From contig JAIBEZ010000094.1 of assembly GCA_019459485.1 (NCBI GenBank), forward strand, positions 1-43,732: a stretch of 43,732 bases of DNA, given 5' to 3'. The stretch is from Prolixibacteraceae bacterium. GTDB taxonomy: Bacteria; Bacteroidota; Bacteroidia; Bacteroidales; Prolixibacteraceae. This document shows positions 1 through 43,732 of the stretch, piece after piece (within the stretch, counting starts at the first letter, position 1; each line of letters starts with the position of its first letter). The notes below the pieces were generated by a model. The model was not told where the DNA came from. It saw nothing but the letters and a program-made list of their open reading frames with translations, and made no database searches. The position numbers and the translations under genes were made by a program.

Positions 1-1
1 A

Positions 2-133
2 AAGAAAATATCATCAGAAATAAAAGCATGGGAAAATCACAGGAACAATAAAACTGCCAGAATCAAGTGGCAGTTTACAAACGACCAAGCACGGATAAAA
101 CTGAAAAGACTTTATCCGTCAATTTTAAATTAA
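2..133 (+). CDS. IS630-like transposase, C-terminal fragment
   Basis: This reading frame is open from the window edge and stops at TAA 131-133, giving 43 residues. The tail reads WQFTNDQARIKLKRLYPS, which from memory closely resembles the C-terminal signature of IS630-family DDE transposases in Bacteroidota (WQFTT..DARIKLKRLYP). The family moves DNA by cut-and-paste into TA sites. Only the end of the protein lies in the window, so the catalytic DDE residues cannot be seen, and intactness cannot be judged. The right inverted repeat of the element should lie shortly downstream, within about 134-250, but I cannot delimit it. A short alternative frame (1-51) is also open but resembles nothing. 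Confidence 0.7.
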   Translation, partial: KKISSEIKAWENHRNNKTARIKWQFTNDQARIKLKRLYPSILN

Positions 134-161
134 CACAACACTAGCTTGAGTACCGCATACT

Positions 162-204
162 ATTAAAGCGGGAAACTCCTTCCGGAATTTCCCGCTTTAA
201 TTTT
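162..204 (+). terminator. Strong hairpin terminator downstream of the transposase fragment
   Basis: Positions 162-175 (ATTAAAGCGGGAAA) and 188-201 (TTTCCCGCTTTAAT) form a perfect 14-bp inverted repeat with a 12-nt loop, followed by TTT. The A-rich left arm and T-rich right arm make it usable in both directions. It probably ends the transcript arriving from the left. It could alternatively belong to the transposon end. Positions 205-346 hold nothing else recognisable apart from the leader of the next gene. Confidence 0.65.
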
Positions 205-346
205 GATGCATTAAAAAAAACGTTCGTCCAATTTATCCCCACTTTCCGCTCAATTCCCGAAGCTGGAATTTTCCATCTAAATAATCGTATATTTAAACCG
301 TCTCTGAAGGTAACTAGCCCAGTGAACGATTATTATTTTTTTGATT

Positions 347-3289
347 ATGCCTGGAATATGTACCCATATAAATAAAAGACTGGTCTCCTGTTTCAAATTC
401 TTTTTTTTGTTTTCTGCAGTTGTTTCATCCGCCGAAAACATCAATATCGGAGTTCCCTATATTCATAATTATCAGAAAAAAGAATACAGAGCCGGTACTC
501 AAAACTGGTCGATATCGCAAGATAAAAATGGGTTTATGTATTTTGGCAATAACGAAGGACTACTGTTTTTTGATGGAGTAAGCTGGCGATTGCACCGTAT
601 GCCAAATTCGTCCATTGTGAGATCGCTATACATCGACAAGAACGAGCAGATTTATGTTGGCGCATACAACGAACTTGGGAAAATGGAAATCGGGAAAAGC
701 GGAAAAATGGAATTCCGCTCGCTAAAGAAATATATCCCTGAAGAATATTACAATTTCGATGATATCTGGAATATCTCGACATTCGAGAATAAGATCGTTT
801 ACCAATCCTATAATTGTGCTTTCCTATTCAGCAACGATTCAACAGTTTCAATCATAAAAGCACCAACAAGGTTTCAAAATTCTTTTCATGTTAACGAACA
901 TTTGTATTTTAACGATATTGAAAAAGGATTAATGGAATTTGCCAACAATACCTTAAGTAAGTTGAATTATTGCGAAGAAATAAAAGGCGAGGAAATATGG
1001 TCGATCTTACCCTTTAACGATGGAAACGATTTAATGATTTGTACTCTGAACAGAGGTATTTTTATATACAACGGCAAGGAACTGAAAGAATGGTCGGTCC
1101 CAGTTAATACACTTTTAAAACAAAATCAGATTTTCAGTGCAAGCATCATTCAGGAAAATCGTTATGCCATCGGAACTGTTCAGGATGGTGTTATTATCAT
1201 CGATGGATCCGGAAATATAATCCGGCATATAAACCGGCAAAAAGGCCTTCAAAACAACACCATTCTAAAAACTTTTACAGACAAGGCCGGCAACCTCTGG
1301 CTTGGACTTGATAATGGAATCGACTATGTGAATGTTAATTCGCCCATGACATTTCTTCAGCAATCAGATGGTATTGGTGCCGGATATACTGCGATTATCC
1401 ATAAGGGGAAAATTTATCTTGGAACCAATCAGGGACTATTTGTCAAAGACTGGGGCAATAACAATCAAAACAATACTTTCAGATTAATCCCCGGAACCAA
1501 TGGACAAGTATGGTTTTTAGGCGTTCACGACGATATTCTTCTCTGCGGGCATAACAACGGCACTTATATTATTTCAGGAGAAAAGGCAACGCAGATCAGC
1601 AAAATTCCCGGCGTCTGGAAACTGCATGCACTTAAACGTTTCCCCGGATATTTGATTGCAGGAACCTACAGTGGACTTACTCTTTACAAAAAAGAAAACG
1701 AAAGTTGGGTTTATTCAGGCAAAATAAATGGATTTAAAGAGTCGTTTCGCGTTTTTGAGGAAGATGAAAATGGCAACTTATGGATGAGCCACGGATTCAA
1801 GGGTATTTACAAGATCACCATTGGCCAAACATTAAATAATATTCAAACGTTCCGTTTTTATACCTCAAAGGATGGATTACCCACCGATTTCAACCTGAAT
1901 GTATTCAGAATAAAAGGGAAAATAGTGGTTGCTTCCAGCGTTGGTATTTATGAATACAATCCAAAAATTGATCAGTTTGAGCGTTCAGATTATTTCAATC
2001 AACTGTTAAGTCCGCTAAAAGATATTTCATTTTTGAAGGAAGATCAGAGTGGCAACATTTGGTACATGGCAGGGAATCTGGGAAAGAACTCGACAGGTGT
2101 CTTTCGGATACAAGACGATTTGAGCTACAAGCAGGTAACCGCCCCATTTGCTTTGCTAACAGGAAAGTTTATCAGCGGTTTCGAATCAATCTATTCATAC
2201 TCCAATGATTACATATTCTTCGGTACCGAAGACGGATTTGCGCTATATTCCCCGAACACAAAATACTACAACAATAATCCCGACATTTCAGCTTATATCA
2301 GCCGGGCAACCGCATTGTATCTCGACAGCACTTTCTATTACACAAACAGCAGCAACGATAAGAATAAAACCGACGCAGGTATTAATAGTTTTCCTTTTAA
2401 AGACAATACATTCCGGTTTTCATACACCTCACCATCCTATGAAAATAAGGATAACATAGAGTATAGTTTTAAACTCTCCGGATCAGGCAACAAGTGGTCA
2501 ACGTGGAGCAATACTACCTTCACCGAATTTGCCAATTTGCCTTCCGGAAAATATACTTTTAGTGTGAAAGCCAGAAACCAGATGGGAGTCGAAAGCCAGA
2601 CAGACAGTCTCTCATTCAAAATCAGGCCTCCCTGGTACAAGACCAATTTTGCCTATTCCATTTATTTTTTGGTGTTTGTATGTGCAGTATTCCTGACTAT
2701 CTGGATGGTTCTAAAACGCATCGAAATAACAAAGCGCAAAGAAAGATTAAAACATTTGCGTTCGTATCGCCAAAAAGAACAGGAATATATCCGGCAAGCT
2801 TTGCATGATGAAAAAAAGATCATCAGCCTGAAGAATGAAAAACTAAAAATTGAAATGATCCATCGCGACAAGGAACTGGCCAATCAAACCATGGATTTAA
2901 TCCGGAAAAATAAATTTCTGGTGAAAATAACCGAAGATTTGGGAAAGCTAAAAAATACGAGTACGGATGAATCAATCAAGGAGAAAGTGACCGTTTTAAT
3001 AACTAAAATAGACAAAGACATCGACAATAAAAAACAATGGGAAATATTCGAAACAGCCTTCGACGACGTGCACGAAGATTTCCTTAACCGGCTGAAAACC
3101 CAATATCCGAATCTCACACCAAATGAAATCAGGCTTTGTGCTTACCTTAGGATGAATATCTCAACCAAAGAGATTGCGCCATTAATGAATATCTCAGTTC
3201 GCGGAGTTGAGATCTGCCGCTACCGGGTACGCAAGAAACTTAACATTGACCGGGATCAGAACCTGACAAGCATGATTATTAACTTATAA
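347..3289 (+). CDS. Membrane-spanning beta-propeller/Y_Y_Y regulator with LuxR-type HTH
   Basis: Likely one-component transcription regulator of the adjacent glycan locus. The 980 residues show an N-terminal hydrophobic signal segment, then about 700 residues with recurring NLW.G / G..YI-type blades of a two-component-regulator propeller, then a triple-Tyr (Y_Y_Y) beta-sandwich near 690-755. One transmembrane helix follows (about 764-790), then a charged coiled coil (about 795-900), and a C-terminal LuxR/GerE-like helix-turn-helix (about 920-980, LTPNEIRLCAYLRMNISTKE). No histidine-kinase or receiver domain is present, so this is neither a hybrid two-component protein nor SusR. The architecture implies periplasmic glycan sensing and direct DNA binding inside. 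I chose ATG 347 over the upstream in-frame TTG 341. It lies directly upstream of and co-oriented with susC, so it most likely controls that locus; the effector sugar is inferred. Confidence 0.85.
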   Translation: MPGICTHINKRLVSCFKFFFLFSAVVSSAENINIGVPYIHNYQKKEYRAGTQNWSISQDKNGFMYFGNNEGLLFFDGVSWRLHRMPNSSIVRSLYIDKNEQIYVGAYNELGKMEIGKSGKMEFRSLKKYIPEEYYNFDDIWNISTFENKIVYQSYNCAFLFSNDSTVSIIKAPTRFQNSFHVNEHLYFNDIEKGLMEFANNTLSKLNYCEEIKGEEIWSILPFNDGNDLMICTLNRGIFIYNGKELKEWSVPVNTLLKQNQIFSASIIQENRYAIGTVQDGVIIIDGSGNIIRHINRQKGLQNNTILKTFTDKAGNLWLGLDNGIDYVNVNSPMTFLQQSDGIGAGYTAIIHKGKIYLGTNQGLFVKDWGNNNQNNTFRLIPGTNGQVWFLGVHDDILLCGHNNGTYIISGEKATQISKIPGVWKLHALKRFPGYLIAGTYSGLTLYKKENESWVYSGKINGFKESFRVFEEDENGNLWMSHGFKGIYKITIGQTLNNIQTFRFYTSKDGLPTDFNLNVFRIKGKIVVASSVGIYEYNPKIDQFERSDYFNQLLSPLKDISFLKEDQSGNIWYMAGNLGKNSTGVFRIQDDLSYKQVTAPFALLTGKFISGFESIYSYSNDYIFFGTEDGFALYSPNTKYYNNNPDISAYISRATALYLDSTFYYTNSSNDKNKTDAGINSFPFKDNTFRFSYTSPSYENKDNIEYSFKLSGSGNKWSTWSNTTFTEFANLPSGKYTFSVKARNQMGVESQTDSLSFKIRPPWYKTNFAYSIYFLVFVCAVFLTIWMVLKRIEITKRKERLKHLRSYRQKEQEYIRQALHDEKKIISLKNEKLKIEMIHRDKELANQTMDLIRKNKFLVKITEDLGKLKNTSTDESIKEKVTVLITKIDKDIDNKKQWEIFETAFDDVHEDFLNRLKTQYPNLTPNEIRLCAYLRMNISTKEIAPLMNISVRGVEICRYRVRKKLNIDRDQNLTSMIINL

Positions 3290-3387
3290 GAAACATACCT
3301 CTCTGTAGTACCCAACATCAAATTCCTGCTGTATAGTCTTTTCATTACCATCGACACATATATCACTGTATATGAAGAACATACATA

Positions 3388-3405
3388 ATTCATTGATGTA
3401 TGAAT
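3388..3405. promoter_or_regulatory. Inverted repeat upstream of susC, possible regulator site
   Basis: ATTCAT (3388-3393) and ATGAAT (3400-3405) form a 6-bp dyad with a 6-nt spacer. It lies about 50-90 bases upstream of the predicted susC promoter, in an intergenic region that otherwise contains no gene. The position suits an activator site for the LuxR-type regulator encoded just upstream. The repeat is short and AT-rich, so it could be chance. Confidence 0.3.
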
Positions 3406-3452
3406 GATGTAATGAGATATCCCACCTGATGTATTAATGCTGTACCTCTCCA

Positions 3453-3484
3453 TTAGATAGACGTCATAGATTTGAATAATTTTG
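3453..3484 (+). promoter_or_regulatory. Candidate promoter of the susC-led operon
   Basis: TAATTTTG at 3477-3484 fits the Bacteroidota -7 consensus TAnnTTTG exactly. A TTAG at 3453-3456 sits 20 nt upstream and is one mismatch from the -33 TTTG. The transcript would have a leader of about 70 nt before susC. Within that leader TTATCAATT occurs twice (3505-3513 and 3516-3524), spaced by exactly 11 bases. Confidence 0.5.
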
Positions 3485-3558
3485 CGCGATGAATTATTGA
3501 TTCGTTATCAATTTCTTATCAATTAATTCATATATCTATTCTAAAAATTTATGCGCTC

Positions 3559-6500
3559 ATGAAAAAAACATTTTTAGCTCTTATGATTTTGATGTGTTCC
3601 TTTGCGGGATATGCTCAGGAAATACAAGTGAAGGGAGTTGTCACATCAGCAGATGATGGACAACCGATCCCCGGAGTTAGTGTTGTTGTGAAAGGAACAA
3701 CTAACGGAATAATTACCGATTTTGATGGTAATTATACTTTAAAGGTACCGGGAAATTCAACCCTGGTCTATTCTTTTGTAGGTATGAAAAATCAGGAAAT
3801 CCCTGTTAATATGCGTACAGTTCTCGATATCGTTCTAGCCTCCGAGTTTACCGGTATTGATGAAGTTATTGTGGTAGGTTATGGTGTTCAGAAAAAAAGT
3901 GTGGTAACAGCGGCTATAAGCAGAGTTACCGCTGAAGATCTGAGCAAAACATCGCCTTCACGGGTTGAAGATGCACTCAAAGGAAAAGTTTCCGGAGTGC
4001 AGATTACTCAAAGTTCCGGTCAGCCAGGTTCCGATTCGAAAGTAAGAATTCGTGGTATCGGTACAGTTAATAACAGTGAACCACTCTATATAGTAGATGG
4101 CATGGCGGTTGACGGAGGTATTGACTATTTAAATCCGGTTGATATCCAGTCAATTGAAATTTTAAAAGATGCCGCCTCTGCAGCTATTTATGGTGCCCGT
4201 GCTGCCAATGGTGTTGTGCTGGTTACAACCAAATCAGGAACTTCAGGAAAGACTACCATCAGCTATGATGTGAGCTATGGCTTCCAAAATCCATGGAAGA
4301 AAAAAGCAGTATTAAACGCGACAGAGTATATGACGGTTATGAATGAAGCAGCCATTAATGATGGCAATAATCCTAGATTTAGCAATGAACAAATCGCGTC
4401 AGCCGGTGCAGGAACTGACTGGCAGGATGAAACCTTCAACTACAATGCTCCGGTACAAAGTCATCAGGTAAGCCTCAACGGAGGAAGTGATAAAGTAACC
4501 TATTTCTTATCCATGGGTTATTTTGATCAGGAAGGTATTGTTGGCGGTGACTATGGAAAATCAAACTTCAATCGCTGGAGTTTACGTTCAAATAACACCT
4601 ACAACGTATTTGAAACGACTGACCGTACTTTTCTGAATCAATTGAAAGTTGGTGCTAACATCGGTTACTCAAGAACCAAATCTTCAGGTATTGAAACAAA
4701 CTCAGAGTATGGATCGGTACTGGGAAGCGCCCTTGCTTTTGACCCAACAGTGCCTGTATATGCAACAGATCCAGCTTCGGTTTTAGCGCTTCATCCCTAT
4801 GCAGTAACCGATAAAAACGGAAATGTATTTTCAACTCCACCCAATGGATTTCAGGAAATTGCAAATCCGGTTGGAATGCTCAATGCTCCTTCTCACAGCC
4901 AGGGAAACGCCGACAAATTTGTATCAACTTTCTGGGCTGAATTAGACCTGATGGACGGACTGAAATTCAAATCCAGTTATGGTGTAGATCTTGCTTTCTG
5001 GGGAAACGACGGTTATACCTTCCCTCATTTCCTTGCTACACAAGGAAAAAGCATCACTCAAAGCTCTGTGAATTCAAACATGAATCGCGGAATGACCTGG
5101 CAGGTTGAAAACATATTAACCTACTCAAAAACGATTAATGAAAAGCACAACCTGACCTTTTTACTCGGCCAATCAGCAAAAGAATACAAACTTCGCAATC
5201 TCTTCGGTGACGATTATGATCTTCTGGAAACAGACCCAAGCAAGGCAAATATTGATTATGCGATTGCTGACCGGGATGACGAACGCACAGCTGGCGGAAC
5301 AGGAGGATTTTCTTCACAGACCCTGGCTTCGTATTTTGGTCGTTTGGATTATAACTATGCTGAAAAATACATTTTTCAGGCAACTGTACGTCGTGATGGT
5401 TCTTCCAACTTTGGACCGACCAACAAATGGGGTATTTTTCCATCCTTGTCCGTAGGCTGGAATATTGCTAATGAATCATTTCTGGAAGATCGTCCGGATT
5501 GGTTTACCAACCTGAAACTACGTGGTAGCTGGGGTAAAAACGGTAACGAAAGAATTGGGCAGTTCCGTTATACCAGTTTAATGAATGGCGGACAAAATTA
5601 CTATTTCGGTTCAGGCGATTATTCTACCATGCAATATGGCAGCAGCCCATCGAACATTTCCAATCCGGATGTCAAATGGGAAGAATCAGAACAACTTGAT
5701 CTGGGCTTTGAATCCTCTTTCTTTAAGAATTCACTGACTTTCGGATTCGATTACTTCAATAAAAAAACAAATGGCATGTTGATGGATCAGCCAATTCCAG
5801 CTTATGTTGGGAAAGGTGCTCCGATTGCCAATGCTGGTGACATGGAAAACTGGGGTTTAGAATTTGAAACCGGGTATAAACTAAAAATTCGCGACCTCTC
5901 TGTAAATATCAATGCAAATGCCTCTTATCTTCAGAATAAACTGATTAAACTGGGTAATGCAAGCGGTGAAGCTATTTACGAAAATGCAGGAGCTTCAGGA
6001 GTTGGCAGTTATGTAAAAGGAATGAACAATGAAGTATATCCTTTTTTCTATGGCTATAAAACAAACGGAATTGTTCAAAATCAGGCACAAGCCAACGAAT
6101 ACAATACAACTTTTGGCGAGTCAGCTCAGCCGGGTGATGTAATGTTCCAGGATATTGCCGGTGCTTTTGATGCAAACGGGAATGCAATTCCTGATGGCGC
6201 TATTACCGATGCTGATAAAACAAAAATTGGTAAAGGGATGCCCGACTGGACTTTTGGTCTTTCGCTGAATGCGGAATGGAAAGGTTTTGACTTGAGCGCG
6301 TTCTTTCAGGGTTCTTATGGAAATGACATTTTCGATTTCTCGCAACGTGGTGATATTACAGCCATGAACCGTCCGTCCTGGATACTTGACCGTTGGATTG
6401 GTGAAGGAACTTCAAACACGATACCCCGAATGACAGCGGTTAATCCAAACCGGAACTGGCGTTCATCCGATTTGTACATTAAAGATGGTTCGTATGTTCG

Positions 6501-6726
6501 TCTTAAAACCTTACAATTCGGCTATACATTGCCTGAAACCATCACCAAAAAGGCTTCCATTCAAAAACTCAGAATGTTTGTGTCAGCCGATAATTTACTG
6601 ACATTAACGAGTTATGAGGGTTTCGATCCTGAAATAGCTTCCGGAGGATATACGACAATTGGTATTGACCGTGGTATTTATCCACAGGCAAGAACCATTT
6701 CTTTGGGCGCCAATATTTCTTTTTAA
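3559..6726 (+). CDS. susC: SusC/RagA-family TonB-dependent outer-membrane transporter
   Basis: Outer-membrane pore that imports oligosaccharides with energy from TonB/ExbBD and works as a lidded pair with SusD. The 1055 residues begin with a cleavable signal peptide (MKKTFLALM..FAGYAQE). A carboxypeptidase-regulatory-like domain follows (about 22-105, GVVTSADDGQPIPGVSVVVKG), then a plug with IRGIGTVNNSEPLYIVDGM (about 110-225). The large remaining beta-barrel ends in an aromatic terminus (ISF), typical of outer-membrane proteins. Length is normal for SusC. It is followed after 20 bp by susD and shares its operon. Substrate is inferred from the downstream GH3, GH16 and GH30 enzymes to be a beta-glucan. 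The symbol is the family name, not proof of starch transport. Confidence 0.95.
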   Translation: MKKTFLALMILMCSFAGYAQEIQVKGVVTSADDGQPIPGVSVVVKGTTNGIITDFDGNYTLKVPGNSTLVYSFVGMKNQEIPVNMRTVLDIVLASEFTGIDEVIVVGYGVQKKSVVTAAISRVTAEDLSKTSPSRVEDALKGKVSGVQITQSSGQPGSDSKVRIRGIGTVNNSEPLYIVDGMAVDGGIDYLNPVDIQSIEILKDAASAAIYGARAANGVVLVTTKSGTSGKTTISYDVSYGFQNPWKKKAVLNATEYMTVMNEAAINDGNNPRFSNEQIASAGAGTDWQDETFNYNAPVQSHQVSLNGGSDKVTYFLSMGYFDQEGIVGGDYGKSNFNRWSLRSNNTYNVFETTDRTFLNQLKVGANIGYSRTKSSGIETNSEYGSVLGSALAFDPTVPVYATDPASVLALHPYAVTDKNGNVFSTPPNGFQEIANPVGMLNAPSHSQGNADKFVSTFWAELDLMDGLKFKSSYGVDLAFWGNDGYTFPHFLATQGKSITQSSVNSNMNRGMTWQVENILTYSKTINEKHNLTFLLGQSAKEYKLRNLFGDDYDLLETDPSKANIDYAIADRDDERTAGGTGGFSSQTLASYFGRLDYNYAEKYIFQATVRRDGSSNFGPTNKWGIFPSLSVGWNIANESFLEDRPDWFTNLKLRGSWGKNGNERIGQFRYTSLMNGGQNYYFGSGDYSTMQYGSSPSNISNPDVKWEESEQLDLGFESSFFKNSLTFGFDYFNKKTNGMLMDQPIPAYVGKGAPIANAGDMENWGLEFETGYKLKIRDLSVNINANASYLQNKLIKLGNASGEAIYENAGASGVGSYVKGMNNEVYPFFYGYKTNGIVQNQAQANEYNTTFGESAQPGDVMFQDIAGAFDANGNAIPDGAITDADKTKIGKGMPDWTFGLSLNAEWKGFDLSAFFQGSYGNDIFDFSQRGDITAMNRPSWILDRWIGEGTSNTIPRMTAVNPNRNWRSSDLYIKDGSYVRLKTLQFGYTLPETITKKASIQKLRMFVSADNLLTLTSYEGFDPEIASGGYTTIGIDRGIYPQARTISLGANISF

Positions 6727-6746
6727 CCATCAAAATACGATAAAAA

Positions 6747-8252
6747 ATGAAAAAATATAGTTTTATACTGGCACTGGCCACAATGTTAGGGTTCTCCTCA
6801 TGTGGCGATGATTTCCTCACGATCTCGCCAACTGCTTCGCAGGAAGCTGGCGGAGATGCGACTGAAGGAGCTATTTTAGCCAACCTTGCTTCCTGTTACC
6901 AGATTCTGCTGTTTGACAGTTATGCTGCAAGCAATTACAACAGTATTGTTTTGATGTCGGACTTACGTTCTGATGACATTTACAAAGGTGGTGGTGATGC
7001 AGGCGATCAGGCACAATTATACCGCCTTTCGCAGCTGGATGCAACTGCAACCGAACTTCCTGAAGGACTTTGGAATATCTATTACAGCGGAATCAGCCGC
7101 AGCAACAATGTCATTCAGGCCTGCGAAAATGCAGTCGGAGTATCTGAAGAAAATCTGAATCAATACAAAGCGGAAGCACATTTCCTACGTGCCTACTACA
7201 CACATTGGTTGTGGAAATTCTGGGGTAATATTCCATATTTCGAAGAAGATTTGCCTGCTCCATATATGGCCAAACAATATACTGCGGATGAAATTTACGT
7301 CAAAATCCTCGCTGATATAGACTTTGCCATTGAAGGCGATAAACTCCCAATGAATACAACAGCACAAAATGCAGGACGCATAACCAAAGCTGCCGCACAA
7401 ATGCTGAAGGCAAGGGTCGTTATGTACCAGAAAGATCAGACTAAATATGCAGCCGTATTAACTGATATGGCGGAGATTATTACCAGCGGAAAATACAGCC
7501 TGGTCAGCGATTTTTCTTCCATTTGGGTGAACGCCGGAGAATTCGGTGTTGAATCTATTTTTGAAACCAATCAGCTTCCTGAAGGTAAAACGTGGGGTGC
7601 AGCATGGCAAGGTTACGGAACAAATCTTCCGGCTTTTATCTCGCCAAACACTTTGGTTGGACAGGAACCTTTTATAGGTGGCTGGGGATTCGCACCGGTT
7701 CGGACGGAAACTTACGCGATTTATGAAGAAGGTGATACTCGCCGTGAAGGGTCGATCAATAAATTTGAAGACGGAACCTACGCGGTTCGCTTCCAGAACA
7801 CTGGATTATTCCTAGGAAAGTATGCCGCCCGTAAAGGATACAATCCCCCACCGGGAGATATCGATCTGAACTTTGATAACAACCTGCGTATTTTCCGTTA
7901 TTCTGAAGTATTGCTGAATGCTGCCGAATTAATGGTTGTGAACGGTGTTGCACCTGTACAGGGTGTTACTGCACAAAATTGTCTGGATGCCATCCGGTTA
8001 CGTGCCGGTGTGGAAACAATTCCGGCTACCACTGCAAATATTAAACTGGAACGCCGTCGCGAATTTGTAGGCGAAGGAATGCGTTTCTGGGATATTGTTC
8101 GTTGGGGCGATACAAGCTTACTGACAGAAAACAAACCTGCATTTTCTTCCGTGAGAACCTGGGAAGATCATTGTAAATATCTTCCGATTCCACAATCTGA
8201 AATTGAAAAAACAGAAGGGGAATTCAAACTTCAACAAAACCCGGGTTACTAA
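6747..8252 (+). CDS. susD: SusD/RagB-family surface glycan-binding lipoprotein
   Basis: Surface lipoprotein that caps the SusC pore and binds the polysaccharide. The 501 residues start with a lipoprotein signal (LGFSSCGDD, acylated Cys at about residue 19). The all-helical TPR-like fold shows family landmarks: LYRLSQLDAT, YKAEAHFLRAYYTHWLWKFW near 140-160, RYSEVLLNAAELM near 375, and a C-terminal RRREFVGEGMRFWDIVRWGD followed by YLPIPQSEI. Acidic residues directly follow the lipid-anchoring cysteine, as in surface-export signals of Bacteroidota lipoproteins. It sits 20 bp after susC and 30 bp before the next binding protein, so the three are probably co-transcribed. Confidence 0.95.
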   Translation: MKKYSFILALATMLGFSSCGDDFLTISPTASQEAGGDATEGAILANLASCYQILLFDSYAASNYNSIVLMSDLRSDDIYKGGGDAGDQAQLYRLSQLDATATELPEGLWNIYYSGISRSNNVIQACENAVGVSEENLNQYKAEAHFLRAYYTHWLWKFWGNIPYFEEDLPAPYMAKQYTADEIYVKILADIDFAIEGDKLPMNTTAQNAGRITKAAAQMLKARVVMYQKDQTKYAAVLTDMAEIITSGKYSLVSDFSSIWVNAGEFGVESIFETNQLPEGKTWGAAWQGYGTNLPAFISPNTLVGQEPFIGGWGFAPVRTETYAIYEEGDTRREGSINKFEDGTYAVRFQNTGLFLGKYAARKGYNPPPGDIDLNFDNNLRIFRYSEVLLNAAELMVVNGVAPVQGVTAQNCLDAIRLRAGVETIPATTANIKLERRREFVGEGMRFWDIVRWGDTSLLTENKPAFSSVRTWEDHCKYLPIPQSEIEKTEGEFKLQQNPGY

Positions 8253-8282
8253 TCATTTTCTAATTTATAAAGAAGATAACGT

Positions 8283-9737
8283 ATGAAAAATATATTTAAA
8301 CTAGGAGCAATAGCATTGATTTCGATCTGTGTTATGACAGCCTGCAATCCGCAGGAAGGCTCAGACTACTCGTTGGGTGAAATGCCAACCGCCGACCAGT
8401 TGGATTTCGCCAGTGTTCCAACTGCTGCAAAACCCAATGTGATTGATTTTGCCAATACTTCAAAAGTGGCGGGTGTTGCAACATGGGAACTGGGTAACGG
8501 TGCTACCGCTAAAGGAGAATCGGTTCAGGCCATTTATCCGTTTAAAGGAGAGTACACGATTGTCATGAATCTGTATACCACCGGTGGATCAACAAGCATA
8601 ACAAAAACGATCACTGTTGCCAACGACGATATGTCTTTACTTGACACTCCGATGTACAATGCCTTAACAGGCGGGGCTTCGAATACCAGTGGTAAGACAT
8701 GGGTGTTCGATCAGTTTCACGACGGACATTTTGGTGTAGGTCCGGCAGATGGTACTTCGCCAAGTTGGTGGAGTTGCCCGGCTGAAGGAAAAACAAGAAG
8801 TTGCCTTTATTCACAGGAATTCACCTTTACCCAGGTTGGAGTAAAACTGGTATGGACCAATAACGGATCTGTTTATTCAAATGAATCCGGAAGAGCTGCC
8901 CTTGCCACTTTGGGATACCCTAATTCGGTTGTACCTCTGGACGGAGATTTTGACATTGCATATGTACCCAAAGCGGCCTATACATTTGCACTGAATGAAA
9001 CTGCAAAAACAATAACGCTGAGTAATAGTGCATTTTTTGGACATTTTGCAGGAACCTCTACCTATCAGATATTAAGTCTTTCGGATGATGAACTTTACAT
9101 AAAGTGTTTAAGTACAACTGAGGTTGGAAACGGCTGGTGGTACAGATTAATTCCAAAAGAACTGAATATTAAACCTGTTATTATTATCCCGTTGAAGGAA
9201 ATCCCATTGGCTGAAAATTTCGAATCAGTAACTCCCAAAGTAGCATTTACTTCAGAGGATATGGGTTCATTGACAAATCCATTTTATTCCAATCCGGCTC
9301 CTATTGGTGTCAATAAAACCAGCAATGTATTCCTGTATGAAAAATCAGTTGGATTCTATTCCAATGTTTTCTTTCAGGCCAACGGATACAAATTTAATTT
9401 AACGGAGCAAAACAAAGTGACGGTGAAAGTATTTATTCCATCTTACAACGATTACACTACTGAATTTGAGGTTGCAGGATCGTGGGTAAGTAATAAAAAA
9501 CTGTTGCCTCAGGTTGCCGTAAAACTCCAGAACTCAAGTCTGGCCGGAAACGCCTACACCACTCAAACAGAGATTGTGAAAGCTGATCTGGAAACCGACA
9601 AATGGATCGAACTGACATTTGATTTCAGTGGAGTGAGCTCCCGCGAAGATTATGACAAGATTGTAATTCAATTCGGAGCTGAAGGTCATGCTGGTTCCGG
9701 CATATTCTTTTTCGACGATTTTGCTTTCGGAAAATAA
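8283..9737 (+). CDS. PKD-domain surface glycan-binding lipoprotein (SusE position)
   Basis: Probable auxiliary glycan-binding protein of the locus. The 484 residues start with a lipoprotein signal (CVMTACNPQEG, Cys near 20). A PKD-like immunoglobulin fold follows (about 40-115, VATWELGNGATAKGE..YPFKGEYTIVM). A central Trp-rich beta region (about 135-295) and a C-terminal jelly-roll-like module (about 310-484, ending FFFDDFAFGK) resemble carbohydrate-binding folds. No catalytic signature is visible. It holds the SusE/SGBP position right after susD and before a hairpin terminator. Sequence families at this position diverge quickly, so function rests mostly on context. Its strands and Trp/Tyr content fit binding of a beta-glucan chain. 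Confidence 0.7.
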   Translation: MKNIFKLGAIALISICVMTACNPQEGSDYSLGEMPTADQLDFASVPTAAKPNVIDFANTSKVAGVATWELGNGATAKGESVQAIYPFKGEYTIVMNLYTTGGSTSITKTITVANDDMSLLDTPMYNALTGGASNTSGKTWVFDQFHDGHFGVGPADGTSPSWWSCPAEGKTRSCLYSQEFTFTQVGVKLVWTNNGSVYSNESGRAALATLGYPNSVVPLDGDFDIAYVPKAAYTFALNETAKTITLSNSAFFGHFAGTSTYQILSLSDDELYIKCLSTTEVGNGWWYRLIPKELNIKPVIIIPLKEIPLAENFESVTPKVAFTSEDMGSLTNPFYSNPAPIGVNKTSNVFLYEKSVGFYSNVFFQANGYKFNLTEQNKVTVKVFIPSYNDYTTEFEVAGSWVSNKKLLPQVAVKLQNSSLAGNAYTTQTEIVKADLETDKWIELTFDFSGVSSREDYDKIVIQFGAEGHAGSGIFFFDDFAFGK

Positions 9738-9770
9738 ACAGTCTGTAAATTTTAAAATAATTGTAAATCA

Positions 9771-9811
9771 AAACATTGCTCACCGGTTTGTTCCGGTAGG
9801 CAATGTTTTTT
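9771..9811 (+). terminator. Hairpin with U-tract between binding-protein and enzyme genes
   Basis: AAACATTGC (9771-9779) pairs with GCAATGTTT (9800-9808). Inside that stem a 3x3 internal loop leads to CCGG/CCGG (9783-9786 with 9793-9796) around a 6-nt loop. A run of six T follows (9806-9811). The next gene starts only 13 nt later, leaving no room for a separate promoter. The hairpin therefore probably lowers expression of the enzymes relative to SusC/SusD by partial termination, or protects the 3' end of the upstream mRNA. Confidence 0.75.
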
Positions 9812-9824
9812 AATTCAGAATAAA

Positions 9825-12086
9825 ATGTATTGTCAATTTGCCAAACGCACCCTGTTTGTTATTTTCATATTCTTAGTCGTTCTGTTTACCTCTTCATGTA
9901 AACAAACGGAATCCAATCAAAACGATATTGAAAGTCGGGTGAATAACTTGCTTTCGGAAATGACACTGGAAGAGAAAATCGGACAAATGTCGCAGATTGA
10001 TCCCGGTTATCTATCAGATGATCAAATGAATCAAACAGTTCGTGAAGGTAAATACGGTTCTTTTTTAAATATTTTTGGTGTTGAAAAGATAAATGCCCTG
10101 CAAAAGATTGCAATGGAAGAGAGCAGATTAAAAATTCCTTTGATTATTGGAAGGGATGTTATTCACGGTTACCGAACCATTTTTCCGATACCGCTGGGTA
10201 TGGCTGCCACCTGGAATCCGCAAATTGTAAAAAAAGCCTTCCGGATTTCTTCTGTCGAAGCTTCTTCTCAGGGAATCCGATGGACTTTTGCCCCGATGAT
10301 AGACATTACCTGGGATCCACGCTGGGGAAGAATAGCCGAAGGTTGCGGCGAAGATCCTTATCTTGCCTCCGCTCTTGCTAAAGCAATGGTTGAAGGGATA
10401 CAGGGAGACGACCTGACCGATCCGACAGCTGTAGCTGCATGTGCCAAACACTTTGTTGGTTATGGATTTGCTGAAGGCGGACGCGACTACAATACTACTT
10501 ATATCTCGGAGCCTGTTCTCCGGAATGTTGTGCTCAAACCTTTTAAAGCGGCAAAAGATGCCGGAGCGCTCACTTTCATGTCGGCGTTTAACGATTTAAA
10601 TGGAGTACCCACTTCAGGAAACGAATTTACACTGCGCCAGATTCTGCGCGATGAATGGCACTATGAAGGAATGGTCGTGAGCGACTGGGCTTCGGTTACC
10701 GAGATGATTTCTCATGGTTATTGTGCCAACGAAAAAGAAGCTGCTTTAAAAGCAATTACCGCAGGTGTTGATATGGAAATGTCGAGCACAAGTTATATGA
10801 ACCATCTAAAAAGCCTGATCGATGAGGGTAAAGTAAATCTGACCCTGATTGATGAAGCTGTTAAAAATATTTTGCGCCTGAAATTTAAACTGGGATTATT
10901 CGAAAATCCCTATGTAAATCCGGAAGCTGAAAAACAAATACTTGCACCTGAGTTCTTAGATCACGCGAGAACTGTAGCCAGGCAAAGCGCTGTTTTACTG
11001 AAAAATGAACTAAATACACTTCCGCTCTCCTCCGACATTTCCTCCGTGGCAATCATAGGGCCATTGGCCGATGCACCACGCGACCAACTTGGAACATGGG
11101 TTTTTGATGGTAAAGCCGAAAATTCTGTAACTCCGCTTACCGCAATTAAAGAGGTACTTGGAAATGCAAAAGTAAATTATGCTGCCGGAATGACCTATAG
11201 CCGCGACAAAAGTAAAACCGGTTTTGCCGGAGCCATTGCTGCGGCAAAAAAATCACAGGCTATTTTATTCTTTGCAGGTGAAGAATGGATTCTCTCCGGA
11301 GAAGGTCAAAGCCGCGGCGAGATTAATCTTCCGGGAGTTCAGGAAGAGTTAATTGAAGAATTGGCAAAGTTGGGAAAACCACTGGTTGTAGTTGTGATGG
11401 CAGGCCGTCCTTTAGCTATCGGGAATGTGGTTGAACAATCAAATGCACTGCTATATGCCTTTCATGGCGGATCGATGGCTGGACCTGCATTGGCTGACCT
11501 TATTTTCGGGAAAGAATCACCTTCAGGAAAATTGCCGGTAACTTTTGTAAAAGGTTCAGGACAAATTCCATTCTATTACTACCACAACAATACAGGTCGT
11601 CCTGCAAATACAAAATCATGGACCCCAATTGACAGTATCCCGGTAATTAATAGTCAGGCATCGCTGGGTTATAAATCCTTTCATCTCGATTACGGATTTA
11701 CACCGCTATTTCCATTCGGATATGGCTTAAGCTATACAACATTCAAATACAGCAATCTTATCCTTTCATCAACCGAGATGGCCAGTAATGGTAACCTTAC
11801 GATTAAAGTATCAGTATTAAATGATGGTGATATTGATGCCGATGAAATCGTTCAGCTATACATTCGCGACAGGGTTGGAAGCATAACCCGTCCGGTTAAA
11901 GAACTGAAAGGATTTAAACGAATTCATCTAAAAAGTCGCGAAACGGTTGGTGTAACATTCGAACTTCCGGCATCGGAACTTGAATTTTTCAACGGGAAAG
12001 AAAATGTAATTGAAAGTGGTGAATTTGACCTCTGGATCGGACCCAATTCGGACGAGGGATTGCACAGTGAGTTCAGTATAAAATGA
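9825..12086 (+). CDS. bglX: GH3 beta-glucosidase lipoprotein (BglX-like)
   Basis: Glycoside hydrolase family 3 exo-enzyme expected to release glucose from beta-linked gluco-oligosaccharides. The 753 residues carry a lipoprotein signal (LFTSSCKQT). The N-terminal TIM barrel includes IPLIIGRDVIHGYRTIFP and WDPRWGRIAEGCGEDPYLAS. The nucleophile is Asp287 in MVVSDWASV. The alpha/beta sandwich has GEEWILSGEGQSRGEINLPG, with the acid/base probably in its Glu-rich loop. The C-terminal fibronectin-III-like domain ends in ESGEFDLWIG. Length and order match BglX-type enzymes without a PA14 insert. It is followed by the GH16 gene after 9 bp, and all three hydrolases are lipoproteins. Linkage preference (beta-1,3 versus beta-1,6) cannot be read from the sequence. 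Confidence 0.93.
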   Translation: MYCQFAKRTLFVIFIFLVVLFTSSCKQTESNQNDIESRVNNLLSEMTLEEKIGQMSQIDPGYLSDDQMNQTVREGKYGSFLNIFGVEKINALQKIAMEESRLKIPLIIGRDVIHGYRTIFPIPLGMAATWNPQIVKKAFRISSVEASSQGIRWTFAPMIDITWDPRWGRIAEGCGEDPYLASALAKAMVEGIQGDDLTDPTAVAACAKHFVGYGFAEGGRDYNTTYISEPVLRNVVLKPFKAAKDAGALTFMSAFNDLNGVPTSGNEFTLRQILRDEWHYEGMVVSDWASVTEMISHGYCANEKEAALKAITAGVDMEMSSTSYMNHLKSLIDEGKVNLTLIDEAVKNILRLKFKLGLFENPYVNPEAEKQILAPEFLDHARTVARQSAVLLKNELNTLPLSSDISSVAIIGPLADAPRDQLGTWVFDGKAENSVTPLTAIKEVLGNAKVNYAAGMTYSRDKSKTGFAGAIAAAKKSQAILFFAGEEWILSGEGQSRGEINLPGVQEELIEELAKLGKPLVVVVMAGRPLAIGNVVEQSNALLYAFHGGSMAGPALADLIFGKESPSGKLPVTFVKGSGQIPFYYYHNNTGRPANTKSWTPIDSIPVINSQASLGYKSFHLDYGFTPLFPFGYGLSYTTFKYSNLILSSTEMASNGNLTIKVSVLNDGDIDADEIVQLYIRDRVGSITRPVKELKGFKRIHLKSRETVGVTFELPASELEFFNGKENVIESGEFDLWIGPNSDEGLHSEFSIK

Positions 12087-12095
12087 CTTTAAAAT

Positions 12096-12941
12096 ATGAG
12101 AACAGCCTTTCTTTTAAATCTGATATTCAGTTCATTCGTAATACTAAGCTGCGCGGATGACAATAAATCACAACCACCCGTAATTACACCGGGAACGGAC
12201 ACCGAAACCGGAACAAACACACTTGTCTGGAGTGATGAATTTGATTATACAGGTCTTCCTGATGCATTAAAATGGAGTTATGATACTGAAGGAAACTCCT
12301 CGGGTTGGGGAAACAACGAATTACAACATTATACCAGTGGTCGCCTGAAAAATTCGGAAGTAAAAAGCGGTTTCCTATACATTCATGCGATTAAGGAAGA
12401 ATTTGAAGGAAAGAAATACACATCGGCCCGCCTGATTAGCAAAGGGAAAGGCGATTGGTTGTATGGCCGAATGGAAATTAAGGCTAAACTTCCTGAAGGT
12501 CGCGGAATGTGGCCGGCCATTTGGATGCTTCCAACCGACTGGGCTTATGGTGGCTGGCCTGCAAGTGGAGAAATTGATATCATGGAAAATGTGGGATACG
12601 ATCCCTGGGTTATTGTTGCTTCGGCTCATACCGAATCCTACTATCACGTCATTGGCACCCAGAAAAGCAATAAAATGACGGTAACTGATTGCTACACCAA
12701 TTTCCATGTGTATGCTCTTGAATGGGAAGCTGGCGAATACCGCGTTTATGTGGATGATAAACTTTACTTCACGTTTAAAAACGAAGGCACAGGATACAAA
12801 GCCTGGCCATTCGACAAACGGTTTCACCTGCTGCTAAACGTTGCTGTTGGAGGAAACTGGGGTGGTGTGAAAGGTGTTGATGATACCATTTTCCCTCGTT
12901 CCATGGTTGTTGATTATGTAAGGGTTTACCAGAAGAAATAA
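12096..12941 (+). CDS. GH16 endo-beta-1,3-glucanase (laminarinase-like) lipoprotein
   Basis: Family 16 retaining endo-glucanase likely to cut beta-1,3-glucan at the cell surface or in the periplasm. The 281 residues have a lipoprotein signal (VILSCADDN) and a short linker rich in Thr/Pro/Gly, then one jelly-roll catalytic domain (about 43-281). The catalytic motif is GEIDIMENVG, with Glu159 as nucleophile, Asp161, and Glu164 as acid/base. Upstream WPAIWMLP and downstream LLLNVAVGGNWGG are typical of laminarinases and lichenases. The motif has the extra Met (ExDxxE) of the beta-bulge type, as in laminarinases. The gene is tightly packed between the GH3 and GH30 genes (9 and 10 bp), so the three form one transcription unit. 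Confidence 0.93.
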   Translation: MRTAFLLNLIFSSFVILSCADDNKSQPPVITPGTDTETGTNTLVWSDEFDYTGLPDALKWSYDTEGNSSGWGNNELQHYTSGRLKNSEVKSGFLYIHAIKEEFEGKKYTSARLISKGKGDWLYGRMEIKAKLPEGRGMWPAIWMLPTDWAYGGWPASGEIDIMENVGYDPWVIVASAHTESYYHVIGTQKSNKMTVTDCYTNFHVYALEWEAGEYRVYVDDKLYFTFKNEGTGYKAWPFDKRFHLLLNVAVGGNWGGVKGVDDTIFPRSMVVDYVRVYQKK

Positions 12942-12951
12942 CCGAATAAAA

Positions 12952-14391
12952 ATGAGAAACATGAATTTAATTGTCACTTTTCTGATCGTACTTTTTGGCT
13001 GTGCCGATAATACAAAAAGCATTTATACTCCTGATAAGCCAAATCCTTCGGATGAAACAGTTCAAACGCAAGTAGAAGCCTGGATTACCAGCCCCTCGAA
13101 AAATGTGCTTTTTCAGAAACAAAATACCAGCCTGAAATTTACCAACGTCGTCAACCAGCAACCAACCATTACGGTTGATACCACCACCACATTTCAGACC
13201 ATCGATGGCTTCGGAAATTGCCTGACCGGTGGAAGCGCCACTTTACTTCACCGGATGAACAATACCAACAGGGCTCAGATCCTGAAAGAACTGTTCGCAA
13301 CTGATGGAAATAATATTGGCCTCAGCTACCTGCGCATCAGTATTGGCGCGTCTGATCTGAGCGATCGCGTATTTTCATACAACGATTTGCCTGCAGGAGA
13401 AACAGATGCTGAAATGACCAAATTCAGTATTGAACCTGAAAGAGCAGATTTAATTCCGGTTTTAAAAGAAATTCTGGCAATTAATCCAACCATCCAAATT
13501 ATGGGATCGCCATGGTCGGCCCCAAAGTGGATGAAAACGAACAATGCATCGAAAGGCGGCAGTTTAAAACCTGAATATTTTGATGCGTACGCCAAATATT
13601 TCGTGAAATATATTCAGGCGATGAAAACAGAAGGAATCACCATTGATGCAATTACCATCCAAAATGAACCGCTGCATCCGGGCAACAACCCGAGCATGTA
13701 CATGACTGCTGCTGATCAGGCAGATTTCATCAAAAAAAGCCTGGGACCAGCATTCGCCGCGGCAAATATTAAAACCAAAATCATTGTTTACGATCACAAC
13801 GCCGATCGAATCGATTACCCGCTTGAAATCCTGAACGATCCGGAAGCAGCAAAATATGTGGATGGTTCGGCTTTTCATCTCTATGGCGGATCAATTGACG
13901 AATTGAGTAAAGTACACGAAGCATTTCCAGACAAGCACCTGTATTTTACAGAACAATGGGTTGGTGCGCCCGGAAATATGGCTGGTGATCTCGCATGGCA
14001 TGTACGCACCCTTATTATTGGCGCAACCCGCAACTGGTGCCGGAATGTACTGGAATGGAACCTTGCAGCCGATCCGGCAAGCGATCCTCACACAGTTGGC
14101 GGATGCGACCAGTGTTTGGGAACAATAACCATCAATGGGAACGTTGTGACACGCAATCCGGCTTATTACATTCTCGCACACGCTTCAAAGTTTGTCCGCC
14201 CGGGTTCAGTCAGAATCAACTCAAATCTTCCGGACAAATTACCCAACGTAGCTTTTAAAACTCCTGAAGGAAAAAAAGTATTGATTGTACAGAACGACAG
14301 CGAAACGAGTCAGCAATTTAATTTGCAATTCAAAGGAAAAACGGTCACAACTTCATTGGACAAAGGAGCTGTTGGAACTTATGTGTGGTGA
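12952..14391 (+). CDS. GH30 glycosidase lipoprotein, probable endo-beta-1,6-glucanase
   Basis: Family 30 enzyme, most likely acting on beta-1,6-glucan or beta-1,6 branches of laminarin. The 479 residues carry a lipoprotein signal (IVLFGCADN). The (beta/alpha)8 barrel begins with FQTIDGFGNCLTGGSA and YLRISIGASDLSD. The acid/base is Glu239 in TIQNEPLHPG and the nucleophile Glu334 in LYFTEQWVG. The barrel is flanked by the small beta-sandwich typical of GH30 (KVLIVQNDSET near the C terminus). GH30_3 proteins are recalled from characterised Bacteroides beta-1,6-glucan loci; the subfamily here is my inference. A glucosylceramidase-like label is possible from family naming but unlikely in this setting. 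It ends the enzyme operon. Confidence 0.88.
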   Translation: MRNMNLIVTFLIVLFGCADNTKSIYTPDKPNPSDETVQTQVEAWITSPSKNVLFQKQNTSLKFTNVVNQQPTITVDTTTTFQTIDGFGNCLTGGSATLLHRMNNTNRAQILKELFATDGNNIGLSYLRISIGASDLSDRVFSYNDLPAGETDAEMTKFSIEPERADLIPVLKEILAINPTIQIMGSPWSAPKWMKTNNASKGGSLKPEYFDAYAKYFVKYIQAMKTEGITIDAITIQNEPLHPGNNPSMYMTAADQADFIKKSLGPAFAAANIKTKIIVYDHNADRIDYPLEILNDPEAAKYVDGSAFHLYGGSIDELSKVHEAFPDKHLYFTEQWVGAPGNMAGDLAWHVRTLIIGATRNWCRNVLEWNLAADPASDPHTVGGCDQCLGTITINGNVVTRNPAYYILAHASKFVRPGSVRINSNLPDKLPNVAFKTPEGKKVLIVQNDSETSQQFNLQFKGKTVTTSLDKGAVGTYVW

Positions 14392-14473
14392 TTGTTCAAG
14401 TATCTTTTATATCAACCCCAACTTTGATTCCTTTTCTTTGTTTCATTCCTGAACTTAATTTAAAAACCCAGTC

Positions 14474-15238
14474 ATGATCATCGTTGTTTCACCGGCCAAA
14501 TCGCTTTACGACCACTCTCCTATTCAGTTTGAAAAATACACGGCAGCTGATTTTTTGCCTGAAGCCGAAAAAGTTGTTTCAGTCCTGAAAAAGAAAAAGC
14601 CGGCACAATTGGCTAAGTTAATGGACATTTCGCCGAAACTTGCTGAATTAAACTTTCAGCGCTTTCAGGAATGGGCATTGCCTTTTACTCCCGAAAATTC
14701 GTGGCAGGCGGTGTTGATGTTCAACGGCGACGTTTATCAGGGAATGAAAGCTGAATCATTTTCGGCCACTGAATTCGAAACAGCTCAGCAAAAACTGCGG
14801 ATACTTTCGGGAGCCTACGGACTGCTGAAGCCGCTGGACCTGATTCAGCCGTATCGTCTGGAAATGGGAACAAACCTGTCAGTTGCCAGAAAGAAGAACC
14901 TTTATGAGTTCTGGAAAGCAAAAATCACCGCGAAACTAAATCAGGAATTAGCAGAAGAAAAACCAGCAGTTTTGGTAAATCTGGCCTCCAATGAATATTT
15001 CAGCGTGATCGACACAAAAAAGTTAAAAGCCCGAATTATAACGCCCGCATTTAAAGAAAATAAAGACGAAAAATACCAGATGGTTTCATTCTTTGCCAAA
15101 AGAGCCCGCGGACTGATGAGCCGTTTTATCATCCAGAACAACATCTCCGATCCGGAGGAAATGAAAGCTTTTGATCTGGAAGGATATTACTTCAACAACC
15201 AGCTTTCGAAGGACGATAATTGGGTGTTTACAAGGTAA
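14474..15238 (+). CDS. yaaA: YaaA-family peroxide-stress protein
   Basis: Member of the YaaA/DUF328 family, which in Escherichia coli limits unincorporated iron and protects DNA during peroxide stress. The 254 residues match the usual length. Landmarks are the start MIIVVSPAKSLYD, FNGDVYQGMKA (about 77-90), LRILSGAYGLLKPLDLIQPYRLEMGT (about 105-130), LVNLASNEYF, and FFAKRARGLMSRFII. It is probably a cytosolic DNA-binding protein. It lies 82 bp after the glucan locus with no clear terminator between. It converges with the next gene, leaving only 2 bp between the two stop codons. Confidence 0.95.
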   Translation: MIIVVSPAKSLYDHSPIQFEKYTAADFLPEAEKVVSVLKKKKPAQLAKLMDISPKLAELNFQRFQEWALPFTPENSWQAVLMFNGDVYQGMKAESFSATEFETAQQKLRILSGAYGLLKPLDLIQPYRLEMGTNLSVARKKNLYEFWKAKITAKLNQELAEEKPAVLVNLASNEYFSVIDTKKLKARIITPAFKENKDEKYQMVSFFAKRARGLMSRFIIQNNISDPEEMKAFDLEGYYFNNQLSKDDNWVFTR

Positions 15239-15240
15239 AA

Positions 15241-16206
15241 CTAATAGCAACTTCCAGTCATCAGATAATTTTGCACATAATCGGCTATGCCTTCTTCAAG
15301 GCTGAAAAATGGTTCGCTGTAACCGATACTTTTAAGTTTTTGAATATTGGCGCAGGTATAGTACTGATATTTGCCTTGCAGATCTTTCGGAGTATCAACG
15401 AAACCAATCTGTTCGTCCTTCTTCATCGACTTAAAAACAGCTTTTGTCAGACTCAGGTAAGTGCGTGCTTCACCCGTACCCACGTTGTAAATTCCTGAAT
15501 TTTTCCGCTGATGCATGAAAAACAGGATCACTTTCGCCACATCTTCCACATAAACAAAATCACGGGCTTGCTCACCATCCTTAAAATCAGGATGATGCGA
15601 ACGAAAAAGAGACATTATGCCTGTTTCTGAAATTGTGTTGTATGCCTGAAATATGACCGATGCCATGCGGTCTTTGTGGTATTCGTTCGGGCCAAATACA
15701 TTGAAAAACTTCAATCCGGCCCAGAAAAAAGGCTGCTTTTTCTGCTGAAGTGCCCAGCAATCAAAATCATGTTTCGATTGTGCGTATAAATTAAGTGGTT
15801 GTAATTCAGCAATAAGCGAATGATCGTCGTCGAAACCCAATTGTCCGTCACCATAAGTTGATGCCGATGATGCATACACCAAAGGCAAGCCATATTGAAT
15901 ACAGGCGTTCCATATCTTTTGGGAATATTCGAGATTTAGTCGCTGGTAAATTTCTGGTTCCTGACCGATGGTATCAGTACGAGCTCCCAGATGAATAATA
16001 ATCTGAACAAATTTCTCGTGAATGGCTAACCAGTCGAAAAACTGATCACGGTCAATCATTTCGGCGTATGTCTTTGACTGGTAATTGGCTATCTTCAGGG
16101 GATCGTCGTATTTATCGACCAGAACAATGTCTTTAAAACCTTCCCTGTTGAGTTTCCCAACAACATAACTTCCTATAAAACCAGCTGCTCCGGTAACTAC
16201 AATCAT
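15241..16206 (-). CDS. hldD: ADP-L-glycero-D-manno-heptose 6-epimerase
   Basis: NAD(P)-dependent short-chain epimerase that makes ADP-L-glycero-D-manno-heptose for the lipopolysaccharide inner core or heptose-containing glycans. The 321 residues start with the Rossmann motif VVTGAAGFIGSYVVG. HLGARTDT (about 72-79) and SSASTYGD (near 113-120) follow, with catalytic Tyr-x3-Lys in LYAQSKHDFD (near 141). Family-specific FNVFGPNEYHKDRMASV and DFVYVEDVAKV come later. Length and motifs fit HldD/RfaD rather than a generic UDP-glucose epimerase. No other heptose genes lie nearby, so it is orphaned from its pathway. Upstream is a 262-bp AT-rich intergenic region shared divergently with folE. Confidence 0.9.
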   Translation of the reverse strand: MIVVTGAAGFIGSYVVGKLNREGFKDIVLVDKYDDPLKIANYQSKTYAEMIDRDQFFDWLAIHEKFVQIIIHLGARTDTIGQEPEIYQRLNLEYSQKIWNACIQYGLPLVYASSASTYGDGQLGFDDDHSLIAELQPLNLYAQSKHDFDCWALQQKKQPFFWAGLKFFNVFGPNEYHKDRMASVIFQAYNTISETGIMSLFRSHHPDFKDGEQARDFVYVEDVAKVILFFMHQRKNSGIYNVGTGEARTYLSLTKAVFKSMKKDEQIGFVDTPKDLQGKYQYYTCANIQKLKSIGYSEPFFSLEEGIADYVQNYLMTGSCY

Positions 16207-16416
16207 AAGTACATTCCATTAAGGTGGGTCAGTTTCTGCGACATTGTTTTCATATCTACTAACTTCATTTTTGGTATATTATTGTATTTATTAGATTGGA
16301 AAATTAACTTTTATTCACAATTTTAATCATTTTATTTTAACTTACTGAATGACTTAATTTTACTACCCGTTCCTGATAAAAAAAAAATTGAAGACTACAA
16401 GTAAGACTGAACATGT

Positions 16417-16424
16417 TACCTTTG
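16417..16424 (+). promoter_or_regulatory. -7 promoter box upstream of folE
   Basis: TTACCTTTG contains an exact TAnnTTTG match (TACCTTTG) 44 nt upstream of the folE start. No convincing -33 TTTG is seen at the expected distance. The rest of 16207-16468 is AT-rich and contains no gene. Confidence 0.45.
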
Positions 16425-16468
16425 TGGTTGCGTGAGCTTGACATTTTATTTACAGAAAGGATTTTAAA

Positions 16469-17083
16469 ATGGAATTTACACTGAACGGGAAAGACGGAAG
16501 CTACCGGAAGGTTGAAAAATATGATCCGGAGACAACTGAAAAATTAAGCGAACATTACAGGAATATCCTCGAACTATTGGGCGAAAACGCAGACCGTGAA
16601 GGCTTACAGCGGACACCCACGCGCGTTGCCAAATCCATGCAGTTCCTGCTTCAGGGCTACGAACAGGATCCGGAAGAAATTTTGAGATCAGCGATGTTTA
16701 AGGAAGATTACCGCCAAATGGTGATAGTAAAAGACATTGAGATTTATTCGATGTGCGAACACCACATGTTGCCTTTTATTGGCAAGGCGCACATCGGTTA
16801 CATTCCCAATGGCTACATTACAGGGCTCAGCAAAATTGCCCGTGTGGTTGACGCGTATGCCCGCCGGCTTCAGGTTCAGGAACGATTGACCACCCAAATA
16901 AAAGAATGCATTCAAAATACGCTTAACCCGTTGGGAGTTGCTGTTGTAATTGAAGCGCAACACTTGTGCATGCAAATGCGGGGCGTCCAGAAACAAAACT
17001 CAACCACTACGACCTCCGACTTTACGGGTGCTTTCGAACGGGTGGCTACGAGGGAGGAATTTATCAGGTTGATAAGAAACTAA
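16469..17083 (+). CDS. folE: GTP cyclohydrolase I
   Basis: Zinc enzyme converting GTP to 7,8-dihydroneopterin triphosphate, the first step of tetrahydrofolate (and of queuosine precursor) synthesis. The 204 residues show [15 protein letters not shown], then the zinc-ligand region [36 protein letters not shown], and [14 protein letters not shown] with the second cysteine ligand. Length is typical of the homodecameric FolE1 type. It stands alone behind a -7 box. No riboswitch-like leader is recognised. Downstream is a separate small secreted-protein gene. Confidence 0.97.
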
Positions 17084-17155
17084 AATTGATTAAAATTTAA
17101 TATAAGTATTAACTAAACTTAACTAACCTGATTTTTTTTATTCTCGGCGTATTTT

Positions 17156-17163
17156 TACTTTTG
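17156..17163 (+). promoter_or_regulatory. -7 box directly in front of a small gene
   Basis: TACTTTTG fits TAnnTTTG exactly and is followed by C, as is common in Bacteroidota. Its G is only 7 nt before the ATG at 17170, so transcription would begin at or next to the start codon and the mRNA would be almost leaderless. Confidence 0.45.
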
Positions 17164-17169
17164 CCGCAA

Positions 17170-17484
17170 ATGAAAGTGACAAAAAATATATTATTCCGGT
17201 TTCTATTTCTGATAACCGTACTTTTTTGCCTCGGGCTTGAAGTATATTCTGAATCTGATTCTCCAGTCAATAGTGTGGAACTTTCTGAAAAAATGAATTG
17301 TGCTGACAATATTGTCAGTATAGATATTGATGCTTTTGATGATGACCACATGAGTAAGCCTTATGAAACATTTTGGATAGCCGAACGGCATACCTGCTTG
17401 CCTATTCCAAACAATCCGTTTCTGGGACATTTATTTTCCTTATCAAACTGGCAACCACCGCAAAAGTCGTTTTTCAGGACTTAA
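17170..17484 (+). CDS. Small secreted or membrane-anchored protein of unknown function
   Basis: I do not recognise this 104-residue protein. It begins with a basic stretch and a hydrophobic helix (MKVTKNILFRFLFLITVLFC), consistent with a signal peptide or anchor. An acidic middle (SIDIDAFDDDHM) and a polar C-terminal part with aromatics follow. No domain motif is visible. The ATG at 17170 is preferred over the in-frame TTG at 17161, because 17161 lies within the -7 box. It sits between folE and terC with its own promoter-like box and no operon partner. Codon use looks ordinary, so it is probably expressed, but a chance frame cannot be excluded. Confidence 0.5.
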   Translation: MKVTKNILFRFLFLITVLFCLGLEVYSESDSPVNSVELSEKMNCADNIVSIDIDAFDDDHMSKPYETFWIAERHTCLPIPNNPFLGHLFSLSNWQPPQKSFFRT

Positions 17485-17487
17485 ATA

Positions 17488-17843
17488 TTTGAATCACAAC
17501 AAATTATTCAAATATCAACTACTACAGCAAATATAAAATACAGAATATTTTAGAAAAAACTTCGGAATAATAAAACACTGAAATTGTTTCTAATAACTGC
17601 TGCCATTACACTGCTGATAATTTTTGTGGCTCTGATCCTGATTTAATTACCACAATTTTTTAAACGCATTTGATTACACCAACCCAAACGGTATTTCGGG
17701 TATCTTAGAATTCTTAACCAAATTTTTCAACAAATTATGGCAGGGATCGGCAACATAAAGATATCATTGAAATCCGGATTCGGTTTTCCTGTCAGTTGAC
17801 AGGAGCTTTTTACAAAAAAAAACAAAAACTTTAAAATTCAACT
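17488..17843. other. Intergenic stretch before terC
   Basis: This 356-base AT-rich region holds no convincing gene. A short open frame at 17584-17646 encodes a 20-residue hydrophobic stretch (LFLITAAITLLIIFVALILI) but begins with TTG and has no ATG. A small hairpin lies at 17788-17803 (CCTGTC/GACAGG) followed by a T-rich run, in the leader of terC. TerC relatives in other phyla can carry a manganese riboswitch leader, but I cannot fit that structure here. Confidence 0.5.
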
Positions 17844-18785
17844 ATGGTTATTGACGGGTATGTTTGGGCCGGTTTTATTGCGTTTGTAATATTATTACTG
17901 GCCATCGACTTGGGTGTTTTTCACCGTAAATCGCACGAAGTGAAAATTAAGGAAGCGCTGATCTGGAGTGCGCTTTGGATATCGCTTGCACTAATTTTCA
18001 ATTATGGAATCTATGTATTCATGGGAAAAGAAAAAGCCCTTGAATTCCTTGCCGGATATTTGATTGAAAAATCGCTGAGTGTTGATAATTTATTTGTCTT
18101 TATTATGCTGTTTTCATACTTTAACGTGAATCCGGTCTATCAGCATAAAGTACTGTTCTGGGGCATATTGGGAGCATTGGTTATGCGCGCGGCCTTCATT
18201 TTTGCCGGTGTTGCGCTTATCACTAAATTTCATTGGATTATATACATTTTCGGGGCTTTCCTGATTCTAACCGGCATAAAAATGCTGCTTCAAAAGGAAG
18301 GAGAAATCGCTCCGGACAAAAATCCATTGGTCAGGTTGTTCAAGAAATTCTTTCCGGTTACCGATCAAATGCACGAAGGTAAATTTTTCGTCAAACTGAA
18401 TTCAAAAACGGTAGCCACTCCCCTTTTTGTGGTATTACTCATAGTCGAATTTACAGACTTAATATTTGCTGTCGATTCGATACCCGCGATTTTAGCCATA
18501 TCGAACGATACATTTATCATTTTCACGTCCAATGTTTTTGCCATTTTAGGTCTGCGAGCCCTGTACTTTGCCCTTGCCGGAATAACCAAATATTTTCATT
18601 ACCTCAAATATGGTTTGTCTGCCATTTTGGTTTTCGTTGGAACAAAAATGGTGATTGCCGGATTTTACAAGATTCCAATTCTGTATTCTCTTTTAACTAT
18701 TCTTGGGATACTATTTGTATCAATTATGCTTTCAATTCTATTTCCTCAAAAGGAAAAAAATATCCAATTAATTAAAACATCATAA
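17844..18785 (+). CDS. TerC/Alx-family integral membrane protein
   Basis: Multi-pass inner-membrane protein of the TerC family (tellurite resistance / Alx), members of which are linked to manganese export and metal loading of exported proteins. The 313 residues hold about eight to nine transmembrane helices. Family signatures are FLAGYLIEKSLSVDNLFVFI (about 74-93), LVMRAAFIFAG, and VVLLIVEFTDLIFAVDSIPA (about 197-216) with its conserved acidic residues. FTSNVFAILGLRALYFAL and FVGTKMV follow. A longer cytoplasmic loop lies near 150-190. It is coupled to the following zinc-ribbon gene, with one base between stop and start. Substrate is inferred from family. Confidence 0.9.
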   Translation: MVIDGYVWAGFIAFVILLLAIDLGVFHRKSHEVKIKEALIWSALWISLALIFNYGIYVFMGKEKALEFLAGYLIEKSLSVDNLFVFIMLFSYFNVNPVYQHKVLFWGILGALVMRAAFIFAGVALITKFHWIIYIFGAFLILTGIKMLLQKEGEIAPDKNPLVRLFKKFFPVTDQMHEGKFFVKLNSKTVATPLFVVLLIVEFTDLIFAVDSIPAILAISNDTFIIFTSNVFAILGLRALYFALAGITKYFHYLKYGLSAILVFVGTKMVIAGFYKIPILYSLLTILGILFVSIMLSILFPQKEKNIQLIKTS

Positions 18786-18786
18786 C

Positions 18787-19059
18787 ATGAACTGTCCAAT
18801 TTGCAACATCGCCCTTGTTATATCCGACAAACAGGGCATCGAAATTGATTATTGTCCCAAATGCCGCGGAATTTGGCTCGATCGCGGAGAACTCGACAAA
18901 ATTATTGAACGTTCGACTCCTGAAGGCCAAAACCGGTATTATGGCTCAAATCAACCAGTCAATAATCACAACAACGACTATGACGATCATCGTCACGGCC
19001 AAGGTGGGTATTATAAACCGCATAAACAGAAGAACTGGTTATCAGACCTGTTCGATTAA
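18787..19059 (+). CDS. TFIIB-type zinc-ribbon protein
   Basis: Small 90-residue protein with an N-terminal zf-TFIIB-like ribbon (MNCPICN..DYCPKCRGIWLDRGELDKII). Two CxxC knuckles bind one metal, and the GIWLDRGEL motif is diagnostic of this family. The C-terminal half is low-complexity and rich in Asn, His, Asp and Gly (VNNHNNDYDDHRHGQGGY), possibly metal-binding or disordered, ending in a Trp-containing segment. Function is unknown in general. Its start is 1 bp after the terC stop, so the two are co-translated, which suggests a linked role in metal handling. A terminator follows 16 bp later. Confidence 0.85.
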   Translation: MNCPICNIALVISDKQGIEIDYCPKCRGIWLDRGELDKIIERSTPEGQNRYYGSNQPVNNHNNDYDDHRHGQGGYYKPHKQKNWLSDLFD

Positions 19060-19075
19060 TAAATTGGTGAATTTT

Positions 19076-19107
19076 GAGGCTGTCTGGAAAGGCAGCCTCT
19101 TATTTTT
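19076..19107 (+). terminator. Rho-independent terminator after terC operon
   Basis: GAGGCTG (19076-19082) pairs with CAGCCTC (19093-19099) across a 10-nt loop and is followed by TTATTTTT. It lies between the convergent ends of the zinc-ribbon gene and the lactonase gene. Confidence 0.75.
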
Positions 19108-19110
19108 AAT

Positions 19111-20232
19111 TTACCTCAAAAACTGCAAACAAACAGGTGATTCATTCTGAACTTTTATGCCTGTATATTTAAGTTTTCCTGAAATTTCATCGACTTTAAA
19201 AACGGTGATATCGTTGCTTCGCTGGTTGGCAACAATTAAAAAACTACCCGTTGGATCAAGGGTGAAATTACGCGGCCAGTTTCCCTCAACAGAAATGGTT
19301 TGAATCATTTCAAGCCTTCCGCTCATTTGATCGCGCTTAAAAACGGCAATGCTGTTGTGTCCGCGGTTCGAACCGTAAACAAAACGACCATCAGCCGACA
19401 GATGGATATCAGCGCACCAGCTTTCTCCTGAAAAATCTTTCGGCAGGGTTTTGATTGTCTGAACCTCTTTCCATATACCACCATATTTCATCAAAACTGT
19501 AATTGTGGAGCTTAACTCGCTGATGACATAAATGAACTGCCCGTCAGGAGAAAAATCGAAATGACGCGGGCCGGAACCCGGAGCAAGTTTTACAAAAGCC
19601 TGAGCATTCGGAGAGAGAGGTTTGCTACCGGTTCCAACCTGGTAAATCTTCAATTGGTCGATACCCAGATCGGCTGCAAACAGAAGCTTTCCTGAAGGAT
19701 CAAACCGTGCAGAATGGGCGTGTGGTTCGGTTTGGCGGCCCGGGAAAGGTCCACTTCCGGAATGTTGAACAGTTTGTACATTTTCAGACAAACTACCATC
19801 AGGAAGCACATCGAATAAGGAAAGATTTCCACCGGAATAATTTGAAGTCACCACTTTCCTTCCATCCGGAGAAATACTCACGTGGCATGGATTTGCACCA
19901 AAGGTAAGCACATGGTTGAGCAAACTTAGATGACCGGTTTTTTCAATCCGAAAAGCAGAAACACCTCCGCTGTGCTTCTCATCAAGATTATCGACCTCGC
20001 CAACCGAGTACAAATACTTTTTATCGGGCGAGATGGTAAGAAATGAAGGATTGTTGCTGACGACAGGTATTTTAAGATCAACAAGTTTTCCTGTCCGGTC
20101 GTCGAACGAATACACAAAAATACCGTCGGCCATCCCTTTTGTATAGGTACCAACATACATAATGTGCCTTTTTGCCTGGGCAGGCATCCCAAAAATGGAA
20201 ATACCGATTAAAAACAGAAGAATTAGTTTCAT
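19111..20232 (-). CDS. Periplasmic lactonase-family beta-propeller (6-phosphogluconolactonase-like)
   Basis: Member of the YbhE/lactonase family (PF10282), seven-bladed propellers that include cytosolic 6-phosphogluconolactonases. The 373 residues start with a signal peptide (LFLIGISIFGMPAQA), so this copy is probably exported. The hallmark opening is MYVGTYTKGMADGIFVYSF. Repeated blade motifs are FLTISPDKKYLYSV, CHVSISPDGRK, ARFDPSGKLLFAADLG, GPRHFDFSPDGQF and NFTLDPTGSFLIVANQ. Export argues against a pentose-phosphate role and for hydrolysis of another sugar lactone, or for a binding role. It is divergent from a second propeller protein, sharing an 86-bp promoter region. Confidence 0.85.
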   Translation of the reverse strand: MKLILLFLIGISIFGMPAQAKRHIMYVGTYTKGMADGIFVYSFDDRTGKLVDLKIPVVSNNPSFLTISPDKKYLYSVGEVDNLDEKHSGGVSAFRIEKTGHLSLLNHVLTFGANPCHVSISPDGRKVVTSNYSGGNLSLFDVLPDGSLSENVQTVQHSGSGPFPGRQTEPHAHSARFDPSGKLLFAADLGIDQLKIYQVGTGSKPLSPNAQAFVKLAPGSGPRHFDFSPDGQFIYVISELSSTITVLMKYGGIWKEVQTIKTLPKDFSGESWCADIHLSADGRFVYGSNRGHNSIAVFKRDQMSGRLEMIQTISVEGNWPRNFTLDPTGSFLIVANQRSNDITVFKVDEISGKLKYTGIKVQNESPVCLQFLR

Positions 20233-20318
20233 AGTATAATATTTTTGTGCTCCTGATTAACAAATTTGAAATTGCATTGTTTTACTTAAAACGAATTCAA
20301 ATTTATAAAATTATAGCT

Positions 20319-21143
20319 ATGAAACTACGAAACATTTTTCTGTTCATGATGGTATTAATTGGGTTATCAGTTAATTCACAAACTCTCACAAAAATCTGGA
20401 CGACTGCTGAAGGTCTTAAAACTCCCGAATCCGCTCTGTTTGACGCAACATCAAATGTAATTTATGTGGCAAATATTGATGGCGATGCATCGACAAAAGA
20501 TGGAAATGGCTTCATATCACTTCTGGATATTAACGGAAAAATAAAAAATTTAAAATGGGTAACCGGTTTGAATGCCCCAAAAGGTCAGGCAATTCACAAC
20601 GGCAACCTTTATGTGGCCGACATTGATGAGCTAGTGATCATCAGTATCAAAGACTCAAAAATTACCAGCAAAGTCAAGCTTGAAAATGCAAAATTCCTGA
20701 ACGACGTTACTGCCTCAGAAGACGGAACTGTTTTTGTTACCGATATGCGCGACAATAAAATTTATGTACTTGAAAATGGGAAATTACTTCTTTGGCTCGA
20801 AGACAAATTAATCGCCAACCCAAACGGATTGTGGGCAGAAAAAGGAAAACTCTACATCGGAACCGGTCAGCTTCTTCAGGCAGATATAAAAACAAAAGAA
20901 ATAAAAGTACTGGCAGATAATTGCGGGGGAATTGACGGACTTGAAAAGATGGAAAACGGGGAATTTATTTATTCTAACTGGCCAGGTAAAATCTTTGTAA
21001 CCAAAGGAGCTGAGTCGATTAAACTATTGGATACTGTTGACAAAAAGAACACTGCCGACATAGATTATGTACCCGGCAAAAAATTGGTATTGGTACCTAC
21101 TTTTTTGGGAAACAGCGTTGAAGCATATAAACTCAACCTATAA
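20319..21143 (+). CDS. Secreted SMP-30/gluconolactonase-like beta-propeller protein
   Basis: Six-bladed propeller of the SMP-30/gluconolaconase/strictosidine-synthase type. The 274 residues begin with a signal peptide (FLFMMVLIGLSVNSQ). Blade motifs include TPESALFDATSNVIYVANI, GLNAPKGQAIHNGNLYVAD, ASEDGTVFVTDMRDN and PNGLWAEKGKLYIG. I set the start at ATG 20319, whose product begins with a proper signal peptide. A longer frame from 20247 adds 24 residues that would bury it. It could be a lactonase or an inactive binding propeller; the metal-ligand pattern is not clear enough to decide. Its divergent neighbour is also a secreted lactonase-like propeller, suggesting linked sugar-acid metabolism. 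Confidence 0.75.
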   Translation: MKLRNIFLFMMVLIGLSVNSQTLTKIWTTAEGLKTPESALFDATSNVIYVANIDGDASTKDGNGFISLLDINGKIKNLKWVTGLNAPKGQAIHNGNLYVADIDELVIISIKDSKITSKVKLENAKFLNDVTASEDGTVFVTDMRDNKIYVLENGKLLLWLEDKLIANPNGLWAEKGKLYIGTGQLLQADIKTKEIKVLADNCGGIDGLEKMENGEFIYSNWPGKIFVTKGAESIKLLDTVDKKNTADIDYVPGKKLVLVPTFLGNSVEAYKLNL

Positions 21144-21152
21144 AAAATCACA

Positions 21153-21389
21153 ATGAACCAACCTTTAATTGCAGCAAAAAAACCTGCACAGGTGACGCTT
21201 GAACCCGGACAATTTTTCTGGTGTGCCTGCGGAAGAAGTTCCAATCAGCCATTTTGCGATGGCTCACACCGCGGAACAAAATTTACACCGGTGCTCTTTA
21301 AAATAGCAGAAAAGCAAGAGGTATGGCTTTGCCAGTGCAAGAACACAAAAAATCCACCGTTTTGCGACGGAACACATAAAGCGCTTTAA
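21153..21389 (+). CDS. Tandem CDGSH iron-sulfur domain protein
   Basis: Small 78-residue protein with two CDGSH (mitoNEET-type) motifs. The first is WCACGRSSNQPFCDGSH (about 28-44) and the second LCQCKNTKNPPFCDGTH (about 60-76). Each provides the C-x-C...C-x3-H ligands of a 2Fe-2S cluster with one His ligand, so two clusters are expected. Such proteins serve in redox or iron-sulfur transfer in the cytosol. It lies 9 bp downstream of the SMP-30-like gene and is followed by a strong terminator, so the two form a short operon. The reason for pairing a secreted propeller with a cytosolic cluster protein is unclear. Confidence 0.92.
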   Translation: MNQPLIAAKKPAQVTLEPGQFFWCACGRSSNQPFCDGSHRGTKFTPVLFKIAEKQEVWLCQCKNTKNPPFCDGTHKAL

Positions 21390-21422
21390 ACAGTCATAAC
21401 ACATACAAAGGCCATTCCTGAG

Positions 21423-21463
21423 AAAAAGATCCGATCACTAGAAGATCGGATCTTTTGTTTTTT
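21423..21463 (+). terminator. Strong rho-independent terminator
   Basis: GATCCGATC (21428-21436) and GATCGGATC (21444-21452) form a perfect 9-bp stem with a 7-nt loop, preceded by AAAAA and followed by TTTTGTTTTTT. It ends the SMP-30/CDGSH transcript before the two-component genes. Confidence 0.9.
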
Positions 21464-21509
21464 GTACAGAATTGTTTCAAAATCCAACTCTTTTTTGACT
21501 TGTAATATC

Positions 21510-21517
21510 TAACTTTG
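21510..21517 (+). promoter_or_regulatory. -7 promoter box of the lytS/lytTR pair
   Basis: TAACTTTG matches TAnnTTTG exactly, 16 nt before the ATG at 21533. It also shows that the in-frame TTG at 21515 cannot be the translation start, because it lies inside the box. Confidence 0.55.
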
Positions 21518-21532
21518 TTAAAAACGACTACA

Positions 21533-22303
21533 ATGGAAACTCAACCTGATCTATCTTCTTTTCTTGTTCTTGGAAGTATTTTCGTACTTCTTCTATGTTT
21601 GACTGCAATCATTTATTTGATCTTCAAGCTAAATAATTCGGCGAAAGAAAATCAAGTTCTGGGATTTAAATATCAGGAAATGGAAAGCAAATACAACCAA
21701 ATAGAACTCGAAAATCTGGATTCCAGGCTAAATCCACACCTTTTCAAGAACATACTTAACTCCGTTCAGTCACACGCCTACCAAACCTATTTTGCGCTCG
21801 ATAAATTATCCAATGTGCTGGATTATATCCTCTACGACAGTCGTAGTAAATTCGTCACTCCGAAGCAGGAAGTAGAATTTGCGCTCAATTTGATTGAAAT
21901 CAATAAAATTAAACTAAGCCCGCTGTTCGATTTAAAAGTAAAACTAAAGACCAATGAAAATGAGCCGCTGTATCACCAACGTTTGCTGGCGCCTTTTATT
22001 TCTACTGATTTAATTGAAAATGCCTTCAAACATGCCGATCTGCAAAGCGGAGATGCTTTTATTTCTGTTATCTTCGAGTTTAACGATAGCAATTTTAAGC
22101 TTACCGTTGCCAACAAAGTATCAGCGAAATCGCCCATCAGGAAAGAAAAAAGTGGTTTTGGAATCGAAACGCTCGAACAACGCCTGAAGATCATTTACAA
22201 CGATCATTTCAAGTTCGACCACTTTATTGAAGACAACGTACATATCGCTCACTTAAAAATTAACCTGCTTGACTACAAGGCTAAAATGCTTGCTGCTCGA
22301 TGA
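21533..22303 (+). CDS. LytS-family sensor histidine kinase
   Basis: Sensor kinase of the LytS/AgrC-like class that phosphorylates the LytTR regulator encoded next. The 256 residues contain one N-terminal transmembrane helix (about 9-33), a short coiled coil, and a His_kinase (PF06580) domain. In it RLNPHLFKNILNSVQSHAYQ carries the phospho-acceptor His69. The ATP-binding region has LIENAFKHAD (N box) and GFGIETLEQRLKIIY (G box). There is no separate sensory domain, so the signal is probably sensed in the membrane or via partners. Start ATG 21533 lies just behind the -7 box. The 3' end overlaps the regulator gene by 35 bp, which implies translational coupling. Confidence 0.9.
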   Translation: METQPDLSSFLVLGSIFVLLLCLTAIIYLIFKLNNSAKENQVLGFKYQEMESKYNQIELENLDSRLNPHLFKNILNSVQSHAYQTYFALDKLSNVLDYILYDSRSKFVTPKQEVEFALNLIEINKIKLSPLFDLKVKLKTNENEPLYHQRLLAPFISTDLIENAFKHADLQSGDAFISVIFEFNDSNFKLTVANKVSAKSPIRKEKSGFGIETLEQRLKIIYNDHFKFDHFIEDNVHIAHLKINLLDYKAKMLAAR

Positions 22304-22988
22304 TGAATTGCCGGGGCTTTCGTACCTGAAATTGCTTTGTGAACAAATACCCGAACTCGAAGTGATCAGGGCTTTTAACGATCCGAATATATTTTTGAAT
22401 GAATTCCCCGGACTGGAATTCGATTTGTGCATACTTGACATCGAAATGCCCGGTACCAGCGGAATTGAATTAGCCGCCCTACTTAAAAACAAGCCGGTTA
22501 TTTTTACCACAGCTTACAAAGATTATGCAACAGATGCCTTCGACCTTGATGCCATCGACTATGTAATAAAACCGGTAAAACCAGAACGACTCCAGCAAGC
22601 TGTAAACAAAGCTATAAACCGGATAAATTCCGTCAGCAAAATCAGGAAACAAATCCGTTTAAATACCGACAAAGGAAACGTCCAGATAATTTTCGATCAG
22701 TTGGTTTACATACACACCTCCGAAATCGACAGCCGGGACAAAACAGCCCTGTTGGAAAATGGAGCATTCCTGCAATTAAAGAACATTACATTTGAAAAAC
22801 TCATTTCCGTTTTACCTTCGGACCAGTTTTGCCGTGTCAACAAAAAAGAGCTCATTTCACTGAACAAAGTTTTATATTTTTCAAACAATCAGATTACCAC
22901 CAACATTTTTCTACAGTCAGAAAAGCCTTTGGTACTTACCCTGGGCGAAACTTACCGGAACGAATTCATAATGAAAACAAGCAGATAG
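22269..22988 (+). CDS. LytTR-family response regulator
   Basis: DNA-binding response regulator, partner of the LytS-type kinase. The 239 residues have a receiver domain (about 6-122) with acidic LLLDDE, phospho-acceptor Asp in CILDIEMPGTSG, TTAYKDYATDAF, and DYVIKPVKPERL. A C-terminal LytTR domain follows (about 138-236, DQLVYIHTSEID..FCRVNKKELISL). No ATG exists before the receiver core: the frame is closed by TAA at 22254-22256 and the only reasonable start is TTG 22269. The overlap with the kinase suggests re-initiating ribosomes. Targets are not evident; no LytTR binding repeat was recognised in the window. Confidence 0.9.
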   Translation: MTTRLKCLLLDDELPGLSYLKLLCEQIPELEVIRAFNDPNIFLNEFPGLEFDLCILDIEMPGTSGIELAALLKNKPVIFTTAYKDYATDAFDLDAIDYVIKPVKPERLQQAVNKAINRINSVSKIRKQIRLNTDKGNVQIIFDQLVYIHTSEIDSRDKTALLENGAFLQLKNITFEKLISVLPSDQFCRVNKKELISLNKVLYFSNNQITTNIFLQSEKPLVLTLGETYRNEFIMKTSR

Positions 22989-23122
22989 GTTTATTACAAG
23001 ATTTGACCTTCTTATTACATTTCCGCTCCCCGCTTCCCAAAAAGCCAAGGTTCTTCAGGATTTTAGACTCATATTTGAATTGAAATACGATATCAATGGG
23101 TAATCATTTTATTGTTTATAGT

Positions 23123-23350
23123 ATGAAAACAAAAACAACTTATTCAGACTTTGACCTTAAAAAAGGGATTTGCAAATGTTGTGGAGAAAACTCGAACAAG
23201 ATATTAATTGATGATGGTCGCTGCACGAATTGTGTCGAAGAAGAAAAATTCTTCGAGCAAATCATGCGAAACAAAACAAAAAAGTATAAACTACTAAAAT
23301 CTATTGGAAGTTTGGCCTTAATCAACCTGATAACAACCGGATATAATTAA
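23123..23350 (+). CDS. Small zinc-ribbon-like protein of unknown function
   Basis: A 75-residue protein with two CxxC knuckles, CKCCGE and CTNCVE, 14-17 residues apart, as in a zinc ribbon or rubredoxin-like fold. A basic helical part (MRNKTKKYKLLKSIGSLALI) follows and may be amphipathic. I do not recognise a named family. Start ATG 23123 is chosen over ATG 23096 because the extra nine residues are hydrophobic and look like untranslated leader; 23096 remains possible. It lies between the LytTR gene and the antiporter gene, 17 bp before the latter, so it may be co-expressed with the antiporter. Confidence 0.6.
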   Translation: MKTKTTYSDFDLKKGICKCCGENSNKILIDDGRCTNCVEEEKFFEQIMRNKTKKYKLLKSIGSLALINLITTGYN

Positions 23351-23367
23351 AACAATTTGCACCCAAC

Positions 23368-25638
23368 ATGAAGAAATTTAGAAACGTCTTTTTTTACATC
23401 TGCGTAATTGGCAGTTTTTCGTGGCTTATCCATTGGATTGCACAAAAAGGAAAAGTGCTGGAATTTGGAAGGCACGTACACATGCCCGAAGTGGGTGAAA
23501 GTCAGTGGCTGGAATTTGTAAATTCGTTTTTGCAAAACCTGACACACCCGTTGGCCATACTGCTGGCTCAAATAATAACTATAATAATAACCGCCCGCAT
23601 ACTTGGATGGGTATGTAAAAAAATAGGTCAACCCACGGTAATAGGCGAAATTATTGCAGGCATAGTGCTGGGGCCCTCGCTCCTAGGCATGTATTTCCCT
23701 GAATTTTTCAACACATTATTTCCTGACCACTCAATGGGCAACCTCCAGTTTTTAAGCCAGATCGGGCTAATACTGTTTATGTTTATGGTTGGGATGGAAC
23801 TCGATTTGAAGACACTAAAAAACAAAGCCCATGATGCAGTCGTCATCAGTCATGCAAGCATTATTTTCCCTTTTGCGCTAGGCATGGGCTTAGCGTATTT
23901 TATCTATCAAACTTTCGCCCCCTCAGGCGTAGAATTTCTATCGTTTGGCTTATTCCTCGGCATTGCAATGAGCATAACCGCCTTCCCGGTACTGGCCCGC
24001 ATCGTGCACGAAAGAGGAATTCATAAAACAAGGTTGGGAGCCATTGTTATTACGTGTGCCGCAGCCGACGACATCAGCGCCTGGTGTTTGCTTGCCGCAG
24101 TAATCGCCATCGCAAAAGCCGGTTCGTTTGTGAGTTCACTGTACACCATTGCCATTGCTGTCGGCTATGTTTTCCTGATGCTCAAAATGGTTAAACCATT
24201 TTTGAAACGGGTTGGCGATTTATACCCATCGCGCGAAACGATGAGCAAGCAAATTGTCGCCATCTTCTTCCTGACACTGATCGTTTCATCGTACACAACC
24301 GAAGTTATCGGCATCCATGCGTTGTTTGGCGCATTTATGGCTGGCGTTATAATGCCCGAAAGCACCAAGTTCCGAAATATATTTATTGAAAAGGTGGAAG
24401 ATGTAGCACTTGTGCTCTTACTCCCATTGTTTTTTGTCTTCACCGGACTGCGCACTGAAATTGGATTGCTCAACGAACCTTATCTCTGGAAAATAACCGG
24501 ACTGATCATCCTGGTCGCAATAACCGGTAAATTCATCGGAAGCGCTCTTGCAGCCAAATTTGTCGGGCAAAACTGGCGCGACAGCCTTACCATCGGTGCA
24601 CTGATGAATACCCGGGGACTGATGGAACTGGTGGTACTTAACATTGGGTACGACCTTGGTATCCTCTCTCCTGAAATTTTTTCGATGATGGTCATTATGG
24701 CTTTGGTCACTACTTTCATGACAGCTCCGGCCCTGGACTTAATTAATCGAATATTCAGGAAAAAGCCACACGTGATCTCCGAACAGGTGAACCAACTCAT
24801 AAAATATAAGATTATTTTATCTTTTGGTAATCCGGAAATGGGCAAATCGTTGTTACAGCTAGCCAATCGTTTAGTAAAAAAGCAAACTGAAAATGCGACG
24901 GTTACTGCGCTGCACTTATGCCCGAACAGCGTGCTGCACCATTATAACCTGGAAGAATATGAAAACGAAAGTTTTTCGCCGGTCATTCAGGAATCAAAAA
25001 TACTGAACCAGAAAATTACGACCCTTTTTAAAGCCACCGATGACATTGACGCTGACATTGCAGAAATAACCAACAAAGGTGATTTTGACCTTCTGCTAAT
25101 TGGTATCGGGCATTCGATTTTTGAGGGAACTCTTTTGGGCAGAATACTGGGATATACCACCAGCATCATTAACCCTGACCGCCTTATTCATAAAGTTTCA
25201 GGAAAAGAAAAACTGTTTAGCAACTCTCCTTTCGACGACCGCACACAAAACATACTTTCAGGAAGCAAAGTCCCGGTCGGAATTTTGATAGACAAAAATT
25301 CCGGAGATTGGGACCAAATTATTGCTCCTATATATTCCGGAAACGATGGTTTTCTGATTAAATACCTCCAACGCCTGATTAAAAATTCGGAAGCACAAAT
25401 TACAGTAGCCGATCCGAAAGGGCTAACCAAAAGCCTCTCTGAAATAAAAGAAGCCATCAGGGCAATTGAACACGAAGCTCCCAATCATATTACCCTTGAT
25501 CAGGTAAACGTGATTGATGAAACATTTATCCAAAAATTTCAGTTAATGATTGTATCTGCCGAAGGGTGGAAAACGCTCGTTGAATCACGAAGCAGTTGGC
25601 TCAGCGTGGCACCATCAATACTGATACTGCGGGATTGA
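23368..25638 (+). CDS. CPA2-family cation:proton antiporter with C-terminal Usp-like region
   Basis: Inner-membrane monovalent cation/proton antiporter. The 756 residues have an N-terminal helix, a short external loop, and about twelve transmembrane helices (about 60-465). Fingerprints are GQPTVIGEIIAGIVLGPSLLG, FMFMVGMELDL, SITAFPVLARIVHERG, and AAADDISAWCLLA with an Asp-Asp pair, as in electrogenic Na+/H+ exchangers. LMNTRGLMELVVLNIG follows. The cytosolic remainder (about 475-756) shows two universal-stress-protein-like halves (KIILSFGNPEMGKSLLQLA; VPVGILIDKNSGDWDQIIAP) that could bind nucleotide and gate the channel. It is followed after 37 bp by the GpgS fusion gene, which points to osmotic or salt response. 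Ion specificity is inferred. Confidence 0.9.
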   Translation: MKKFRNVFFYICVIGSFSWLIHWIAQKGKVLEFGRHVHMPEVGESQWLEFVNSFLQNLTHPLAILLAQIITIIITARILGWVCKKIGQPTVIGEIIAGIVLGPSLLGMYFPEFFNTLFPDHSMGNLQFLSQIGLILFMFMVGMELDLKTLKNKAHDAVVISHASIIFPFALGMGLAYFIYQTFAPSGVEFLSFGLFLGIAMSITAFPVLARIVHERGIHKTRLGAIVITCAAADDISAWCLLAAVIAIAKAGSFVSSLYTIAIAVGYVFLMLKMVKPFLKRVGDLYPSRETMSKQIVAIFFLTLIVSSYTTEVIGIHALFGAFMAGVIMPESTKFRNIFIEKVEDVALVLLLPLFFVFTGLRTEIGLLNEPYLWKITGLIILVAITGKFIGSALAAKFVGQNWRDSLTIGALMNTRGLMELVVLNIGYDLGILSPEIFSMMVIMALVTTFMTAPALDLINRIFRKKPHVISEQVNQLIKYKIILSFGNPEMGKSLLQLANRLVKKQTENATVTALHLCPNSVLHHYNLEEYENESFSPVIQESKILNQKITTLFKATDDIDADIAEITNKGDFDLLLIGIGHSIFEGTLLGRILGYTTSIINPDRLIHKVSGKEKLFSNSPFDDRTQNILSGSKVPVGILIDKNSGDWDQIIAPIYSGNDGFLIKYLQRLIKNSEAQITVADPKGLTKSLSEIKEAIRAIEHEAPNHITLDQVNVIDETFIQKFQLMIVSAEGWKTLVESRSSWLSVAPSILILRD

Positions 25639-25675
25639 CAAACCTGGTTAATGTTAACAAACAAAATCCAATGCC

Positions 25676-27190
25676 ATGATCTCTATCATCATACCTACAT
25701 TGAACGAAGAAGCTCACATCGCGGCGGTAGTAAACTTTGCCAAAAGTCAGCCAAATGTGAGCGAGGTAATTGTTGTTGATGACAAATCAATCGACCAGAC
25801 TGTTCCTATCGCACATGAAAACGGCGCGAAAGTGATCACCAGCACAAAACTTGGGAAGGGTACTTCGATGAAAGACGGGTTACTTTATGCCGCCAACGAA
25901 ATCGTTGTCTTTCTCGATGGAGACATTGATCCTTATCCTCCCGATACCATAAAATCACTTTCCGATCCGATCATTTGCGGAGAAGCAGATTTCGTAAAAT
26001 CATCCTTCAGCCGAAATGCCGGTAGGGTGACCGAATTGGTTGCAAAACCGCTCCTGAGTATTTTCTATCCCGAACTACTGCGATACAACCAACCGCTGAG
26101 CGGAATGATTGCGGGGAAAAAATCACTTTTGAAACGACTGGATTTCAGGGACGACTATGGCGTTGACATTGGCATCCTGATAGATATGCACTTGATGAAA
26201 GTACGGATGATGGATGTCGAAATCGGCTACATCGAAAACAAAAGCAAACCTTGGCAAGAGCTTGGCAAAATGAGTAAAGAAGTGTCTCAGTCAATTATTT
26301 CGAAGGGAACTTCAACGAAAAAACCGTCCTACCTTTTAGAAGAACCTGGCACGAGTAAAAATATCCCGTCGCAAATAGAATATGCATTAAAAAACCATCT
26401 CCTGAAGTTTAACAAACTGGTAATCTTCGACATGGACAATACGATTCTTAGGGGAAGATTTATTGATGCCTGCGCAAATTCATTTGGATTCATGGATAAA
26501 CTGATGGACATTCGCTCATCGGCAACAAACGGGATTTGCATGACCAAACAGGTAGCCAAACTTCTGAAAGGAAAATCGGTAGCGGATTTGATTTCAGTTG
26601 CGGATAACATACCCATCGTGGAAGACACGCAGCTGGTCGTTTCCCTGCTCAAAAAACGAGGCTATGTCGTTGAAATTATTTCCGACAGTTACGACTGCAT
26701 CACCGAACACATTAAAAACAAATTAGAGATGGATTTTTCGCTCTCAAATGAATTGGAATTCTCTAAAAGCATTTGTACCGGTGAAGTGAAAATTCCATCC
26801 TTTTTCTTTAGCAGCAGCGACAGCTTATGCAAACATCCGTTGTGCAAGACAAATGCAATGACGGACATTTTAAATAAATACAACATAAAAAAGGAGAACT
26901 GCATCGCCATTGGCGACAGCCTGAACGATCTTTGCATGATTAAAGAAGCCGGAATTGGCATCGCTTTTTGCCCCGAAAACGAATTATTGAAACTACATGC
27001 CGATGCCATCATTTCTACGCCAAATTTCACCGAATTATTAATCCACGCTGCAAAACTTGACTCAAAAAATAAGGCGGCAACCAAAGTAAAAAAGTTTGTT
27101 TCGGGCCTTTCCCAACAAGGATATGGTTTCTTCCAAATGCTCTCAAATGCGATTCGCCAGAAAACAAAAGAAAAAATACACCCCAACTAG
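25676..27190 (+). CDS. GpgS-like GT81 synthase fused to HAD-IB phosphatase
   Basis: Predicted bifunctional enzyme. The N-terminal half would transfer glucose from NDP-glucose to 3-phosphoglycerate and the C-terminal half would dephosphorylate the product to glucosylglycerate, a compatible solute. Residues 1-215 form a GT-A domain with IIPTLNEEAHIAAVV, metal-binding D81-G-D83, and strings that I recall from GpgS: GRVTELVAKPLL (117-128), NQPLSG (138-143), YGVDIGILID (161-170), and KPWQELGKMSKEV. Residues about 248-460 are a HAD phosphatase with FDMDNT (nucleophile D252, D254), ISDS (about 335-338), a Lys region, and GDSLND (413-418). The total of 504 residues is about one GpgS plus one SerB-like phosphatase. 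Separate GpgS and GpgP are the common arrangement. The sugar could be mannose instead, so the substrate remains inferred. Confidence 0.8.
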   Translation: MISIIIPTLNEEAHIAAVVNFAKSQPNVSEVIVVDDKSIDQTVPIAHENGAKVITSTKLGKGTSMKDGLLYAANEIVVFLDGDIDPYPPDTIKSLSDPIICGEADFVKSSFSRNAGRVTELVAKPLLSIFYPELLRYNQPLSGMIAGKKSLLKRLDFRDDYGVDIGILIDMHLMKVRMMDVEIGYIENKSKPWQELGKMSKEVSQSIISKGTSTKKPSYLLEEPGTSKNIPSQIEYALKNHLLKFNKLVIFDMDNTILRGRFIDACANSFGFMDKLMDIRSSATNGICMTKQVAKLLKGKSVADLISVADNIPIVEDTQLVVSLLKKRGYVVEIISDSYDCITEHIKNKLEMDFSLSNELEFSKSICTGEVKIPSFFFSSSDSLCKHPLCKTNAMTDILNKYNIKKENCIAIGDSLNDLCMIKEAGIGIAFCPENELLKLHADAIISTPNFTELLIHAAKLDSKNKAATKVKKFVSGLSQQGYGFFQMLSNAIRQKTKEKIHPN

Positions 27191-27237
27191 AAATAAACAG
27201 AACGGCATGACGATTTTCCGGGGAATACAATCGATTT

Positions 27238-28314
27238 TTAAAAGATTTCCTTCTTCAGCAACTGATATTCATGTTCGAAATTTGGGGTAAAAACACCTTT
27301 ACCAATGTTTGATTCAATTTGCTTTGGTGTCCAAAACCGGCCTTCAAGGACTTCATCGGAATGAAGGTGAATCGATTTAAAATCGTGGGTGGTAAATACA
27401 TAAACCAATTCACATTCCAGCTCGCTATCCCAGCGATAGGTTTTTACCAGTCTTGCGGAAAATTGTGTCAGTCCGATTTCTTCGAAGGCTTCGCGTTTCA
27501 GTGCAGTTTCAAGTGTTTCTCCCACTGAAATATGCCCGCCCACCGCGGTGTCCCATTTGCCTGGCTGAACCAGTTTGTTCATCGGGCGTTTCTGCAAATA
27601 AACATGTTTTTGGTTGTTGAAAACATGGAGATGAACTACAGGATGCAGCAGTTTTTCGCCACGGTGACATGCCGAACGGGGCGCTTTGCCGATAATTTCG
27701 CCTTGCCCGTTCACCAATGGAAGCCACTCTTCCTCATCAGGAATTACCACCTGTTTGCGCAATTTCATTTTCTGTTTTACGAATTCGTATCCGAAAACCA
27801 CGGCAAACAAAATGTAGAACAAGCCTCCGCTGATAAAGGCCCATGCTTCGTTCGAGAGATAAAATGCTGAATAAAATACAAGTATGGTGTGAAACAGAAA
27901 TACAAAAAACATCAGTTGCATCGTCTTTCGGAACTGCGCCACCTGCTGATCGTTCATTTCCATATCCTTCATGTATCGCTTTGTCATCAGCCCGATGATA
28001 TTCAATTTTGAGAAGGCCGATACACCAAGCACTGCGCAAAGAATCAATTCAATAAGACCTGGCTTCAGTTTAAAAAAAATATCGTTGTCAAGCAAAATAG
28101 ATACAGAACCGAGCGCCATCAGCAAACCGGTATCAACCAACACAAACCGGTCGAAGCGTTTTTCCTTGATCCAGATCCAAACCATTTCGGCAACCCCGAT
28201 AACAAGGGCGGCAACCAAACCAGCACGGGTTCCCCAAATCCCGTCAACGGCGATAAAAACAAAAAGGGGAATAAATCCCGGCAGAAGTTTTTTGAGTAAT
28301 TCTGATTTGCTCAT
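27238..28314 (-). CDS. YciB-like membrane domain fused to a Nudix hydrolase
   Basis: A 358-residue two-part protein. Residues about 1-180 have five to six transmembrane helices, with a segment DNDIFFKLKPGLIELILCAV that resembles the YciB/intracellular-septation-A family (heme/cell-envelope-linked inner-membrane protein). Residues about 195-358 form a Nudix hydrolase with the box GGHISVGETLETALKREAFEEIGL in one run (about 276-299), preceded by HPVVHLHVFNNQKHVYLQKRP, as in the Idi/YfcD-like Nudix group. The Nudix part would hydrolyse a nucleoside-diphosphate-X or prenyl-diphosphate at the inner face of the membrane. The start codon is 3 nt from the T-tract of a terminator, so its expression is unusual. 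I have not met this pairing in a named protein. Confidence 0.8.
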   Translation of the reverse strand: MSKSELLKKLLPGFIPLFVFIAVDGIWGTRAGLVAALVIGVAEMVWIWIKEKRFDRFVLVDTGLLMALGSVSILLDNDIFFKLKPGLIELILCAVLGVSAFSKLNIIGLMTKRYMKDMEMNDQQVAQFRKTMQLMFFVFLFHTILVFYSAFYLSNEAWAFISGGLFYILFAVVFGYEFVKQKMKLRKQVVIPDEEEWLPLVNGQGEIIGKAPRSACHRGEKLLHPVVHLHVFNNQKHVYLQKRPMNKLVQPGKWDTAVGGHISVGETLETALKREAFEEIGLTQFSARLVKTYRWDSELECELVYVFTTHDFKSIHLHSDEVLEGRFWTPKQIESNIGKGVFTPNFEHEYQLLKKEIF

Positions 28315-28317
28315 ATT

Positions 28318-28355
28318 AAAAAAATCCCGCGAAAAGCCAGATGGTTAACGCGGGA
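28318..28355 (-). terminator. Terminator between FKBP operon and Nudix gene
   Basis: Reading the minus strand, TCCCGCG (28355-28349) pairs with CGCGGGA (28331-28325), followed by seven T (28324-28318). The loop is 17 nt. It should end the nrnA-FKBP transcript. The next start codon (28314) is 3 nt beyond the T-tract. Confidence 0.8.
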
Positions 28356-28377
28356 AATATTTATTGAATGATAATCG

Positions 28378-28941
28378 TTATTGTTGTTGTGCAGGCGAAT
28401 ATCCTTTTTTAACGTAAACAGTTGCCAGCAAAGTTGAAAAGCGTGGAATACCAAGGGTTGAAGACATATCGACTGCTTTAAACGCCAGTTCCGAAGGAAT
28501 AACCATAAAAGCCTTGTCGCCAACATGCATTTTCTTTAATCCACGGTGTAAGCCTACAATTTGCTGAACATACTCCTGGTTCACTAAATCGTTACTTACA
28601 TCTACATAAAAAGATCGTGGTTCGTAATGGTGTCCCAAACCATCATCAGTTGTAAAATAATAATCAACAGGGATTTCTTTACCGTCAATGAATGTAATTG
28701 TAAATTCCAGCAAGAGTTTAAATCCTGACCGAACCAGGGTAGTATCACTACTGCGTTCTATAAGTTTAAAATAAATTCCTGTGGCATCATCTTTTGCGCC
28801 AGCCAAATTATTATCTTTTATATACTTATCAAGTGTGACAATCTCGTTTTCACGCATTGCGTCCAAAGGATCCGGTTTACACGAGGTGAAAATTCCGGAT
28901 AGCAGAACAACCAATCCGAGAATGTACAATATTTGTTTCAT
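28378..28941 (-). CDS. FKBP-type peptidyl-prolyl isomerase lipoprotein
   Basis: A 187-residue lipoprotein (signal VLLSGIFTSCKPD) with a C-terminal FKBP-like isomerase fold (about 75-180). It has the family pattern LEFTITFIDGKEI, QQIVGLHRGLKKMHVGDKAF, and MVIPSELAFKA, but the active-site region is degenerate compared with the neighbour. For example the usual Val-Ile-x-Gly-Trp is replaced by IVGLHRG, so catalytic activity is doubtful and a chaperone role is likely. It lies 41 bp after the second FKBP gene in the same operon. FKBP lipoproteins next to an NrnA-type gene recall the gldI neighbourhood of gliding Bacteroidota, a memory-based comparison. Confidence 0.8.
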   Translation of the reverse strand: MKQILYILGLVVLLSGIFTSCKPDPLDAMRENEIVTLDKYIKDNNLAGAKDDATGIYFKLIERSSDTTLVRSGFKLLLEFTITFIDGKEIPVDYYFTTDDGLGHHYEPRSFYVDVSNDLVNQEYVQQIVGLHRGLKKMHVGDKAFMVIPSELAFKAVDMSSTLGIPRFSTLLATVYVKKGYSPAQQQ

Positions 28942-28982
28942 AAACTTTATTTTTTTGCGAAAGTACGAATTTTAATGAGCTT

Positions 28983-29492
28983 CTACTTTATATCAACTAC
29001 TTCGATAATAAAAATTAACGGACTGTTTGGCGGAATAGGTCCCTGACCTCTTACACCATAAGCTTTGGCCGATGGGATGAGAAAAGCTGCACTTGCTCCT
29101 TTGTTCAACACCTCAATTCCTTCTTCCCATCCCTGAATCATGCGTTTATTTGGATCGGTATCTTTGTGGATGAATGTATAGCCTGTTGAAGCATCAAAAA
29201 CCTGTCCGTCGAGAAACATCCCGGTATATTTTACAGTTACTGTTTTTCCGGTGACGACGGTTGGTCCGCTGCCAACTTTGGTTGTATCATTGATATAAAA
29301 AATACCGGTATCGGTTGTATCAATGTCATTTCCTTTGGTAACCATTGCAGCCAGCCAGTCTTTTATTAAACCTGCCTCGCGTTCAGGGGTATAGGCTGCA
29401 TAAGGATCTTCTACATCTTTATTACATGCTGCCAAAATTCCGACAAACAAGATGAATGCACTAATTTTTAAAATATTCGTCAACTTCTTCAT
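28983..29492 (-). CDS. FKBP-type peptidyl-prolyl isomerase lipoprotein (GldI-like)
   Basis: A 169-residue lipoprotein (FVGILAACNKDVE) with a full FKBP domain at the C terminus (about 75-169). Visible features are VTVKYTGMFLDGQVFDAS, FIHKDTD, MIQGWEEGIEVLNKGASAAF, IPSAKAYG, and PPNSPLIFIIEVVDIK. It contains the tryptophan in IQGWEEG that lies at the base of the active site. It should catalyse prolyl cis-trans isomerisation of periplasmic or outer-membrane proteins. It starts 6 bp downstream of the nrnA stop, so the two are co-translated. GldI of gliding flavobacteria is a similar protein, but no other gliding gene is in the window. Confidence 0.88.
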   Translation of the reverse strand: MKKLTNILKISAFILFVGILAACNKDVEDPYAAYTPEREAGLIKDWLAAMVTKGNDIDTTDTGIFYINDTTKVGSGPTVVTGKTVTVKYTGMFLDGQVFDASTGYTFIHKDTDPNKRMIQGWEEGIEVLNKGASAAFLIPSAKAYGVRGQGPIPPNSPLIFIIEVVDIK

Positions 29493-29498
29493 TGTAAA

Positions 29499-30533
29499 TT
29501 ATTTTACTGATTGTTTAATTTTTTCTTCAAATTCGGGCAATATGCTTTCAAATTTCAGTAGTGTTTCCTGCATAGATGCATATAACTCCCCTCCGGATGC
29601 GTTGCGGTGCCCCCCTCCGTTAAAATATTTTTCACAAATCTCATTAACAGCAAATTCGCCCTTCGATCGAAACGACACTTTTATGTATTTTTCTTTTTCA
29701 GTAAAGAGCGCGCTGAAAACTACACCTTTTATTGAAAGTGGCATATTTACAAAACCCTCATTGTCGCCTGTTTTAAAGTTGAAAGCCTTTTGGTCTTCAA
29801 GCGTGATGTACATTGCGGCAGTATTGTATTCCGGATAAACAGTCATCCGGTTGCTCAGGCAAAAACCCATGAGACGAATTCTGTCAGCCGAAAAATTATC
29901 ATATACTTTGGAATGAATGTCCTGCTGATCGATTCCCATGCGGGTGAGCTGAGCCACAACTTCAAAGGTGTTCGGATTCGAAACACTAAAATCGAAAGAG
30001 CCGGTATCGGTCATGATACCTGTAAAAAATGAAGTGGCGGCATTCTTGTCGATAAATGGCGCAAATTCGGTGGATTGAAGTATTGAGAATATTAATTCGG
30101 AAGTTGAACTGTAACTAATATCCGAAATAACCAGATCGGTAAAGTTTCCGGGATAGGGATGATGATCGACCAAAACTTTTTTCCCCTGATAACTTTCAAC
30201 AAGCGCTTTCATATCACCCAATCTCGAAAGCTGGTTGAAATCCATACAGATCAGTAAATCAGATTCATCCAAAGCCCTTGCCGACTGTTTCGGATGATGG
30301 CTGTAAATGATGACCTCTTCGTGGCCGTCCATCCAGTGGTAAAATTCGGGATATTTGGTTGGGCTAATGATTTTCACCTTTAATCCGGCATTTTTCAATA
30401 TGCGCCACAATCCAAGTACGGAACCCATCGCATCGCCATCGGCATGCATGTGTGGAACCAAAACAATGGATTTAGAACTTGCCTTGATCAACTCCTCAAA
30501 TTGCTTAATTAACTTTATATCAACTCTTTCCAA
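29499..30533 (-). CDS. nrnA: DHH-family phosphoesterase, NrnA-like
   Basis: Bifunctional oligoribonuclease and pAp-phosphatase type of the DHH-DHHA1 superfamily, degrading short RNA fragments and 3'-phosphoadenosine 5'-phosphate in the cytosol. The 344 residues have motif LVPHMHADGDAMGSVLG (about 25-41), CMDFNQLSRLGD, VDHHPYPG (about 120-127), and DTGSFDFSVSN. The C-terminal DHHA1 signature is GGGHRNASGG (about 305-315). Metal ligands H and D of these motifs are intact. It heads the operon with the FKBP lipoproteins and is divergent from ndk, with 115 bp between the starts. Confidence 0.92.
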   Translation of the reverse strand: MERVDIKLIKQFEELIKASSKSIVLVPHMHADGDAMGSVLGLWRILKNAGLKVKIISPTKYPEFYHWMDGHEEVIIYSHHPKQSARALDESDLLICMDFNQLSRLGDMKALVESYQGKKVLVDHHPYPGNFTDLVISDISYSSTSELIFSILQSTEFAPFIDKNAATSFFTGIMTDTGSFDFSVSNPNTFEVVAQLTRMGIDQQDIHSKVYDNFSADRIRLMGFCLSNRMTVYPEYNTAAMYITLEDQKAFNFKTGDNEGFVNMPLSIKGVVFSALFTEKEKYIKVSFRSKGEFAVNEICEKYFNGGGHRNASGGELYASMQETLLKFESILPEFEEKIKQSVK

Positions 30534-30648
30534 TTATTCAATTTTAAAATAAAAGACAAAGATAAAAATAATGCCGATGGTGACGGTTCATTAAAACTAT
30601 ATTTAACTAACTTGGGTTCACAAAACAAACATATAAAATTCCATCAAT

Positions 30649-31071
30649 ATGTCAGGTAACCAGACCTTTACAATGATTAAACCGGAAACAGTAAGTAAAA
30701 ACAATATTGGTCCGGTATTGAAGATGATCAATGAAGCAGGATTCAGGATAAAAGCGATGAAATTCACGCACTTAAACAAGAAACAAGCGGGCGAATTTTA
30801 TGCCGTCCATGCTGACAAACCGTTTTTTGAAGATTTAACATCTTTTATGAGTTCCGGCCCTATCGTAGCAGCCATTCTTGAAAAAGAAAACGCGGTAGCC
30901 GATTTCAGGGAACTGATCGGTTCGACTGATCCGGCAAAAGCTGCCGAAGGAACTATCCGGAAATTATTTGCTGAATCAATGTCACGAAATGCGGTTCATG
31001 GTTCCGACAGCGACGAAAATGCCATCATCGAAAGTGACTTTTTCTTCTCAAAAACTGAGCGGTATCAATGA
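30649..31071 (+). CDS. ndk: Nucleoside diphosphate kinase
   Basis: Transfers the gamma-phosphate between nucleoside triphosphates and diphosphates through a phosphohistidine, balancing NTP and dNTP pools. The 140 residues show [38 protein letters not shown], and [17 protein letters not shown], with active-site His117. Length is normal for a single-domain Ndk. It converges with the following methylase gene (6 bp between stops) and is divergent from nrnA. Confidence 0.97.
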
Positions 31072-31077
31072 TTTGCG

Positions 31078-31782
31078 CTAAACCTTCCCGATCATAAAAA
31101 TGGCTGGCCGTTTCTGTATGTCCGGAATGTTGGTTTTCCAGAATGAAATGGGTTTGGCAAGAATAAATTCGGTGTCGAGCGTGATATCGGCAGCAATGCA
31201 AAGCATGGTTTGCGGTTCGCAGTTTCTAATTAGTTCGTCCAGTAACTGAGCGTTCCTGTAGGGTGTTTCGATGAAAATCTGCGTCTGTCCCTCGGTTTGC
31301 ATCCGCTTTTCCAATAGTTTAATCTGGAGCGATTTCTCCGGATTTTTAATGGGTAGATAACCGTTAAAAGCAAAATTTTGGCCGCTCATTCCTGAAGCCA
31401 TCAACGCCAGCAAAATCGACGATGGCCCGACAAGCGGTACCACCTGAATGTTTCGGGTATGTGCAATCCGAACCACTTCAGCACCCGGATCGGCAATTCC
31501 CGGACAACCAGCTTCCGAAATAATGCCAATATCAAGTCCCTGCCGGTTGGATTCCAAAAACCGGCTGATTTCTTTCTTGTCGGTGTGCTGGTTGAGTTCG
31601 AAGAAAGTGAGGTTATCGATCACAATGGCCGGATTCATTTTTTTCAGGAAACGGCGGGCAGTGCGAATATTTTCGACAATGAATACCGGAATGGACGAAA
31701 TCAACTGTTTCAGATCGGAAGGTAAAACCCTTTCGATGCTGGTATCGCCCAAAGTGGTCGGAATCATGTAAAGTTTGGCCAT
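31078..31782 (-). CDS. RsmI-family SAM-dependent methyltransferase (tetrapyrrole-methylase fold)
   Basis: Methyltransferase related to RsmI, which 2'-O-methylates C1402 of 16S rRNA. The 234 residues begin MAKLYMIPTTLGD. The hallmark loop GIISEAGCPGIADPGAEVV lies near 88-106, followed by VPLVGPSSILLALMASG. QIFIETPYRNAQLLDEL resembles the RsmI specificity region. The start at 31782 excludes 17 upstream residues that lack family resemblance. The protein is shorter than canonical RsmI (about 280) and lacks its C-terminal extension, so its exact RNA target is uncertain. Bacteroidota often carry this short paralogue. Confidence 0.8.
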   Translation of the reverse strand: MAKLYMIPTTLGDTSIERVLPSDLKQLISSIPVFIVENIRTARRFLKKMNPAIVIDNLTFFELNQHTDKKEISRFLESNRQGLDIGIISEAGCPGIADPGAEVVRIAHTRNIQVVPLVGPSSILLALMASGMSGQNFAFNGYLPIKNPEKSLQIKLLEKRMQTEGQTQIFIETPYRNAQLLDELIRNCEPQTMLCIAADITLDTEFILAKPISFWKTNIPDIQKRPAIFMIGKV

Positions 31783-31837
31783 GTTTAAATTTTTCTCAAA
31801 AATAGATAAAAACCCTCGGTAGCGACAGGGCAATCCT

Positions 31838-31845
31838 TATTTTTG
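31838..31845 (+). promoter_or_regulatory. -7 promoter box upstream of PhnP-like gene
   Basis: TATTTTTG fits TAnnTTTG and is followed by C. It lies 99 nt upstream of the GTG start of the hydrolase gene. The leader in between carries a compact hairpin at 31877-31890. Confidence 0.4.
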
Positions 31846-31876
31846 CATAAATCAATTTTTAAATAGTGAAACGAAA

Positions 31877-31890
31877 CCCGATTTATCGGG
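31877..31890. repeat. Compact hairpin in leader of PhnP-like gene
   Basis: CCCGAT-TT-ATCGGG is a perfect 6-bp inverted repeat with a 2-nt spacer. It sits between the predicted promoter and the GTG start. No T-tract follows, so it is not a terminator. It resembles short dispersed palindromes of Bacteroidota intergenic regions. Confidence 0.4.
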
Positions 31891-31944
31891 GAGGGTTCCA
31901 CGAGAACACATAAATATTAAATTTATCAATAAAGATATTTTCGA

Positions 31945-32706
31945 GTGAAACTTACTTTTTTAGGAACAGGTACCTCGCAGGGAGTTCCGGTGGTTGCGTG
32001 TCAATGCCCGGTGTGTTTGTCGAACAATCCAAAAGATCAGCGGTTGCGCGCTTCGGTAATGATCGAAACTGAAACTCAATGTCTGGTAATTGATGCAGGT
32101 CCCGATTTTCGGCAACAAATGCTGACACACAAAGTCATCCATTTAAACGGCATACTGCTTACCCACGAACATACCGATCATATATTTGGCCTCGACGATA
32201 TCCGGGCTTTCAACTGGGTGCAAAAACAACCCACCGACATTTATGCGGAAGAGCGCGTGCAGATTGCCATCCGCCGCATTTTCGATTACGTGTTTGCCAA
32301 CTACAAATATCCGGGAATACCGCAAATGCACCTGCACCTGCTTGAAAATAAACCATTCATGATTGGCGATTTGGAAGTAATTCCCATTCGTGGTTTCCAT
32401 TACAAGCTGCCGGTTTTTGGGTTCAGGTTTGGGAAAATCGCCTACGTGACCGATGTTAACCGCTTAGAGAATGCTGAAATTGACAAACTCCGTGGCCTGG
32501 ATATCTTGGTACTGAACGCGCTGCGGAAAGAAGACCACATTTCACATTACAACCTGGATCAGGCGCTTGAAATTATTGCTGAAGTAAAACCCGGAAAAGC
32601 TTACCTGACACACCTTTCTCATCAGATGGGATTTCACGGGGAAGTGCAATCGGAACTTCCGGAGGGTGTATTTTTGTCGTATGACGGGTTGGAGATTGAG
32701 GTTTGA
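31945..32706 (+). CDS. MBL-fold metallo-hydrolase, PhnP-like
   Basis: Metallo-beta-lactamase-fold phosphodiesterase related to PhnP and lipoyl-carrying hydrolases. The 253 residues begin with MKLTFLGTGTSQGVPVVACQCPVC. The metal-binding motif THEHTDHIFGLDDIRAFN (about 74-91) is intact. Later ligands are FHYK (near 151), YVTDVN, and THLSHQMGFH near 221. It probably cleaves a cyclic phosphate or RNA ester. The start is GTG 31945; the frame is closed by TAA at 31930, and no ATG lies before the core, so GTG is forced. Downstream is an intergenic repeat pair and a convergent pabC. Confidence 0.85.
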   Translation: MKLTFLGTGTSQGVPVVACQCPVCLSNNPKDQRLRASVMIETETQCLVIDAGPDFRQQMLTHKVIHLNGILLTHEHTDHIFGLDDIRAFNWVQKQPTDIYAEERVQIAIRRIFDYVFANYKYPGIPQMHLHLLENKPFMIGDLEVIPIRGFHYKLPVFGFRFGKIAYVTDVNRLENAEIDKLRGLDILVLNALRKEDHISHYNLDQALEIIAEVKPGKAYLTHLSHQMGFHGEVQSELPEGVFLSYDGLEIEV

Positions 32707-32720
32707 AAAGAAACATTCAC

Positions 32721-32808
32721 GTCCGTCGGCTAAAGCCAGACGGCAAGGAATAAAAGCGTTGATAATCATCAGAGCTATATCCTTTGCCGCCACATTTATG
32801 TGACAGAC
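32721..32808. repeat. REP-like inverted hairpin pair in convergent intergenic region
   Basis: The left unit (32721-32749) holds CCGTC-GGC-TAAA-GCC-A-GACGG, a compact hairpin, followed by GGCAAGGA. The right unit (32780-32808), read on the minus strand, starts GTCTGTC, contains ACATAAATGT and ends GGCGGCAAAGGA. The two are imperfect inverted copies (GTC[C/T]GTC...GGC..GGA) separated by 30 bases. The layout is that of a BIME-like REP pair. It lies between two convergent genes and has no coding content. Confidence 0.55.
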
Positions 32809-32840
32809 AGCAGGAAAAAAAATTCCAAACTGGATTGCGA

Positions 32841-33440
32841 TTAAAAAACAATCTGCTCCAAATTCACTTCCGACATTTCTTCAAAATCAATCATGGCATT
32901 GATCAATCCGACTTTACGGTAGCTTCGAATATCTTCTTCCCTGATTTCTTTTTCTGAAACGATACCATTGTCGATTAGAAACTGCCTTTTCGTACCTTTT
33001 AAAAGAGGCGTTTTCGGGGTAAACCACTTTTCTCCATCAAAAAAAAGCAAATTGGCGGCAAAAGAATCAGTCACCAAACCGTTTTTAACAATGATAATAT
33101 CATCGCAATCGCCACGTTGGGCAAACAATTCCTGAAGGATCTGGCGATCTGAATACTTCAAATGATAGTCGATGCTCTCGTGGTGAACCACTTTCAGACT
33201 TTTAACTGAACGAAAAACATACGGTTCAATTTCAATTTCCTCGATGGTTTGGCCGTACAAAACCCTTATCTTAAAAATTCCTGATTTGCAATTCTCCGGA
33301 ATGGGGATTTCCTTCGCCAAATGAATCTTTTGGGCATATGGAAACAATTCGTCCATCGAACGGTTCAGCCTGTCCTGATGGTAGTTCAGGTTCTGAATGA
33401 TCCCGTCTTTCAGTTTGAGTGATTCAAGCAATGGGGACAT
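32841..33440 (-). CDS. pabC: Aminotransferase class IV, probable aminodeoxychorismate lyase
   Basis: PLP-dependent fold-IV enzyme that most likely releases pyruvate from 4-amino-4-deoxychorismate to yield p-aminobenzoate for folate synthesis. The 199 residues start MSPLLESLKLKDGIIQNLNYHQDRLNRS. KVVHHESIDYHLKYSDRQIL contains the PLP-binding Lys near 97-105, and DDIIIVKNGLVTDSFAANLLFF (about 134-156) is the family signature. PKTPLLKGTKRQFLI follows. It is shorter than branched-chain aminotransferases. It overlaps pabB by 17 bp, which supports the role and coupling. Confidence 0.85.
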   Translation of the reverse strand: MSPLLESLKLKDGIIQNLNYHQDRLNRSMDELFPYAQKIHLAKEIPIPENCKSGIFKIRVLYGQTIEEIEIEPYVFRSVKSLKVVHHESIDYHLKYSDRQILQELFAQRGDCDDIIIVKNGLVTDSFAANLLFFDGEKWFTPKTPLLKGTKRQFLIDNGIVSEKEIREEDIRSYRKVGLINAMIDFEEMSEVNLEQIVF

Positions 33441-34395
33441 ATACTTTCTGAATTAGTTCGTTGTATTCGGCCCGACAGTCGCTTAAAAAGGTAATTCCTC
33501 CCCCACTCTTAAAGTTCATCTGATCGCCGTCTTGTTCCAGATACCTGATCAAAACGCAACTGTCAAGGTTTTCACCATCGAAAACCCCGAAAATACCAGT
33601 ATAATAACCACGTTTGTAGGTTTCAGCATCCCTGATAATTTCAATTGTTTTGGACTTTGGCGCTCCGCAGATTGAACCTGCAGGTAACATCTGAGCCAAT
33701 ATTGTACCGATTGACTGTTGGTAATTCTCCGGAAGTTTGCCTAAAATTTCGGAACTCATTTGCAGCAGATCGCTTTGGTTGGTTGAAATCCGGTCAACAT
33801 ACCTGAAACGATCCACTTTTACATCGGTGGCAACCATGCTCAGGTCGTTACGTATCAGATCGACAATGGTATGATGTTCTGCCAATTCCTTTTCATCATT
33901 AAGAAGCTGTTGTTCTGCATTTTCGATAGTAGCATCAATGGTTCCCTTCATCGGAAAAGATGAAATAATTCCGTTATTTATCCGCACAAATATTTCAGGA
34001 GAAAAGCATACAAACTGATTTTTGAGCCAGATTTTGTAAGGCGCATCACTTAAATGAAACATCTCCTGCATACTGAGGTTCGTCTCAACTTTAGTGGGCA
34101 TCGTCAGGTTCAGCAAATAAGTGTCGCCATTGTGAATATGATACTGAACTTTGGCGAATGCCTTTTCAAATTCCTCAAATTCAACCGGATTAATATTCCA
34201 TTGAATTTCGTTGCAGGTGAATTTTTCAGGAATAAAATTGCTTAATCCGGGCGTTTTCCAAAGCAATTCTGTCGATTCGCGGTAATCAAAAATCAATGGT
34301 TTTTCAAAGTCAAAATCAATGATGAAAACAAAAGGAATACCCTTTGCTCCCAATTCATTCATCCGATTTATCGTATGTTGTTTTCTCTCGTTCAT
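33424..34395 (-). CDS. pabB: Aminodeoxychorismate synthase component I
   Basis: Chorismate-utilising enzyme making 4-amino-4-deoxychorismate for p-aminobenzoate and folate. The 323 residues start at MNERKQHTINRMNELG (ATG 34395). The core includes YHIHNGDTYLLNLTMP, VCFSPEIFVRINNGIISSFPMKGTI, LLNDEKELAEHHTIVDLIRNDLSMVA, and MLPAGSICGAPKSKTIEIIRDAE. The last two blocks carry catalytic residues. The C-terminal GGGITFLSDCRAEYNELIQK is typical. It lacks the long N-terminal domain of TrpE-size proteins, as is common in this phylum. The 18 residues in front of this ATG are low-complexity and were left out. It overlaps pabC by 17 bp. Confidence 0.93.
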   Translation of the reverse strand: MNERKQHTINRMNELGAKGIPFVFIIDFDFEKPLIFDYRESTELLWKTPGLSNFIPEKFTCNEIQWNINPVEFEEFEKAFAKVQYHIHNGDTYLLNLTMPTKVETNLSMQEMFHLSDAPYKIWLKNQFVCFSPEIFVRINNGIISSFPMKGTIDATIENAEQQLLNDEKELAEHHTIVDLIRNDLSMVATDVKVDRFRYVDRISTNQSDLLQMSSEILGKLPENYQQSIGTILAQMLPAGSICGAPKSKTIEIIRDAETYKRGYYTGIFGVFDGENLDSCVLIRYLEQDGDQMNFKSGGGITFLSDCRAEYNELIQKVYVPIA

Positions 34396-34505
34396 AGCGG
34401 GCGTCAAAGATAGGGAAAAGTGAAAGTGTTCAGTATTCAGTCGCAGCAAATAAAAATCCGGAATATGGCAGGTTTTTCATTTTTTGTATATTATTTTTGA
34501 ACGTT

Positions 34506-35186
34506 ATGAGCATAGCTGAAAATATAGAAAAAGTAAAAGCAAATTTGCCTGAAAATGTTCGATTGGTAGCTGTTTCGAAAACCAAGCCAGCCGAACTGCT
34601 TTTGGAAGCCTACGATTGCGGACAGCGGTCTTTCGGCGAAAACAAGGTTCAGGAAATGGTTTGGAAATACGAAGAACTGCCGAAAGACATTGAATGGCAT
34701 TTTATCGGTCATCTGCAAACAAACAAAATAAAATACATCGCCCCATTCGTTCATCTCATCCACGGTGTCGATTCTTTTAAACTGCTTAAATCTATTGATG
34801 CAGAAGCAAAAAAAGTTGGGCGAATCATTCCCTGCCTGTTGCAATTTCACATAGCCGAAGAGGAAACCAAATTTGGCCTTTCGATGCCGGAAGCCACTGA
34901 CATGCTGAATTCGAACGAATATAAAGTGTTGGAGAACGTAAAAATTTCAGGAGTGATGGGAATGGCAACCTATACCGATGATGAAAATCAAATCAGGAAA
35001 GAGTTTGCCAACCTGAAAAGACATTTCGAAAAGCTGAAATCGGAATTTTTTACTGCTAATTTTGATTTCAAGGAGATTTCGATGGGCATGTCGGGCGATT
35101 ATTTGATTGCAATTGCGGAAGGAAGTACGATGGTGCGAATTGGAAGTACTATATTTGGAGAACGGAATTACGTTACGAAACTATAA
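34506..35186 (+). CDS. yggS: YggS-family PLP-binding protein
   Basis: PLP-homeostasis protein of the YggS/PROSC (PLPBP) family, fold-III TIM barrel. The 226 residues start MSIAENIEKVK. The PLP-lysine lies in LVAVSKTKPAELLLEAY (about 22-38). GQRSFGENKVQEM, WHFIGHLQTNKIKYI (about 67-81), FGLSMPEATDM, VSGVMGMAT-like stretch, and LSMGMSGDY-like region (MGMSGDYLIAIAEGSTMVRIG) are conserved. ATG 34506 is preferred to the in-frame TTG 34497. It is divergent from pabB with 110 bp between and followed by the DHOD-like gene after 39 bp. Confidence 0.93.
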   Translation: MSIAENIEKVKANLPENVRLVAVSKTKPAELLLEAYDCGQRSFGENKVQEMVWKYEELPKDIEWHFIGHLQTNKIKYIAPFVHLIHGVDSFKLLKSIDAEAKKVGRIIPCLLQFHIAEEETKFGLSMPEATDMLNSNEYKVLENVKISGVMGMATYTDDENQIRKEFANLKRHFEKLKSEFFTANFDFKEISMGMSGDYLIAIAEGSTMVRIGSTIFGERNYVTKL

Positions 35187-35225
35187 GGAAGTTGTTATCT
35201 TGAATTACCTTAAAACCAAAAAGAT

Positions 35226-36209
35226 ATGATAAATTTAGAAACTAAATACATGGGATTAAAACTGAAAAATCCCATTATTGTAGCAAGTTCAGGACTCACA
35301 AACTCGATTGAGAAAATCAAAGACCTTGAAAATGCAGGAGCAGGAGCAGTTGTACTAAAATCAATTTTCGAGGAACAAATCAACAACGAAGTAAGTGACC
35401 TGATTAACCGCGATCCGCAGAATTTATATCCCGAGGCCGAAGATTATATCTGGAATTATACCCGCAACAATTCGATTACCAGGCACCTCAACTTATTGAG
35501 CGAGGCAAAAAAAGAAACGGAAATACCAATCATTGCAAGCATCAACTGTATGTCGGCTTCCGAATGGACCGTTTTTGCAAAAGACTTTGAGAATGCCGGC
35601 GCCGATGCCCTTGAACTCAACTTATTTTTTGTACCAACTGCGCGGCAAAGAAGTTCTGAAGAAATAGAGCAACTTTACCTTAAAATTGTTTCGGAAGTAA
35701 AAAAACAGGTAACCATACCTGTGTCGGTAAAAATCGGATATTATTATACCAATTTGGTTTCGATGGCTGACCGGCTGGTTGCCCACGGCGCCAACGCGTT
35801 GGTATTGTTTAACCGTTTTTATGAGCCGGATATCAATATTGAAAAAATGCAGATCACCTCCTCTGAAGTATTCAGTTCGCCGGCTGACATACGCCGTTCG
35901 TTGCGCTGGATCGGACTGATTTCGTCGCAGTTGCCAAAAGTTGAAATTGCTGCAAGCACAGGTATTCACGATGGTGAAGCCGTTATTAAACAATTGCTGG
36001 CCGGTGCGCAGGCAGTGCAGGTTTGTTCAGGTATTTACATCAACGGTTCGCAACTTATTGCCGGAATGGTGAACGATTTAACTGCTTTCATGAAGAAACA
36101 GAATTTCAAAAAGATTGAAGATTTCCGCGGTCGTTTGTCGTACAAAAACATACCAGACCCAATGCTTTATGAACGCGCGCAGTTTATGAGGTATTTTTCG
36201 GAAAAGTAG
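35226..36209 (+). CDS. Dihydroorotate-dehydrogenase-like FMN protein
   Basis: Flavin TIM-barrel protein of the class-1 DHOD/PreA group, 327 residues. N-terminal MINLETKYMGLKLKNPIIVASSGLTNS matches the family. FMN-contact regions include VVLKSIFEEQI, VSVKIGYYYTNLVSM (about 160-174) and VEIAASTGIHDGEAVIKQLLAGA (about 240-262). The usual active-site loop of true PyrD (a Cys in a Ser-Cys-Pro-Asn motif) is replaced by ELNLFFVPT, so it is probably not the orotate-forming enzyme. It may reduce another pyrimidine or a small quinone-like substrate. It lies in the yggS operon; no pyr genes are nearby. Confidence 0.85.
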   Translation: MINLETKYMGLKLKNPIIVASSGLTNSIEKIKDLENAGAGAVVLKSIFEEQINNEVSDLINRDPQNLYPEAEDYIWNYTRNNSITRHLNLLSEAKKETEIPIIASINCMSASEWTVFAKDFENAGADALELNLFFVPTARQRSSEEIEQLYLKIVSEVKKQVTIPVSVKIGYYYTNLVSMADRLVAHGANALVLFNRFYEPDINIEKMQITSSEVFSSPADIRRSLRWIGLISSQLPKVEIAASTGIHDGEAVIKQLLAGAQAVQVCSGIYINGSQLIAGMVNDLTAFMKKQNFKKIEDFRGRLSYKNIPDPMLYERAQFMRYFSEK

Positions 36210-36217
36210 CCGTTATC

Positions 36218-36745
36218 TTAAGATCCGATTGACGGCAGAAAATCAATCACATCAAGCATCAGCGCTTTCTTTTCGTCAGTAGTGGTATGCATGGCCTGAT
36301 CAAGCTTTTCGATCTCAGTATCAATTTTAGCCTGATCAATGGTTGTTTCCATGTTTGTAATCACTGTATATGCTTCGAAAGCAACCAGAAAGTCGTGCCT
36401 GATAAGCAAGTCAACGAATAGCGACAGATAATTGGTGTAATCGAGCCCGTTTTCCCAGCAACTGGAAACCAACAGTTTCAATTCGGGTGCATACTTCTGA
36501 TTATGAATGGCTTCAATCATTAAAGGAACCGTATCTTTCTCCTTTAAATTTGCAAATATGCCAGCTATTTTGGCTTTAATTTCAGGATTTTGACTCTGGT
36601 GCAACATCTCAACAAGGATCGGAATATCGGAAGTTTTTCCTGATACGCGCAATTCATCGAGCGCCTCAATAACTACAGTTGAATCAGCCGATTGCAATGC
36701 CTTGAGAATATTATTGTGTTCGTTATGTGTCAGATCGCTTGTCAT
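36218..36745 (-). CDS. HEAT-repeat protein of unknown function
   Basis: A 175-residue soluble all-helical protein. Repeating units such as LKALQSADSTVVIEALDEL, IPILVEMLHQSQNPEIKAKI and VPLMIEAIHNQKYAPELKLL follow the HEAT helix-turn-helix pattern of about 35 residues. No catalytic motif, signal or transmembrane segment is present. It probably acts as a scaffold binding partner. It is convergent with the DHOD-like gene (8 bp between the stops) and is not in an operon with the RloAB genes. Confidence 0.7.
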   Translation of the reverse strand: MTSDLTHNEHNNILKALQSADSTVVIEALDELRVSGKTSDIPILVEMLHQSQNPEIKAKIAGIFANLKEKDTVPLMIEAIHNQKYAPELKLLVSSCWENGLDYTNYLSLFVDLLIRHDFLVAFEAYTVITNMETTIDQAKIDTEIEKLDQAMHTTTDEKKALMLDVIDFLPSIGS

Positions 36746-36939
36746 TTTTAAACCATTTTAATTTTTGGCAAATTTAGTAAATTGAGGATACATCGAACAT
36801 TTCGTCGGCTCCCATTTGAAAAATCGGATCTCCTGTAAAACCGATTGGAAAAATAAAACAAAGATTAAAGGATTTATAAGGATAAGCCGATGGGATTTGG
36901 AGAAGAACCATTTTTGTTACGGCACAATGCATAATGGTA

Positions 36940-36947
36940 TATTTTTG
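36940..36947 (+). promoter_or_regulatory. Orphan -7 box facing the 3' end of rloB
   Basis: TATTTTTG fits TAnnTTTG, and a TTTG lies at 36913-36916, 23 nt upstream, a little wide of the usual spacing. It points to the right, antisense to rloB, and no gene follows on the plus strand. The rest of 36746-36959 contains no gene. Confidence 0.3.
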
Positions 36948-36959
36948 CATGGAGGAACA

Positions 36960-37568
36960 TTAATTTCTATTCTTCTCAAACCACTCAATTCCAACCCCAA
37001 CTTTGGTGTAAGGAAAATAATCACCGACATTTCCTTGTTCTTTTTCTGCCAAAATTTCCGATGAAGTTGTCATGGCAGTTGTCAGTTTCCCATCACCACA
37101 AAGTTCTTCCACCCATTTTTGCTTTTCCAAAAATGATGATTCTTTCGAAAATGCAGGTATATATTTCTTTAGCTCTTTTAAAACCTCCCCTGCATTCTGG
37201 AAATTTCGGGTGGTTTTGATGTAATGTAACAAGAACCAGAATTCGATACTGGGCATACTTTCGCAAATCACTACATCGGTTCTTTTCCGATATTTGGCCA
37301 GTATTTTATTGTATTTGGCTATTTTCCCCTGTTTCACAATCGTATCGTAATCGGTAAAATAAACAACCATGTCGTATCCTTCATCAAGCATCTCCTGAAT
37401 AAGCTCATCAGCTAGCTCAATCGTAATACTCTTAAACAAGCGTGGACGAACGATGTATTTAAACCCTTTGATCTTCTTCAAATGTTCCAAATAATACTGT
37501 TCCGTCTGGCCATCGCCCAAAACAGCATAGCTGGTGAATTTCTTTATTTTACTGATTCGTCTTCCCAT
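36960..37568 (-). CDS. rloB: RloB-like (AbiLii-type) predicted nuclease of a phage-defence pair
   Basis: Probable effector of an RloA/RloB (AbiL-like) abortive-infection system. The 202 residues contain the TOPRIM-like pattern: GDGQTEQYYLEHL with Glu23, YFTDYDTIVKQG with D73-x-D75, and the hallmark ESMPSIEFWFLLHY (103-116). These would bind metal and cut nucleic acid. The start at 37568 removes 47 residues of non-coding-looking sequence from the longer open frame and places the ATG one base after the rloA stop (TAA-C-ATG), so the pair is translated as a unit. The nuclease role is inferred from the acidic residues. RloB family assignment is from memory. Confidence 0.8.
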   Translation of the reverse strand: MGRRISKIKKFTSYAVLGDGQTEQYYLEHLKKIKGFKYIVRPRLFKSITIELADELIQEMLDEGYDMVVYFTDYDTIVKQGKIAKYNKILAKYRKRTDVVICESMPSIEFWFLLHYIKTTRNFQNAGEVLKELKKYIPAFSKESSFLEKQKWVEELCGDGKLTTAMTTSSEILAEKEQGNVGDYFPYTKVGVGIEWFEKNRN

Positions 37569-37569
37569 G

Positions 37570-38859
37570 TTAATCGAGATTAGGTATAGCACCAAACTTC
37601 CCAATTTTATAAGCATTGTAGTACGAAAGTTCTTTTCGGATATCAAAATCAGCCATCGAATACAACTCGGTAGCTCCGTTTTCCTGTTTGTTGGCAAACC
37701 AAACCGCATCCTTCCTCAATAAATCCTTTTCGTTAAGCAACGAAATATTGTGAGTCGATACCAACAATTGTGCATATTTTGATTCTCTGCCGTTCATTAA
37801 AAATTCGCGGATAAAATGATTCACCAGCAATGCATGCATCGAGGATTCAATTTCATCAATTGCAAGAAATGCGTTGTTGTGAAGCATTTTGTAATAGGGA
37901 GCAGACATGCCGTAATAACGCATGGTTCCATCCGATTGCAATGCCTCAGGCAAGGTGTATTTTACAGGAATTCCTTCATCAACAATGGTATGCTCAAATT
38001 CAGTCCGATCCGCAACAAAGCCTTTTTCTTCCAGGATGCTTTTCTTCTTATCTTCAGGCATATCCGAACTTTCAATCATTTTAAGAAAATCATCAGGTAC
38101 CTGATGAAATTCCTTCTTAAACAATACATCGGTAATATTGAATTCAGCCCTATGAAGAAAATCCAGTGTAAATATTCTAATCTGATCATTTTCCTTCAGT
38201 TTTTGAGAGGTGTACTCCGACAATCGGGTATCCGGATCAATAGAATCCAAAAACTGTTCATCAAACCAACCTTTCACTTCCTTTAGAACTTCTGGAATGG
38301 CATAGTTTACCTGCTGAGATGCGGCAAAAAAAGAAGTGTTTTTCAACGTCTTTAGCTGAATTTCATCTTTTGCAGCTTTTGTGATTTTTAGCTTTGAACC
38401 GTAATCAATAACAGACAGTCCATTTTCCTCATCATAGCGCCGATTGAACACAAGTGCAGGTTGGGTTCCCGGATAAAAATACAAGGACTCATTGCTTACT
38501 ATATTCTCATTCATTTCTACCCGATAAACATACTTCCGTTTCTCAGCATAAAACGTCAGTTCAAAACTGCCGGGTTGATCCTTCGTATTCCCGAAAGCAA
38601 AAGGAATAAAACCAGTTTTTTCATCTTTATCATTCCTGATTTTATTTATAAAAGTTGACAAAAAATCAAACGCACTGATCAAATTACTTTTCCCTGAAGC
38701 ATTGGCTCCATAAACAATCCCTAACTTTAAAATTCGAACTCCCGGCACAACTTCAGTCACGTAATATTCTTCCAGGTTTTTATCAGCAGTTGCCTCAAAG
38801 CTTAAAGCCACTTCATCTTTAAACGAGAGATAGTTTTTGATTTTAAATTCAAGTATCAT
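37570..38859 (-). CDS. rloA: RloA-like (AbiLi-type) AAA ATPase of a phage-defence pair
   Basis: ABC/SMC-like ATPase predicted to sense infection and control RloB. The 429 residues start MILEFKIKNYLSFKDEVALSF. Walker A is GANASGKSN (51-59, Lys57). A long middle region follows. The Walker B is AFLAIDEIESSMHALLVNHF (about 331-350) and the H-motif region is LLVSTHNISLL (about 366-376). The FKIKNYLSF opening is typical of AAA_15/OLD-like ATPases. A C-terminal TOPRIM is lacking, which fits RloB supplying the nuclease in trans. It is immediately upstream of rloB. The promoter region carries a 15-bp inverted repeat. Similar ATPase-nuclease pairs include AriA/AriB (PARIS) and AbiL. Confidence 0.85.
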   Translation of the reverse strand: MILEFKIKNYLSFKDEVALSFEATADKNLEEYYVTEVVPGVRILKLGIVYGANASGKSNLISAFDFLSTFINKIRNDKDEKTGFIPFAFGNTKDQPGSFELTFYAEKRKYVYRVEMNENIVSNESLYFYPGTQPALVFNRRYDEENGLSVIDYGSKLKITKAAKDEIQLKTLKNTSFFAASQQVNYAIPEVLKEVKGWFDEQFLDSIDPDTRLSEYTSQKLKENDQIRIFTLDFLHRAEFNITDVLFKKEFHQVPDDFLKMIESSDMPEDKKKSILEEKGFVADRTEFEHTIVDEGIPVKYTLPEALQSDGTMRYYGMSAPYYKMLHNNAFLAIDEIESSMHALLVNHFIREFLMNGRESKYAQLLVSTHNISLLNEKDLLRKDAVWFANKQENGATELYSMADFDIRKELSYYNAYKIGKFGAIPNLD

Positions 38860-38907
38860 GATTTTATATTTTTAATTTCCGCAAATAACTTTCATTTTTT
38901 ACGAATA

Positions 38908-38915
38908 CAAATATA
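38908..38915 (-). promoter_or_regulatory. -7 promoter box of rloA
   Basis: On the minus strand the sequence reads TATATTTG, an exact TAnnTTTG match, 49 nt upstream of the rloA ATG. The inverted repeat described next begins 9 bases further upstream and would cover the -33 position. Confidence 0.5.
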
Positions 38916-38924
38916 AATAAAATA

Positions 38925-38973
38925 TCTGTATATTTAAATTCTGAAATAAAATTACAATATTTAAATATACAGA
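38925..38973. promoter_or_regulatory. Perfect 15-bp inverted repeat upstream of rloA
   Basis: TCTGTATATTTAAAT (38925-38939) and ATTTAAATATACAGA (38959-38973) are exact reverse complements, separated by 19 bases. Each arm itself contains the palindrome ATTTAAAT. No T-tract or GC-rich stem suggests a terminator. The left arm overlaps the expected -33 region of the rloA promoter, so an operator is the likeliest role. A mobile-element end is an alternative. The stretch 38860-39049 has no gene. Confidence 0.65.
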
Positions 38974-39049
38974 CACACTAAACACAAACAACTTATCTTA
39001 TTTCATACGCCATCATCTCAATTTTGTGCCTAACATACAAGATTCCTGT

Positions 39050-40546
39050 TCACACTTCAAAATCCATATTCATCACGTAATCCAGCACAAAATCTTCGTC
39101 TTCCGAAAGTTCCACATAGCACGACCGGTTGCGGACATCCTGGATAATCTGATCGAACTGCACCGATTTCAAGGCAAGCAAGGCGCCGGTACCTGATGTG
39201 TTTCCCAGCGAAATGGTTTTGTGTTCCATCTCTTTTGGCAACATCCCGATTTTAACTGCACTCGCCAAATCAATGTAGTTTCCAAATCCGCCTGCCAGAA
39301 AAAGCGCATCCAAACCCTCGAACGTGAGCGAAGCTTTTTTCAGCAAAACCTTCACTCCAGCCATGATAGCAGACTTTGCCAATTGTACTTCCCGAATGTC
39401 CTGCTGTGTCAATACAATACTATTTTTTTCTGAAGTCTCCGGAACAATTACAAAATCTTCGGAAAGCAAGCCATCGCTTTGCACCAGTTTGTTTTCAACC
39501 AAATGAGCCACCACATCAATCAATCCCGAACCACACAATCCTGCAGGAGCTGCATTTCCAATCACACTGTACCCGTCGGCACCAAAAACGCTGATAGCGC
39601 CTTCAACGGCACTCATTCCGCAGCTAATATTGGCGCCTTCGAAAGCAGGCCCGGCAGCGGTAGCGCAGCACCAGATTGTTTCAGGAGTAACCAGCGCCAA
39701 CTCGCCATTGGTACCAATATCCATGAATAAAAACCGCTGATATTCGACTGAAGGTTTTATTGATGCAATTCCGGCCACAATATCAGCCCCGACATACGCC
39801 GCAACGGAAGGAAGAACTTTAATTTCGGCTTCCCGATGGCAATGCAAATTCAAATCGCGGCCTTTCAGGATTTGTTCATCGACAAAAGCAGGTGTAAAGG
39901 GCGCCAGTGCGATGGGTAACGGATCAACTCCAAGCAAAAGGTGCAACATGGTGGTATTTCCGGCGATACTGATTTTCACCAACTCGTTGGCGGTTATTTC
40001 AGCAACTTCAATAAAATGATCAAGTTGCTGATTAATAGCGTTCAGTATTTCTTTCTGAAGTGCTTTTAATCCGCCGGAAGTGGTCGCGGAATAATTGATC
40101 CGGGAAATTACATCAGCGCCAAATTTTGTCTGCGGATTTACAACAGCCCTGGTTTCGATGATGGCTCCCGTAATCAGATTGACCAGATGAAAAACGAGCG
40201 TGGTGGTTCCGATGTCGATGGCAACACCGTATGGAAAACTTGAAAGACCCACCGAATCGCCCGGATTAAATTGCATTTCAATGGTATATTCATGTTGATC
40301 TACCAGAATATTTGCTTCCCGTTTCTCAGGAAGTACAATTTCGATATCGTTTGTAACCTGATAAATGCAGGAAGTGACCTCCCCCTCCCCTTTCACGTAA
40401 ACCATGCATTTTCCGCAAGTTCCGTTTCCCCCGCAAGGTGAATAAATGTCAAACCCATTCTCCTGAAGTTCCTTCAACAGCGTATTTCCTTCGCCACACA
40501 GAATAGTCTTAACGGTGTTTTTCCGAAGAATTTTAATTTCAGGCAT
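39050..40546 (-). CDS. ASKHA/2Fe-2S reductive-activator-like protein (DUF4445, RACE type)
   Basis: Predicted ATP-dependent reductive activator of corrinoid methyltransferases (RamA/RACE-like). The 498 residues begin with a plant-type 2Fe-2S domain (cysteines 38, 44, 47, 60; SPCGGNGTCGKC). A linker and an ASKHA ATPase domain (about 110-490) follow, with GVAIDIGTTTLVFHLV, RINYSATTSGG, SIAGNTTMLHLLLGVDPLPIALAPF, FLFMDIGTNGELAL, and LCGSGLIDVVAHL. The start is uncertain: ATG 40546 and 40561 are both possible, and a longer frame begins at 40612. No corrinoid protein or methyltransferase gene is in the window, so it is orphaned. It is divergent from arsR, with 124 bp between. Confidence 0.85.
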   Translation of the reverse strand: MPEIKILRKNTVKTILCGEGNTLLKELQENGFDIYSPCGGNGTCGKCMVYVKGEGEVTSCIYQVTNDIEIVLPEKREANILVDQHEYTIEMQFNPGDSVGLSSFPYGVAIDIGTTTLVFHLVNLITGAIIETRAVVNPQTKFGADVISRINYSATTSGGLKALQKEILNAINQQLDHFIEVAEITANELVKISIAGNTTMLHLLLGVDPLPIALAPFTPAFVDEQILKGRDLNLHCHREAEIKVLPSVAAYVGADIVAGIASIKPSVEYQRFLFMDIGTNGELALVTPETIWCCATAAGPAFEGANISCGMSAVEGAISVFGADGYSVIGNAAPAGLCGSGLIDVVAHLVENKLVQSDGLLSEDFVIVPETSEKNSIVLTQQDIREVQLAKSAIMAGVKVLLKKASLTFEGLDALFLAGGFGNYIDLASAVKIGMLPKEMEHKTISLGNTSGTGALLALKSVQFDQIIQDVRNRSCYVELSEDEDFVLDYVMNMDFEV

Positions 40547-40637
40547 AAGTGGTCGGTTCATCTTTGGATTGAAGTCGCTAATATAACAAGAAACAAGAAA
40601 AATACTTTTCAAAATGTAATTGGAATAAAAAAAGCTT

Positions 40638-40662
40638 TACCTTTGTTCGTCATTTCACGAAC
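40638..40662 (+). promoter_or_regulatory. arsR promoter and operator
   Basis: TACCTTTG (40638-40645) fits TAnnTTTG. It runs into the palindrome GTTCGTCATTTCACGAAC (40645-40662), a perfect 6-bp dyad with a 6-nt spacer, which would cover the transcription start. A matching site lies before the permease gene (42375-42392). Both share GTTCGTCATTT. Confidence 0.75.
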
Positions 40663-40670
40663 AACGAACC

Positions 40671-40997
40671 ATGTCGCAAATCATTATTACTGAAGAACAG
40701 AAAAAGGCTGCCCGTTATGCCAAGGCGATGGGGCATCCAATCCGCATGTACGTGCTCGAATTGCTCTCGAAACAATCGTGCTGCTACAGCGGCGATTTAA
40801 CTGAATACCTTCCGATTGTCAAATCGACCCTTTCCCAACACCTGAAAGAATTAAGAGATGCAGGATTAATTCAGGGTGAAATTGAAGCGCCCCGGATAAA
40901 ATATTGCCTGAACAAAGAGAACTGGAAGGAAGCACAGGACTTATTCAGTAAATTTCTGAAAATTGATCAGGAGCAAATCGTACAAAAATGTCAATAA
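40671..40997 (+). CDS. arsR: ArsR-family metalloregulator
   Basis: Small winged-helix repressor of the ArsR/SmtB family, 108 residues, predicted to block this operon until an arsenical or other thiophile binds. The DNA-recognition helix region is YLPIVKSTLSQHLKELRDAGLIQG (about 47-70 in two runs). A Cys37-Cys38 pair in KQSCCYSGDL sits where the canonical As(III)-binding CVC motif lies, with Cys79 and Cys107 as extra thiols. The spacing differs from the classic ELCVCDL, so the ligand set may be unusual. It heads the operon with the operator directly in front. Confidence 0.9.
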   Translation: MSQIIITEEQKKAARYAKAMGHPIRMYVLELLSKQSCCYSGDLTEYLPIVKSTLSQHLKELRDAGLIQGEIEAPRIKYCLNKENWKEAQDLFSKFLKIDQEQIVQKCQ

Positions 40998-41008
40998 AAA
41001 TAGAAATC

Positions 41009-41242
41009 ATGGAAATAAAAATTTTAGGTACAGGTTGCCCCAAATGTAAAACGCTCGAAAAAGTGACCCGCGAAGTGGTGGAACAAAATGGTATTGACGC
41101 CAGCATCACCAAAGTGGAAGACATCATGGAAATCATGAAATTTGGTGTGATGACTACTCCGGCCCTCGTGGTAAACGGAAAAGTTGAAATTAAAGGACGT
41201 GTTCCTTCCGCAGACGAAATCAAACAAGTTTTAACCCGATAA
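41009..41242 (+). CDS. arsE: Small thioredoxin-like redox protein (ArsE-like)
   Basis: A 77-residue cytosolic thioredoxin-fold protein of the redox-active disulfide/TM1-type group. The active site is GTGCPKCKTLEKV with Cys10 and Cys13, followed by MKFGVMTTPALVVNGKVEIKGRVP, with the cis-Pro before ALVVNG. ATG 41009 fits the family length; ATG 40988 overlaps the end of arsR and is an alternative. It lies in the ars operon before arsF. In Shewanella arsEFG is recalled as conferring resistance to aromatic arsenicals, and the assignment of arsE is by position and family. Confidence 0.8.
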   Translation: MEIKILGTGCPKCKTLEKVTREVVEQNGIDASITKVEDIMEIMKFGVMTTPALVVNGKVEIKGRVPSADEIKQVLTR

Positions 41243-41252
41243 ATCAACCGAT

Positions 41253-41648
41253 ATGAAAAAGTTTATTTTTTTAAGTTTTGCCATGATGATGTTGATGAGC
41301 AGCTTTATTTGCACCGCCCAAACACAAAAAAAAGAAACGGCAGCAGCAAACCAGATTGAAGCTTATTATTTTCACAACGCATCACGGTGTGTGACCTGCA
41401 AAACTGTTGAAGCTGAAGCAAAAGCTGATTTGGAAAGCCTTTACGGAAGTCAGGTAACTTTCAAAGCATTGAATCTTGAAGATGATGCTACCAAACCAAT
41501 TGCAAAAAAACTGGATGTTTCGGGCCAGACACTTTTAGTGGTAAAAGGGAACAAAAAAGTGAATCTGACCAACGAAGGTTTTATGTATGCGCGTACCAAT
41601 CCTAAAAAATTCAAGTCAATTATCAAGGAAAAAGTTGACGCTCTTTAG
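41253..41648 (+). CDS. arsF: ArsF-like secreted thioredoxin-fold protein
   Basis: A 131-residue protein with an N-terminal signal peptide (MKKFIFLSFAMMMLMSSFICTAQ) and a thioredoxin-like domain. The active site is ASRCVTCKTVEAEAKADLES with Cys46 and Cys49, and a C-terminal DVSGQTLLVVKG. NCBI-style family names call this the nitrophenyl compound nitroreductase subunit ArsF family. It would sit in the periplasm or on the membrane, and could receive electrons from the CcdA-like ArsG. It lies 10 bp after arsE and 11 bp before arsG. Confidence 0.8.
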   Translation: MKKFIFLSFAMMMLMSSFICTAQTQKKETAAANQIEAYYFHNASRCVTCKTVEAEAKADLESLYGSQVTFKALNLEDDATKPIAKKLDVSGQTLLVVKGNKKVNLTNEGFMYARTNPKKFKSIIKEKVDAL

Positions 41649-41659
41649 TCATCGAATTA

Positions 41660-42358
41660 ATGGAATTTTTAACCAACCTTCTAGAAAACAGCACCATGCC
41701 GTGGGTATCGGCGTTGATGCTGGGTTTAATGACTGCCATCAGTCCATGCCCGTTAGCGACCAACATTACCGCAGTGGGTTTTATTAGCAAGGACATTGAA
41801 AACCGCAACCGTGTTTTTATTAACGGATTACTCTATACACTTGGTCGTGCCATTTCGTACACCGTCCTTGCACTTATTATTTATTTCGGAGCCGATCAGT
41901 TTAAATTTTCAGGCTTCTTTCAGCTTTACGGCGAAAAAATATTAGGTCCCCTGCTCATTGTCATCGGCTTGTTTATGCTCGATGTAATAAAAATCAAGTT
42001 TCCCGGCGTAAGCGGATTGACTTCCAGAATGGAAACCAAAACCAAATGGGGCTATTGGGATGCCATTTTGCTGGGAATGATTTTCGCATTGGCTTTCTGC
42101 CCTTACAGTGGTGTACTTTATTTTGGGATGCTTGTTCCAATGACCGTTGCAAGCGCATCAGGCTTATATCTCCCCATCGTTTTTGCATTGGCAACCGGAA
42201 TTCCGGTCATCATTTTTGCATGGATACTGGCTTTTTCGGTTGGTTCAATCGGAGGCGTTTACAACAAAATGAGGAATTTCGAAATCTGGTTCAGAAGAGT
42301 TGTTGCCGTACTATTTATTATCGTGGGTATCTATTACATTATCAGGGTATTCTTCTAA
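41660..42358 (+). CDS. arsG: ArsG-like CcdA/DsbD-family membrane protein
   Basis: A 232-residue integral membrane protein with six predicted helices, in the CcdA/DsbD-beta fold and the ArsG family recalled as an aromatic-arsenical efflux permease. Cys30 in MTAISPCPLATN (helix 1) and Cys147 in LAFCPYSGVLYF (helix 4) match the redox-active cysteine pair of CcdA. Thus it may carry thiol electrons across the membrane rather than pump an arsenical. It follows arsF by 11 bp. Which role applies cannot be decided from sequence. A second operator lies after it, before the permease. Confidence 0.8.
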   Translation: MEFLTNLLENSTMPWVSALMLGLMTAISPCPLATNITAVGFISKDIENRNRVFINGLLYTLGRAISYTVLALIIYFGADQFKFSGFFQLYGEKILGPLLIVIGLFMLDVIKIKFPGVSGLTSRMETKTKWGYWDAILLGMIFALAFCPYSGVLYFGMLVPMTVASASGLYLPIVFALATGIPVIIFAWILAFSVGSIGGVYNKMRNFEIWFRRVVAVLFIIVGIYYIIRVFF

Positions 42359-42374
42359 AAAATTTGGTTTAATT

Positions 42375-42392
42375 GTTCGTCATTTGGCGAAC
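42375..42392 (+). promoter_or_regulatory. Second ArsR-type operator, before the permease gene
   Basis: GTTCGTCATTTGGCGAAC has 5-bp dyad arms (GTTCG/CGAAC) and shares GTTCGTCATTT with the arsR operator. It lies 18 nt before the permease ATG, in the 52-bp arsG-permease gap, so the permease is probably also under direct ArsR control. Confidence 0.65.
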
Positions 42393-42410
42393 AGCAGCTT
42401 TGAATAAAAC

Positions 42411-43454
42411 ATGGAAAAAAGTAAAAAAGTAAAACTCATTGCCTCCGTTGCTATAATACTACCAGCACTAATCGTGCTTTATTATTTTCTTCAGCCATTG
42501 GTCGATTACATCACTTATGGTCTGATCGGATTAAATGCTGATTCTCACCTTGGGGCATCGATCAACTTTTTCATATACGATACCATTAAAATCCTGATTT
42601 TGTTGTTTCTCATCAGTTCCTTAATGGGCTTGGTGAACGCTTATTTTCCGGTTGACAGGCTTCGCATTTATTTGACCACTAAAAAAATGTACGGTCTTCA
42701 GTACTTTTTTGCATCGTTGTTTGGAGCAATAACACCGTTTTGTTCCTGTTCGTCCATCCCACTTTTTATCGGCTTCGTGAAAGGTGGAATACCGCTCGGG
42801 GTAACCTTTGCTTTTTTGATTACTTCGCCTTTGGTAAACGAGGTTGCCGTAGCAATGTTCCTTGGTTTATTCGGAATAAAAGCAACCCTTATTTATGCAA
42901 TTAGCGGAATATTGCTCGGAACTGTTGGAGGATTTGTACTTGGTAAGTTCAAACTAGACAGGTATCTGTCCGACTGGGTAAAGGAAATTCAGGCCGCATC
43001 GGAACAGGAATCGGAACAATGGGAAATTGACAAAACTCCGTTTATCGACCGATTGCCAATTATCATCCGCGAGGGCTGGGATATTGTGCGGAAAGTTTTG
43101 TTGTATGTAATCATCGGGATTGGAATTGGTGCAGCCATGCACGGTTATGTTCCTGAAAATTTCTTTACCGAATATCTCTCCGCCGATAAATGGTATGCCG
43201 TTCCCCTGGCCGTAATTGCAGGGGTTCCGATGTATGGCAATGCCGCGGGAATTGTTCCGGTTATTCAGGTTTTTGTGGCGAAAGGCGTTCCGCTTGGTAC
43301 TGCACTGGCTTTTATGATGGCCGTCGTAGGATTATCATTGCCCGAAGCCACATTGCTCAAAAAAGTAATGAAGTGGAAACTTATCGGAATTTTCTTCGGA
43401 ACTATCACCATTTTTATAATTTTACTCGGATACTTATTTAATTTGATTTTATAA
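42411..43454 (+). CDS. arsP: DUF318/ArsP-type permease
   Basis: A 347-residue permease with about eight to ten transmembrane helices, of the SO_0444/ArsP (PF03773) family. The hallmark FGAITPFCSCSSIPLFIG has Cys111-Ser-Cys113. SPLVNEVAVAMFLGLFG follows, and the second half repeats the fold: VPMYGNAAGIVPVIQVFVAKG. ArsP members export trivalent organoarsenicals such as methylarsenite. Other members export Cu or Zn, so the substrate is inferred from the ars context. The soluble loop between the halves is Glu-rich (about 190-215). It has its own operator in front. Confidence 0.85.
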   Translation: MEKSKKVKLIASVAIILPALIVLYYFLQPLVDYITYGLIGLNADSHLGASINFFIYDTIKILILLFLISSLMGLVNAYFPVDRLRIYLTTKKMYGLQYFFASLFGAITPFCSCSSIPLFIGFVKGGIPLGVTFAFLITSPLVNEVAVAMFLGLFGIKATLIYAISGILLGTVGGFVLGKFKLDRYLSDWVKEIQAASEQESEQWEIDKTPFIDRLPIIIREGWDIVRKVLLYVIIGIGIGAAMHGYVPENFFTEYLSADKWYAVPLAVIAGVPMYGNAAGIVPVIQVFVAKGVPLGTALAFMMAVVGLSLPEATLLKKVMKWKLIGIFFGTITIFIILLGYLFNLIL

Positions 43455-43618
43455 TTTAAGAGTCTGGTGTCATGCAGCATTTTCAAATGGAGTGGTTGAT
43501 TGTATCACAAATGACTACAAGTGACGCTGGAAATAAGTGTAAAAAGACATTCATGAAGATTATAATAAGGTGAATGATTGTCTATACAAAAAGAATAACG
43601 AAGCAAAATCATAGAAAA

Positions 43619-43732
43619 ATGAAAAAACGATTTATCATACTCATTGACTTTTCGGAGTATTCGGGCAACCTGATACGGTATGCTTGCGATTGGGGCAAAC
43701 AAGCAAATGCGGAATTGCTTTTGGTTCATCAA
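43619..43732 (+). CDS. Universal stress protein, 5' part (truncated by window end)
   Basis: The frame starts at ATG 43619 (MKKRFIILIDFSEYSGNLIR) and is open to the end of the window, 38 codons. It matches the N-terminal beta-strand, ILIDFSEYS loop and first helix of UspA-like proteins (the LVPVDFSEYS..ALRYA type), followed by AELLLVHQ for strand 2. Only the N-terminal part is visible, so the ATP-binding glycine motif at the C terminus cannot be checked. It lies 164 bp after the permease gene; that gap shows no terminator or clear promoter. Confidence 0.75.
   Translation, partial: MKKRFIILIDFSEYSGNLIRYACDWGKQANAELLLVHQ

Follow-up and report, generated by a model that had tools for sequence, protein, structure and literature searches.

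A predicted bifunctional hexosyl-3-phosphoglycerate synthase/phosphatase encoded by a single gene in Bacteroidota

A single gene of a Prolixibacteraceae bacterium encodes a glycosyltransferase (GT) resembling glucosyl-3-phosphoglycerate synthase (GpgS) fused to a phosphatase of the HAD-IB type. The gene lies in a stretch of 43,732 nucleotides, here called the window (Table 1). The fusion is real and maintained, and represents a conserved family of fused enzymes that is as yet uncharacterised. In the reading that we favour, and hold with somewhat better than even confidence, the protein is a hexosyl- (probably glucosyl-) 3-phosphoglycerate synthase/phosphatase that makes a sugar-glycerate compatible solute. 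The N-terminal domain would attach a hexose to O2 of 3-phosphoglycerate, the donor most likely being an NDP-glucose. The C-terminal domain would remove the 3-phosphate through a phospho-aspartate intermediate, with Asp252 as the nucleophile and Asp254 as the acid/base, and the released product would be glucosylglycerate (or mannosylglycerate), an ionic compatible solute with which the cell would meet salt or osmotic stress. A two-step synthesis and dephosphorylation by one polypeptide had been proposed in a preliminary description of this DNA; a coupled synthase and phosphatase is indeed likely, whereas the donor, the acceptor and the product are parts that we infer. If correct, this would be a one-gene route to a sugar-glycerate osmolyte in some Bacteroidota and a further GT/phosphatase fusion beside MgsD and ggpPS, with a phosphatase recruited from serine metabolism through changed recognition at C2. 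A single enzyme could then also be used as the catalyst for this osmolyte, which is of applied interest.

Table 1. The fused gene, its domains and its upstream neighbours in the window.
Feature	Position	Strand	Basis or remark
Fused GT81-like glycosyltransferase/HAD-IB phosphatase	25676..27190	+	Uninterrupted ATG ORF, 504 aa
GpgS-like GT-A domain, residues 1-213	25676..26314	+	Alignment to solved GpgS; Foldseek
Linker, residues 214-243	26315..26404	+	Low confidence, pLDDT <50 at 215-243
HAD-IB phosphatase domain, residues 244-455	26405..27040	+	Family models, alignment, Foldseek
Helical C-terminal tail, residues 456-504	27041..27187	+	Present in the window's own subclade (G000, G403, G409, G398)
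CPA2-type cation:proton antiporter, 37 bp upstream	23368..25638	+	PF00999, 217 bits
Histidine kinase (PF06580) and response regulator, upstream of the antiporter	21515..22988	+	Syntenic in G403, G409, G398

The preliminary description had read the protein as one polypeptide with a GT81/GpgS-like first half and a HAD-IB second half. The strings that it quoted are present in the translation, and each element of this layout is borne out by the family models and structure matches described below, by the intact frame, by full-length fused homologues and by purifying selection on both halves. The Pfam models above cut-off are PF00535 and, among HAD models, PF00702, PF08282, PF12710 and PF06888. An AlphaFold model, built from a 17-row alignment, has a mean pLDDT of 81.4 and a pTM of 0.48; the latter value means that the model does not fix how the two domains lie with respect to each other. 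That alignment holds 17 fused proteins from 16 genomes, after removal of duplicates and of a contig-cut copy (G401/L007), and the other 16 proteins are 37-92% identical to that of the window. Compared with G403, G409 and G398, respectively, dN/dS is 0.067, 0.053 and 0.080 for the GT half and 0.128, 0.093 and 0.109 for the HAD half, dS being mostly saturated for more distant relatives. The 30-codon linker gives variable values against the same genomes (0.09-0.38), and the C-terminal tail is looser (0.32-0.51 against the three nearest full-length relatives). An assembly join is excluded: the fusion recurs at full length in the 17 aligned proteins, purifying selection is strong on each half, and the GT halves fall into a single clade apart from stand-alone GpgS.

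For the first half, the glucosyl-3-phosphoglycerate synthase model NF010496 is the top NCBIfam match (residues 2-216, 161 bits; 164 bits for the half alone), with about twice the score of the second-best GT family (78 bits) and below its own equivalog cut-off of 262 bits. Four other fused proteins score 159-192 bits with this model. The best PDB sequence matches are mycobacterial GpgS, and Foldseek places GpgS structures first (target TM 0.65-0.73, rmsd 1.6-2.1), the first 35 matches all being GpgS or entries of its mycobacterial family. Placement in GT2 without similarity to GT81, which the preliminary description had named as evidence against its proposal, was thus not what was found. In M. 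tuberculosis GpgS numbering, which was fixed on His258 and agrees with the residues named in PMC2581804, Lys114, Asp134, Arg167, Gly184, Arg185, Val186, Gln207, Leu209 and Met269 are unchanged in all 17 fused proteins, and Asp136, Thr187, Ser210, Gly211 and Tyr229 in 16. The residues that PMC2581804 places in the donor pocket include Lys114, Asp134, Asp136, Leu209, Ser210, Tyr229, Met269 and Glu232, and all of these except Glu232 are each kept in 16 or 17 of the 17. On the acceptor side, Val186 N and Thr187 of GpgS bind the carboxylate of 3-phosphoglycerate (PMC2581804), and the GRVT motif to which they belong is complete in 16/17. The sites of the window protein are K61, D81xD83, R113, GRVT at 116-119, QPLSG at 139-143, Y161, D164, N188 (at the His258 site) and M199.

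For the second half, the phosphoserine phosphatase model TIGR00338 (SerB) is the top NCBIfam match (residues 239-455), its 134-136 bits lying below the equivalog cut-off of 144.15, and the HAD-IB subfamily model TIGR01488 passes its cut-off (75 bits against 45). The best PDB sequence matches are the phosphoserine phosphatases of M. jannaschii and H. pylori; in Foldseek, single-domain SerB structures reach a target TM of 0.83-0.86, and two ACT-containing SerB2 chains 0.45-0.46. The catalytic motifs are present. In M. jannaschii SerB numbering, Asp13, Ser99 and Asp171 occur in 17/17 fused proteins, Asp11 and Lys144 in 16 and Asp167 in 15, with all six together in 15/17, and the motif-IV Asn170 is retained in just 13. 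By alignment, the catalytic residues of the window protein are D252, D254, S336, K391, D414, N417 and D418. The residues that hold the substrate are another matter. In SerB, Glu20 binds the amino group and Arg56 the carboxylate of phosphoserine, according to PMC6321591, and both are retained in the seven ACT-SerB proteins aligned (7/7). No fused protein has Glu at the first site (Arg in 13, Ser in three, Gly in one; R261 in the window protein) or a basic residue at the second (Ile in 12, Val in five; V293). In addition, the cap is about four residues shorter than that of SerB, with Met43 falling within the gap; Gly100 is replaced by Asp, Glu or Asn, so that the SGG of SerB becomes S(D/E/N)S in most fused proteins; and a CxHxxC insert (385-390 in the window protein) directly precedes the motif-III Lys site in 15/17. 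These features suggest a relative of SerB that acts on a different substrate.

The synthase half departs from standard GpgS, and these departures bear on which sugar and which acceptor it would use. At the site of His258, which probably binds the metal, 15 fused proteins have Asn, one has Val and one keeps His. In all 17, Glu212 (the glutamate of PLSGE) is Met, Ile or Leu, Asn260 is Ser, Met or Ala, Arg256 is Ile, Leu or Val, and an acceptor-side loop, in the stretch from Arg167 to Gly184, is shorter by about 14 residues. Also without exception, Tyr165 has become Phe, Tyr213 Ile or Val, and Glu232 Asp. By contrast, the six stand-alone Bacteroidota GpgS aligned keep Tyr165, Glu212, Tyr213, Glu232, Arg256, His258 and Asn260. 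The same two steps with GDP-mannose as the donor, alone or besides the glucose donor, would yield mannosylglycerate, and the changes at 165, 213 and 232 would suit this alternative, as the counterparts in mannosylglycerate synthase (MgS) are Phe129, Leu167 and Asp192 (PMC2581804); the universal loss of Glu212 points the same way, and the mannosyl-3-phosphoglycerate synthase of Rubrobacter xylanophilus is both a sequence and a structure match (3f1y, ranked seventh). Nevertheless, of seven positions at which GpgS and MgS differ, the fused proteins are MgS-like at those three and GpgS-like at the other four (Ser163 in 14/17, Val186 in 17, Ser210 in 16 and Tyr229 in 16), and mycobacterial GpgS outscores the R. 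xylanophilus enzyme. Ser210 has been proposed to act against mannose (PMC2581804), yet it is a weak marker, since M. hassiacum GpgS has Gly there. On balance, a mannose donor appears unlikely. Another phosphorylated acceptor, for instance glycerol phosphate or a different phospho-acid, leading to glucosylglycerol or an undescribed solute, is a little easier to entertain and still improbable: the acceptor-side loop, Asn260 and Arg256 are lost in the GT half and Arg56 in the HAD half, and some heterotrophs make glucosylglycerol with a fused phosphatase/synthase, as described in PMC10873239, but the almost universal GRVT motif argues for an acceptor with a carboxylate. We consider it very unlikely that the first half is a GT2-clan enzyme that glycosylates lipids or the cell envelope and merely carries a phosphatase of unrelated function; dolichyl/polyprenyl-phosphate transferases (AglJ family) do match at 78-81 bits, but the GpgS score is double this, GpgS leads the structure matches and the neighbouring genes concern ion transport. 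Taken together, the kept and changed residues make hexosyl transfer onto a carboxylate-bearing acceptor likely and glucose the probable sugar, with metal and acceptor handling predicted to be altered. As for the glucosyl-3-phosphoglycerate product of the preliminary description, the GpgS-like synthase stands, though it is of a non-standard kind. With Asn in place of the probable metal-ligand His, no acceptor-side loop and a donor pocket that is MgS-like in part, "hexosyl" is a safer label than "glucosyl", and 3-phosphoglycerate is the predicted acceptor.

The phosphatase half raises the question of whether it is simply the phosphoserine phosphatase of the cell, with the GT half as an accessory. 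Two findings prompted the question: no HAD family is closer than SerB, and the window's genome has no further SerB match above 37 bits. In a SerB-model search of 140 genomes of the window's family, moreover, 16 had a true SerB over the cut-off and eight the fusion, and none had both. However, 116 of the 140, including the one with the contig-cut fused copy (G401), have no match at E <=1e-16, and the same holds for 85 of the 103 more complete genomes; as most genomes match nothing, joint absence is uninformative and gives no sign that the fusion replaces SerB. True SerB proteins score 264-285 bits in this search and fused ones 127-141, and the loss of both phosphoserine-binding residues in 17/17 argues against a role in serine metabolism. 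We therefore rejected this role, which is extremely unlikely. The preliminary description had held that a match to a serine phosphatase clade would undermine its proposal; formally such a match exists, SerB being the closest family, and it is the replacement of Glu20 and Arg56 that disfavours the serine role. Separately, a SerB-like match of 76.8 bits lies within a 651-aa open frame in another genome (G190:C5:39007-39630), perhaps another SerB-containing fusion.

Under the favoured reading of a sugar-glycerate synthase/phosphatase, a SerB-like domain in which the Glu for binding the amino group is lost would have been recruited to a glycosyl-3-phosphoglycerate. Such a domain is a natural recruit, since phosphoserine and glycosyl-3-phosphoglycerate share a 3-phospho-C3-acid skeleton and differ at C2, which carries an amino group in one and an O-glycosyl group in the other. 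This exchange at C2 would explain both the kinship with SerB and the loss of Glu20. How the HAD half would recognise the carboxylate is left unexplained, as no fused protein has a basic residue at 293; Arg261 could take over this binding, although four of the 17 fused proteins do not have this Arg. Other points that count against the favoured reading are the score of 164 bits against a cut-off of 262, the losses of His258, Asn260 and the loop, the incomplete conservation of Asn170 (13/17), the degenerate copies described below and the absence of TIGR03852 at E <=1e-20 from all 12 fused genomes searched (12/12), a model which we take to represent the GH13_18 glucosylglycerate phosphorylase, the catabolic partner; of 14 control genomes, only E. 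coli matched it, below cut-off, which limits the power of this search. A more far-reaching version, which we put forward tentatively and judge doubtful, is that a one-chain sugar-glycerate pathway was invented separately in Bacteroidota. In this case, a phosphoserine-phosphatase-like domain would have been rebuilt for a glycosylated substrate analogue (Glu mostly to Arg, loss of the carboxylate Arg, gain of the CxHxxC insert) and joined to a synthase with a rebuilt metal and acceptor site, the solute may differ from both glucosylglycerate and mannosylglycerate, and the gene would move between lineages and settle repeatedly beside ion-transport genes.

Among known systems, the synthase half shares with GpgS (CAZy GT81) the fold, most donor-pocket residues and the GRVT and QPLSG motifs, and differs from it in lacking about 40-50 N-terminal residues besides the 14-residue loop and the PLSGE Glu, in having Asn at the site of the probable ligand His258, and in the attached phosphatase. 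The HAD half shares the fold and catalytic motifs of SerB and differs in the substrate residues, cap, S(D/E/N)S motif and insert noted above. Functionally, the nearest known system is MgsD of Dehalococcoides, which combines a GT55 synthase with a HAD-IIB-type phosphatase. It is a bifunctional mannosylglycerate synthase, with glycosyl-3-phosphoglycerate synthase and phosphatase in one polypeptide, according to PMC8490865. The window protein is like MgsD in having synthase and phosphatase domains, here with predicted activities, in one ORF. No mannosyl-3-phosphoglycerate synthase family appears among the 11 Pfam matches listed for it at E <=1, and the HAD-IIB model TIGR01484 stays below its cut-off of 41.8 bits (28.8 bits; 31.8 for the half alone). 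The analogy with MgsD drawn in the preliminary description is thus apt for the predicted function, but both domain families appear to differ; the fused protein is best read as a parallel to MgsD with a SerB-related phosphatase. Another fused synthase/phosphatase for a compatible solute is the glucosylglycerol-phosphate phosphatase/synthase ggpPS of Marinobacter and others, whose GT belongs to family GT20 and so to a different family. In ggpPS, the phosphatase domain comes first (PMC10873239), whereas the window protein has the synthase first and a different predicted acceptor. Elsewhere in Bacteroidota the arrangement consists of two genes, gpgS and an adjacent HAD-type gene of a different HAD class than the fused form: in 7/9 loci looked at, stand-alone gpgS is adjoined by a HAD-type gene recognised by a DxYGT motif. 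These neighbours are candidates for a separate phosphatase pair; those of L018 and L035 have weak HAD-IA matches, that of L018 over the PF00702 cut-off, and the stand-alone GpgS of L016 scores 391.9 bits with NF010496, over its equivalog cut-off. In L016, L018, L019, L021, L031, L034 and L035, gpgS lies between a gene that is peptidase-like by eye and the HAD gene (DFYGT or DVYGT). No description of a GT81-HAD fusion was found in the open-access literature searched; the fusion would be a version, as yet uncharacterised, of a two-step pathway whose type is known, set apart by its SerB-related phosphatase.

Fused homologues in Bacteroidota, which the preliminary description had suggested looking for, do exist. 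Fusions covering both halves occur in at least 8 of 395 genomes of the phylum (at least nine genes, with three candidates scored per genome) and in 9 of 101 relatives, where one copy is truncated at the end of its contig; both sets contain the window's genome, and all homologue sets overlap. Within the window's family, the SerB-model search found the fusion in 8/140 genomes. A short-pattern scan of genome contigs with the window protein, which reaches close relatives only, returned five loci, all from Bacteroidota, and in none of 93 matching plasmid records did a match reach 80% coverage of the query. In the class of G135 (195 genomes, up to eight candidates scored in each), G135 alone has the fusion and the other matches are stand-alone GpgS or SerB. 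In an unrooted quick tree, the GT domains of the 17 fused proteins and 10 stand-alone GpgS fall on opposite sides of a split with an SH-aLRT of 100. The copies of G212, from another family, and of L006, from a bin labelled Saprospiraceae, nest with copies from the window's family, the group having a support of 82 in the full-length tree and of 91 in that of the GT domains; this points to either lateral transfer or mis-binning. Long branches were flagged for G135, G391 and the second copy of G300. The G391 copy (L072 8531-9904, minus strand) has lost Asp136, Thr187 and Tyr229 in the GT half and Lys144 and Asp167 in the HAD half, and the second G300 copy (L073 7936-9396, minus strand) has lost Asp11 and Asp167 in the HAD half; both may be pseudo-enzymes or regulators.

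The preliminary description had linked the upstream antiporter to salt or osmotic stress, and an ion-transport setting is supported by its recurrence in other neighbourhoods. The antiporter of the window, in which TIGR00932 and Usp matches fall below cut-off, stands beside the fused gene in G403, G409 and G398 too, in synteny with the window (G000). Across 13 gene contexts, which were grouped by hand and are not fully independent, as G412 and G413/G404 share some neighbours, a PF00999 antiporter adjoins the fused gene or is one gene away in three. Counted within about 3 kb, these 3/13 contexts compare with 0.10 expected (P ~1e-4); with the window lineage, which suggested the test, left out, 2/12 compare with 0.085 expected (P 0.003), genome sizes being rounded in both sums. 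The window's genome has seven PF00999 copies, and G496 and G212 one each, so that in the latter two the adjacent antiporter is the sole match in the genome at E <=1e-8. Downstream of the fused gene lie, in G496 (L006), this antiporter and one of the NhaA type and, in G212, a DUF389 gene followed by the antiporter.

In all, 39 chosen neighbours of fused genes were scanned, with a copy-number control for PF00999 alone. Other transport genes lie near further copies: TrkA, TrkH and an amino-acid permease precede the fused gene in G418, G190 has a Na/Ca exchanger as well as a CitMHS transporter, and G300 a CLC channel with DUF389 and Usp genes; G253 also has Usp. Sensor kinase or regulator genes occur in G412, near the G413/G404 gene and in the window lineage; those of G300 and G190 are assigned through their clustering with these. 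The G412 context has them with no transporter among its scanned neighbours, and no ion transporter was found among 13 neighbours scanned in G391 (six), beside the second G300 copy (four) and in G135 (three); those of G391 are outer-membrane, amylase-like, tRNA synthetase, glyoxalase, AraC and Hsp70 genes. DUF389 is also near the fused gene in G413/G404 and G091, so that this membrane protein is near or adjoining in four contexts (L067, L069, L071, L077, L078), identified by scan in L077 and L069 and by clustering in L067, L071 and L078; it may have to do with the solute or with ions. In the window itself, the gene following the fusion (27238-28314, minus strand) joins a membrane domain like IspA (septation protein A) to a NUDIX domain that resembles IPP isomerase below cut-off; this fusion looks uncommon, and the gene is syntenic in three relatives. 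Further upstream, at 3559-14391 on the plus strand, a SusC/SusD-like pair and a GH30 enzyme probably form a polysaccharide utilisation locus.
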